Assembly: GCA_903813345.2 (NCBI GenBank)
Contig: CAIIXF020000009.1
Location: forward strand, 26,138,740 to 26,202,739
Origin: Owenia fusiformis
Lineage: Eukaryota > Annelida > Polychaeta > Sabellida > Oweniidae
Direction of reading: 5' to 3'
Length of the DNA stretch: 64,000 bases
The translations under genes were made by a program, and so were the position numbers. A model generated the notes under the pieces. It was not told the DNA's origin. It ran no database searches and saw only the letters and a list, made by a program, of their open reading frames with translations. This document shows positions 1 to 64,000 of the stretch, piece after piece (position 1 is the first letter of the stretch; the number at the start of each line of letters is the position of its first letter).

Positions 1-512
1 CAAATAAGTCCCGTCCCCCCCTCTACAGTTAAAACCAAGATATATGGTATCAAGTGTGATATATCATTGGATAGATTGTCCAAAGTTACGTTGATTGGCA
101 TATAGCTGAAACCTGTCAATCAATGTTACAAATTGCTACATTGTATCAATTGAGGTGACCATAGACCTAAAACATGGCAATTTTACATATTTTAGGCAGG
201 ATTTTTAGAATCGGGCATCAGAAGTCAAAGGAACCCAAAATGTCAACATTTTGTGTTTGGCTGTAAATTCAACCAATTTCTGGATAGGGTTATGTGTGTA
301 GAAAATAGAGGGGTGAGGATAGTGATAGTGATAGTGAAAACTCTTTAACTATAAAGGATACTATCAAAATATAGATAAATTTCATCCAAAATACTTGAGA
401 GTTGGTGAGTTAACGTAACTTTGGATGATCTTTCCAATGGTATATCACACTAGGTACCATCTATTAAGGTCTTGGCTGTAGAGGGGGGGGGGGGGGGACG
501 GGACTTATTTGA
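1..512. mobile_element. Non-autonomous element with ~80-bp imperfect terminal inverted repeats
   Basis: The first bases (CAAATAAGTCCCGTCC) return inverted at 497-512, and the similarity continues inward for about 80 bp on each side, including the word CCAAAGTTACGTT near 80 and its complement near 412. There is no coding capacity. A run of about 16 G at 482-497 sits inside the right repeat. The left target duplication cannot be judged because the element starts at the window edge. An element with related internal sequence ends near 41073. Family unassigned. Confidence 0.6.
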
Positions 513-535
513 CACACTGAATAAGTACTTTTAAA

Positions 536-1771
536 TTATAAATGATTAATTACCAATTTTACAGCATCTATCTTGCTTGCCAGAAGAAAATCCTGAGACT
601 GCCTCTTGCTGTGCTTTATAAATGTGACATCTTCACCAAATCGCTTACGCAAATATTTGGTGACAAGTTGCCCTTGAACAGGGCTACGTCGAAGGCGGTC
701 ACCGATCTCTTTGCAAATCTCTGATACAGAGAAGGCTTTTCCTGTATTCAAGTCTTGTTGAATTTCATTAATGACATCATTAAATACATCATACATATTT
801 GATTTATCATGAATAGAATTTGAATCAGTACTTTTCTGGTATTTATGGCTGTATTGTTTGTAACAATAGTTATGGTATAAGAGATCAGCTTCAATCACTC
901 CTTTCACATCAGTGAGGTGACAGGTGCTGGTATACACTTCATCCTGTAAGTGTTGGGTTTGTACAAGAAACTCGGTAGCTTTCTTCTCTTCAGAAATTCG
1001 GGATTTTTCATATGTTTTGTTTTTTGTGACCTGATTACAATACATGTATATACAAACATTCTGGTATTTAGGTACATCAACAGCTTCAACAGAGGGCCTT
1101 TGTGGTAGGGAACATTTCATTTGTTTGGGTTGTGCTGTTGACGAATGAGGTCTATTTCCAACCATTCCTTCAATGGTTTCTTCAGTATCAGTTTCAGTTT
1201 CTTCATTTTCTTCATTCCTTTGTGGAAGGGAACATTTCATTTGTTTGGGTTGTTCTGTTGAGGAATGAGGTGTGTTTCCAACCATTCCTTCAATGGTTTT
1301 TTCAGTATCAGTTTCAGTTTCTTCATTCCTTTGTGGAAGGGAACATTTCATTTGTTTGGGTTGTTCTGTTGAGGAATGAGGTGTGTTTCCAACCATTCCT
1401 TCAATGGTTTTTTCAGTTTCAGTTTCAGTTTCTTCATTCCTTTGTGGAAGGGAACATTTCATTTGTTTGGGTTGTGCTGTTGAGGAATGAGGTGTGTTTC
1501 CAACCATTCCTTCAATGGTTTCTTCAGTATGCCGTTTTTGGGTGTATACTCTGTAGCAAGCATTGTTCATGTGATATAGAATAGGTGCGTTTTCAAGTTT
1601 GGCTACTTTCATACGTTGATAAACTTCATCATCTTTCATTTTGCTTATTCTAAGCAAGGTTGCAACACCTCTTGCTTGTCCCACAGTTGGCTTGACAACA
1701 TTGCTGTTACTGTCTTTAAAATCATCTTGGCAGATAATACATTTTCCTGTTTCAAAGTTTATAGAAGCCAT
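536..1771 (-). CDS. Repeat-containing zinc-finger-like protein, unknown function
   Basis: Uninterrupted 411-residue ORF starting at an ATG whose first residues are MASINFETGKCIICQ. Two similar putative zinc-binding modules are visible: CIICQ (near residue 10) with a later H-x4-C-Y-x2-Y (near 70), and C-x4-C (near 240) with H-x2-C-Y-x2-Y (near 310). Between them lie four near-identical repeats of 35-40 residues beginning TIEGMVGN and containing KQMKCSLPQR followed by acidic Glu/Thr runs. The C-terminal third is basic and helical-looking. Proteins with paired C2HC-like modules of this kind are common repeat-associated ORFs in marine invertebrates, but I do not recognise a named family. The frame stops 24 bases short of the terminal-repeat element at 1-512. 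A possible splice donor (TTG|GTAATT) lies just before the stop, so the ORF may be the first exon of a longer gene beyond the window. Confidence 0.55.
   Translation of the reverse strand: MASINFETGKCIICQDDFKDSNSNVVKPTVGQARGVATLLRISKMKDDEVYQRMKVAKLENAPILYHMNNACYRVYTQKRHTEETIEGMVGNTPHSSTAQPKQMKCSLPQRNEETETETEKTIEGMVGNTPHSSTEQPKQMKCSLPQRNEETETDTEKTIEGMVGNTPHSSTEQPKQMKCSLPQRNEENEETETDTEETIEGMVGNRPHSSTAQPKQMKCSLPQRPSVEAVDVPKYQNVCIYMYCNQVTKNKTYEKSRISEEKKATEFLVQTQHLQDEVYTSTCHLTDVKGVIEADLLYHNYCYKQYSHKYQKSTDSNSIHDKSNMYDVFNDVINEIQQDLNTGKAFSVSEICKEIGDRLRRSPVQGQLVTKYLRKRFGEDVTFIKHSKRQSQDFLLASKIDAVKLVINHL
1142..1525 (-). repeat. In-frame tandem repeat inside the zinc-finger-like ORF
   Basis: Four copies of a unit of roughly 110-120 bp, each containing CAACCATTCCTTCAATGG on the plus strand and keeping the minus-strand reading frame. 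Copies differ by a few substitutions and by the length of the Glu/Thr-coding tail. The high identity suggests recent expansion or homogenisation. Confidence 0.75.
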
Positions 1772-3579
1772 TTAGGAAGTTAACTGGAGAAGAAATAGAT
1801 TGTTAGTGATTTTAAAATATTCAATCTCTAGGTCTCAAAAATACAGTCACAATTCAGGATCATGCATAGTTTATCATGTAACTGGGTTCATTTTAGTTAT
1901 TAACGTTAATTCGTTAATCCATATGCAAGGAAATTTGACTTTCAAAGAAAAGCTGGATGTGATCATATGTTTTATTTTCCTAGACACCAACTTACATTCT
2001 ATATTAGAAATAATTTGAATCATTCTAAGTGATCATAATTTTAATTCTTCTATTTTGTCGAAGATGAGCAATCTTTATATCTTAAATAAACCTTAAGCTT
2101 ACTTACTTTAATCACATTTTAATAATTTTGTTTCCACCAATTCAATACATGTTCATCTGTAGTCTCAAATATATACTAAATACAAAAACAGAGGTTAGTC
2201 AATAAGTCAATTATAGAGGATTACTGTTTTAAACAACCTTCATGCTAATAAGATGTAAATTACCCCAAAATTAGCTGCCATGGCTTTTAACAGGAGTTTC
2301 AGTTTTGAGTTTGATATTAACTTATGATGGTATAAATATAATATAAAATTAGATCTAACTCCATTTGGGTGGGATAGATTGAAGGATCATTTTTTATTTG
2401 AAAAGTGTAGATACATCTTTTGAGAAGCTCTAATTTTATACAAAATGTTTCTGGCAAAAATTACCTGTAAAATAAAATATAATTTATTCTAAAAGTGCAC
2501 ACTTATGGAAATGATATGATTAATAGATGTTATACTCTATTAATACAAAGAAACTCAGGAAAAGCTTTTCATACATTCATTAAGTACCGTGTATTTCCAG
2601 AAGTTGAGTCTTTGATATAATAAGGGGTGTATATCAAACACAGAATAATTAAATAATAATAATGGGCCAAAACCAAAATTCAGCCCTACAATTACTTCAT
2701 TCATATTCTCAAAAATCAAAATGTATTTGTTTGTACTTGTTACATCATATAAGGATTACCTTAGAAATAAAAAAAGCATATGTATTTGGTAATATGTAAA
2801 AACTGATATTTTGTCAAATTTCTTCCACTTTTACAAAAAAAATTTTTTCTAAAGTTCCCATGTCCCACATATATTAATTTGATACTGCATCATATGTCCC
2901 CTTTATGGTTCTAATTATTACACCAATAATAACAATTTTATCTACCATAACAGCCTCAGAATAATAAACTTTATAAGGTAGACCCTTGATTATAGGTGGC
3001 GCTTCTGTATATTTGAGGCAAAATGACCCATCAAATGACCTTCCAGGATCACCTAAAAATTCAAATGCATAGTTTAGGAAGTAGTCTCTAAGGAAAAAGC
3101 AAAAAGTAAATATGAAATTAGGTTTGGCTGAAAAAGAAATTAATTAAGATTATCACCCTGCAACTTTAAAATCACTAGATGGCGCCACTATAACCTGCCA
3201 TAAAAATTGATTTTACCCAAACCTGGAAAAATAACTTATGGATTCCTACACTTCAGGGTATCTACTAAAAGAAAATCAAAAGTTATTTCATTCTAAATCC
3301 GAGTAAGCTCAGAGAGGCTAGGGACAGGACTATATACTAATCTCAGTAAGCTCAAAAATAGCTTTATAATCATTATTTTGAGGAACAATAGACATTCGTC
3401 TGTGTCGATTAGACATCATAGAGCAAAACAATCTAAGCTTTTCATTCTGTATGAAGATATAGAATGGCTGGATAGAAAAACCTAATTCTAGTCATGGTTA
3501 GCCATTTTTTCTTGTCATTCCTTGGCATGGCCATTACCCTGAGCATAGAGGTTAGTTTTAAAGTTCCTCTGAATGGTAA
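1772..3579. other. AT-rich sequence without recognisable gene
   Basis: No ORF with recognisable protein similarity, no RNA gene and no clear terminal repeats were found. The stretch is AT-rich with frequent in-frame stops on both strands. Confidence 0.5.
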
Positions 3580-3725
3580 AGAGAATTTTACAACCATGCT
3601 GACATTTTCTCAACCGATCAGCGAACACAAAGAAACATGTTTGAATAATATTTAACATTGATTGGTCAGTACTGGGTAAACAATGACTTCAGAGGAAATT
3701 ACCAGATCCAAAAAATCATCCTTCT
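3580..3725 (+). repeat. Dispersed repeat, copy 1 of 3
   Basis: Contains ACCATGCTGACATTTTCTCA and, about 100 bp later, AAACAATGACTTCAGAGGAA. The same two words occur at 42600-42700 in the same orientation, and part of the family recurs inverted at 12230-12310. No termini were defined. From 3726 to 4655 nothing else was recognised. Confidence 0.5.
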
Positions 3726-4655
3726 TTCGACGACGATAAGCTCTGGATAGCTCGGCAAGTTCAGAGATTTCACTTAACGTAAAAGATTATAGACAAAGTT
3801 AGGTTAAATAAAGGCTTAGGTTTGCATGGCATTTAGCAATAGAAAACTTTGTAATTGCAGGTTTCTGAAGAGAGAGCATCAGGTAAACTAATCAATGAAT
3901 TCTATTTCACACATTTAATGACCAAGGAAATTCGTGAGGTGATAAATGCTACATTATTGTAAATGTTGCTTTCATGCTTTTAGTCATAACTCTAAACTAC
4001 CCTTAGGCCAATCAAGCTATAACGTTATAGCTATTCTCTTCATAAGATCGATAATTTTATAAGTTGTTTTATGTCCAAGATGCTTGTCTCTACGACTAGC
4101 ACTCGGGCCATATATCAATCAAATAAGCCATACAGCAGTTTTTGAAGCAAATTGAATATAAAAAAGTCTTTGGGATGTGATAGGTTGTGATTAGCTCCGA
4201 AAATTCAAAGGTGTATCACTATTTAAGAGTATATGTATAATTCAGACTATAACTATTTTAAAGGGTAACACTTAGAAGCAAAATAATAATCACTTAACAA
4301 TGTGGACGTGGGAGATCTTAAGAGAAGAAATTAGTTTGTTTCAATTCCAGATTAAATTTCGCCAACATTTAATAATGTATATTCTTGTGTTGAGTAATCA
4401 TCATAAAGAAAGGTAATGAGGGAGATAACGATCAATTAATCGTCTTATATTTCCCATATCACTGATAACTGTAAGGGATATGTTTAAGGAAATATATTTA
4501 AAAGCTTCCCTTGCTTAAAAAAATACCTGTCACGTGGTGCGAAAAATGAGAAGTGATATTTACAACTAACAAACCAATGTGTTCTTTACGATCTACCATG
4601 GCATTAAGCCATCTGATTCTCATCACATCTTTCTGTCAAATTTGCAATATGCAAC

Positions 4656-4824
4656 CTAAAAAGGAACTGATGGGCTTTGATCTTTTAACATGGTCATCAG
4701 TAGGCTTTTAGACTTTGTGTAGAGCACTACATCCAGTTCCTGCAACATTGTATCAACGGCTTCACCTTTGTACTGCTCTTCCTCCAGCTCTTGCAAAGAT
4801 GATACACTTAAGGATCTATTGACA
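4656..4824 (-). CDS. Possible terminal exon of an unidentified minus-strand gene
   Basis: On the minus strand an open frame runs from an AG at about 4825 (CAATAG) to a TAG at 4656-4658. It reads as a charged, coiled-coil-like stretch containing SSLQELEEEQYKGEAV and LQELDVVLYTKSKS. Composition and codon use look more protein-like than the surrounding AT-rich sequence. No upstream partner exon was found, so this may be chance or a relic. No family recognised. Confidence 0.25.
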
Positions 4825-4966
4825 AGTCATAATGACTGCCACAGTCTGAATTCATTTGCATAAGTTAGATACACTAAATATTAGATAGTAATTCCTTAAA
4901 TTGACAAAGATTTGATGAAAATATGTCAAGATTTCCATTTTTACCACCCTGTACATGATTTTTATA

Positions 4967-5100
4967 CCAGCACCACAAGTGGTGATATTGTGGATGGTGG
5001 TTGATGTTCGGCAGTGGGCATTTGGTGCTTGGTGTCTGTAACTAACAAATGGTATCTGTAACAAATGGCAGGTAGTGGCATTTTGCATGTTAATGCCTGT
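4967..5100 (+). repeat. Dispersed 'GTAACAAATGGCAG' repeat, copy 1
   Basis: Begins near CACCACAAGTGGTGATAT and ends with TGTAACAAATGGCAGGTAGT and CATTTTGCATGTTAATGCC. Other plus-strand copies lie at 11503, 17860, 18474, 18672, 27209, 55518 and 63328, with a 3' fragment at 32667. The rest of 4825-5801 is AT-rich with no gene recognised. Confidence 0.7.
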
Positions 5101-5801
5101 TTCATTATACCGTGTGTAAAATGATTTACCATGACCAAATTTCAATATAAATGTTTCTATGACATCCTAATTTTTTTCCAAATGAGACCTGACAATCTAA
5201 TATAAAAATGTAAAATATTGATAATCTCAAATGGTGATCTATTATTTAAGATACAGAAGTATTTTTAAAATTCACCGATAAGATCAACATTTACAAGTAA
5301 CTGATATAAAATGTCAATAAAAAGTATAATAAAATATATTAACAGTAATGAAATTTCAATGTACATACAAGTATTAAAGGGAAAGGACCAAAAATTGTCA
5401 CAGAACCCAGCAAGAAAAAAACAAAACCTTAGTGTACACCAGATTAGGAAAACAAATCCCAACTATCCCCAACAATAATCCAATTTGAAAAGAAACAATG
5501 TCTAATACCGTTTAATAATAATATCATGAATAACAATACATCCCTAAAAGATAGGGAAAATAAAAAAGTAATAAGAAACACAAAAAATAATTCTGGTCCA
5601 ATCTGAGATATTCCCAAATCTTGAGGCAGATGACTATAGGGACTTGTCACAGGATTCAAGCAATTATTTTCCTTGTCACTATGCCATCATTTCCAAGTGA
5701 GTATGATTGATTTCAAAGAACACACGAGACGTCTGTGATTTAGATTGGCTCCTTTTCATTGAAAACTGATTCAGAACAGTTTGGTAGATACATGTTCATA
5801 C

Positions 5802-6005
5802 CAGGCCCGTAGCCAGGATTTGCCAAGGGGGGATTCAGTTTTCAAATATTTCCAGGGGGGTTCACATTTGACAATTTTGGCTCAAATATGGCTAAAATCA
5901 CTTGAAAAGTGCTCAAAATGGTGAAAAACTGCATGATTTTGAAAGAATTTTTGGCTATGTTACACATATTAGATGGGATGCGAACCCCCCCTGGCTACGG
6001 GCCTG
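5802..6005. mobile_element. Short MITE with CAGGCCCGTAGCCAGG termini
   Basis: Inverted termini CAGGCCCGTAGCCAGG (5802) and CCTGGCTACGGGCCTG (ending 6005), about 204 bp in all. The 6-bp direct repeat TCATAC occurs immediately outside both ends (5796-5801 and 6006-6011). G-rich and C-rich tracts lie just inside. A truncated relative sits at 8138-8275. No coding capacity. From 6012 to 6740 nothing was recognised apart from a short duplication of TTACACATATTAGATGGGAT. Confidence 0.75.
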
Positions 6006-6809
6006 TCATACTATTACACACTGAAGGTCGCTCATGGTGTTTGGCCTTCAGAGAATGTAAGATGCAAATTTAGTCATTGAGTGAATCATCCAGGTGTCTA
6101 CCTTTCTTGTAAGCTTGAAGGAACTCGATTATTCAGAGTCATGACACAAAATTTTTTTCCTCTAAAAAGCTATATTTAAGATTGTTAAGATCATATTAAC
6201 ATCAAGCTGTATCATTTGCAAGAGGGTGAATAGATAGATGTCAGCACTTGTTTTTATATGTTTCGGTTGGGCCAGGCTGCCATAGGCTTCAATGATAAAA
6301 ACTGGGTGTTTCTAGATTGTTTGTGGAGCTTAAATGCAATTAAAGGTAAAATTTGAGACTTATTATGACCCTCATTTTCAATGATTTGTATCTGTAAGTG
6401 TTGGATTGGGTCTAGAACCTTAGGATGGGAATATCTCAATTCCAGCAAACAATATTGAAATTGGCATTCTCTCAATTCTATCAACATTGAATGTAGTTTC
6501 ATTCACTTCTGGATTATGACCCTCAAGGGTGCTACAGGTTGTTACACATATTAGATGGGATGGCTGATGAATACTTTTGCTAGTTAGCTGGACCTTTTAT
6601 GTTGAGACTTGCATACTGATTGCATACATCTCCAAAAGTTTTCTCCATTGGGCAATATAATCATTCTTGTGGTAGTCATCAAATTCTCTTGAAAACTGCC
6701 AATAAGGTTTGACTTGATGTTTTTATAAACTTAGTGTTATTTCATAAAACCTGTGTAAGTGGAACACTTTTGGTACCTTTAAAAAGTGTTCCACTTGGGA
6801 GGTATTATA

Positions 6810-7977
6810 CAGGGTGGGCCAAAAAAACGCCACTTTTTTTTCAAAATGCTATAACCTTTTTAATTTTTGATACAAAATCATTATTTACATACCAAATGAA
6901 ACTTGAGGTTGTTATCTCGCTATTGATCATGAATTATATACTTTTACTTGAATAAAATATGTCACCAGCATCTCACTTAAACATGTGGTGTGCCATGAGA
7001 AATAAGCATAATTTGCATAATGTTCCTAAACTGATACGCCCTGATGACCGCAAGCTAATAGCCCTAATTCAAACCCAAGTGAGTATAGGGTATGGGGAGG
7101 TCTCCAGGAGATGGAATGAAGGTACCCAGTCTAAAAAATTGCTTAACAAGCTGGCAATTACACTGCTACTCACCTAGTTACACAGACGTATCGTCAGTGT
7201 ATCATGGCTGAACTACTTCCGGGATTTGAATTTGGTAAGATATTTTTATTTCTCGATTTACATCTACTTATAAGTCACGATGTGGATTACAATTTTGCTC
7301 GAAGTTATGGGAGATAGTCTAGTTTGAGAATGTGTCGATGGTTTTAGGTTTGGTATGTTAACGAAGACGCATTTCACATATTTAGTCCCTCGCTTTTGTT
7401 ACACTGACGATCGGCATTAATATTGCCAATATTACACTGATTTTGGTCGTTCGTCAGTGTAATAAAAGCGAGGGACTAAATACGTGAATTGTGTCTTCGT
7501 TAACATATAAAACCTAAAACCATCAACACATTCTCAAACTAGACTATCTTCCTTAACTTCGAGCCAAATTATTATCCACAACGTGGCTCATAAGTAGGTG
7601 TAAATCGGGAAATAAAAAAATCTTACCGAAACCTAGTCCCGGAAGTAGTTCCGCCATGATACACTGACGATACGTCTGTGTAACTAGGTGGGTAGCAGTG
7701 AATTAGGACAAGTTGAAAAAAATCTAGCTAACATTTCATTGATACTGCTATATCAGCAAGGCGACTAAAACTAAAATCTATCATCAAATGGCATGGCGGA
7801 CCAATTGAACTCCTCTTTTAGATCAAATATAATCCCAGTTGAAGGACTTGTTACATTATATTATTACTAAGAACCCTTGGCACTTAATATAACTGCAAAA
7901 TTTGGGGTATGTAGGTTGGAAAATAAAAAAGTTATAGTGTCTTGAAAAAAGAGTGGCGTTTTTTTTGGCCCACCCTG
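6810..7977. mobile_element. Tc1/mariner-like non-autonomous element, TA target duplication
   Basis: Termini CAGGGTGGGCCAAAAAAACG (6810) and its inverse ending ...GGCCCACCCTG (7977) are flanked by TA on both sides (6808-6809, 7978-7979). These are the hallmarks of the Tc1/mariner superfamily. About 45 bp of terminal inverted repeat is visible. No transposase frame survives. Short ORFs at 6734 and 6959 have no recognisable similarity. The middle is occupied by the foldback element at 7161-7700. Confidence 0.8.
7161..7700. mobile_element. Foldback element with ~250-bp arms, 5-bp target duplication
   Basis: Almost the whole 540 bp folds on itself around ~7425. The ends are CACTGCTACTCACCTAGTTA and its inverse ending ...GGTAGCAGTG. 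AATTA flanks both ends (7156-7160, 7701-7705). It is nested inside the mariner-like element. Like the pair at 14883 and 38819 it starts with CACTG and has a 5-bp duplication, but the arm sequence differs. Confidence 0.75.
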
Positions 7978-8137
7978 TATTTACAGATGTTCATTTAACA
8001 ATAAGTCAATAGGTTGCAGGACTGTGAAAAGTGTTCCACTTACAGAGATATTCTACTTTACAGGTTTTACCATAGGTGTTTTGGTATAATGGTTGTTTTT
8101 GTTGATATTTGTTTTGATTTGAAATCGCCAGGATTTT

Positions 8138-8275
8138 CATACATTTCTAGGGGGGGTTCACATATAGCTAAAATGACTTGAGAAGTGCTCAAAATGGTGA
8201 AAAACTGCATGATTTTGAAAGAATTTTTGGCGGGGGGGGGGTTTGCAGGGTTCCCCCCTGGCTACCGGTCTATGC
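8138..8275. mobile_element. Truncated relative of the 5802-6005 MITE
   Basis: Shares CTCAAAATGGTGAAAAACTG and the following segment with 5802-6005 and ends in CCCTGGCTACCGG, but the left terminus is lost. A poly-G run occurs near 8231. From 8276 to about 10760 I see only AT-rich sequence and no gene. Confidence 0.6.
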
Positions 8276-10769
8276 TGTATTGGTATTGTCTTGTGCTGTT
8301 TGGTGTCAAATAAATATGTTCTCCCCTTATCTTTAAGATAAAGACAGAGCTGACTGATAAGGTGGCTTTTGGTGGCTATTTTGAATTTTTCAGTAAAAAG
8401 GTGTGATATTTGTGACTGCGTATCTTGTGTTGGTTTTGTATGTATTTTGTATTGTATGTATTTTCATCATGCATATGTTTTTCACTAGTATATGTGGTTC
8501 TTTTATCAAAAATGTGGTCTCAATCACTGTACTTCTTGTACATCAGCATTGTTAGAGACTGAATTTTTATCAGTTCCTTCTAGAAGGATTATAAATTTGA
8601 AAACAGAAAACAGGGTTATATATGAGAATAGCTTTTGAAAAACAACCTAAGATGATTGGATCTACTGTGAGAGACTACTTTATGATGGAGGTCATTATCA
8701 TACTGTTACAGTAGCCTAACACGCCCCAATCTAATCAATTAAAGCAATAAACTGAATTGAATTCAATGAAGTAAAAAGCAAATTACCCTTCTTGGAAATT
8801 TACTAAATGCTGTTTTTAAGGGATGCTTGGAAAATGTACGTACATGTAATTTGAATCAGTCAGAATAGTTTTTTGCAAACACAATCAAAGGACCATATGC
8901 ACTCTCCATGCTACACCTAAGAATGATTCATTTTGACCATAGGGGTATTTGCAAAAAAAGCACCTCTTCCTTTCTCATGATTTGATTTTTAAAGTGAGGG
9001 GATGAATTGTTTGAAGCAATCAAAATGCTTATAAAGTTCCTGTCAGTTTCCTGTAATATGTGAAAAATATATTTGAGATATCTGATAAGACATGGAAGTA
9101 ATTGAGGGTAATTGGAAAAGATGCACAAAATGTCAATATTTATTGAAATTGACAATTTTTGAATCTATTGCAAGATACCTGGAAATTGAATGATTTATGA
9201 AATTAAATGAGAACTTCCTTGGAAAATATTCTTGGAAAATTGCCAATGATAGGAAATGCTGTGACACAAAAAATGTAAAATTATATGCTAATAATTTCCC
9301 AGTCCTTAAAGCTTGCTCTTTTATAAACACCTTCAGATGCATTTGTAGGGCTTGATCGAAGTAGAAAATATTTTTTATAACAAAAATTCTATTATATTAT
9401 CAAATCTATAGTACATTTTATGGATTTATTTGTGTGGTCAGCCTATTTGAACCAATATAAAACAATAACCCTCCATTCATCTTCGAGGGTTATTGAATTC
9501 CCGGGGTAATATATGACTACAATAATGCTTGGCACTGTTCTTTATAATATGGCGTCTCATGGGTAGTCAATTTCCGGCCATTTGTGTCCCTTACACTAAA
9601 TGTTATTACTGTTATTAAACATGAGAAAATTGGTAACTTTATTCATGAAGAACATTGCTATAGATAAGTATGTACTTTAAATTGTTTCATTAAAGTTATG
9701 CAGTCAGTGGTGAGGAATGGGGCAGGGTTACTGGATACATGGGTTTGACCCACTCTGCTTTGAGGAAGGCAGGTGTATTGCATATATATTGTATATTTAC
9801 AAAAAATCAATAGCATTACAGAATGAAATGATCCCAGATGAAGCCTGCTCTCCCAAAACAAAATAAATCATTCTCACTTTATACCTTGCTATACTGTGAT
9901 AACAATGAAACACCTTATGGATATATCACCCAGAGTTCGCAGTGTTCGGTGTTAATATTACCCCTTTCGTATACAGCTTTGACAATACAGCCCTGGATAT
10001 TTCCCCAATGATTTTAAATAGGTGCCTAAAGTACAGTCTATTAAGGCTTTCTTATATGAGAGCACCATTACTTCTCACATGTTCATTAGTGATATAACTA
10101 AGCTAATTTTGTTGTACTTTTCATGCATTTATACCTGAATAATTGTTCCAGTAATTACATCCATACTATTTATTAAAGGAAAGCCTGGAGAAAGCCCAGC
10201 CCAAATACTTTTATGCTAATACAGCTTAGACTCAATACTTGCTCATGTTTGGACTCATATTGTATTGTATTATATTGTATTATATTGTTTGTATTGTATC
10301 CAGGGGTGTCATTTGCAGCTGGCAACAGGCGATTTTCACGGGTTGTTTTTACAAAATCACCTGTTGTATTTAGGGACCTTTCAACTTTTGTATGTTAAAT
10401 TTTATATGATTTCCATTAGTTTTGCCTGTTGTTTTCATTTATTTATCCTGCTGTGAGAAATTCTAGTGAAACCCCTGGTACATGTATTGTATTTTGTTTT
10501 CCACCAATGAAGGTGAGCAATACCTTTTGGGTATTCCGTATCTGTACATAATTAGTCTTTGAAGACAGACTCGGGAACCCATCATTGAAGGAGCCCAGTA
10601 TTCTTTTATGTGAATTCATAAACAAGTGCCCACCACATCCTTTTGTACTAGTTATGGACCACTCAGTCAAACACTCTGAAGTACTTTACTCAAACAAGAA
10701 AATTAAGTCATGCATGAACTGAAGATTGAATCCAGGACATATTGCCTTATTGGTTCCCACTCTACTGTT

Positions 10770-11445
10770 GAGCTACAAGACAACATCTTTGATCCTTTTT
10801 TGGATCTGGTCTTAGGACATCTCTCTTGACAGTCTTTGAACATCTTAAGACAAGATCACAATTTGTTATATCAGATCCACATGATATCATCTTTGAGGTA
10901 ATTCTTCTCAGACTCCTTGTGACATCATCTTTGATTCCTTCGTTATCAAATTCCATGTGACATCATCTTTGATCCCAATTCCTCCTGACATCATCGTTGA
11001 TCCCAATTTCTCCTGGCATCATCTTTGGTCCCAAATCCCTCCTGACATCATCTTTGGTCCCAAATCCCTCCTGACATCATCTTTTATCCCAAATCCCTCC
11101 TGACATCATCTTTTATCCCAACCCCTCTTGATATCATATTTGATCCCAATCCCTCCTGACACCATCTTTGATCCCAATCCCTCCTGACATCATCTTTGAT
11201 CCCAATCCCTCCTGATATCATCTTTGATCCCAATCTCTCCTGACATCATCTTTGGTCCCAATCCCTCCTGACATCATATTTGATTCCAACACCTACTGAC
11301 ATCATCTTTGATCCAGATCCCTCCTGACATCATCTACGATCCCAATTTCTCCTGACATCATCTTTGATCCCAATTCCTCCTAACATTACCCTTGCTCCCC
11401 TCATTACCAATTCCTTCATAACATCATCTATCATCCCAATACAAT
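10770..11445 (+). repeat. 28-bp minisatellite
   Basis: Degenerate tandem repeats of a ~28-bp unit with the core GACATCATCTTTGATCCCAA. About 16 recognisable copies lie between 10955 and 11400, with more diverged copies upstream. No protein frame is conserved across copies. Confidence 0.85.
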
Positions 11446-11502
11446 CAGATCATTGTGGCATTGACAATATCTTTGATCTCCTCATTATCAAGTTATTAAA
11501 TA

Positions 11503-11625
11503 AGTCATGTTGTTGTACTTTTTGTTGAAGGTGTTTGGCAATTAGTGATTGGTGTTTGATGTTCAGTTGTTGATGTATTTGGTGTCTGTAACAAATGGCA
11601 GGTGATGACATTTTGCATGTTACCT
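11503..11625 (+). repeat. Dispersed 'GTAACAAATGGCAG' repeat, copy 2
   Basis: Contains TGGTGTCTGTAACAAATGGC and GACATTTTGCATGTTA with a diverged 5' part. Same orientation as the other copies. Nothing recognised from 11626 to 12229. Confidence 0.65.
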
Positions 11626-12229
11626 AAGCTCAAATATTTGGAGTATGGAGTTTGATTTAGGTGGTTAGTATCTGTAACAAGCTGTTACACATTTGTAACC
11701 ATTTATAGCTGGAACAATCTTGTCATCTTAATAATGCCTTGTGTTATTCCTGACTTTGGAAGAAAATGGGAATATGAGAAATGTTTGTACATAACCACAA
11801 TGTAGGATTATGTGCCAATTAAAGGTACCCTTCGCAGTTCAACATTAATGACGTTCATAATGATTTGGTAATGTGAGATGTAACCCCACCTACAAAGTGA
11901 CATGCAGGGTAATTACCACCTCATACCTGCTTATTTTTACAAAGAGGATTTTCTAATTAGGGGGTCATTTACACAGAGACTTCATGAAATTAAGTAACTC
12001 TGAATCATTTGATGTAACCATAGATATAATGATGTCATAGTCAGAGAATGGAATTGGGATTCTTTAACTTTTTAATATTTCTGTTGGTCACCAGTTCCTA
12101 CCTTGTATATAATAGATTACTTATCCTTCTCTACTTTCAATCTTTTTCTACCTTAAGTATAACATGTAGAAATAAAAGGAATTTTGTACATTTTCACATA
12201 TACTGAGTTGTTTAAGGGGAATCTCAGTA

Positions 12230-12440
12230 CTTGCCGAGCCAACCTGAGCTTGTCATCGCCAGAAGGACAATTTTCTATATATGGTTATTTCCTCTAAAGT
12301 CATTGTCTACTCCCAAAAATGTCAATGCAGTTGGTTTGAATTGATTTATGATCTGGGCTATGATGGCCAATGGTACTAGGGGGAAAGGCACTGAACTTGA
12401 AAATTGTCCTAACTATTCAGAGGTCACTTTTGTGCTCAGG
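12230..12440 (-). repeat. Dispersed repeat, inverted copy (copy 2 of 3)
   Basis: Inverted relative of the repeats at 3580 and 42540: ATTTCCTCTAAAGTCATTGT near 12288 is the complement of the shared word there, and a GATTTATGATCTGGGCT segment matches the copy at 42540-42600 in inverse orientation. Boundaries are uncertain. Confidence 0.45.
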
Positions 12441-12907
12441 GTATTCTTCAGTCTTAATTGACCTTTCTTGGAAATACTTAGGTCGAGTTGAGATATCTTT
12501 CCAGGAAGTACCTTAAGTTGTTTTACTTGAAATAGAATAGTTGAAAGATTGATTCTGTAATCAAAGAACTGCAACAACTGTAATACTATCTAATTCTATG
12601 TTATTTCTTGATGGATGAGTCCATAAAACATACATCAGTGAAGATAGTTCCACATGGCGTTCAGGGGATTGTCTCGATACTTTGGACTGAATTCTACACA
12701 TACATGTAATCCCATTTCGTTAATTGCTTGTTCTTCAAAGTATAGTACTCAAGTTAATGAAAATGACTGTTTTGGGTAAAGCTTCAGTTCTAAAAATTGA
12801 TTTTACAGTATATTACAGAACTATCTATAGGATTCCTCTACAAACTTACACAGTTCCTTGTACTTTATTCTATTATTTAATTCATTAAGATCAGATATGA
12901 TGCAGGA

Positions 12908-13162
12908 TTGAAACTAGAAAATTACATCGATCAAGCGATCAAGCGTCTATTGAAGTACAGTGTATGTACAAATGATGATGAAGAACTGAATGGTGAATGT
13001 CTACAGCTCAAATTTCTTGTTAGCAAATGGCCTTTCACAAATTCACTCTACGATACCTTGCATTTGGTGTTCATGAGCAACCTATTTGGCTTATTAGTAA
13101 TGATTATGTTATTTGTTTTTATTTTTCTGTTCCTTATTAATGGTTTATCGGATGACTGTTAG
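12908..13162 (+). pseudogene. Coding-like fragment, paired with a related fragment at 14066-14200
   Basis: Open frame beginning MKLENYIDQAIKRLLKY and containing SVCTNDDEELNGECLQLKF before a hydrophobic, possibly non-coding tail. A second stretch at 14066-14200 reads in the same order with diverged residues (ESYIDPV, VCKPNDD) and then hits a stop. The similarity suggests two copies of one exon, at least one of them decayed. No family is recognised and no splice partners were found. Confidence 0.25.
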
Positions 13163-13268
13163 ATGTTAATATAAGGTACTTTCAAAAATATACTAAACAA
13201 TACAATTAGACAAACAGGGTATCTTATGCATTTCTAGGGGTTAGGTATAGTAGAGTGAAATTCATTTA

Positions 13269-14048
13269 CCGTATTCTCTGTAATTAGCGCCCAGGGCGTT
13301 TAGAAAATTGAAAATACATTATTTAGACCATTCTAATAAGCGCCCATGTATGAAAGAAATCAGAAATCCCGAGGAATTTCATGTATGGCAATTTTTCTTG
13401 ACAAGAATGCATTTTCTTCAACATAGTTTTATAATAATATGACAAGTGCTGTTATTGGAGAGAATACGGTAAAGATCGCTTAGACAATATTGACAGTGGT
13501 TGAAGACCCGTCTATGTCTAATTTATTTCCGGCACGCCCACTTTGTCATTATCGCCGATTACCTTCAATATTTCCACTAGAGACTGCTGGATATCGATCT
13601 AAAGTTATACATTATTTCTAATTTGATGAGAGATCATCATTATTCGTGCAAAAGTCGTGTAAAAGTCAAGAAACATTAAAAAGAAACCAGAAAGTTCACG
13701 ACCTTGACATGCGCAGAACATTTGCGCAGTAGCTTTTGAAATTTCTGAATGCCGATAAAGAACAATTCCTTCATTCATTATGGACTATTTGGAGACAATA
13801 TTAGCATGGTATGGTGTGGGAAGCACCCATCGATAGATATGTATCGAGAGGATGCATAGAATTACAAAACGCGTCGTGTTTACAGCAGTTTTAGGGTAAG
13901 TACTCTATTATCGCCCGCTCCTGGATTTTGAGAAATATTTTTTTCCTGATATATTCTTCAATTCTTGTTGATTCCTCGATGTTTCTTGAACTTTGTGAAG
14001 CGGGGTGGGCGCTTATTAGAGAGTGGGCGGTAATTACAGAGAATACGG
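13269..14048. mobile_element. TA-flanked element with CCGTATTCTCTGTAATTA termini
   Basis: Termini CCGTATTCTCTGTAATTAGC (13269) and its near-inverse GGTAATTACAGAGAATACGG (ending 14048), flanked by TA (13267-13268, 14049-14050). An internal terminus-like GAGAATACGGTA at about 13460-13472 suggests either a shorter element at the left or internal rearrangement. No transposase frame. Assignment to Tc1/mariner rests on the TA duplication only. Confidence 0.65.
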
Positions 14049-14065
14049 TACCTAATATACTGTAG

Positions 14066-14200
14066 AGATTAAGATTGAAGATCAGATAGAAAGTTACATT
14101 GATCCAGTGTTAAATGAAGTGTGTAAACCCAATGATGATATATAGAACCATAGCTGTGAGGTAAATGTCAAGTTGTATGTAAATACTACAAGATGCATTC
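14066..14200 (+). pseudogene. Diverged copy of the coding-like fragment at 12908
   Basis: Shares the order ESYIDPV / VCKPNDD with the 12908 fragment but is interrupted by a TAG after about 30 codons. From 14200 to 14700 nothing else was recognised. Confidence 0.2.
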
Positions 14201-14882
14201 ACAAATAATGTACTAGTAAATCACTTTTAATCCTCTTAGATGAAAGCTATAGATAAAATTGAACAAAAGAATATGCTCACAATTCTAATGATGCTTAACT
14301 GACATTGTATTGAGAGGCAAAATTTTTTCTTTGTCATCTTAGAAAACCAGAAATGTATATAATACAGCATTACTGTACTCCGGAAAAAGTCAGGATTCAG
14401 TTTCCTTGACCTGAAAAAGTCAGGGAATTCAGAATTTCCTCAGAATTTTGAGAAAGGTTAGGCAAAATTGTATAAATACAATCAATGGACATCTAATTTG
14501 ACTTATTTACTGATACTTTCTGATGGTAAATAACAATAGATCAGTTGTAGTGACCCTGTAATACTGTACTCAATGAATAAAGTCTTTAACGATTGTGAAA
14601 TGGAAAAAAACATTTATGAGGGACAGGTAGATAAGATATAAAGATATTCTCTTGCAACATTTGTTACTATCATCTGTACGTTGTTATTCTATTTTGAGGC
14701 TACACCCCCAATCTGCACTTACATACATACATTCAGAGTATGGTACCGTATGGCTCCATTGGCGCATGATGCTGTATTGTGTTCACTGTACCGAAGAACT
14801 GTTTTAGTCTATGGTACTCTACGGTGCCATATTTACAGTACTGTAACCATACAGCACCGTAGCCAAAACAATACTGTGTGGT

Positions 14883-15358
14883 CACTGGTGAGCCACTCGA
14901 TTACGCTGGTTACCGAAACGATTCGTTTTGGTAACAAAATGTCAGAACGTCAAAGGTACGATTTTTCCTTTTTCCGACATTTTTAACACAAATGTGTATC
15001 AGCATCATATGTTTAAGAAAATGTACATATATGCGAACAAATAGTTCAGAAGACAACAGAATCGTCGAATTAATTCTTCACTTCAGTTACATAAACGGAT
15101 TTTCGAAAAAACAGTTAAGATCTGCACTTTTAACCCAAACCGTTTATGTAACTTAAGTGAGGAATTAAACCAACGCAAACATGAACATTTTCTAAAATAT
15201 ATGATACTGATATACATTTGGGAGAAAAAACGTCGTTGGGATTCTGCCTACAACGCGTGAAATAAGGAAAAAAGAAAAATCGTACCTTGGACGTTCAAAC
15301 ATAGTGTTACCAAAACGGACCATTTCGGTAACCAGCGTAATCGAGTGGATCACCAGTG
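14883..15358. mobile_element. CACTGGTG foldback element, copy 1, with 5-bp target duplication GTGGT
   Basis: Ends CACTGGTGAGCCACTCGATT and its inverse ...GAGTGGATCACCAGTG. The 5-bp GTGGT flanks both ends (14878-14882, 15359-15363). The arms meet around a central hairpin that includes AAACCGTTTATGTAACTTAA. A second copy at 38819-39362 is closely similar and has its own 5-bp duplication. No coding capacity. It is inserted at the left margin of the CCATGG-rich repeat. Confidence 0.85.
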
Positions 15359-15363
15359 GTGGT

Positions 15364-17410
15364 ACTGTTGGCGATTGGCTGTATACTACCATGTTGAAAT
15401 GGACCATGGCCATACCATGGTATGACCATGGTATACCATGGTATATGGCCATGAAATGCAATGAAATACCATGGTAATACCATGGCCGATCATGAACGTT
15501 AAATGGCACCATTGCATTTCATTGTTAACAGTGCGTTTTTAACATGGAGTTTTCCATTGAAAAAATACTGCCGTTTCGCAGTATTTCATGGTCAGAAACC
15601 ATCAAATGCAATGATATCATGGTCAAGTTCTCAGCCATGATATCATTGCATTTGATGGTTTCTTGACCATGAAATCATTGCATTTGATGGTTTCTGACCA
15701 TGAAATACTGTGAAACGGCAGTATTTTTTCAATGGGAAACTCCATGTTAAAAAAACGCTCCTGACTATGAAATGCAATGGTGCCATTTAACGATCATGAT
15801 ATACCATGGTATACCATGGTCAATTAACATGTAATTTTGTATCTAAAAAATACCACCGTTTCACAGTATTTCATGGTCAAATACCATCAAATGCAGTGAT
15901 ATCATGGTCTAGACATTTAACCATGATATGCAATGGAGCCATTTAATTATCACGATCTACTATGGTATACTGTGGAAACTATACTTAAAATTTTGCATTT
16001 AAAAAATCTGCTATTTTGCAATATTTCATGGTTGCAAACCATCAAATGCACTGAAGTACAGTCAAGATGATCAATTGAAGACTGGAGGTTTGACTTAAAA
16101 AATATTAAGTTGATCTCCTATTTAACCGACAACAGTCAAATAAAAGTAAAGCATATTTGTTTAACAAAAAAAAATTGTTTCTAGGGTTATTTACTTAATT
16201 ATTCATAATAGAAATTAATTTATTAAATAAAGGAACAAAAGTATATAAAGTTGTGATTTTGATGAATATCAGAATCACTAATTATAATAATTTGGTTATC
16301 TAATCAACAATTATTAATAAAGATATTTCATGTAAAAAATACTTTTTGAACATGGCCTTTCATTGTATTTCACTGCATTGCAGGAAAGACCATTGCATTT
16401 CATTGCATATCATGATCAATCATTGTATTTCATTGCATTTCATGGTTAAACGTGGTATTTCATTGCATTTCATGATCCATTTTAACTCTGACCAATTTTA
16501 GACTTGAGACTCTTGTAGAGTTCTTTTTAGCAATGAAATAACCATGGTATTTGATGGTCAGGTTTGACAATGAAATGCTATGAAATACAATCAACCACGA
16601 AATGCAATGATATGCCATGATAAATGATAGTTATAATTATGGCAATGAAATACCATGGTGTGACCATAGTATTTGATGGTCAGGTTTGACAATAAAATGC
16701 CATGAAATACCACCAACCATGAAATGCAATGATAAAACCATGATAAATGAGAGTTATGATTTTGGCAATGAAATGACATGGTATGACCATGGTAATTGAT
16801 TGTCACACGGTACAATGAAATGCCATGAAATGTCATCAACCATGGTATACAATGGTAATACCATGGTAAATGATGGTCAGGTACATAACAATAAAATATC
16901 ATGGTATGACCATGACATTTGATTGTCAAATTGTACAATGAAATACCATCAACCATGATATACAATGGTAATACCATGGTAAATGATGGTCAGGAACATG
17001 GCAATGAAATACCATGGTATGACCATGGTATTTGATTGTCACATCTTATAATGAAATGCCATCAACCATGATATACCATGGTAAATTATGGTCAGGAACA
17101 TGGCATTGAAATACCATGGTATTTGATTGTCACATCTTACAATGAAATGCCATGAAATGCAATCAACCATGATATACCATGGTAATACCATGGTAAATGA
17201 TGGTCAGGAACATGGCAATGAAATACCATTGTATTTGATGGCAAACTTTGGACATGAAATACCATGAAACATGGTATAACATGATATACCATGGTCAAAA
17301 ATTGACCAAAAAAACATCATTGCCACCATGGTCAGAGTTGATGGTAATTTCATTGCCGATCATGATAGACCATGGTAAACCATGGTATCATGGTTTACGT
17401 TTAAACATGG
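15364..17410. repeat. CCATGG-word palindromic repeat region
   Basis: About 2 kb composed largely of self-complementary words (ACCATGGTATACCATGG, CATTGCATTTGATGGT and their inverses). 15480-15815 forms a near-continuous long inverted repeat around ~15645. 16540-17260 is a tandem series of ~100-125 bp units that each contain CAATGAAATACCATGGTATG or a variant. An AT-rich non-repetitive interruption lies at 16080-16350. Part of it recurs inverted at 41078-42055. Minus-strand ORFs here (for example 16591-16977) are by-products of the repeat. Confidence 0.85.
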
Positions 17411-17859
17411 AAATTATAATTATAGAGTAATACTCAAGTTCAATATAACATCCCTCAGGGAATTCTCGATGAAAACCTTACACATTTTGCTGTATACAAT
17501 TTCATAAATAAACCATATACTATTACCTAAACCCTAATTGTAACAACACATTTGAGATATTAAACAATATATTATGTTTTGATAATGTGAGAAGGTAGCT
17601 TGTAAAAACAGTTTGCAAAATAAATAAGATACCGTTACAAGTCTATGATAACATCATCTTTCGTTTATATGCTTGAGGTAGGTCTGCAATCAATGTTTGT
17701 TAGAAATTGAACTAAAACATTTGCTTGCATTAATTGTGACATGATAATGCATCTATGTTATGCACTTCGATTGCTTGTATTGTTTGTATCGTATCATGAG
17801 GTAAATATCGTTGCTCGTATTGAAATTGAAGATGATGTATCGTGGGACCCCTAGTTTTT

Positions 17860-18830
17860 GACATTCAATGGTTGATGTTTGGTGTTTGGCAACTGTAACA
17901 AATAACAAGTGGTGACATTTTGCATGTTAATGCCTTGTATTGTTTTTGGTGCAGTACCAATGTTTCACAGATTGAAAAGCTTAATATTAGACCATGAAAC
18001 AAAAACAACTTTGCAATTTAATTAATGATTGAACATATTCAAAAATACCCATGTTAATCCCCTAGATGTACCTAATATACTTGAATTTAAGCTTACAGTG
18101 AGGAAGAATCCCAGTGGTATACTTGTAGAGGATGTTTATAGCGTTATAGACTTTATTTGTGATATTGATTAAAACACTGAAAGCCCATAGAGCCCATAGA
18201 GAAAATCAATGAATTCTCAAGGGGTACTAATAGAGTTTTATAGATGATATACCAGGTATATTAATATTCATATTCTGATACTATTGGGGAAGTATGAAAA
18301 CTATGGTAATCCTTTCAGATACTGTAGTTTAGATACTGTACTACTGCTAGAATAAACAACGTTCGTAGTGATGTATAAGATAGGAGATGCTACTGGCTTA
18401 CCAAAGTTTTACAAAATTTATAATTCAGATGATGCAACTGGAATTTTATGACAGTATCATTTCCTCTATTTATGTCACCACCACAAATGGTGACATACTG
18501 TTATAGTCTTTAACTCTTTTTTGGACAGTGTTTTGTGGTTGGTGTTTGGTGGTCAGTGAGCAGTTGGTATTCGGTGTCAACATAGTGTAATGGAACGTGG
18601 TGACATATTGCATGTTGATGCCTTGTACTTAATGTTGCCACGCCATTTTAAATTTGCCCCACCTATTTTTAGGTGAGCACCAGAAGTGATAAAATATTGT
18701 CATAGTCTCCAACTTTTTTGGGACGGTATTCTTCAGTCAGCATATGGCTGTTGGTGTTTGGCATACAGCGATCAGCGTCTGTAACAAATGGCAGACAGTG
18801 ACATTTTGCATGTTATTGCCTTGTCTAAGG
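17860..18830 (+). repeat. Three plus-strand copies of the 'GTAACAAATGGCAG' dispersed repeat
   Basis: Copies at about 17860-17942 (3' part), 18474-18630 and 18672-18824, the last two almost adjacent. Each carries a TCACCACCACAAATGGTGAC-type start (lost in the first), TGTTATAGTCT..AACT, a GTTGGTGTTTGG series and the end GACATTTTGCATGTTA. All three read on the plus strand. From 17411 to 17859 and from 18831 to 19992 no gene was recognised. Confidence 0.7.
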
Positions 18831-19992
18831 TCGTGAGAAAGGTTTCATTCGTCAAGGTCTATTTACACACTGTGGTCTGAGTTCACTGTTATTGAAATAA
18901 TTTGTAACGGTAATCCCAGTATAATAATGAGGAAATGATGTTGATTGGTGATTAGCCGTATGTAAAAGTAATACATCAATACTTATCTATCAGCTGTCAG
19001 ATTTCTCATTTGTTCTATTCTGTGATATATACCCTATTCATTATTCATTAATGGCATACTATCTGATTAGATGGTTTGTCTAAACCAATCAAGCACTTTC
19101 ATGCAGTGAGGAAGAAATACATGATTAAAGTGCTAAATCAGCCTTTGAAATATACTTTGGAAAAGCTTCAAGCCAGTTTTATCTTATCCAATCACTTGAT
19201 ACTTGATTTTGATTGGTAGAGGAGTGGTTAATTATTTTGACAGTTGGCTGCATAATGCATCGCTGGTTAATATTCAAAGAATCAGATGAACAATTGACAG
19301 ACTTTTATGAATATAAGTGTTCAATTTAGTTGTAAGTGAATTCAGTCATGCCTTTCCTCAGACTTGCAAAACAAAATCATTTTCTCCCTCTAACTGACAT
19401 GAAGGGTGATGGGAGCTGAAATGTAATAGAACTATGGCTGTCAGTTTACTAGATGTATGTACTTAGTTGGTTTCCATAATTGATGTGACCATCATGTACA
19501 CAATAATGCCAGTATTGATCTACAAGTGATGGGAACATTGAAGTAAAAGCATTTGAGGCTTTATACTAGAGTATAGAAGAATACAAATCGATGTTGATGG
19601 TCAGGTACTTTTAATATTGTGAAATACCCGTAGTATATGCAGAGACAGTTGTAGAACATAGACCCAAATATTTATTATTCAGATATATACTATATGTAAA
19701 TTAATAACCCTAATAAAATGATATACTACTTTTTATTTATTTTTGTTGTCAATACACAGTCATTCCCTTTTTAGTGACCTATTGTCAGTTCTAAAGTACA
19801 TTCCGGCTACTGAAATGCTCCCTTCAGCTGATTTAGTCATGAGTTGACCACACACTTCTTTCAAAACCAAAAGGGGCAAAACATTGGTTTTAAGATATGT
19901 TCTTTCAGACAATAGAGTTGCAATGATTAACATATTTAAATTGAAGAATCTATTGAAATGAAACAGTTGAAACATATTTCATGGTGTATATA

Positions 19993-21034
19993 CAGGGTGT
20001 TCCAAAAGTAACAGGACTGGTGCTGGCATTTTGTCAATTTTGCACTGAGTGTCTTCACATTTTAACAAATTGTACTTTGAAGTATTGCAACTAAAATTGT
20101 TAAGTTTCATAAAAAATGATGAAATGCGGTCAGAGTTATGGTTACTATGGTAACATGACATCCCAATACCCGGGGCAACTTTTTTCCTGAAAATGTGATA
20201 TCTAACATTTTTGTATTACTGAAGAAAGTATCTAATTCACCTATTATGATACATTTCTTGTTTATTTTATTAGTTGCTTTGTTGTAAAATGTTGCTATAC
20301 AACTCAGATTCAAGTATAATTACATAATGATAATATTTATTCATTTTCCTGGAATATCACTATGTATAACAGTCTGAACAATTCATGGTTGAGTTTTTGA
20401 AAAGACGCAATTTGAAGTCAGTCATCCACCTTGATATCGCGCCTGCCCACAGGTCACCATTAAAGACAATGCAACTATAGAGCAGCTAGGTCTTGAGGTT
20501 TAAACCATGCACCATACTCTTCTGATAATGCAATATCTAATTTTTACTTATCAACGGAACGGAATGCTAATCAGTGCTGTAAGACCTTTAAAGATGAGAA
20601 TGACCTTCTCCAAATGACATGCCCTCAAATGGGTTCACTCATGTGTTTGTGCCATGGATACAGAGTACTTCCCTTGTACTGACCAAAGAGGAGCCTATTT
20701 TTCAAAGTAGAGGATACATAGGAATATCAAATAATGTAAAACAAATGTAATTCCCACCAGATGTTGCATTTCAACTTTGATACGGCATGTACAATATGAT
20801 ATGGGATGTACAAAATGCTTATTGTCTCTGTAACTTTTTCGTGGAATGTTGCCCCGGGTATTGCGATGTCACGTTACTATAGCAACCATAACTCTACCCA
20901 AGTTTCATATATTTTGTCGAAACTTTGCACTCTTAGTAACGATACATGAAAGTACATTACGTAATATTTTGAAGACGATTGGTACATATTTAACAAAATG
21001 CCAGCACCAGTCCTGTTACTTTTGGAACACCCTG
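19993..21034. mobile_element. Tc1/mariner-like MITE with ~180-bp inverted ends
   Basis: Termini CAGGGTGTTCCAAAAGTAAC and the exact inverse ending ...TTTTGGAACACCCTG, flanked by TA at 19991-19992 and 21035-21036. Inverted similarity continues inward for about 180 bp (ATACCCGGGGCAAC near 20167 pairs with GTTGCCCCGGGTAT near 20847). No transposase frame. It ends only 24 bp downstream of the lysozyme stop codon, so it may contribute to that gene's 3' end. Confidence 0.85.
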
Positions 21035-21058
21035 TAGGTCTTAATTCTGTTGTGAGTT

Positions 21059-21435
21059 TTAATTTTCTGGTCGAGGTCCACAGCATTTTCTTGAAGCTGG
21101 TCCATCACAATTGCCAGTTGTGAAAACACCATAGTCACACCCGAGTGACGTATCCCGACATACACCACCCAATGCTTCACACTTTGAGTCGTCTCTCACG
21201 CAACACTTACGTTCCGCTGGACCTCCACAAAGTCCACTTTCAAATTCTCCCCCAACACAATCCTTCTTGGTACTATAGAAGCATGTACCACTGCTATTAG
21301 TGCATGCTCCATCATTATAGATGCAGCATTTACGATTGACACCTCCGCTACATAGGTTACTTTGGAATGCTCCACCCAGGCAGCCTTCTGACACGTCCTT
21401 ACATTCTCCTGCCTGATCAGTACAAGTCAGGTCAC
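21059..21435 (-). CDS. Lysozyme exon 4: three Cys-rich repeats
   Basis: The acceptor CAG at 21436-21438 joins in phase 1 to exon 3. It encodes three modules. Each has a single Cys, a Cys about 6 residues later, then Cys, Cys and a terminal CC: ...GECKDVSEGC..NLC..RKCC, ...GTCFYSTKKDC..GLC..RKCC, ...GVCRDTSLGC..GNC..RKCC. The exon ends in TAA at 21059-21061. Confidence 0.85.
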
Positions 21436-24400
21436 CTGTAACATACAAGTTTAGAGATGTTAGTATGATTGAGGCATGAGTCACTTAACAGATATAAGAT
21501 AGCTAACAATTATTTAAAAGGTGTTTCTATAAATATTTCTGAACCAAGAAAAATACAAATATAGAATTCACCAATTTCAGTAAAACTTTATTTTCAAATT
21601 GTGGTTAAGAGTTGCCAGATCAGCTTGACTTGAGTTCTAACACAAGTCACCAATTTTACTCCAAATATGGAAAGTGAAAAAATAGAGCTGTCAATCAAAA
21701 CTTTAATCACGTGGAAGAGTTCTTAATGGTCGATGCGCTAATCTTCTGAACTGAATAGAAGAAACATTTTAAACATAAACATAATAAAGCTAAGAATTTG
21801 ACTTGTTTCTAATAAAGCTGAACATTGAATTTGTGTGCATTTAAAAGTTTATTTAATGATAACATGAAGTTAGCATGATCTATTGAATATTTAACTTGTT
21901 AACCTAATAGAGAGGTCATCTTTCAGTTCTTTCCTTCTTTGTATGTCTGGGTGATAACTGGTTGACAGAAAAGGTTCAAATTTTACAGGCTGATGTCATT
22001 TGCCTCCGCTACATAGCTTTGTCTATACTTATTGTGACTAGGCCTTTTCCTTCTCATCCCTAATGTAATTAGTTTCACAGAAAACGACAGTGACGTTTAA
22101 GTCATACTTAAGATGTCACATGGTATATATAGTTTCATGGGACATCTAGGATGTGAAATGTCAAGAGCATGTTTCTTTAAATTAAGTTTAATCTTCCTAT
22201 ATTGTTTTGCTAATCTACTGTCTGATTTTATATTAAAATAGTAGGAATAAAGTACAATTAGTTCAAAGCCACTGTGGCTTTTGTGAATAGTCATCTAATG
22301 GTTCCATGTGTCTAACAAGTAGGTTTATGCTATATTGGAATGACTTATGGGCCAGGCTGCTATAAATGATGGTTCAATGGGAGTTAATTAAAGTGAACAC
22401 AATCAGATATTGATCTTCCAATTGCACACTGATTTCCTCATTTACATCTATTTTATTAGGATTTTTTATATCGTAATATTAGCATGTCCCAGTTAGAGGT
22501 GTGACGGTCCAAACAAAAAATTTTCGGTACAGTACGGAACGGTACAAATGGTCTCGGGACACTGTACTTTACCTGTCCAATATCGGGAAACCGTGACACC
22601 TCTAGTCCCAGTGCTGAATTGTTCTTTCTTATTTAATCTTACTTGAATTGGTTAGATGTATATTTGTCAATTGTGACTCGCTATATAGATGTATCATAAA
22701 TGCTTATTACAAGGGCTTCGGTTATGTCATATGTACAGTTTGAATCAGAAAGAAATGAGTAGTTGATTTCCTATTACCATTTCCAAACCTTGGTGGTTTG
22801 AAAGGCCCTTAGTTTCCAAACTAGATGTTCCAAACTAGTTTTGATCTGGGGTAGCTGTTTTTTTTACCAAGAACAGGGTCACCATGGCAACTAGTTAATT
22901 ATGGTTCATATTATAGAAATGTCCAAAATCACGATGCTGTACCTGCTGTAAATGCTTCTTTCCTCATTATATTTAGTCATGCATTTGTTTAATGCCCTCT
23001 GTATTCCTTTAAAGCAGACGAATTCAAACACTCATGCAACTTTTTTTTATAGAAAGTTAATTTATTTCATCACTTAGTTTGAATTCAAGATATCTTTTGT
23101 GACATTATATGAGAGGCAATGAAATCAACACAAAATTTTAAGAAACTGAGGATTAATAAAAAACAATTTTGTTTACCTATGCATTCTTTTACCCAGTTCC
23201 AATACCACAGAGTATTTGGGTTTGAGCATCCATTGGGGCCTCCATTATGTTGTCTTGCATGACGTTCACAATCTGTTGTTGCTGTTGTACAGCTTGAGCT
23301 ATATCGTGACATGTAACTTTGTACACAACGCTCTGAACAGTTCCTGAACTGTGCACATGCTTCCCATCCTAAATATGATTCAACATTTTTATGTAGAATG
23401 TTTTAAGACTGAGACAGTCTCTTTTCCAAATAAATAGTGACAAAGGATTTAGGGATAGGGGTTGAAGTCTTTTACACGAGGGATCATTGAAAATGCAATT
23501 TAGTTGTGAATAAAACTAAGCAGTCAATGAGAAATTATTCTGGTAATTCTAATTTACCCGATGAGCATTTTTGAAAACATTATTAACTTATTATATGTTT
23601 ATATGTTGTATCTAAAATACAGTAAAAATGACACTAACATTGCAACATTTTGAAACTTGTGACCATTTTGAAAAACGGCTTTTGGGCAGAACTTCTACTA
23701 ACATAAGGCATATATATCTGCAAGGATTTGACTTAAAATAGTGTCCTAGAGCCTATGGCACAAGGGGTGCCATAGCCTATGCCATAGGGTATGCTATGGC
23801 ACCGTGCCATGTTTTGTACTAACCCATAAATATGTGACTGTTTTGGATCAGTTTAATCAAAGGCATTGGGAAATCATTTTTGCGAAAAATTTAGTAAAAC
23901 TTTGTTTTGATTGATTGAAAAATTGATTTGTTGAATGCAGTGTTGCAGTATGTTGTCTGTTTTACTACAACAGGAGTTTGTATCAGTTACTAAAGCCTCA
24001 GTCACATTTGGTCTATGGCGGCCATATGGGCCCCCATATGGTGGCCTTACTTTTACAAAATCGACACAGAAAATCTACATTGTACTGCTCATTCCTATAT
24101 TTTATGCTGCATATTTCTTAAGATTTTTGGAAGCTATGGATGCTGTATGGCCACCACAGATGAAATTTGACTGGGCCATTATATACCTGCTCCAGGTGAA
24201 TAGCAGTCAATGTAGTAAGGTTCTTTGATTTGATATGGACCACAGGAGTATGTTCCCACATCTAGGTTACAGGACCCAAGGTTATTGTCACATCCCTCTA
24301 ACTAATAAATGATATATTAAGGAAATGTTATATTAGTTGTCTTAGGGGGCCCAATAATGCTCAAAGCCAGGCCCTCCACAATAATGTATCAATTTATAAT

Positions 24401-25084
24401 TTATTGTGAAAATAAAAACAATTAACTTATTAAAAAAAAACTTAGACACTCAGTACAGATAAGTTTAGTAATAAACCAGGAGCTTTATAATTGAATAATA
24501 TCATGATATTTTGCGAGGTCACAGCAAATGATTTTACCAATAAATCCTTGAACTACTTATTGTTGTTTTGGCCAAAAGTGAAAGTGTCGGTTTAATGTCT
24601 ATTGCATTGATATAGAATGAAAAACACAACTATCTACAAAATATCCTTTTTATCAGGTATCATCAACACTCATATATAATTGAATACCCAGCATGACTTG
24701 ATTGATAAAATATCACAAAACAAAATGACTGTTATTAAAGAAATACTCTTATAGGCCCAGTGATCTCCCCAGCATTGAAGCAAGTAGGCTCAGCAACCAC
24801 CTGAGATTTAAAAAAGGCTTGCACCCACCTGAAAATCCATTTCCACCCACTTGACAAATAAAAAAAATCATGAAAAATAGGCATATTTTGACCAATTTTG
24901 GTCTAGATTGTGAAAATGACAATTTTGCACCCACTTGAGAAAAAATCCTATGGAGAACACTGAGGCCTGTAGATTTTACCTTGCATATGCACCTCATGCA
25001 ATCATTGCTGACTGTGGCTTCATGTCTCTCTATGCATCCTCCTAGCCAGAGTATAACCATTGAGGATAGTACACTTTTCAGCAT
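21059..25084 (-). CDS. i-type (invertebrate) lysozyme with three C-terminal six-cysteine repeats, four exons
   Basis: Exons on the minus strand: 24980-25084, 24187-24301, 23177-23368 and 21059-21435. All introns have GT-AG ends and the frame closes to 262 codons plus stop. Exon 1 starts with a hydrophobic signal-like stretch (MLKSVLSSMVILWLGG) and then NDCMRCICK. Exon 2 gives LEGCDNNLGSCNLDVGTYSC and PYQIKEPYYIDC. Exon 3 gives the family signature HNGGPNGCSNPNTLWYWN. The two catalytic acids of i-type lysozymes (Glu18 and Asp30 of the clam enzyme) correspond to Glu37 and Asp49 here, with the same 12-residue spacing. Known for the family: secreted enzymes that cleave bacterial peptidoglycan, sometimes with isopeptidase (destabilase) activity; roles in defence or digestion. 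Residues 138-262 form three ~40-residue repeats, each with six cysteines and ending in (R)KCC; their role is unknown to me. The ATG at 21484 in the last exon's open frame lies inside the intron and is not the start. Confidence 0.88.
22494..22604. mobile_element. hAT-like MITE, 8-bp target duplication GTCCCAGT
   Basis: Ends TAGAGGTGTGACGGT and its inverse ACCGTGACACCTCTA, 111 bp long, with GTCCCAGT at 22486-22493 and again at 22605-22612. An 8-bp duplication and short termini of this type are characteristic of hAT elements. It lies in lysozyme intron 3 and is too short to encode protein. Confidence 0.85.
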
Positions 25085-25906
25085 CTTCCCTTCAATGTAA
25101 GATTTGACAACTTGTTAATGTGGTATATTAAAATGAAAGCTTTGGTAATGGTGATTGAAGAATTGGCTTGCTAGTGGCTTAAATATCATAAGATAAGAAA
25201 CTTATGAATGGCCTTATCAAAGTTAATATTTTTTCTTTGTGCAAAAAGTTGTTTATTTCAATGCATGTGATTAGTATAAAAGGTTATTAAAGGTTATAGT
25301 TCCATCTCATCACATAAGACTTTTCAATTATCATGTGTTTGTCTGTCCGTCTGTCAATCTGTCTGGACTCTACCGTCTGGACATCAGGTTGAATGATAAC
25401 AGAATAAACATTACGACAATTTCCAAATCGAAAAACCTATGATTGATAACATTTTTAATAATTTAAGAAAAGAAGGTTTGATTGACATGTAATTATGAAT
25501 TCATACCATTATAAGGTTGTGTAGACTAGAATGACAATTACAGAAATTAGCCCTTTAACCTGTCACCAAGTATTCCCCATGTTTTCCTTTCGTTGTAAAA
25601 ACATGCTTCACATTGGAGTTAGCTGGACCAAATAAATCTATGCTAAGGCAAGGAGGATTGACTTCTAGGATCGAAACTTGATATTTTCCAACAATGAAAA
25701 CGTTGAAATGTCGTTATTTTCTGAAGTTAAAACCGACTATAAATTCAAAATAAACAGTTCAAAAGATTCGATCCAATATCTCGATCATTTTTTTGAGTTT
25801 TGGAATTTTTCTTTAGGAAATAAGATCAAAATTTATGATTCCAATGTTGAAGTGAACAAAATGGCTGCTGTTTGATTTTGAATTTTGTATCACGACATGC
25901 CCATAT
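25085..25906. promoter_or_regulatory. Short divergent intergenic region between lysozyme and the BAIAP3-like gene
   Basis: The lysozyme start (25084, minus) and the tentative first coding exon of the BAIAP3-like gene (25907, plus) lie about 820 bp apart, head to head. No TATA box or other motif was assigned. That this is a shared promoter region is inference from geometry and depends on the tentative first exon. Confidence 0.3.
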
Positions 25907-25956
25907 ATGGGACAGAATATGTTGCACTCTGAGAGCCAATTCTCCTTGATGCTAAG
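25907..25956 (+). CDS. BAIAP3: Tentative first coding exon of the BAIAP3-like gene
   Basis: An open frame after a TGA at about 25850 contains ATG at 25907 ([17 protein letters not shown]) and ends AG|GTAAGC at 25956. The phase fits exon 28799 exactly, joining as ...LMLR then VQEFDGSFF. Two further in-frame ATGs occur at 25919 and 25949. The choice rests only on the good donor and phase match; a more distant start exon is possible. Confidence 0.35.
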
Positions 25957-28900
25957 GTAAGCTTGAGTTTAATTAATTTACCCCTAAAATGTATCAGATA
26001 TCCTAGTAGGTAGTTTTCCTTTTCTTGTAAACTGTAAAGAGTAACCATCAAGAAATACAGACATATATTGGTAGGTACTTATATATAGAGAGAGAAATAA
26101 ACAGGGCTTTCCAAATAAATGCCCATTGGGCAGTTAAGTGAAAATATATTTTAATGGAGGGATCATCACTTCCTCTGTGTTGCTTTGATATTTCATAGAT
26201 TCAGTGAATGGAGCAGATGTTGGGTCTAATAGAATAAAAACCTTGGAATTAAATCATTTATTTATAAGCTCAATTTTGTATCATGGAGTCAATATAAGAA
26301 AGTCTGACTAAATACCAATTAATAACTCAAATGCCAATGGATTGATTTTTTATATTTGAAGGCAGAAAATACCTGATATTAGTTATATTAGTTATATATT
26401 GGTGGAATTTATCAAAAACATAAATAATTGCTTATTCAAAAATGGATATCTTTGTTTGATGTTATTTAATTTTTAACACATTTATTAAGATGTTTTTCTC
26501 TATTTTCTGAAATGTTTAGACCTATATGATGTTATAATATCTATTTAATATATCAAAATTATCAATCTGGTTGAGAAATTAGGTGAAGTTGTTACATTTT
26601 GGAAATCTCCAAAGCATTCTTATTTTTTATTAGAGGTGTCACATTGAACCGAAGTCGATCCGAATCTCGAGTCAGAAGAATTTCAAACTTTTGGCTTGAC
26701 TATTTCTTGAAAACGTATAAATTAGGAATAGGGGAATAGTTTACGGTTCTTCCCGAATGATTTATGCTAAGTTTTTATCATTCCCCCTTATTAAAGTATA
26801 ATATGCAATATTGCAGGCTTAAACAGCAAGTCAGATTCATATTAAACAGCAAGTCAGATTCATATTTATTCTGACCCGACCCAAAAATTACCCGACCCGC
26901 ACACTTTTTTCAGGCCCAACCTGACCGGAAAGATATCCAACCTGTGACACTCCTACTATTTATGATCATAACAAGATGCAAAATATAGACAGGTCAAAGT
27001 AGATCCCAAATGCGGAATTGACTTTCAGAGTCATATCTGGAGAAATCAAAGCCATTGATAAAGTTGAGTTATTGTTAGAGACAGTCTTAAGGTAGGCGAA
27101 CTGCACTCTTGCTATCAGCAGTTGCATAAAATGTTACTTACGATATTGTACTAAGGCTACCTAAACTATTTATTTTAATGAATGATGCCAGTCTCCCCCG
27201 GTTTTAATATGTCACCACCCACCACAAGTGGTGACTTATTGTTATATTCTCAACTTTTTATGGCGGCAGTTGGAGTTCTGCATTTGGGGGTTGGTGATCG
27301 ATATCTGTAACAAATGGCAGGTGCTGACATTTTGCATGTTGATACCTTAATTTAAAAAGGCAAATTATAATTTTTTAAATATTGATCAAAATTGATGGAG
27401 AAATGAGATGTATGCCAGTATTTCTTGATTTTCTCATTTTCAATCATGTGACAAATTGGTTTTCAATAGATGCTCCATGGATGTAGTGCTCACTTGCTAC
27501 AGTAATGAGGAGATTACTTATTGAAGTTAACTTTCTGAAATTGAATTATTTAACATTAAAGTAGTTATTCTACTTAGTCAATTAAGGGGAATGTACATAA
27601 GTTCATTTTATCAACTCTTTTTTCCATATATTAGACTTACCTTTAAATGATGTTGTTGTCAGATGACTGATCTTCCGAATATATTTTGTGTGATATAATT
27701 ACAGAAAGATTTCTTGGCAAACTTCAAAGGCAAACTGGAATGTATATTCCAAAAAATGTATTGTCAAGATTTTCAGTATTGCTACAACTAAGATATCATT
27801 GGTTGAAATTCTACCTGATGCATTATGGGAACAGACATCTTCAGCATTATGTGACATTTTGAAGCTTCCTCAATTTATCTATAACATCCCTAATTCTTCG
27901 AATTGTTTCAGGATGTTTTTGAAGTCAGCCAATCATTGGTTGTGTTGGTTTCTCTCTGAAACTGCATCAGGTCATCATACATCTATGTTCATGTTTCAGA
28001 GTATTGGCTACAGTTTACATAACAATTACTGTCTTCGCAGTTTCCTCTGATCAGGAAAAATATATCCATTTGAATTAATCATAAATAAAGTATATACTTG
28101 ATAATATATATCAGATAAATATCAACATCAAAACTGTGAAATTCTCTGTAAAGGTCAGAGGGTAGGGTTGCTAACCAATGAAGCAGGGTAATTCTTTCAT
28201 CTGCTGGTTGCCACCTTTTGAATGTTGAAGTATGAAATTACTCTCAAGATTTTGGTTATAATGAATATGTTGTAGTCGTAAATACTGAAACATGGATGAT
28301 GTAAGAAAAAAAACTATGGGGCTCAATCAAATGAGTGGAAAAAAAATTGAGTTCTTGAGAATTCAATAAAAAGTCTCCAGGATCTATTAGGCCATCTTCA
28401 GTCAAAGGGTATTTCTCTTCAGTGAAGTCTGATCTTGAAGGATGCTATTAGATTGTTGCAATCCTTTTGAATTTGTCAAGTGGGAGTCCTTTATCTTTAC
28501 TGCTTTGAGATATAGTAGTTGTTAGGAACTTTGTAAGACCTGTTTAGTTTAATTTACATCTAGAATATTTTATAGCCTCTAGATCAAAGAAGTATCTCTA
28601 ATGTAGATGATTGTACATGTAGATGGGAGCCAATGTCAAATTAATTTTAGAAAATAAAAGTGGATTTATCTGTAAAATCACCAGCTTTATCTGAGTAGAG
28701 ATCACTGAGTGATTACAGTCTGGTCTATGCATTAATTATGAGAGACAATTGCTATATATAAAGTAAAATAGTCCAACAATGCTTCCTTTGTATTATAGGG
28801 TACAAGAGTTTGATGGCAGTTTCTTTGAGAGTTTCACTGCGTTGACATGGAAACAAGAGAATAGAAGACTGCGCTCTGCGAGTGAGGTATGTCATAAACC

Positions 28901-31900
28901 TAATATGTTAATTATCATGTCTGTCCATCTGTCTGTCTTTTAGACTTACCAATAATCCAATTAAACTATAAAAACAAAAACAAAGCAAAACAGTCCGTAT
29001 TATTTGAAAAAGTATACCACAGCAAATATATTTGAAACTGAAAATTAGAATATTTGAGGTTGCTAGATGTTTATGATAGAAAAGGTATATTGTTTATCAT
29101 ATTGGATATATTGAGTTATTTTAGAATTATCAACCTTATAAATTGAATTAAATTAATAAAAGATAGAAGGCAATCGGTAATAATAATATTGTTTAATGAT
29201 TATGTATCAATGTAAATAAAGGAATATAACAAAATGAATTTCAAAACATTGCAATGGCAACATATTTATTGAACATTTCTCCATACTTGGTTGTTATTAA
29301 ATTGAACAAAATAACTCCCAGGAAATTCAGTATTTATAAGGCCTTGAAGGCAAATCATGGTCAATAACATTAAGAATCTGGGACTGTAGTTCACAGCAAT
29401 TCCCACCCAAAAAAGGGGCCCAAAAGGTCATAAAAATAGTCGGTTTGTGTGTGACATATGGGGTTAATTGAGCTCAGGGGGTGATGCAGAATTGATACAA
29501 AATCTACCAACAGTTGCACTTTACCAAATAAAGAATCTTTCTCTGACGGCCTCAACCAATATCGACCTCTCCATACTTAGGAAGGGAATGGAGACACTCA
29601 GGGATGATAGCCTGTCAATTTGAATATTAATCTTGGGTAAGCCAAGATGACAAAACTGAACACAGATGATTTCATTATCGGCCAAAACAATTCATTTTCA
29701 TCTCGCATTCCATATGTTATGATCTCAAAGGGACCTATAGGGAGTGATAACATGTTGCTTGATGCCATCATAAAGTGGCTAAATAGCACTTCAATGGTTC
29801 AAAGCCACCTGATAATTTCTCATGGGAGCATTTCACAAGGTAGAATTCAATTGTAATAAGTCTCACAATGTCAGTTGCTCATGTCTTGACAGCCCCAAAA
29901 GGTATGATTCAATTGTATAAAGTATCACATAGCCAGTTTCCCATGTGTAGAAAGTCTCCCTAACGGTAAAATATCCATGTAAAGGAAGTATCACATTATA
30001 TTAGGCCAGTTTTCCGAATGTAAATAATCAAATCTCACATAGGGATAACTCTACAGAGGGCGCTAGTGAAAAGGTAGAAGACAAAAAATCTAAATTTAAA
30101 ATCGGGATGATGGTTGATTGAGATCAAGATTTATCAGTGCAATCACTAGTGAAAATGTACAGATTTTATGTTTTATTTTGTTTATCTTGTGTGTATATAA
30201 TTTTACAAAAAGTTTAACGAAATGATTCGGTTCACTTCAAATATTTGACTTTTTGTGACGGTGGTCTTGAGTTTGAAATCTATTGAAAATTGTTTAAAAT
30301 TCGGATAGATGGCGGAAAAAGCGGTCATATCTTTTTATTTCAATGGCCTTTCTATGCAAAAACATTTCAGTTTTAAAGGGGACATGTGGTGGTGGTATAT
30401 GGGGTTATGTACCGAAAATCCTCATTTTTTCATAATCAATCAAGAGATTTCAATATTTTTACATTGGATTACATTAGAGCATTTGTCTGTGGAATTGTCC
30501 CATAAAGAAAGTCTTATAAAACCACTCTCATATGTATAAAGTCTCTAATGGCCAGTTTCCAATATGTAAAAAGTCTTAAAAGGCTAATTTCACATTTGTT
30601 AAAAGTCCCAAAGTGTAAAATTTCAGTATAAAGGAAGTCTGACATGGTCTGTTTTTCATATATAGAAAGTCACATCCCACATAAAGAAAGTTTTACAAAG
30701 CCACTTTTTCAGATGTATAAAGTCTTTCAAGGCCAGTTTCCCTTATGTAGAATAAGTCTTGAAAGACCAATTTCACATTTATAGAAAGTCCCAAAGCGTA
30801 TTTCCATATAAAGGAAGTCTGACCTGGCCTGTTTTCTATATATAGAAAGTCGCATCCCACATAAAGAAAGTCTTACAAAGCCAGTTTCTCATATTTAGAC
30901 ATTCTCTCAATGCCAGTTTCCCATATGTAGAAAGTCTCACAATATCAGTTTCCCATATGTAGAAAGTCTGATAAGGCCAGTTTCCCATGTGGAAAGTCCT
31001 ATAAATAAGGTCAGTCTCCATATATAAAATGTCTCACAAGGCCAATTTTCCAGATGAAAATGTCTTGAGAGTGCACTTCTATGTAGAAAAGTCTCAGATG
31101 GTCAGTTTCTCCCCCTGTAGAAAGTTTCAAAAGGCAAGACTCTAATGTTGATAGTTTGATAAGGCCAGATATCCATGTTGAAAGCCAGAGCCTGAAGTTT
31201 CTTATATAAGCAAATTAATCACAATCAATATTTGGTTGCTAATCTAGCCTTTTCCTTGAAATCACATGTCTCAAATGACATTTCAGAATATAGAATGAAA
31301 GGGATGTACTTTATACATGTGTATTTGTATCCAAATATTGTTCAGTTTGTCAATTGAAGACAGTTTATTGTAGATTGATAATGTCTTTTAGATATGGCAC
31401 TCAGTATTAAAATTAAGAATGGGTCCAGATTCATGGAAAAATGGGCAAACGTTTGATTTATTCAAAGGAAAGTGTTAAAATGTTGCCATCTCCTTTTGTC
31501 AATTTCTAATACCCCTCTTTTTGGAGAAAAACTGATGATTGAAATTTATGATTTTCCACATTCAAGAGGACCTACACAGAAAATATTAAGCATATTCAGC
31601 CAAATTAAGAAGGAAAATACTGCGAGGGAGCTCAATAATGACTTTATTTGATAAAATTTCACGTATGTCATGTCAATTCATATGCAGTTCTTTTTCAGAA
31701 TTTTTGGTTGAATAATCTTACATAAAGATATTATTAATAGTTCCGGGATGATTGAATACTAATATGACAGCCATTTTGAAAGAGAAACTTATACATGGAG
31801 AAATTACTTATGAGTTTGTCTTAATTTTAAATTAACTTGACACAATAAGATTGACTAGACTTGAACTCTCTTGACTTGCTCTGTTGACTAATACTTTTTA

Positions 31901-34900
31901 TGAGATTGTTTTGTTTACTGAAATATGTATTAACTTGTGATAGCAAACTAGTTTTTTCATCTTTATATTCCATAATGTAGGTTTGAATTGACATGAGAAT
32001 CCAAGCAAGTGAAGCATACTATACTGTTGAGATTTTGAAATAATGCAATGCATGCACCCATTGAAAAGGAAAAAATGAAAGAGCATTTAAAATAAAAAGT
32101 TGATCAACTTTGGTCGTGATTTTGGAAATGAGAATTTTGCATCTATTTGTTTCGAAAATTCTAGTTTGGGAAATACTGGGTTAATGTAATTGTAGATCCA
32201 GAATGGTGTCAAGTAGTAATCCTTATTACATGGTGTTATTTTACCCTAAACTACACATTCTCAGTCGAACTATCTTGATACATGATTAGAGGTGCAAGTT
32301 TCGAAGAAAACTAGAGTCAAGTCTAATATGAAAAATGGAGCCAAGAGTCGACGAAAAAACTCATCTTTTGGTTTCTTTATTTCTGCTAAAATTATTCAAG
32401 AAAATTGTGTGAATTTACCTCAAAAAGGTCAAAATGGTCTTTTTTCAACTTGCATCAAATTGACCATTTTTTCAATTTCATCTACAAATTATCAGAAGTT
32501 CAAATCTGACTTTAGATTTGAGATTTGACCTTCAATGACCTTCTCAGGGTCAAAAAATGTCTTTTTTCAACTTGCTTCAAATTGACCAATTTATTTTCCA
32601 AAATCATCTACAAGTTCTCAGAAATTCAAATCTGACTAAGTTTGAACTCATAATATTGTTAGCAACTAGGTGGTGACATTTTGTCACGTTAATGCCTTGT
32701 TGTTTAGTGTAATATCATAATTTCATTTTCTTAATTATGTTTCAAACAAGATAACATTATAAACATTTAATAAATAAAAGAGGGCAGCTTGATATGGCTA
32801 TTAAATCCAACTTAGGTAGCAACACAATAGAATGAGTTGTTGTTTATTTTAAAGAATGTAATATACAGTTTTATCAAAAGGAAAGTACATCCTTTTCTAT
32901 TGTTTTTAAAGAATGGACACTTGGCAAGCTATTAAAAAAGTGTGGCAAAAATGACGATTGGCAGTTTTTTATCGTTTCCATCCCCTAAAACAATATATAT
33001 GCAGTACACTGAAGCTGAACTAATTATGCCGCTTTCACTCACTTACTCGTACATGTATCAACTCACAATACCTCCAGTTGAGTAGTGAATACTAAAGAAA
33101 TCAAATTTTCTAGATTGGATCATGGACCATTTGGCTTTCATAACAGCCAGTGTGGGTTTTAAGTAAGATAAACAATCTACCTTGGGTTTTATGAGAAAAT
33201 AATTGTTGTGGATCTGAATATCTGTCATATGTGAAAATATGCATGTACTACTCGTATTACACATTATTTTGAGTAATATTTTTTTATCAAACATCATAAG
33301 AGAGATGCAAAAAACTTAAGATTAAAAATTAATAATTTTTCAAGAATTATATTGAAAGATATTGTTTTAATACATTCAATATTTGAATCACTTATGAATA
33401 CAAATTGCAGTGATATCATTTTGAGCATACTACACATGTCAACTCTCTGCCATGAACATATTTTGGACAGGGCAGGGGTCCGCAAACAGCTTGAACAGGA
33501 TAAAACAATGCACCATCTTTGTTTTCATGGCCTCCATCAATTGTTTCTGGTTCTTCATCCATACATTCAAAGGCTTTGTTGTTTGCATGTGGGTGGTGTT
33601 CTGCTACGAGATAGCCTTTGTACTCTTTGTTCCAACCATTTGGGCATGTATGGAGCGCTGGTATCATTACCAAACTTCTAGGTATCTGGCACACCACACA
33701 GGGAACATCATGGTCATGTAAAGAATGAGGATTATGAGTGTCTGGAGCATTGGTTGCCTTGAATGGGATCTCATGAGAAGCATGAAACTGATATTCAGCT
33801 CCATATATATATGCACCAATACTATGAACACCATCAGTGTAACTTCCCCATTCAGGCTCATTAGGCAGACATAAATAGTTGCTACCACCTCCAGAATTCA
33901 AATAAGATGACCCTGCTGCAACACCTGAATTATTGAATATGATATATACATGTACATGTACTATTTGCAGGTCAGGTAATTAGGAGAATTTTAAAAACAA
34001 TTTTATCCTCAAAATTTCTCTGGAAAATGGTATTGAGCTTATTTTGAGCTTATCTAGTTCACATGTATACATTTAAAATATGAATTTTTAGCCTTTAAAA
34101 TGTGTATTTATACCTTTGTATAAGACACTTGTTCCATTTGTATCTGGACACACTGTTCTTCCCCAGCGTACATATGTGCTCCATACTGCTGACTCTACTG
34201 TAATTTGTTTGATTAATTTACATCTCATTCATTCTTCATAAAATACTTTTTGTCATTCATATTGTCAGTAATTTTCAATGTACGAATAATTTGAAAAATA
34301 ACATTGTTTCACTTGTTGAAGTTACATTATTTATTGTGTTGTTACATATATTACTGGAGAAGTTACCATACTTTTACCAGGTACATTGTACATGTATGTG
34401 AAAGGCAATATAATCAGACATACCAGCTGGAGTTCCACATGGCAATTCAAATTCTATATTACAATCCTTCTCAACAACAGGTATGGACTTCAGAGCTCTC
34501 TTGACAAAATAAATATACAAAAATTATCGATCATATTTAAGATGAACAACCTGAAAACTATTAATTAGATTTTCAAAAATATTTGCAGACTTTTAGAGAT
34601 AGTATCACTATATTTGATATATTATATATGATATTTTATATGTACATGCAAGAGTTAACACATTATATTTTTGGCAATTCATCTAGTGTATTCTCTTGAT
34701 TTCTGTTCTTGAGTACCATTTGTGTTTTTTTCAATAGTTAATGAAAACACAGAATGAAATTCTGTGCTAAGGGCTGATGTGAAAAAGTCAGCCAACCCTC
34801 GTGGGGATCGAACACATGTCCCCTCGCTTGCCATATTAACATTGCATAGATAACATTGCAGCCATGTCTTACATGCCCAGTTTCCTGGTCCAAATAGAGT

Positions 34901-37900
34901 TCCCTGTCTTTCCAGGTTGTTAATCATTCTATTTATGATGTCACATGGATTTTCCCATGAGCCATTCCCCTCAGGAGAAATAATATTAGTTAATGAAAAC
35001 ACAGAATTAAATTCTGCGCTAAGGGCTGATGTGAAAAAGTCAGTCAACCCTAGAGCCATTATTCTCTTGAATCCCAGGCTCTCAAAAATCAGTTTGAAAT
35101 TAGAGAATTTTTCATTTTTGCTAGTTTTTGACATTCTACCATACATACAACAGGTGATGCTCAATTTAGTGAATTTAGTTGGCAGGGATCATTTTTACAC
35201 ATTCTAAAACATTTTTGTCCATGAATTATTCAAATTAGAGCAATTTTAGTGAAAGATTTTGTGACAGATTATCTTAAAACTCTAGGTTTCTGGTTCATTT
35301 TAGGTGACGAGAACTCTTGTCACTCTTGTTAGTGAAGAGGTAAAACAGCAAGAATATTTCTTACCTTTATCTTGTCAATCCTTTCCTTGCATGATTGTGG
35401 TTTCCTTGTGGCAGCATCAACCAGATTGGTTTCCACTCCAGGTATATCTGAGGTTATGTCGAAAAATCTCTTTATGGCCATATATGGACAAATTCATTTC
35501 TCCCACCCCAATACTGTTGATGATAATAATGACAAATTTTACAAGGTGCGCAAGATTCTTACATACATCGTCAAAAAATTCCAGAAATATTTCCAGCCAG
35601 GTAGGGAGCTGGCAGCTGATGAAAGTATGATTTTATTCAATGGACGACTTGCGATAAAACAGTATATTAAATCAAAACCTACCCCTTGGGGCATAAAGGC
35701 CCACACCCTTACTTGTGCAAAGCACAAATACACTCTCAACATTGTGCCATATGCTGGAGCGAGCACCATTGAGCCAGTGATGTCAAAAGGTGGCAAAGGT
35801 GATCAGCCTCTCCCTACTAGTGTTGGTGTTGTAATTGCACTAACAGAACCATACGCAAATGAAGGACATGACATATTTACTGATTCTGCGTACACTAGCT
35901 TGCTATTAGCTTCTGAATGTAACGACAGAGGATTTAATCTTGTGGGAACAATAAACACAGCTAGAAAAGGCCTGCCAAAAGAAATCGTCAGCAAGACAGC
36001 ACCTCGTGTAAAAACTCTAAAGAAAGGTGAGAGCCTTTGGAGGACAAAGACAAAGAGGCGTCGTGGTCTTACAGTCAATGTCCTGACATGGAAAGACAAG
36101 CGTAATGTATCCATACTGACATCAAAGATTACTTCCAAGCGATGTAACATGGTGCCATCATTCACAAGGTAGGCATTATAAAAAATGCACATGAGCATGA
36201 TACTGAATAAATGTATACTACAGCACATGTACATATTTCATTTTCAGGTTTGATATAAGCATCTTAAGTTTGAGTTTGATTAAATTTGACTACAGTATGC
36301 CACCATTCATCTTAGTTAAAGAGAGAATCAGATCTAACGAGCAGTCTAATAAAAAATAATTTCAATTTTAGAATATTTCTGGTTAATGTCCTTCTGTTTT
36401 ATGTCTATTTTCTAAAAATCCCTGAACTGCACACTTATTTTCAGGAAAACTAAAGATTTTTACAATTATGTATTATGTTTGTATAATAATAGTTATCATT
36501 CTTATTGTTTAGGAGAATTTAAACATTTTCACCCATTTTTGCACTTTGAATCCATTATAACTTCGCCAATTTATAACATATCATGAATCTTTTGGGAGAT
36601 ATTGTATTTGAGATTGTAAGGAATAGATTGATTGGTCAATTTTACATTTTGCTTGTAATTTTGTAACCCCCATAGATCTGCCAAGGTAGATCTAATTTTG
36701 CCCTTTAAGTCTTTTTAGTATTTATTTTTCTACTTTTTACATATTTATCCTAGGAGAAGAGGAAGGTGGGTCGAGGGAGAAGTTAGTAAACCTGAGCTTG
36801 TGCAACTCTACACCAAGTTTATGAGAGGAGTAGATGTAGCGAACCAGCGTGTTGGTACTTACAGACGCCACTTCAAGACTAGGACATGGTATCGACAAGT
36901 GTTTTTCCATTTGATGAGGGTGTCTCTTGTAAATGCACACATCATTCATACTGAGGTAATAAATGCTAACAGTATTAAAGGTAGAGCTTCAGTGGCGGAT
37001 CCGGGATCCCAAAACATTTTGGACCCAGAAATTTTGTAAGGCCTCAAAATGGACCTTTATAGGCATGATTTGGCATTTTAGGCCTTTCTAGGCCAAATTT
37101 TCCTCGTTAGCTTCTGGATCCGCCACTGAGCTGAAATGTAGATAAAAAAGTAGCTGTATTGTTATAGAGAACTTACACAACTTACACCTCACTCAACCTA
37201 AAAGCCATACTTCTACCCTTCAGTGATCTGAATGTTGCCAGCTTTAATACATGACTAACGCACCACTTGACTAATTCTTTTGTTAATTGTGTATTGGTGA
37301 TCTATTAGTGATGTATTAGTGGTATATTAGATCTCTTTTTACATGGGCAATTCATTCCATTCAATATGCATTATTGTAACTGATTCAATTTTTTGTACTA
37401 AAAATTTTGTAGAGTAACAATGTTACCTCATTTAGAATGTACACCAAAGTTCACCTGAATGTACGCCTGATTCAGAATGTCTTCACATGATTTTTTTCTT
37501 TTATCAAAGCTTCACCCGGAAGACTCAATGCCACAGAGGAAATTTCATTTGGAAGTTGCAAGTGGCCTCATCAATGGCATGGTGAGTAACGCTCATAAAC
37601 GTGTTATACTCAGTCCGGATACAAGACATGACAGGGGGATGGCGCATGCCCCACAACTTCAAAGTACTGCATCATGGTGCATTGTTCACAAACAAAGATG
37701 TGACACAAAATACTCGTGCAGGGTGTGTAAAGTTAGGATATGTCCAGATCCTTGCTTTTTCAGGTATGTTTTTATGGTAAACTATGTTAAAATGTCAGAA
37801 ACAAGTCAAATTCTTTACTTCAGAGAATATTTTTAATTAAATTAAAAATATTCTCTGAAGTAAAGAATTTGACTTGTTTCTGATATATTAACCAGAGAGA

Positions 37901-40900
37901 TGAACTTACATAGAATTATGTTAAAATGTTTTCACTTTTACTTATCGATAAAAATATAATTACTCTCAACATATTTTTTTGAAACAATTAATCTGCAATT
38001 TGATATGCCTCATTTGAGTACAAGTTCTGCTCAAAAGTAAATTTTCAAAATAGCCACCAGTTTCAAAATGGCCGCGATTCTAGTGTCAATTTTACAGTAT
38101 TTTAGGTACTACATATTAAACTGCAATATAGACAGGGTTTAAATGCAAAAACATGATTAAAAAACAATATCACTTCTTGGTGTTGACATCTTAAAAATTA
38201 TATGAACATTTTTTTCATCCATCTGTCATGTCTGTTGTCACACTGTTCAATATTTACATGTATCTCAGGCACTTTATGTTTTCAGGTACCACAATATGGT
38301 CAACTATGAATATGATGATCCATCAAAGGCAGGCAAGCCAAACAAGAGAAAGAGGATGCGTGAAAATTAGGCTGAAAATAAGAGACTGTACCAATAAGTC
38401 AATTTACAACAATGAATGAAAGAAACTTCGTCAGGTGAATTGGTAAGGCAAGAATAGTGCAATTAATTTGTCAAATCAAATAAGCCTCCAAATTAAGTAA
38501 AAGTACAGTGCCTCATTCTTATGGAGAGTGAGTTAAAGGGCATGATTTGATGAAATGAAATGCAAAGGTCTATGTAGAATTCTCATTTATCATACAATCT
38601 GACTATATTCCTCACATAGTGTAGTCTCTGCATTAGTCTGTAATACTGGCACGTGTATTTAGGTCATCATAGATCCATCATAGCACATGAAATATGGACT
38701 GAGTTAGTCATGATATGTTAGTTGAAATGTAACACTCCACATTTTACATACTAGAATACTGAGTGCATAATAACACATACATGTGCAAAACATTGCAAAA
38801 TAGATTAAATTCCAATATCACTGGTGATCCACTCGATTATGCTGGTTACCAAAACGAACCGTTTTGGTAACAAAAATGTCGGAACGTCGAAGGCACGATT
38901 TTTCTTTTTTCCTTATTTCACGCGTTGCAGGCAGAATCCCCACGACGTTTTTTCTCACAGCGTGCATCAGTATCATACATGTATGTTTAAGAAAATGTAC
39001 ATGTTTGCGAAAAAATAGCTCAGAGGACAACAGAATCGTCGATTTACTTCCTCACTTAAGTTACATAAACGGTTTTTCGAAAAACAGTTAAGATCTGCAC
39101 TTTTAACCCAAACCGTTTATGTAACTTAAGTGAGGAAGTAAATCAACGATTCTGTTGTCTTCTGATCTATTTGTTCGCAAATATGTACACTTTCTTAAAC
39201 ATATGATACTGATACACGTTTGTGTTAAAAAATGTTGTGGGAATTCTGCCTACAAAGTGTAAAATAAGGAAACGAGAAAAATCGTACCTTCCGGATGTTC
39301 CGACATTTTGTTACCAAAACGAACCGTTTTGGTAACCAGCGTAATCGAGTGGATCACCAGTGAATATGTGGTCAAAGAATGTACAGTGTATAAAAATGTT
39401 GAAACTAAGCTAAGGAGCATGATACTGTAGACTCATTATGTTCCTTTTGTAATATTCAAACACACTGAAACTGTATCGTTTCAGTAATTGCTATATTAAA
39501 GTGGAATGATATTACAAACATTCTAATCCATTACTACTATAGTTGCAAATTATAAATATTTTGTGTATGTAATATCATACTTATCATTTTACAAGTGCAA
39601 AATTGCCAAAAGTTACAATATTAATGAGGAATGAGAAGTAATTGTGTCAGTAATGACTATAAGCTAAGTGGTATGATATTATAAACACACTAAAGTTTTG
39701 TTTTGTGTTTGTAATATCATACTCATATAAATAGTCAATTGCAAAAATACTGATACGTAGTTTCAATATGAGTGAGAATCAAAAGTTATTTTGTCAGTTA
39801 TGGTTATAAGTGGTATGATATTACAAACACACTATATTTTCATTTTGTGTTTGTAATATCATATTTTATAGTTATGAATCAAAAGTACTGGACACAAAGT
39901 CATACGTTATTGTGTCAGTTATGGCTATAAGCCAAGTGGTATGATATTACAAAAATACAATTGTTTTATTTTGTATTTGTAGTATCATACTCTAAAGTTT
40001 ATGAATTACATTTAATAGTATTGTAGCACATTACCAATTGTTACAATATTAATAAGGAATAATAAGGAAGAGCTATTGTGTCAGTAATGACTGTAAGCTA
40101 GGTGATATTATATTACAAGCACACTAAGATGAATAACATTTCATTTTGTGTTAGTTCAGTAATACATGTGTTGTTTTTATTATATGTTATTGTTATTATT
40201 GTTGACAAATAAACATCTTATTGTATTTTCAAATTCATACATTATGTTTCTTACTTTTAGAATAAGTTTTGGTGAGAACATTAGATTGAACAGCCTATTA
40301 TATTGTAGTACAATGCAGTCAAATGATACAATTAAGAAAGAAAATTATGTATTAAGACAAATGTAACTTTTTTTGTCACAATGACGATAGCAATTCTTAA
40401 TTTTTGATTTTCAATATGTGTGAATTAATCCCAAAATCCGCTTAAAATCAAGGGTTTTATTAGGCATGTTTTATTGGTTGCTATGACAACGCTCATTAGA
40501 ATATTTATAAAAAATCTAAGGGAACAGTTTAACATTGTACCAAATATATGTATAATACCACGAATCATTGATTAAGACCATTTACAAGACAGTTAAAATT
40601 GTTACAAAAGTGCTCCCAAAAGTTGCATTTTGAGCAAATCGGCTGGGTGGTAAGGGTAGTATAACGTCAAAAATGGGCCGGGTGGTAAAGGGTTAAAAGC
40701 CCTTCAAATAGGGGTGTAGAATTTTATAACCCTCTTAAAACCTGTTATGGCACTTTAGAAGAGTTTCCTTAGAGTTTCTACCCTCACCGTTCTCTTTTTC
40801 CAACTCAATATCCATCTGACCCGAAAAGAATTGCTGCTGTTACGATGGCCCTGAAGGACACATTGACTAGTGATTTGGTGTAAAATTGAACTTAATTTTG

Positions 40901-43900
40901 ACCAAACACTAAATTTTGAAATGCCTGTCATTTTTTCACATTTGAGAGTTGAACCATGATACTTGGTAAATCAATGTAACTTTGGATGAGCTTTAAAATG
41001 ACATATGACACATACTATGACGACACTGGTATATGTCTGCCTAGGGGGGGCCCCATACTTTCGGGACACCCTGTAGTGACCATGGTATACCATGGTAGAT
41101 CATGATAATTAAATGGCTCCATTGCATATCATGGTTGAATATCTAGACCATGATATCACTGCATTTGATGGTATTTGACCATGAAATACTGTGAAACGGT
41201 GGTATTTTTTAGATACAAAATTACATGTTAATTGACCATGGTATACCATGGTATATCATGATCGTTAAATGGCACCATTGCATTTCATGGTCAGGAGCGC
41301 TTTTTTAACATGTAGTTTCCCATTGAAAAAATACTGACGTTTCGCAGTATTTCATGGTCACAAACCATCAAATGCAATGATATCATGGTCAAGAAACCAT
41401 CAAATGCAATGATATCATGGTCGAGAACTTGACCATACCATTGCATTTGATGGTTTCTGACCATGAAATACTGCGAAACGGCAGTATTTTTTCAATGGAA
41501 ATTTCCATGTTAAAAACGCGCTGCAGGGTTCTCACTAGGCTTTTAGACTCCGGAGATTCTCCGGAATCTAATGTCTTAAAACCCTCTTACTCCAGGGTCT
41601 AATAGCTTTTCCGTAGTCTAAAGTGTTTTTTGGAGTCTAATTTTATATTTTTGTCACATTATTAGCAGTAAAACTCTTGAGAAAATACATAAAACTGGAT
41701 ATTAACAAGAAATAGGAAGTCAGAAACCTTTTAGAAATAAATATTGGGATTAAAATAACAAGATAATCTTAAGGAGTATGTTGAAAAGTATACGAATAGG
41801 ATATCTCTGATCTCACATGGGGGAGAAGTAGTCGCAATACCGCAAAAAAAGTAGTCACAATACCGCTAGAAATCCGGGGTCTAAAAATTTCCTGGTGATA
41901 ACCCTGCGCTGTAAACCATGAAATACAATGGTGCCATTTAACGATCATGATCGGCCATGGTATTACCATGGTATTTCATTGCATTTCATGGCCATATACC
42001 ATGGTATACCATGGTCATACCATGGTATGGCCATGGTCCATTTCAACATGGATGTGTTTAAATAATGTTCTCTCTCTAATCTTAAAATTGTGAGTTGTTG
42101 AAAAGCTTCCTAAGAATTGGTAGATGATGGCATTTTTGACAGAGTTAGTGCTCTTGATATTTGCCAAATATGACTCTTTTCAGTTGGCGACATAAGAAAA
42201 AACACAAAATGGTTCTGTTTAATAAGTTTTTACATGGCAGCCTATATTCTTGCTTAAAGGCTGACCTTAATGTAGAACCAATATTTGGACATATTTTTAT
42301 TTTTAAAAATTCAACAACTGGCAAGATTTTGAATGCCTGTATATTGAAATGCCATCATTAAAAATGGCATTTCCAGTGCAGAATAAAAGCACAACAAAAA
42401 AATACTGGTAGGTAACAGAAAAGGGTATTGCTGTGTTCCTTTACAAATAATAGTCTGATAAAGAAATCAAAGATACCCAGTGTAGAGGTTTAAGTTCTTA
42501 AGTACAACCTCTGAATATTTAAGAAAATATAACAGTACAGAGGCCCTGCCCAAACTGCCTGTGGCTGTCACAGCCCAGATCATAAATCAATTATAACTAA
42601 CCATGCTGACATTTTCTCAACCAATCATTGAGAAGAAGGAAACAAGCTTCAATGTTCAAAATTGCCATTACTAGGTAAACAATGACTTCAGAGGAAATGA
42701 ACATAGTAGTTTGATTTGATTTGGAATAATTGGGTTTGTTTTCCTGAAGACTGGTGCTCTAACTGAAGAGTCATATTTTTCTTGCTGTGTTCTGTCCCCA
42801 CTTTTTAATCTTTTTGGTCTTTTCCTGTTGGCACTTGTGCAGACATATAGATATACAGATTCATGAATATTGTCTTTGTTGGGATTTGCTACTCCATGTT
42901 GCCCATTTCTAGTATAGACAGCATTCAAAAAAGCACTTAATTTCTTTTATAATTATGTTTTTCATGCTCTAGTATTTATTAAAAGATATATTTATAACAG
43001 AGTTAATCGATGGTGATGTTAAGTAAAGTTACAGGTTATTCTAATATTTGGTGAATGTGTATTTTCGATATGTCAGAAATATAGTCGTACTCATTCAATT
43101 TCCTTTGATACATGTTCTTGATGACCAGTTTATGTTTCTCTTTAGGGCTCATATAGCTTCAACATTTATAGGTTCTGTTCATTTATGGTTTTTGTCATTT
43201 TGGTAGGATTTCAGTTCAGTTTTTCAGCATTCATCACACCTTAATTTTTAATAAATCAGATAACCCGACACATCATGTAAACTAAAACATGGCAAGCAAC
43301 CATATAGTCAGCAAATTTCTTTTTTTTCACATCATAAATACTCGTACATTTCTCATATATCAATATGATTTTGCACAGTTTCCACATGTTCTTTCCTGGA
43401 TAGGTACATCATCCATCATTTGGTATCCAAACTATAGCCCGAGCAATGAGCCTTAGGGCATAAATTATGCTAAAATCTTAACCCTCTGTTCTAATGTACT
43501 GTCAAAGCCTTATTCCCATTCATAAAATGAAATAATTCATAATGTGATAATTTTTCTAGAATTCTATTCCAAGAAATATGTTTTATAATACATTTAATAT
43601 CTGAATGAATTCTGGATGCAAATGACAGTGAAATCACTTTGAACACACTATACATGTCAATTCCCTGCCATTAACATATTTGGGACAAGGCAAGGATCCA
43701 CAAACAGCTTGAACTGGGAGAAACAATGCACCATTTTTGTTTTCATGGCCCCCATCAATTGTTTCTGGTTCTTCATCCATACATTCAAAGGCTTTGTTGT
43801 TTGCATGTGCATGGTGTTCTGCTACTAGGTAACCTTTGTACTCTTTGTTCCAACCATTTGGACATGTATGAAGTGCTGGTATCATTACCAAGTTCCGAGG

Positions 43901-46900
43901 TATCTGGCACACCACACAAGGAACATCATGGTCAGTTAAGGAATGAGGATTATTAGTGTCCGGAGCATTGGTTGCCTTGAATGGGACCTCTTTAGAAGCA
44001 TGAAACTCATATTCAGCTCCATATATATAGGCACCAACACTATTTAGACCATCAGTGTAACTTCCCCATTCAGGCTCGTTAGGCAGACATTAAAAATTGC
44101 TACTACCTCCAGTGTTGGTATCATGGGACCCTGCCGCAACACCTGAATTATTGAATATGATAGTATATACTATTTGCAGGTCAGGTTATTAGGAGAATTT
44201 TATAGAAACAATGTTATCCTCAAGATTCCTCAAGAAAATGGTATTTAGCTTATTTTGAGCTTATCTAGTTCACATATATACATTTCAAATATGAATTTTT
44301 AGCCTTTAAAATGTGTATTTATACCTTTGTATAAGACACTTGTTCCATTTGTATCTGGACACACTGTTCTTCCCCAGCGTACATAAGTGCTCCATACTGC
44401 TGACTCTACTGTAATTTGTTCATCAATTTATTTCTCATTCATACTTTACAAAGGATTTTTTCATTCATATTCTCAGTAATTTTCATTATACAAGTAATTT
44501 GAAAAAGCACATTGTTTCATTGGTTGAAGTAACATTATTTATTGTGTTGTTACATATATTGCTGGAGAAGTTACCATACTTTTACCAGGTACATTGTACT
44601 TGTATTCAAAAGGCAATATAATGAGACATACCAGCTGGAGGCTCACATGGCAATTCAAATTCTATATTACAATCCTTCTCAACAACAGGTATGGACTTCA
44701 GAGCTCTCTTGACAAAATAAATATACAAAAATTATCAATCGTATTTAAGATGAACTACCTGAAAACTATTGATTAGATTTTCAAAAATATTTGCAGCTTT
44801 TTAGAGATAGTATCACTATATTTGATATATTATATATGATATTTTATATGAACATGCAAGAGTAACACATTATATTTTTGGCAATTCATTTAGTATATTC
44901 TCTTGATTTCTGTTGTTCAGTTCAATATTTGAAATATACCATACATGTATGTGTTTCTTCCAATAGTTAGTTAATGAAACCATAGAATGAAATTCTGCGC
45001 TAAGGGCTGATGTGAAAAAGTCAGCCAACCCTAGTAGGGATCGAACACATGTCCCTCGCTTGCCGGGCAAGTGCTCTTAGTGACCACTGGGCTATCGGAG
45101 CCGACTGGCTTTTCCACATTAACATTGCATATATAACATTGCAGCCATGTCTTAGATGCCCAGTTTCCTGGACCCAATAGAGTTACCTGTCTTTCAAGGT
45201 TGTCAATCATTCTATTCATGATGTCACATGGACTTTCCCATGAGCCATTCCCCCTCAGGAGAAATAATATTAGTTAATGAAAACACAGAATTAAATTCTG
45301 CGCTAAGGGCTGATGTGAAAAAGTCAGTCAACCCTAGAGCCATTAATCTCTTGAATCCCAGGCTCTCAAAACTCAGTTTGAAACTAGAGAATTTTTCATT
45401 TTTGCTAGGTTTTGACATTCTACTATATATACAACAGGTGATGCTCAATTTAGTGAATTTAGTTGGCAGAGATCGTTTCTTCACATTCTTAAACATTTTT
45501 TGTGCAAATAGGATGAATTATTCAAATTAGAATAATTTTAGTGAAAGATTTTGTGTCAGATTATCTTATAACTTTAGGTTTCTGGGTCATTTTTTAGATG
45601 TTGAGAAATCTTGTCACTCTTGTTAGTGAACAGGTTAAACAGCAAGAATATTTCTTACCTTTATTATGGCAATTCTTCTCTGGCATGATTGTTGTTTCCT
45701 TGTGGCAGCATCAACCAAAATCATAATTGAACCAAGAAGAAAAAATATATGTGTTGCCATTGTCCTGTTTTGCTCCCAAATGTTGATGTTTGTTGAGCCC
45801 GAGCTTCAATTAAAATGATGGTGCGATAGAATGTGATGAAATAGCAGTAATATATTAGCAGTAAATATATAAACTTGTTAGAAAATGAGCAAGTATTTAC
45901 TTTTAATGTTTTAAAACATACAATTTAAATCAAAACAATATTGATATTAGATAAGACGACGTATGGTTCTGATTGATTTATTAGGATATTCACTATTCAC
46001 AGGCCTCGCGCTTAACTTTTTTTTATCAGGTAGTCATTTCAATACACAGTGAATTTTCCAGGTAGCTATTTGAGAGAAGCAGGTAGTGATGATTTTGATG
46101 AGAGTGCTTTTATTCTTATGACTTACCAGTGCAATAATTCTTACCCAGATATTACTACGATTTGCATACATATACAGATACTGAAGTCAATTATGATGGT
46201 CTTCTTTCAAGCTATTGTAGAAGTTGTGATTCGGTTAGAACAAGAAACAACAAGGATCAGCTGATCGCCAAATCGATCAAAAATCCACATATTTTGATAT
46301 TTTGGGGATATACATATTTATCTGATGGATACTAAATATATATGGGGATACCAACACAAGATAATTTTCGTATACGCCAGTAAAATCGTATCCGATGCAT
46401 ATGACGTGTTATTCCATAGTTAGCATGATATTCATAGGATAACATGTGAAAATAAAAACGGTATTTTTGTAATCAGTGGTAAAATATGATATTTTTGACA
46501 AATTTTCACTTAACCATAACATACGGTTTTTTAGCCGTGACATACGACATCGTATGCGATGGTTTATGGATTTTTGCTACTTCAGACTCAAAACGAGGCT
46601 AAGTATCAACATTGCTGGATCGTTTGGAAATTGAATTTAATAACTTAATTTCCGACGATTCTGATGATGACTTTAACTATGGAATAAAAAGAACATCCTA
46701 TGATTTACTCGTGATATGATTTTAATCCACTCATGGATATTGATATCTGCACTCTCTCGCTACGCTCGCTCGTGCAGATATCATATCCATTCGTGGATAA
46801 AAATCATATCACTCATAAATCATAGGATATCCTCTATATATCCAATCGTATCCGACTGATACTATTTTAAGAAACATTTAAAAAATATATATTTGAAAAA

Positions 46901-49900
46901 TTTGAAATTTTGAAAAATTTGAAATTTTGAAAAAAAATTGAAAAAAAGTTCTGAAAAAATTTGAAAAAAATGAAAATTAATTCGGAAAAAAAATTGAAAA
47001 TAAAATTACAGGAATAAAAAAATGAAAAAAATTGGAAAAAATATTTGAAAAAAATTTGAAAAGTTCCAATGTTAGCTCAGTAAAAATGAGTTACATTTTT
47101 TCATACAATCATTTTTAAAAATAAGGTCACAGAAAATAAAATGAAAAAAATAGTATAGAATTACAAAACAACAACTTCAGGTCAAATTATTTGAAGTCCA
47201 TACATAAATACTGTAGATTAGGTTAATTTGGTGCTACTTAATTTGGCGATCTTGCCATTTTTGGCATATTGGCGGCTATTTAATTTGGCGGATATGCAAA
47301 AAGTTAAACTTACGCGCTGTTTGCGAATTACCATGTAAATGGACATGTTTGGCTATGTTCATTTTTTCTTTTGAGGACCACTGGCGATATTCACCACGTT
47401 TGTACATTTTTGTGAGATCATTAATTTGCACCTCGATCGATGCTGCTTCTATACCGCGCTTTTCCTTTCTATCGTTTCCTTTCTATCTATCTTTTATCGT
47501 AACTAATAAAGGTACGATATTGTCGTCAGCTTGACGGGCGGGCGGGCGGGCGGCGGCGGGTGGGCGGGCGGCGTCTCACTTTTCAGCTTGTCTACAGGTT
47601 TCCAGCCAAACCATTTGACAGATTCATCTGAAATTTTCAGGAATGTTTCTACGTATCAAAGTTAAGAACTGATTAGTTTTTAGGCATTCTGGGTAAATTT
47701 TAAGGTGGCCATTTTGGATTTTCCGTCCTAAAATCTTCACTTTCAAGACTTGTCTACAGGTTTCCAGCCAAACCATTTGACGGATTCATCTGAAATTTTC
47801 AGGAATGTTTCTACGTATCAAAGTTAAGAACTGATTAGTTTTTGGGCATTCTGGGTTAATTTTAAGGTGGCCATTTTGGATTTTCCGTCCTAAAATCTTC
47901 ACTTTCAAGACTTGTCTACAGGTTTCCAGCCAAAAGATTTGACGGATTCATCTGAAATTTTCAGGGATGTTTCTACGTATCAAAGTTAAGAACTGATTAG
48001 TAATAAAGGTATGATATTGTCGTCAGCTTGACGGGCGGGCGGGCGGATGGCGGCGGGCAGGTGGGCGGCGTCTCACTTTTCAGCTTGTCTACAGGTTTCC
48101 AGCCAAACCATTTGACAGATTCATCTGAAATTTTCAGGAATGTTTCTACGTATCAAAGTTAAGAACTGATTAGTTTTTGGGCATTCTGGGTAAATTTTAA
48201 GGTGGCCATTTTGGATTTTCCGTCCTAAAATCTTCACTTTCAAGACTTGTCTACAGGTTTCCAGCCAAACCATTTGACGGATTCATCTGAAATTTTCAGG
48301 AATGTTTCTACGTTTCAAAGTTAAGTTATTAGTTTTTGGGCATTCTGGGTAAATTTTAACGTGGCCATTTTGGATTTTCCATCCTAAAATCTTCACTTTC
48401 AAGACTTGTCTACAGGTTTCCAGCCAAACCATTTGACGGATTCATCTGAAATTTTTCAGGAATGTTTCTACGTATCAAAGTTAAGAACTGATTAGTTTTT
48501 GGGCATTCTGGGTAAATTTTAAGGTGGCCATTTTGGATTTTCCGTCCTAAAATCTTAACTTTCAAGACTTGTCTACAGGTTTCCAGCCAAACCATTTGAC
48601 GGATTCATCTGAAATTTTCAGGAATGTTTCTACGTATCAAAGTTAAGAACTGATTAGTTTTTGGGCATTCTGGGTTAATTTTAAGGTGGCCATTTTGGAT
48701 TTTCCGTCCTAAAATCTTCACTTTCAAGACTTGTCTACAGGTTTCCAGCCAAACCTTTTGACGGATTCATCTGAAATTTTCAGGGATACGTATCAAAGTT
48801 AAGAACTGATTAGTTTTTTGGCATTCTGGGTAAAATTTAAGGTGGCCATTTTGGATTTTCCGTCCTAAATTCTTCACTGTCACACTTCTGTGTTTTAGGT
48901 ACGATATTGTTCACGTCTGTGCCTTGTTCCCGGAGTATTAATGAGTGACTGACCAGTTCTACGCCAATTTATGAGAGACATCTTTTCATATTTTTGGAAC
49001 AAATTAAACTGGAAAAGACTTAAATACACTGGATGAAATACCCCAGATAATTCCCTGGGATTCATTCTAAATTTTGGCGAAGATTTATATTAGCGAATTT
49101 TTCAATTTAGCCAAATTCGCCAAATTAAAGCGGGCGCCAAATTAACCCAATCTACAGTAGCGACCATCGGATAAATATGATATCCTATGATTTTCTCGGC
49201 TATCATTTTTATCCACTCTTGGATATCGCCGATCTCCACTCATTCGCTGCGCTCACTCATGGAGATGAGCGATATCCACTCATGGATAAGAATGGTATCC
49301 CTCAAAAATCATAGGATATCCTCCATATATATTGTAATATTTTGAGGAGGGGCGGGGAGGTCATATCTGTTATTTAAATTTATATTTCAATTGAGAAAGA
49401 TATATAAAACATGTTGTACATGAAAATTAGAAGTTGGACAAAGTAGTTACTTGTATAATTATGTGATCAATATTTTTCCAATATACTCTAATATATATTG
49501 AAAGGTGGTGGTACACGTAATTCTGAATTTTTATTTGTACATGTATTTTTAGCACCGGAAAAATATTGGTACTCAAGAGGAACGTTAACATAAAATGTTC
49601 TTGATGTCCATTTAGGTTACTTTATTTAAAAAACAATTCAAGATGTTATTGTTTTCTAGAATTTCATTTCATAAAAAAATGTATAGCACATTCAATATTT
49701 GAATTGCAAATTGCAATAAAATCATTTTGAACAGACTACACATGTCAGCTCCCTGCCATGAACATATTTTGGACAAGGCAAGGATCCACAAACAGCTTGA
49801 ACTGGGAGAAACAATGCACCATTTTTGTTTTCATGGCCCCCATCAATTGTTTCTGGTTCTTCATCCATACATTCAAAGGCTTTGTTGTTTGCATGTGCAT

Positions 49901-52900
49901 GGTGTTCTGCTACTAGGTAACCTTTGTACTCTTTGTTCCAACCATTTGGACATGTATGAAGTGCTGGTATCATTACCAAGTTCCGAGGTATCTGGCACAC
50001 CACACAAGGAACATCATGGTCAGTTAAAGAATGAGGATTATTAGTGTCTGGAGCATTGGTTGCCTTGAATGGGACCTCATTAGAAGCATGAAACTCATAT
50101 TCAGCTCCATATATATAGGCACCAACACTATTAACACCATCAGTATAACTTCCCCATTCAGGCTCGTTAGGCAGACATTAAAAATTGCTACTACCTCCAG
50201 TGTTGGTATAGTGGGACCCTGCCGCCACACCTGAATTATCGAATATGACAGTTTATTATCTGCGGGTCAGGTGGTTGAAAGAATTTAAAAAAGAATGAGG
50301 TAGTGAGCCTATTTTTGAGCTCATAATAAGTCTCCATATATATATTTCAAATATGATTTTTAGATATAATGAATTTTTAGCCTTTAGAATACCTTTGTAT
50401 AAGACACTTGTTCCATTTGTATCTGGACACACTGTTCTTCCCCAGCGTACATATGTGCTCCATACTGCTGACTCGACTGTAATTGTTTGATTAATTTATT
50501 TCTAATCCATACTTCATATTTATAATGGACTAATTGTTTTATTGGCTCACACAGTGAGCCTATGGGATCGACCAGGCGTCCGTCCGTTGGTGTGTCCGTC
50601 CGTCTGTCCGTCCGTCCGTCTGTTGGTCCGTCCGTCCGTTGGTCTGTCCGTCCGTCAACATTGGCCGCACAAATTAAAAGTGCTATTCGGATTGAGTCAT
50701 ATCCACATTAATTTTATGCATATGCATTATGCATAATGCCTATTTGACCTATCATCGCCATTTCCCAAGTTCGCCTGGTTTCCGAGAAATTGCTGATTTT
50801 GTTATCAAAAAGTCATATTTTCTCTAAATACTAGACACTTTGTTGAAGTAGAACTTTCAAATAACTTGTAGTAGTTGCTGTATATGCAACTTATGTCCTC
50901 TGAAGATTTCAAAGCTCTTGGAATTACAGTTTTTGGTGTTTACTCTATAAAATTTGACAAAAGGTAGGATTTATTGTCATTTTCAGTAAACTTTCTCATA
51001 TATAAAGTCAATGGCAGGTTTTCTGATTGACAAGTTTCTCAAAGTTTGCCTTATACTTGATCATTTCTTGCAATGAATTACATCATTTCTAGATTTAAGC
51101 ATTCCCTACATATTGCTCAATATATGTCAGCATCAAATTTTTACCGTTTTGGAGATATTTGACGTAAAAAAAACAGTAAAAATAAGTTTTTTTTCGACTT
51201 CCTTAAATTTGACCAAATTTTTGGGGGAAAATCATCTACAGGAGTTCAAATCTGACATTAGTTTTTGGATTTGACCTTTGACCTTCGAAAGGTCAAAAAG
51301 TTGATTTTTGGATGTGAATTTTGGTCAGCTTAATCACAAGAGACCTAACTGAGCTCTGAATAAGTAAAATTTTCAAGGTCAAAGGTCATCAGACTAGGTC
51401 ACACAACTGTGCTATCTAAGTTTCGCAAAGTTCGAGACTACAAATCCAAATCAATATTTTTGTTTGAAAGTAAGGATATACATTCCTCTGAAGGTTCCAA
51501 ACTGTGTGAGCACAGGACCGTAGGTCCTTCATTATTTTTAACTTTCACTCTATAAATAAGTTGAAATAAATACTTTTTTGTTTTAATAGTTGAAGTAACA
51601 TTATTGATAGGCTTTGTTGTTACATATTGCTAGAGAAGAAGTAACCATACTTTTACCAGGTATGCAAAAGGCAATATAATCAGACATACCTGTACCAGCT
51701 GGAGTTCCACATGGCAATTCAATTTCTCTATTACAATCCTTCTCAACAACAGGTATGGACTTAAGAACGTTCTGAATATAATAAATATACAAAATTACTA
51801 ACCTGTATTTAAGGTGTCATTTTCCTTATTTATTGTTTGAATTTAGTTACCATTTTGAATTTATAAAAAATCTACAAAGGCCCAATAAGTTATTGGGGAT
51901 ACATTTGAAAGGGTGATAGTTGAAGAATACACATAAAACCTCATTAAACATTTCAAAGTTTTATTTGTTAGAATACATTGTGTCTTTTTTGCTTATTCAT
52001 TTAAGTTTATAATTCAAAAGAAGTCTTTTACTAGAGATGAAGAATTTACCTCTATCCTTGCCACTCTTTGCTTGCATGTAAGTTTCTTTGCAGCTTGAGA
52101 CACAATTATCATTGAACAAAGTACTCCCAGAGTTAGTATCGTTGGTGCCATTTTGTTTTTATTTGTATGTACCAACGATTGCTGCTAGTTAATATGAAAC
52201 TTATATCTTGTTCATTAGCATTAAAATTAGCATAGGGAAAACATTTACACAAGAATAATAAACAAGGAAAATTATACAGTGTCAGAAGTGGCTAAATATT
52301 CGATGTTTATTTTACATTTGATATATTGCAAATCTATTTTAACATCATAAATATTCTAAATTTAATGTCAAAACAAATGTAGAAAACTTCAAATAAGAAA
52401 AAAGTAAAGGACCATGTGCAGTATGGCAAGTGATTTTAGACAGTCATATCTTTCACTATGAATACTTTCTGGGCATAGATGTGGTTTTTATTAAAACAAT
52501 ATGTTTTCTTTCAAGTGAAGTACCTATGATGATAAATATATCAATCTAACAATTCGAAAAATTATGAATATGGACCCCATGTGAACATTTTTCTCAAAAT
52601 GTTGAACCGATTTACTCAAAAGAGGATCTTCTCAAAAGAAGATTTTTATTCCATCAAAAGAGTAAACAACAAGGGGTCTAAAACTTCTTCAAAGGTAGAA
52701 TGGTATTAAAAGTCTACTTTTGAAGATATCAAATTTCGATGACCAAATCATGCTGAAAACAATGGATAGCACAAGTTTTCCCTATGGGAAAATAACATGG
52801 GATATGTGGTTTTTAACTTTAACGCATTTCAATACCCATCCCCTTTTCAAAATTGTTGAGATAGTATAGAAGAAACTTTTGATATGTTTGAATTGAGAAA

Positions 52901-55900
52901 AGCAAGATCCTCTATTTAGAAAATAAGCCTAACATTTCTAAAAAAGTGCCAAGGTTGGGTCGTAATCCATAATTTTTGAGAGAGTTGGATTGATATTTTA
53001 CTATCATGAGGACTTCTCTTGAAAGAAAACATATTGTTTTAATAAAAACCACTGTATTTATGGCCAGAAAGTATTCATGGTGAAAGATATGACCATCTAA
53101 AATCACTTGCCATACTGCACATGCACCTTTCAAACAAATAAAGAAAGTAATATATGTCAACCAAATATTTGATACTCTAAGGACGATTAGTAACGTTGAA
53201 ACCAAGTCAACAATATCAAATAAAAAGAACGTCATTGAATAAAGAGGGAAAAACAGGCATGAACAGTTAGTTTACAACATTGACCTCATGTACTTTATAT
53301 TAGTATACTTTATGAAAAATGTTAATTACATGGTTTATACGTTTTAGGATGAAAATGAGGCTGGTAAACCTCCTCCTCCTGAACTCCAGTATGCACCATA
53401 CCACAAACTACAGAAACTCAGCAAATCTGAGGTAAGTCACTTATTGCCCCTCTCCCTAAACTCCCAACATGTACCATATCAAAAACTACAAAAACTCAAC
53501 AAATCTGAGGTAAGTTTCTTAATGCCCCTCTCCCTAAACTCCAATATATACCATATCACAAACTAAAGAAACTCAACAAATCTGAGGTAAGTTACTTAAT
53601 GCCCCTCTCCCTAAACTCCAATATGTACCATATCACAAACTACAAAAGCTCAACAAATCTGAGGTAAGTTACTTAATGCCCATCTCCCTAAACTCCAATA
53701 TGTACCATATCACAAACTACAAAAGCTCAACAAATCTGAGGTAAGTTACTTAATGCCCCTCTCCCTAAACTCCAATACGTACCATATCACAAACAACAGA
53801 AACTCAACAAATCTGAGGTAAGTTACTTAATGCCCCTCTCCCTAAACTCCAATATGTACCATATCACAAACTACAGAAACTCAACAAATCTGAGATAAGT
53901 TACTTAATGCCCCTCTCCCTAAACTCCAATATACCATATCACAAACAACAGAAACTCAACAAATCTGAGGTAAGTTACTTAATGCCCCTCTCCCTAAACT
54001 CCAATATATACCATATCACAAACTACAGAAACTCAACAAATCTGAGGTAAGTTACTTAATGCCCATCTCCCTAAACTCCAATATGTACCATATCACAAAC
54101 TACAAAAACTCAACAAATCTGAGGTAAGTAACTTAATGCCCCTCTCCCTAAACTCCAATATATACCATATCACAAACTACAGAAACTCAACAAATCTGAG
54201 GTAAGTAACTTAATGCCCCTCTCCCTAAACTCCAATATGTACCATATCACAAACTACAAAAACTCAACAAACCTGAGGTAAGTTTCTTAATGCCCCTCTC
54301 CCTAAACTCCAATATGTACCATATCACAAACTACAGAAACTCAACAAATCTGAGGTAAAATACTTAATGCCCCTCTCCCTAAACTCAAATATGTACCATA
54401 TCACAAACTACAGAAACTCAACAAATCTGAGGTAAGTTACTTAATGCCCCTCTCCCTAAACTCCAATATGTACCATATCACAAACTACAAAAACTCAACA
54501 AATCTGAGGTAAAATACTTAATGCCCCTCTCCCTAAACTCCAATATGTACCATATGTGACAAACTAAAGAAACTCAGCGAATCAGAGATAAGACATTTAT
54601 TGCCCATTCCATATTGAAATGTCCAAAATAAGGAGTGAATTCATAAAAAAATATTTTGTTCAGTAATAATTGCTACTTCATGGGGTTGCTGTTATTTTAG
54701 TTGCAAAATTACCCCCTTAATATGGCTGTTAGACATTGTATTGGAAATTGGAAACTATTTTTATTTTTCTATTTAAAGATATACATTTCTCATCAGGTTG
54801 TGGTGTCTTTGATCTACTAGGATGTCATTATCTAATTCAGTAGTTCATTGTGATATTTAGATGATAAATTTTCTTGATTACACACATTAGAGTCCATATG
54901 ACTAAAGTATGTTCATATTAATTGCTTTTGTAAGTAAAGGCAATTGTTCAATCAATTTTCCCTGTCGCTTTGCTATTAGTTATCTAGGGATGAAAGCCAT
55001 TGAATGGATTCACTTTATTTATTATGTCGTATAATAAACATTGATTGTATGCTTTGTTTTCTTTTTATTATAGTTTATGATAGTGCATCATAGAAATTAT
55101 GAATTTATGTCAAAAACAACAAAATGTATGTATTTTCATTACTTGCAAATTGGCACGTTATTGCGCAGTTTTAAAAATATGCATTTCATTTTGAAATTAC
55201 CTTAAATTTATAAGATGATAACCTATGATTTATGGAATGTATGAAATGTGCATAGACTTTAGAATCTTGTATATTCCTCTAGAATTACTAAATTATTGAG
55301 ACCTGACTTATGTAATAATATATACAGGTTATTTATTGGGAGGGATTGAATATGGGTTTTATTCCGTGGAACAATAGATATTGACCGAAGGGTAATATAA
55401 TATGACAAATGGGTAAATATCTCTACTAAGGTTTTGATTAACTATATAAGTAACTTCATAAGTATGATTAAGTTAATTAAATACCTTATTAAGAAATCAT
55501 CTTATCATTATTAATTTGTCACCACCACAACTATTTTGTTTTGGTGGTTGGTGTTTGGCATCCAGTGTTTGTAACATGGCATCTGTAAGATGATGTCTGT
55601 AACATGGTATCTGTTACAAATGGCAGGTCGTGACATTTTGCATGTTGATGCCCTGTGTTTCCTGCATCAGTGTGATGTGGTCTTCATTTATGAAGGTCCA
55701 TTTGCATAAGAAAAGCACAATTCTTTAATTATGATAATGTTTTCTGTTTCAGTTTGAAGACCTGTATATTGAGGTGTTGTATACCATCAAACACAAAGTG
55801 GGGACAACCATTGGGGGCCACTCCCCATTTATGCAAGATCTCTATCTATATGCCAGGGAGGCTTTTGGTGTTACCCCTGAAGATCATGCCCACTTACTGG

Positions 55901-58900
55901 CAAAGGCAAGCAAAGAAATGGTAAGATCTTTTGATTTTTTATAAGTAGTTTGTCTGATATCAACCCCCTGTATTCCCCACATTCATTTTGTTTTCCAACA
56001 TAATGTCAATGTAAATAGTTAAAAACCTATTAAGGGATACCTAGCTTAGAGAGGACATCTTCCATTCCTATCAATAGAAAGGTTTCAAAAAGGTTCTTAA
56101 TTAAAGGCCATTCAAACCATCCTATAAGCTATAACTATATGATTCTGCTTCTCTTTCACACATTCTGTACAAATGCAACTAAATTGTACCAGTTGTCTCA
56201 GAGCAATAAAATAACACAATATAATCCAGCATCTAATTTCAAGGATTACTTATCATCGTGGACACATTTGACTGGCTTATAACATTAAAAAGCAGAAATA
56301 AATTACCCAGCATCTTCTAAGTTTATTAATCTATTTAAAAGGGTTCAGTGACTGCCATGTTGTAGTCAAAATATGAAATCATCAATTTGAGTAATGTTAC
56401 TCATAAATTAGAAACCCTTATGTTAGTTTCTTGAGGGAAATGTTCCCTTTGGGCCTCATAACATGTGAAATAGTACTCAGGTTATGAGAAATCGGGTGAC
56501 TGATCGTTCAGCTTTTTAAGGTCAGTGAAGTTTATGTGTTTCCCTCCATTAAGTAAAATCATCACGTATATTATATATCATGCTTTGTAAATTCCAGTCA
56601 TTCATTCTCGTAGATTAAGCTAGAGGTATAGTACATGAACTGAGGAGAACTCCAAAAGGTAGATAGAGCTTGAGGTATAGTTCATGAACTGAGAGGAACT
56701 CCAAAAGGTAGATAGAGCTTGAGGTATAGTTCATGAACTGAGGGGAACTCCAAGGGTTACATAGAGCTTGAGGTATAGTTCATGAACTGAGGGGAACTCC
56801 AAGGGTTACATAGAGCTTGAGGTATAGTTCATGAACTGAGGGGAACTCCAAAAGGTAGATAGAGCTTGAGGTATAGTTCATGAACTGAGGGGAACTCCAA
56901 GGGTTACATAGAGCTTGAGGTATAGTTCATGAACTGAGGGGAACTCCAAGGGTTACATAGAGCTTGAGGTATAGTTCATGAACTGAGGGGAACTCTAAAG
57001 GGTAGATAGAGCTTGAGGTATAGTTCATGAACTGAGGAAACTCCAAAGAGTAGATAGAGCTTGAAGTATAGTTCATGAACTGAGGGGAACTCCAAAGAGT
57101 AGATAGAGGTATGGAAATCACAAAGGATAGGTTCTCATTTACTTATTTCTTACTTTTCCTTCCTTTTAATAGCAAATTTCAATTCATTGAAACGTTTTCT
57201 ACAATAATCACTTTGATACAACAATTATGTCTGTATCATTGAATATGTGCCTTCGGTCTGTCGTAATATAGCCCTCACTTATTTAGTCAAACTATACTTC
57301 ATTCCCAGTCACTGTATTTGTATTATTGCTATTAATATTTATAGGTAAACATAGACAAATATATTATCCTTTTTAATGTGGCATATAGTGAATACTATTA
57401 GATGAAAAGTACAGTACAGGATTTTCTTTATAAAATCATTATATTGATACAAATTGCCCTCATTCATCAAATACAGAATGTAGGGGATATGCTCTAAACT
57501 CTATCGCGAAAATCTAAGTTTTTGATTTCTTACCAAAGTTATGTTTGAAATTTTCATAGTTTATTCATAAAATGTATCTATTTGACATACATATATATAT
57601 CAACCCTATGGGTGAATGCAATACCATTATTTAAGATTGAAAACTCTTTGAAATCCAAGACTTTTTGACCTTAATTTCCCGATTGTGTTGTCCTTGTTGA
57701 CATTGATGGATGAGAAATGTTTGATTTTGAACAGAAACGGGCGGTGATTAGGTCATCATTCGTTTCCATGTTATCAATAATTCACACTAGGATAATTGTG
57801 GGTCATTGAGTTATTCCATGAACATCAATGACATGAATTCATGGCAGAAACTTTAGCTCAGGGTATCTCCCTCAGGGGTAGCTATTTGGTCTGAAAGTGC
57901 TGGGAGCAATATTTAGATTACAAAACTTCTCTACATCTGTATATCCTGTTTTTTCCCTAAGGAGCAGTCTCTTGGTCTGGCAGCAAATAGGAGAAATATT
58001 TAGCAAGTTACAGTTGTATTTATATTATATTATTGTATTGACCTATGTACCACTTTAAATGTTCACAGTTTATCATGTTTATTGTAAATTTAATTATGGG
58101 CAGTCATACACCCCCTGGGGTGTCATAGCCTGTATAATGTTGTAATTTTTGTAATGAAAACTGAAATAAATTATTTTGAAATTGAATTGAATTGAATTGA
58201 ATCTTCTGGATCTGTATATCCTATTTTCTCCCTAAGGAGCAGTCTCTAAGCCTACCAGTAATGGGGAGCTATATTGAGATAAATAAGTCTACAAGAAGGA
58301 GGAACAACATTTAGTTCAATCACAATACTTTTCTGTATCTGTATATCCCCTTAATATATATCCATCAGGAGTCTCTTAGCCTACCAGTAAAAGGGAGCAA
58401 AATTTAGATAGATAGAGCTTGTTTATGATTTATATGTATATTCCATTAGGTAGATTACAAAGATTGCATATGGTTTTCACATTTGTTTAAATTATTTCAA
58501 TGGAGACAGGATGGCTACATGTTTATGAGTGTTTTGCAGACATTGATATTTGCATTAGATCACACCATTACCCTCTTCAAGAGGCTTTGCAAGATCGATT
58601 TACTCTTAGCATTTTTTTTATTTTATAGATAAACTTCTGAACTCAGCGAGCCAATCATACCCTTGAGTAGCTAAATTGTGGTTCTTTACATGTAATATAC
58701 ATCGTCATATGAGAATAATAATGTCCCTAGTGCCATTTTTGAAAAAATTGAGATTTTCACAGATTTTCACTATTTAAATCATCCTCTTTTTTACTGAGAT
58801 ATTCCCTTACCTTTATCTCCTCTCAATAGCATGCTTTTCAGTGTCAAATTGCCCTAACTCTATAAAAATTTCAAAAATACAATTTAACTTTGTTCTATGT

Positions 58901-61900
58901 ATCACTTTAACCAATCAAATTGTTTGAATTAAGCCATGTGACCAAGAATTATTATATAACAATTTTAAACTGAGATTTGAGTCTATTTTTGAAAAAATTG
59001 AATAGAGAAAATTTGTGTCCACCGAAGAACACTGAATAAGGTCACAATGACAAAATTTAATTTAGGATAACTATTGAGTACAGACATCATAATAAAGAGA
59101 AGATTATGCTTAAGCTAATAATTGTGTCTAGCTACCAGCCATGAGCTGGTAACATATACCCTGGGGAGATTTCAATATCATGTACTTTTGCCCTTAGTAT
59201 ATCAATTTTATTCATTTTGACATGGCCTCTGAATGATTGATTGAATGTCCAAAAAACTAAGCGATTTCATGATGGTAATGATTTTTTTCTCGATTGCTTC
59301 AGAAACTAATCTAGGAAGTTTTGATTTGTGTCCCCATGTTATTAATGTTGACTGATTAGTCTTTGGTGATGCGGATTAAATTGAATAAGCCTGAAGGAGC
59401 CTGAACCTGACCCCTGAGGGAGAAACCACTCTTTTTTCCTTTCCCCAGCCTGAATTCTCATTTTGGTAGAGATGTTTATATTTTTCTTTTGGATATCATA
59501 TGGTGAGATTAATATATATTTATATTGAATATAATTCACCATACACCATGCACCTTTTCTCCATTTGCATTTTATGTTTTATTTGACATAATAGGAATTG
59601 ATTTAAATATACAGGTCAGATTGTATGAATGTGAATATACAATAGTGACCTAATTAGAACTCTTCTTTATTTAATATTTATAAGTTATAACTCAATTGGT
59701 ACCAATGAGACTAGAAGTAAGACAATAATTCCAGGTAGACCACAAGTTGGAAATAGTCCATTGTTTTTATTGATATACAGTGTATTTCCGCTATTTGACA
59801 AATAGGGCATCGTGAGATTCTTCCATTGTTATCACTGCAATAACCCGAACCTGGGAGCAATAAAAATGTCAGATTTATTCACCTCGATCCCGCAACAAGA
59901 TGAATTACTCTCATGGGTCACCAATTAATTCATCATTTTTTACATACATTGGTATCGGGTTGAATTATCTTGAAAAATGATCTTCATGGTATTTTGATTA
60001 TGAAAAATGTGTAATAAATTCATTTAGAGAAAGATAGATCGGTGCTGTCAAGGAAATACATCAACTCTGATTTATGCAATATAGCCTGTGGCTTGCACCT
60101 TTTTGAATAACATATGACAACACTATACTATAGATCTATTCATCACTAGCTTATCGTAATGTAAGAAACTGATTTGTTTCATCAGTTACTTACAGAAACA
60201 TTTTTGCATTTTCAAAATTTGAGATTTATGATTAGATAATGAAACATTTTTGCATTTTCAAAATTTAAGATTTATGATTACATAATGAAATATTTTTGCA
60301 TTTTCAAAATTTGAGATTTATGATTTTTTGCATTTTCAAAATTTAAGATTTATGATTACATAATGAAACATTTTTGCATTTTCAAAATTTGAGATTTATG
60401 ATAACGTAATAAAGATACATTTGTGATTCTACAATTTCGGATCATATACATGAATACACTATTATCTTAGTGAATAGGTTAGTATGTTTTGACATCACCA
60501 AACAAACAAACAAACAAACAAACAAACAAATCAACAGATTTGAAAATGATGAATACAACAACAACAGGGGTATTTTAAGCTCTACAGAATGATCCTTTTA
60601 CGTGCATATACTATGCATATATGTACTGTACTGTATTTATTTCATCGAATTGGAAATTAAGGAGTATGTTCAACCACGAAGCACAAATGCTTTTAAAAAG
60701 GCAAGGGTTATAAATGTCAGGAAATTGCATATCTTTTATTAAGATGGAAGAATTATGTTTGCATCTTGAGCAATGCTACGACTGGTATTGGGAAACACTT
60801 AAGTTTTATTACACAAAAGTAGAAATAATCGACAATCTCTTTTGGGTATAAAATCCTACGTCTGGGATTCATTTTTATTTCACATTTGATGGTGGCAGCT
60901 TTCAGAATTACCATAAATTACATCTTACCATTTCTAATTGTCTAGTGGTGAAAAGCTCAGAAAAGTGAATTCCAAAGATATCGTGAAATAATTGTCCATC
61001 AAGAGACACATCTGGACACTGAACAGCAAGATGAGTTTACCTTAGAAATAGTAAAATATCTGTATTATGTTCATAACCTTTGCAAGTTGAAGCTTTATTT
61101 TCTGTACCGGAAAATGCTAGGGCATCTGTGTCATTACTGCGAGAATTAATAATCACATTATCACTGGTCTCTGTAGGCTTCTTCACATTCAGTATGTCTC
61201 TTGTTATGACTTCGATCATTTGTCATTATTTTGTCTTCAAACTGTCTAGATATAATGACTAATACTAGTCTACTGCTTCATAAAGTGTTCCATCTGAAGG
61301 CATTAAGGATCAATTCATTTGAATAAATAAACTTGTTTTAGGACAGATTGTAAAAGTGGGTGTTTTGCGGCATATTTTACTTTAGGTTACGGGAAAATAA
61401 AAAAATAATGGTATTTAATTTTCTTTAATTTCAAACTCTTCCCTTCAACAAAATAAAACCTCTATTATATGCTAATATTCATGTAATCAGTGCCTCTTTA
61501 CCGCCTTCCTCATCCATTTACATATGTACATTTATATTCCATCTTTTAATTCAAAGTCCTGGCCATAAATATGACTCATATGATTGGTTGATGTGTTTCC
61601 AGCCTCCCACCCTGATTCTTATTGTAACCGTAATAGAAGCCCGCAATCTAGAAGCCAAAGATGCCGATGGTGAGTAATAGGTGGCGCTATTGTGTCTCTT
61701 TAATCAAAAGTCGAAATTAACTATATATAATAAATTATCCATAGAATTATAGTTTTATTAATTACTGAGTTAAAAATGTAGTCACTGTATTGCATCTAGA
61801 CAATTCAGATAATGTATGTTATATTTTATATGTTTTTTGATTGCTCTGCAATAATTTTTTAAAAAAAGCACTGAAACACCCAATTACTAAGGGTGTCGAA

Positions 61901-64000
61901 TGCACATGTTTTGTACATTCCATTCCTATATTATCATGAAATAAATAAATAAATGAAAAATTACTCAAATTGGGGAAATAAGTAATATATGTAGTTACTG
62001 ACATGAATTTACAAAAGCATTGAATTATACTATATATCATGAATTCTTAATTTGCAATTACAACATTGTAAGAATGATGATTTTAAGCAGAGTATAAGCT
62101 ATACATGCAATATACCTATATGTCATTTTCCTGTAATGGTTAATGTTCACTGCTCTGTGTTTTATAGGATTCAGTGACCCCTATTGCATGCTGGGTATTA
62201 TGCCATATCGTGACAGAAGCCAAAGTATAACATCAGCTTCCTCTGAAGATGAACTTGAAAATCGTGAATCACCGAATACACCAAAAAATCCACTGAAAAA
62301 ATTCTCAAATTTAAGCTTTAAAAAGCGTAGTAAGGATAAAGGTAGTGTTGCTGTCCGAGATGAACTCCCCGCGAAATACATCAAGTCCACGTCATACAAG
62401 CCAGATACTTTGAACCCAGTGTGGAATGAAAAGTTTAGATTGTAAGTACATCTTGTAAAAGTCTTTACAGTAATACAGTAATCAAGCTCCTGTACCACCC
62501 TCCCATTCTCTCATGGAGTTAAGGACAGTGGGAGTAGATGGGCTTGCTGCAAGACTTTACAATAAAACCTGCGTATATTAAACATTTCCTGAGAAAAACG
62601 TTCAGTGTCGATAAGTGTTCACTACAGAGAGGGTAATTTATACAGAAGTTAGTTGAGTATGTACTTTGAAAGGATGTCTCTAGTTTATACAGAAGTCAGT
62701 AGAGTTTGTATGGACGAAGTATTGTCAACTAGAAACAGGTGTTCGCTAGAGAGAGGTGTTCACTAAGACAGGTTTTACTATATTTGTCCATTCTACATGT
62801 ATTTAGTCTTGCATCAAACCTTTGTATCCCCACTGTCTGTAACTCAATTGTAGGATGGGGAAGCGTGTATAGGGAAACATATAGTCTGGCATCAAGCCTT
62901 GGATTATAATTTTCGTTTTTCTTGATCGATTAGTATTTCATGATCTGGTCTTTAACATTCATTTTAATTACATGGCAAAAAGTGATGTTCTGTTAAGTTT
63001 ATTGGAAGATTTCTTATCTTTTGATATCATTTATATGTCCATTGATACCGTTTACCATAATTGTCCATTGAAACCATATAGTCCATTGATACCATTTATA
63101 TCCATTGGTAGCATATATGTCCATTGATACCATTTATATTATGTCGGTTGATGCCATAAGTGTGTCAGTTGACATATATCAGATAATTAAATGAATGTGT
63201 ATTATTTGAGATTTTTCCTATATTTGTAGTGATCTGGATTGTAGAGAAACTGACTGTCTGCACATAGATATATGGTAAGTGAATATTGTATACTCACTAT
63301 AAAATGAGGGGTCATATATTGTAATATCACCACCAGAAGTGAGACATATTGTTATAGTCTCCAACTTTTTTGTGGATGGTGTTTTGCAGTTGGTGTTTGG
63401 TATCTGTAACATTGTTTGGCATCTGTAGCAGTGGTTGGTAACTAACAAATGGCAGTTGGTGACATGTTTTATATGTGAATGCCTTGTTTACTAAAACAAT
63501 GTACAACTATTTAAAGGACTTTGTATTGTTACACCACAGACTCATTGTAACAATGACTAATGTCTTGCTCAAATGCTTCAATATTTGAGAGATAATTGTA
63601 AATGTACATGTATTTGCCTCTATAGGGACCATGATGATGAATTCTCCATGTTAGATGCTCAAATGCTTCATTGCTTGAGAGACCTCCACAAATGCATTAT
63701 GTACTTGCCTTTTAAGGGACCACGATGATGAATTCTCAGTGCTGGATGCTGCAAAGACACTGAATGAGGTCAGTGGATTTAAAGGATTGAACAGATTCTT
63801 TAAACAAGTGGCCCAGTCAGCACGTACAAACAACGATGACCATGTGGATGATTTCCTCGGCTGTGTGAATATCAAAGTTTCGGTAAGTTGTCATAACCCC
63901 TTTTCGCTCCGTCTGTCTATCCAACCATCCGTCAACAATTTTAGGACAAATGAAATCTGCCATTCATTTAAAAAAAATGGAGTCCATGATGTGGAATACA
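25907..64000 (+). CDS. BAIAP3: BAIAP3 / Munc13-4-family C2-domain protein, N-terminal part, continues past the window
   Basis: Eight exons: 25907-25956 (tentative), 28799-28886, 53348-53431, 55753-55920, 61603-61669, 62168-62441, 63230-63274 and 63717-63882. Every joint has GT-AG ends and the summed 942 nt give 314 codons without a stop. The pre-C2 segment ([17 protein letters not shown], then [12 protein letters not shown]) and the first C2 domain ([54 protein letters not shown]) follow the order of vertebrate BAIAP3 and UNC13[17 protein letters not shown] and the DDFLGC motif look closer to BAIAP3. Known for the family: Munc13-like proteins that promote SNARE-dependent vesicle fusion, with Ca2+-binding C2 domains at both ends. 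The aspartates DADGFSD and DHDD that line C2 Ca2+ loops are present. The central MUN region and second C2 domain must lie beyond 64000. Intron 2 is 24.5 kb and contains genes on the other strand. Confidence 0.85.
26631..26955. mobile_element. hAT-like element with TAGAGGTGTCAC termini
   Basis: TAGAGGTGTCAC at 26631 and GTGACACTCCTA ending at 26955 form short inverted ends resembling the 22494 MITE. Flanking octamers TTTTTTAT and CTATTTAT agree at six of eight positions, consistent with an old 8-bp duplication. The interior contains CCCGACCC words and a short direct repeat of AAACAGCAAGTCAGATTCAT. Confidence 0.55.
27209..27348 (+). repeat. Dispersed 'GTAACAAATGGCAG' repeat, copy 6
   Basis: Starts TGTCACCACCCACCACAAGT and ends CTGACATTTTGCATGTTGAT. 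Plus-strand orientation, inside intron 1. From 27350 to 28798 no gene was recognised; the open stretch 27799-28050 has no detectable family. Confidence 0.7.
28799..28886 (+). CDS. BAIAP3: BAIAP3-like exon 2
   Basis: Acceptor TATTATAG, donor GAG|GTATGT. Encodes [20 protein letters not shown] and then NRRLRSASE, an N-terminal segment ahead of the C2 domain. It starts with the third base of a split codon and ends in phase 0. Confidence 0.75.
29860..31190. repeat. Degenerate ~40-bp minisatellite, interrupted at 30010-30490
   Basis: Repeating words CCAGTTTCCCATATGTAGAA and AAAGTCTCACAAGG occur every ~38-42 bp. The series runs 29860-30010 and 30495-31190 with non-repetitive sequence between. Copies are diverged and have no conserved frame. 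Intron 2 of the BAIAP3-like gene. From 28887 to 29859 and 31191 to 32100 nothing else was recognised. Confidence 0.7.
32100..32705 (+). repeat. Dispersed repeat related to the insertion at 50543-51530
   Basis: Contains ACTTGCATCAAATTGACCAT, a CATCTACAAATT motif and GAAGTTCAAATCTGACTTTA, which recur in the same order and strand at 51190-51270. It ends with the 3' part of the GTAACAAATGGCAG family (GGTGACATTTTGTCACGTTA, 32671). No protein frame is conserved. Confidence 0.5.
33416..35428 (-). pseudogene. Short-chain-collagen-C4-like protein, copy 1, 5' end lost
   Basis: Minus-strand exons 34424-34499, 34114-34197 and 33416-33924, plus the 3' remnant of exon 1 (35365 to about 35428). All joints are GT-AG and in frame. 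The protein reads VVEKDC...ELPCGTPA, then [79 protein letters not shown] and [11 protein letters not shown]. This matches molluscan proteins auto-named short-chain collagen C4-like, whose cysteine-rich domain resembles the C-terminal domain of sponge spongin collagens; no Gly-X-Y tract is present here. Paralogous exon 1 in copies 2 and 3 encodes a signal peptide. In copy 1 similarity to that exon stops at about 35428, where transposase-related sequence begins, so the start codon is missing. Unlike the other copies, exon 4 has no nonsense codon. Function of the family is not known to me. Confidence 0.7.
34735..35065 (-). mobile_element. SINE tail remnants in collagen-like copy 1
   Basis: Two segments (34740-34835 and 34985-35060) carry the GCTAAGGGCTGATGTGAAAA tail that in copy 2 belongs to a tRNA-derived SINE (44960-45112). 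In copy 1 the tRNA-like head has been deleted between CGCTTGCC and the ATTAACATTG flank. This shows the insertion predates the duplication that made copies 1 and 2. Confidence 0.65.
36989..37129. mobile_element. MITE with TCAGTGGCGGATCC termini
   Basis: Ends TCAGTGGCGGATCC and GGATCCGCCACTGA with a possible 3-bp duplication GCT on each side. It lies in the second intron of the piggyBac-type gene and does not touch its exons. Confidence 0.7.
37795..37883. repeat. 89-bp perfect palindrome (44-bp arms, 1-base centre)
   Basis: The left arm TCAGAAACAAGTCAAATTCT... is the exact complement of the right arm ...AGAATTTGACTTGTTTCTGA. The arms meet at AATT-A-AATT with no mismatch. It lies in the third intron of the piggyBac-type gene, 30 bp after the donor. 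Confidence 0.9.
38819..39362. mobile_element. CACTGGTG foldback element, copy 2, with 5-bp target duplication AATAT
   Basis: Ends CACTGGTGATCCACTCGATT and the inverse ...GAGTGGATCACCAGTG. AATAT flanks both ends (38814-38818, 39363-39367). The 544 bp fold into two long arms around AACAGTTAAGATCTGC. Similar to 14883-15358 along the whole length. Non-coding. Confidence 0.88.
39410..40165. repeat. Tandem array of hairpin units
   Basis: Five units spaced about 130-165 bp apart (stems beginning near 39505, 39669, 39809, 39937 and 40101). Each has GGTATGATATTACAAACAC followed after ~15-40 bp by GTGTTTGTAATATCATA, which can pair with it. Spacers share TGTCAGTNATGNCTATAAGC. In the 39937 unit both stem arms change together (AAAATAC with GTATTT), keeping pairing. 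Confidence 0.75.
40166..40889. other. AT-rich sequence without recognisable gene
   Basis: No protein family, RNA gene or clear terminal repeat seen. A short pair, GGCTGGGTGGTAAGGGT and GGCCGGGTGGTAAAGGGT, lies at 40641-40695. Confidence 0.4.
40890..41073. mobile_element. Right end of a mariner-like element
   Basis: Ends TACTTTCGGGACACCCTG followed by TA. Inward it shares AATCAATGTAACTTTGGATG with the element at 1-512, showing a common family or exchange of internal sequence. No matching left terminus was found, so it is probably truncated. Confidence 0.5.
41078..42055. repeat. Second CCATGG-word palindromic region, inverse of 15380-15980
   Basis: Reads ACCATGGTATACCATGGTA, CATTGCATTTGATGGT and relatives in the inverse order of the first region, ending GGCCATGGTCCATTTCAACA. 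It is interrupted by the element at 41524-41906; without it the sequence aligns to uninterrupted copies at 15755 and 41290. Confidence 0.8.
41524..41906. mobile_element. Nested element with CAGGGTT termini and 5-bp duplication CGCTG
   Basis: Termini CAGGGTTCTCACTAGGC and the inverse of CAGGGTTATCACCAGG, with CCGG-containing inner repeats. CGCTG flanks both sides (41519-41523, 41907-41911). The paralogous palindromic sequences at ~15755 and ~41290 show the unoccupied site with one copy, which supports the boundaries. No conserved frame. Confidence 0.8.
42540..42715 (+). repeat. Dispersed repeat, copy 3 of 3
   Basis: Shares ACCATGCTGACATTTTCTCA and AAACAATGACTTCAGAGGAA with 3580-3725 and the GCCCAGATCATAAATCAAT segment with the inverse copy at 12230. 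From 42056 to 42540 and 42716 to 43633 no gene was recognised. Confidence 0.5.
43634..45760 (-). pseudogene. Short-chain-collagen-C4-like protein, copy 2, one nonsense codon
   Basis: Exons 45659-45760, 44632-44707, 44325-44408 and 43634-44142, all GT-AG and in phase, totalling 257 codons. Exon 1 encodes a complete signal peptide ([20 protein letters not shown]). The rest matches copy 1, with [33 protein letters not shown] and [15 protein letters not shown] at 44090-44092 interrupts the frame at codon 105, where copy 1 has TTA in [10 protein letters not shown]. Downstream the frame is otherwise intact for 150 codons, which suggests recent loss or a rescue I cannot see. Copy 3 carries the same stop, so it arose before those two copies separated or spread by conversion. 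A tRNA-derived SINE lies in intron 1. Confidence 0.7.
44960..45112 (-). mobile_element. tRNA-derived SINE
   Basis: On the minus strand a tRNA-like head shows an A-box-like TAGCCCAGTGGTCACTAAG and a B-box-like GTGTTCGATCCCTA, then a unique tail CTGACTTTTTCACATCAGCC. The tail alone recurs at 45285-45345. It lies in intron 1 of collagen-like copy 2 and is orthologous to the headless remnant in copy 1. It is not a functional tRNA: the spacing and arms do not form a full cloverleaf by eye. Confidence 0.7.
46694..46829. repeat. Nested hairpin element, copy A
   Basis: ATCCTATGATTTACTCGTGA at the left and ACTCATAAATCATAGGAT at the right pair, with inner pairs ATCCACTCATGGATAT and GATATCTGCAC around a CTCGCTACGCTCGC loop region. 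Related to 49170-49319. From 45761 to 46693 no gene was recognised; 46860-47060 is a low-complexity TTGAAAAA tract. Confidence 0.6.
47211..49157. mobile_element. TA-flanked non-autonomous element carrying a minisatellite
   Basis: Left end CTGTAGATTAGGTTAATTTG and right end ...CAAATTAACCCAATCTACAG are inverted over about 40 bp. TA flanks both (47209-47210, 49158-49159). The middle is filled by the 162-bp tandem repeat at 47500-48890. No transposase frame. The element sits between the two related hairpins at 46694 and 49170. Confidence 0.75.
47500..48890. repeat. 162-bp tandem repeat with two GGGC-rich headers
   Basis: About eight copies of a unit beginning GGTTTCCAGCCAAACCATTT, with starts at 47597, 47759, 47921, ~48091, ~48254, ~48415, ~48579 and ~48739. 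A GC-rich header (CTTGACGGGCGGGCGGGCGG) precedes both the first and fourth copies, showing a higher-order duplication of about 500 bp. Copies are highly similar. Confidence 0.85.
49170..49319. repeat. Nested hairpin element, copy B
   Basis: ATATCCTATGATTTTCTCGG pairs with CTCAAAAATCATAGGATAT, with inner ATCCACTCTTGGATATCGCC and its complement around CATTCGCTGCGCTCACTC. Same architecture as copy A at 46694. From 49320 to 49721 nothing else was recognised. Confidence 0.6.
49722..52151 (-). pseudogene. Short-chain-collagen-C4-like protein, copy 3, same nonsense codon
   Basis: Exons 52050-52151, 51696-51771, 50393-50476 and 49722-50230, all GT-AG and in phase, 257 codons. Exon 1 encodes a signal peptide ([20 protein letters not shown]). 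Exon 2 reads [23 protein letters not shown] at 50178-50180 lies at codon 105, as in copy 2. The C-terminal part ([31 protein letters not shown]) is intact. Exon 2 has two possible donors 6 bp apart (CTG|GTACAG and ACAG|GTATGT) in the same phase. Exon 1 is more diverged from copy 2 than exon 4 is, which is consistent with gene conversion at the 3' end. Intron 2 contains the insertion at 50543-51530. Confidence 0.7.
50543..51530 (+). mobile_element. Insertion starting GGCTCACACAGTGAGCC, with TCCG microsatellite
   Basis: This ~990-bp segment is absent from the corresponding introns of copies 1 and 2. It starts with the hairpin GGCTCACACAGTGAGCC, continues with a (TCCG)n tract (50578-50660), and ends near AGGACCGTAGGTCCT, another hairpin. 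The 3' half resembles 32300-32640. Termini resemble no family I can name; no frame conserved. Confidence 0.55.
52410..53123. mobile_element. Foldback element with ~170-bp imperfect arms
   Basis: The left arm (CATGTGCAGTATGGCAAGTG, CAATATGTTTTCTTTCAAG) returns inverted in the right arm (CTTGAAAGAAAACATATTG, CACTTGCCATACTGCACATG). The target duplication was not resolved. It lies 225 bp upstream of BAIAP3-like exon 3. No coding capacity. Confidence 0.75.
53348..53431 (+). CDS. BAIAP3: BAIAP3-like exon 3
   Basis: Acceptor GTTTTAG, donor GAG|GTAAGT, phase 0 at both ends. Encodes 28 residues: [20 protein letters not shown] then LQKLSKSE. The 3' half of this exon and its donor are repeated about 15 times directly downstream. 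Confidence 0.8.
53432..54600 (+). repeat. 77-bp tandem array derived from the exon 3 end and its splice donor
   Basis: About 15 copies of a 77-bp unit: GTAAGTTACTTAATGCCCCT, a CTCCCTAAACTCCAATATG segment, and CTCAACAAATCTGAG immediately before the next GTAAGT. The last ~45 bp of each unit match exon 3 (53384-53431). Eleven units keep GTAAGT; four read GTAAAA or ATAAGN. The unit length is not a multiple of three, so joined copies would not keep the frame. Confidence 0.9.
54601..55517. other. Intron 3 of the BAIAP3-like gene, unique AT-rich sequence
   Basis: No gene, RNA or transposon termini recognised. Confidence 0.4.
55518..55662 (+). repeat. Dispersed 'GTAACAAATGGCAG' repeat, copy 7
   Basis: Starts TGTCACCACCACAACTATTT and ends GTGACATTTTGCATGTTGAT. 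Plus strand, 90 bp upstream of exon 4. Confidence 0.7.
55753..55920 (+). CDS. BAIAP3: BAIAP3-like exon 4
   Basis: Acceptor TGTTTCAG, donor ATG|GTAAGA, phase 0 at both ends. 56 residues beginning [17 protein letters not shown] and ending [12 protein letters not shown]. It corresponds to the helical segment just before the first C2 domain in BAIAP3 and UNC13D (LYxEALYTVLxRxG in the vertebrate proteins). Confidence 0.88.
56620..57115. repeat. 49-bp minisatellite
   Basis: About ten copies of a 49-bp unit containing AGGTATAGTTCATGAACTGA and GGGAACTCCAA. TTCATGAA within each unit is palindromic. Intron 4. The minus-strand ORF here follows from the repeat. From 55921 to 56619 nothing else was recognised. 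Confidence 0.88.
57116..60189. other. Intron 4, AT-rich; probable retroposon tail at 58020-58200
   Basis: No exon or RNA gene recognised. 58020-58200 ends AAATAAATTATTTTGAAATT followed by ATTGA repeats, the style of a non-LTR retroposon 3' tail. That is inference from the tail only, because no reverse transcriptase is present. A 58010-like segment (CCTAAGGAGCAGTCTCT) recurs at 57957 and 58232. Confidence 0.35.
60190..60420. repeat. ~47-bp tandem repeat
   Basis: Five copies, one truncated, of a unit containing TTTTTGCATTTTCAAAATTT and GAGATTTATGATTA. Followed at 60503-60530 by an (AAAC)n microsatellite. From 60531 to 61602 nothing else was recognised. Confidence 0.85.
61603..61669 (+). CDS. 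BAIAP3: BAIAP3-like exon 5, start of first C2 domain
   Basis: Acceptor TTTCCAG, donor GATG|GTGAGT. Encodes [20 protein letters not shown] then AD(G): the first beta strands of a C2 domain, with Ca2+-loop aspartates. Ends in phase 1. Confidence 0.88.
62168..62441 (+). CDS. BAIAP3: BAIAP3-like exon 6, C2 domain with Ser-rich basic insert
   Basis: Acceptor TTTATAG, donor TT|GTAAGT. Opens [15 protein letters not shown], then a ~45-residue acidic/serine and lysine-rich insert ([30 protein letters not shown]), then [20 protein letters not shown] and LNPVWNE are C2 hallmarks. A similar, shorter basic insert occurs in vertebrate BAIAP3. Confidence 0.9.
63230..63274 (+). CDS. BAIAP3: BAIAP3-like exon 7
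   Basis: 45-nt exon between TTGTAG and ATG|GTAAGT, encoding [14 protein letters not shown] and the first bases of a Trp codon. It links ...KFRF to WDHDDEF. Short, but phase and C2 homology both require it. Confidence 0.85.
63328..63487 (+). repeat. Dispersed 'GTAACAAATGGCAG' repeat, copy 8
   Basis: Starts near ATCACCACCAGAAGTGAGAC, contains TGTTATAGTCTCCAACTTTT, and ends GTGACATGTTTTATATGTGA. Plus strand, in intron 7. Confidence 0.7.
63567..63746 (+). repeat. 90-bp tandem duplication of a splice acceptor and exon start
   Basis: 63567-63656 and 63657-63746 are diverged copies. Each carries GCTCAAATGCTTCA, an acceptor (CTCTATAG or CTTTTAAG) and the exon start GGACCA(T/C)GATGATGAATTCTC. Only the second continues into a complete exon. 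Confidence 0.85.
63717..63882 (+). CDS. BAIAP3: BAIAP3-like exon 8, end of first C2 domain
   Basis: Acceptor CTTTTAAG (second copy of the duplication), donor TCG|GTAAGT. Encodes (W)[35 protein letters not shown] and [16 protein letters not shown], matching BAIAP3 in order. The upstream acceptor at 63625 would add 91 nt, shift the frame and hit a TGA. Confidence 0.88.

Follow-up and report, generated by a model that had tools for sequence, protein, structure and literature searches.

A minisatellite across an exon-intron boundary in Owenia fusiformis and the probable choice of the first of many near-equal splice donors

Introduction

In the annelid Owenia fusiformis, an apparent coding exon is followed by an intron that opens with a ladder of copies of the exon's own splice donor. 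The question raised by this locus is how the first of these donors would be picked. We analysed it within a stretch of 64,000 nucleotides (hereafter the window; C9:26138740-26202739 in an assembly of 498 Mb and 525 contigs).

Several rules of donor choice are recounted in the available text of PMC9225289. Reed and Maniatis found that the donor nearest across the intron wins. Carranza et al. report that, between long flanking introns, splicing favours the site closest across the exon. In an exon-definition setting, minigenes carrying a pair of identical CAG/guaagu donors were spliced exclusively at the upstream one, and in human events of near-equal donor strength the upstream donor was chosen in 60%. 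Minisatellites of exon-intron boundaries are known from amphioxus as mirage minisatellites (Adh3, BflGb6, BflGb9, TnC and PGBD5) and are described, in the accessible parts of PMC3087553 and PMC3902484, as not disturbing splicing. The original prediction had left the choice of the first donor as an open question; given these minigenes and the undisturbed splicing of amphioxus, it is less open than claimed, as far as these sources go. Our reading, to which we assign a probability of about 80%, is that the array is a mirage and that the first donor is used through exon-wise recognition, the decoys downstream being bypassed despite equal pairing with U1.

Results

The host exon and its gene

The exon was delimited from its sequence, and its reading frame continues into exon 4. 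The features used below all lie on the plus strand, with positions counted in the window:

53348-53431, plus strand: apparent coding exon 3, 84 nt, phase 0-0, with TTTTAG directly 5' and GAG/GTAAGT at its 3' end
53372-53448, plus strand: unit 1 of the array, the exon's final 60 nt and the intron's initial 17 nt, from local alignment
53432-53437, plus strand: presumed true donor, GTAAGT
53449-54604, plus strand: units 2-16, 15 copies phased as unit 1
53510-53515, plus strand: first decoy donor, at +78 nt, in frame and open (26 aa)
53564-53566, plus strand: TAA stop that interrupts all extensions to donors 3-16, whatever the frame
54526-54604, plus strand: unit 16, the divergent edge, with ATAAGA at the donor position
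55753-55920, plus strand: exon 4, 168 nt, preceded by an intron of 2321 nt
61429-62442, plus strand: two open stretches, parts of which jointly match a C2 domain (Pfam C2, E 4.8e-10)

A protein search of the host genome gave matches confined to this gene and its array. The second open stretch within 61429-62442 matches C2 when scanned alone (E 1.6e-4), and synaptotagmins top the PDB sequence matches of the C2 stretch, among which is unc-13 homolog D (E 6.1e-5). A genome search with the MUN domain matched on C10, C5 and, weakly, C7, and did not match this gene. We take the gene to resemble BAIAP3/UNC13D, a provisional name drawn from the C2 match and from an apparent resemblance.

The window holds other features of its own: a transposase frame (35336-36169, plus strand; DDE_Tnp_1_7 family, E 2.7e-45), a 411-aa open frame (539-1771, minus strand) with a 111-bp in-frame repeat at 1097-1530, and three minus-strand open frames (33419-33979, 43637-44089 and 49725-50177) that are similar to one another and presumably resemble short-chain collagen C4. 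The frame at 49725-50177, the one of the three that was scanned, had no Pfam match. The likeness of the three frames, along with tandem repeats in common near 34 kb and 44 kb, suggests a local duplication.

The array reaches into the exon

A 77-bp array of copies of a coding exon's end and its splice donor had been predicted. Tandem Repeats Finder run on the 64-kb window recovers it at 53378-54592, with 15.8 copies and 93% matches, overlapping the end of the apparent coding exon. We cut the array into 16 units, the exon copy and 15 downstream, spanning about 53372-54604. Local alignment of the exon against the consensus of the inner units gives a repeat unit of exon nucleotides 25-84 (60 nt) followed by 17 intron nucleotides. 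The end of the exon was hence amplified together with its donor, as predicted. The array does not start exactly at the donor, as had been thought, since the repeat reaches into the exon from 53372, and each unit corresponds to 60 exon nucleotides (53372-53431) instead of some 45. As the unit includes these 60 nucleotides, the pyrimidine-rich stretch of the intronic units looks like former exon (proline codons). The acceptor of exon 4 sits 1.1 kb past the end of the array. The following intron carries a second array (49 bp x 10; 56610-57108), which lies at no recognised exon edge.

The inner units 3-15 are alike, with a mean pairwise identity of 95%, and the edge units diverge from them: the exon copy has 90% identity, unit 2 has 92%, and unit 16 has 75% (mean identity against units 3-15, taken from 54537-54613, where the final bases fall outside the repeat). 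The exon copy and unit 16 have CTCAGC and TTATTG in common, and the inner units lack both. Since unit 16 is the most divergent and shares these states with the exon copy, it looks like an old edge copy, the inner units having probably been re-amplified.

The copy number is known from one assembly and could be wrong. All 16 units differ from one another, which argues against simple assembly stutter; the flanks are unique, a DNA search of the host assembly matched the array at a single locus, and similar arrays occur at other exons of the same genome (see below). We regard an assembly artefact as very unlikely.

Donors, decoys and reading frames

The predicted count of intact donors was confirmed by direct reading: GTAAGT is kept in 11 of the 15 downstream units. 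The donor positions are 53510, 53587, 53664, 53741, 53818, 53895, 53970 and 54047 in units 2-9, and 54124, 54201, 54278, 54355, 54432, 54509 and 54588 in units 10-16. Four are degraded, in unit 7 (ATAAGT, 53895), units 13 and 15 (GTAAAA, 54355 and 54509) and unit 16 (ATAAGA, 54588). The 11 intact decoys pair with the 5' end of U1 at -10.7 or -12.3 kcal/mol, against -10.7 kcal/mol for the true donor. All 11 are thus equal to it or better.

The first decoy lies at +78 nt, not 77, owing to an extra C in unit 2 that is absent from all other units, and its use would add 26 in-frame residues without a stop. Every extension to donors 3-16 meets the stop at 53564, so that, by reading frame, exon 3 can be joined stop-free to exon 4 only via donor 1 or donor 2. 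It had been expected that extensions by multiples of 77 nt would mostly break the frame. This fails for the nearest decoy, which is open, and holds for donors 3-16, but through the stop at 53564.

A ladder of this kind might act as a regulator, with U1 sites guarding the intron from early polyadenylation or leaking into stop-bearing isoforms that set the mRNA level. The pairing of the 11 intact decoys would allow it, as would the stop common to all extensions to donors 3-16. Against it, 4 of the 15 decoys are degraded, the donor columns are no less variable than the remaining columns of the units, and the apparent acceptor-side arrays described below would need a separate cause. Minority states make up 5/126 in the donor 9-mer versus 28/994 elsewhere in the units, and a count this low or lower is found in 47 of 72 nine-column windows; by this comparison, the decoys of this array show no trace of selection for their retention. 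We consider a regulatory role improbable.

It had also been suggested that the units might be included as microexons, with ACTACAG in each unit ahead of an 18-nt stretch. The units would then be 18-nt cassettes (KLNKSE) between AG and GTAAGT, of a length that preserves the frame. The exact word occurs in 5 of the 15 downstream units (7, 9, 11, 13 and 14), not in each of them. Variants are ACAACAG (units 6 and 8) and ACTAAAG (units 3 and 16), and ACTACAG or ACAACAG precedes the stretch in 7/15. However, the acceptor-like AG is lost in 6/15, the AG has no adjoining pyrimidine tract and the implied introns would measure 57-61 nt, all of which makes the suggestion weak and the cassettes barely credible.

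RNA accessibility was considered as a reason for the choice of donor 1 and set aside. The mean unpaired probability of donor 1 (0.30) exceeds that of 10 of the 11 intact decoys (0.13-0.26; 0.37 at donor 14) and is lower than that of three of the four degraded donors. If the 9-mer is taken as a whole, most decoys are as closed as donor 1 (~0.0001). The slight excess at donor 1 was given no weight.

Similar arrays at other exons

We searched the genome for three AGGTAAGT words separated by gaps of 51-81, which matched 433 + 158 times (200 + 168 with the pattern read backwards). The matches listed correspond to 10 loci, on C1, on C2 and within the initial 3.3 Mb of C3. In 10/10 the donor of the first copy is also that of an apparent coding exon, least certainly so in L011. 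Ten loci per ~101 Mb would amount to roughly 50 genome-wide for this one word and gap range, and other donor words and periods should raise the estimate. A second pattern, CAGGTAAGT, gave 60 + 68 matches (60 + 3 read backwards); those listed correspond to 13 loci, one in common with the AGGTAAGT set. Eight of the 13 start at an exon donor (L008, L014, L017, L018, L020, L022, L023 and the C11 array, the edge of which was taken from L067), four have no exon donor at the first copy (L015, L016, L019 and L024) and one, L021, starts some 60-90 nt inside an intron. Combined, an apparent exon's donor marks the start of 17 of the 22 distinct further donor-word arrays, and 5/22 have no exon at the first copy. 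The proportion of 17/22 is no measure of enrichment, because the donor word preselects donors.

Ten of these 17 exons match Pfam at E<1e-3: ligand-gated channel, mL52, Hsp70, COR-B, C-type lectin, Caprin-1, kringle, PF15874, protein kinase and PP2A B56, of which COR-B (L012), kringle (L018) and the kinase (L022) fall below the curated cut-off. The remaining seven had no Pfam match at this threshold. The C11 array (C11:10468162-10481854; L025 and L067) is a 76-bp donor array of ~13.7 kb, the continuity between its ends being partly seen. It begins at an exon reading IFLEDVTSIDVTQTSFLETQVGGAAKKRRLDSGWEALRETIETDARESNSQVIA, which has no Pfam match and which we presume to resemble ATM.

We compared decoys with true donors in 17 arrays, i.e., the window and 16 further loci (all but the C11 array), with exon frames picked by hand from open frames. 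Counting decoys that keep GT with at most 3 mismatches, within 1300 nt or the fetched stretch, 129 of 163 equal or exceed the true donor in their pairing with U1. Arrays range from 0/3 (L012) through 8/18 (L005) to 13/13 (L018) decoys equal or better, and the longest run of equal donors counted reaches 17 (L004). In 7/17 arrays the length of the first extension is divisible by three, and in 2/17 this extension is at once in frame and open, namely in the window and in L020. The latter, a 42-bp donor array from C7:31300060 onward (GKSYINEKCDCKAA), is a second candidate for productive decoy use.

These counts bear on an alternative to a bypassed ladder, namely that donor 2 is a working alternative donor and that a long isoform carries 26 extra residues. 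The 78-nt extension has no stop and keeps the peptide repeat in register: with it the PY-x-KLQKL-x-KSE peptide would appear a second time, within a linker far ahead of the C2 domain. The insertion that puts donor 2 in frame is confined to unit 2, and an extension both in frame and open was found just in the window array and L020 among the 17. An in-frame donor 2 is nevertheless expected by chance in one array out of three, against the 7/17 observed, and in exon-defined minigenes with identical donors it is the upstream one that is used, in the available text of PMC9225289. If decoys were used productively, more in-frame open extensions than 2/17 would be expected, although the sample is small. 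Regular use of donor 2 thus seems to us unlikely, and we retain the reading of a mirage whose first donor is used.

Acceptor-side arrays and control words

An acceptor-word pattern gave 562 + 595 matches (226 + 281 read backwards). Among the first 20 loci listed, eight seem, on reading of the translations, to have an exon that starts with the last copy (L030, L032, L036, L037, L039, L041, L043 and L044, of which L041 is doubtful). When these eight and two more were scanned, L044 alone matched Pfam, as a weak PP2C below the curated cut-off (E 0.0053). Arrays thus seem to occur on the acceptor side too, going by these translations.

As a control, we used the donor word read backwards, which yielded 10 arrays. 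One of them resembles a donor-side mirage, the exon concerned being that of a sodium:neurotransmitter symporter (SNF, E 7.5e-13). A second falls within a serpin-like frame (Serpin, E 2.2e-8). Three other arrays gave weak matches at most, or none counted, in a scan of 10 of the 51 edge-crossing frames, from 8 arrays, with 4 of the 20 array edges outside the fetched stretch. Among the control arrays, one had its repeats shortened, one was without edge-crossing frames and one had 2 left unscanned. In the serpin-like array itself (L058-L059; C2:29631800-29632810), a 24-bp unit repeats EWLNPFNP in frame.

Given the apparent acceptor-side arrays and, among the control-word arrays, the mirage-like one and the one in the serpin-like frame, we set aside a cause specific to donors. 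Tandem arrays over genes are thus common in this genome, exon boundaries being one of their places.

Multi-copy FMRFamide precursors are known from annelids and molluscs. When paired FMRFamide codons were sought in this genome, 19 matches turned up, every one of them within a single precursor at C6:23756324-23757144 (L066) that has ~20 similar FMRFGKKDGEDEKR-like repeat units; the reversed pattern gave none. Such a precursor agrees with a spiralian host.

Discussion

Comparison with known systems

The window array shares structural features with mirages. As in amphioxus, the repeat unit spans an exon-intron boundary. In mirages the authentic boundary belongs to an end copy and the remaining copies are intronic; in the window array, the reading frame would allow a stop-free junction with exon 4 from donor 1 or donor 2. 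Homogenised inner units with divergent edges, seen here, are also reported for amphioxus BflGb6 (PMC3087553, PMC3902484, accessible parts). The same parts of these papers describe two BflGb6 haplotypes, one with 3 and one with 6 units, each unit measuring 150-160 bp, and units of 10-72 bp in Adh3, against the 16 units of 77 bp described here and the ~13.7 kb of the C11 locus. Abundance is a further point of comparison, with 17 further donor-side loci among the 22 donor-word arrays examined in O. fusiformis. The array seems to be of a known but rare and little-studied kind, of which the lineage and the abundance appear new.

Outside amphioxus, a literature search that reached few subscription journals turned up no minisatellites reported as mirages. 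The human IFI6 minisatellite is reported to have 12-nt units, with every extension in frame and several donors used. It would in substance be a mirage case outside amphioxus, and like the window array it provides an exon end with many donors. The frame-keeping extensions of IFI6 have no counterpart here, where donor 2 is in frame and donors 3-16 lead to the stop at 53564. The title of Turri et al. 1995, as cited in PMC2572611 and PMC2915984, names an IFI6 (6-16, G1P3) minisatellite and multiple splice donors.

Intron gain by tandem duplication (the Rogers model) also copies splice signals; cases listed in the available text of PMC4974935 are potato RdRp, where the duplicate crosses an intron-exon boundary, vertebrate ATP2A1 and fission yeasts, which repeat a 24-bp AGGT segment. 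These duplications make a new intron, whereas here the intron seems to have grown and no new one is evident. DDX3Y MSY2 was rejected as a precedent, its repeats supplying a transcription start and not donors (PMC3039753, in its available part). The portions available of the papers on intron repeats of earthworm metallothionein (PMC12783039) and on a C. elegans minisatellite (PMC4039745) do not mention a boundary-spanning unit.

A proposed explanation

We propose an origin by tandem duplication of a 77-bp piece across the exon-intron boundary, with later amplification that probably proceeded via unequal exchange. With the copies on the intron side, all except the first would turn into intron and the exon would stay whole. 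The exon would be recognised as a unit from its acceptor, with the nearest donor across the exon winning, and we infer that the ladder would be neutral. If donor 2 were occasionally used, the protein would gain 26 in-frame residues; splicing from later donors would lead to a stop and probably to mRNA decay. The same proximity rule would likewise render acceptor-side arrays harmless.

This exon-centric rule is the likely reason why the first donor would win. It should apply here because the exon has 84 nt and the intron 2321 nt, provided that the upstream intron is long too; exon definition is thus assumed for exon 3 from its downstream intron, the length of the upstream one being presumed. Several points speak against this account. 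An intron-centric rule predicts use of the last donor, and human events of near-equal strength favour the upstream donor in just 60%. The fact that the nearest decoy is put in frame by an insertion found in unit 2 alone also fits a used alternative donor. Among the further arrays, the donor word preselects donors, 5/22 have no exon at the first copy, and decoys equal the true donor in U1 pairing in just 0/3 (L012) and 8/18 (L005).

Wider reading

We advance tentatively, as a possibility, that boundary-spanning minisatellites occur at many exons of this spiralian genome, on both sides, and are tolerated via strict exon-centric proximity, which would keep a dozen or more equal donors silent. They would then form a standing pool for in-frame exon extensions such as that of 78 nt. 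What merits closer attention is that the first decoy is in frame and that the class is abundant in this genome, with splicing from the first donor as the expected outcome.

Competition between identical donors has been tested in two-site minigenes, in the available text of PMC9225289, and this genome offers a natural series, at genes with known domains, for which the intron-centric and exon-centric rules predict opposite outcomes. As far as the literature searched shows, the finding takes mirages beyond cephalochordates, and it bears on how introns lengthen and how exons gain segments.
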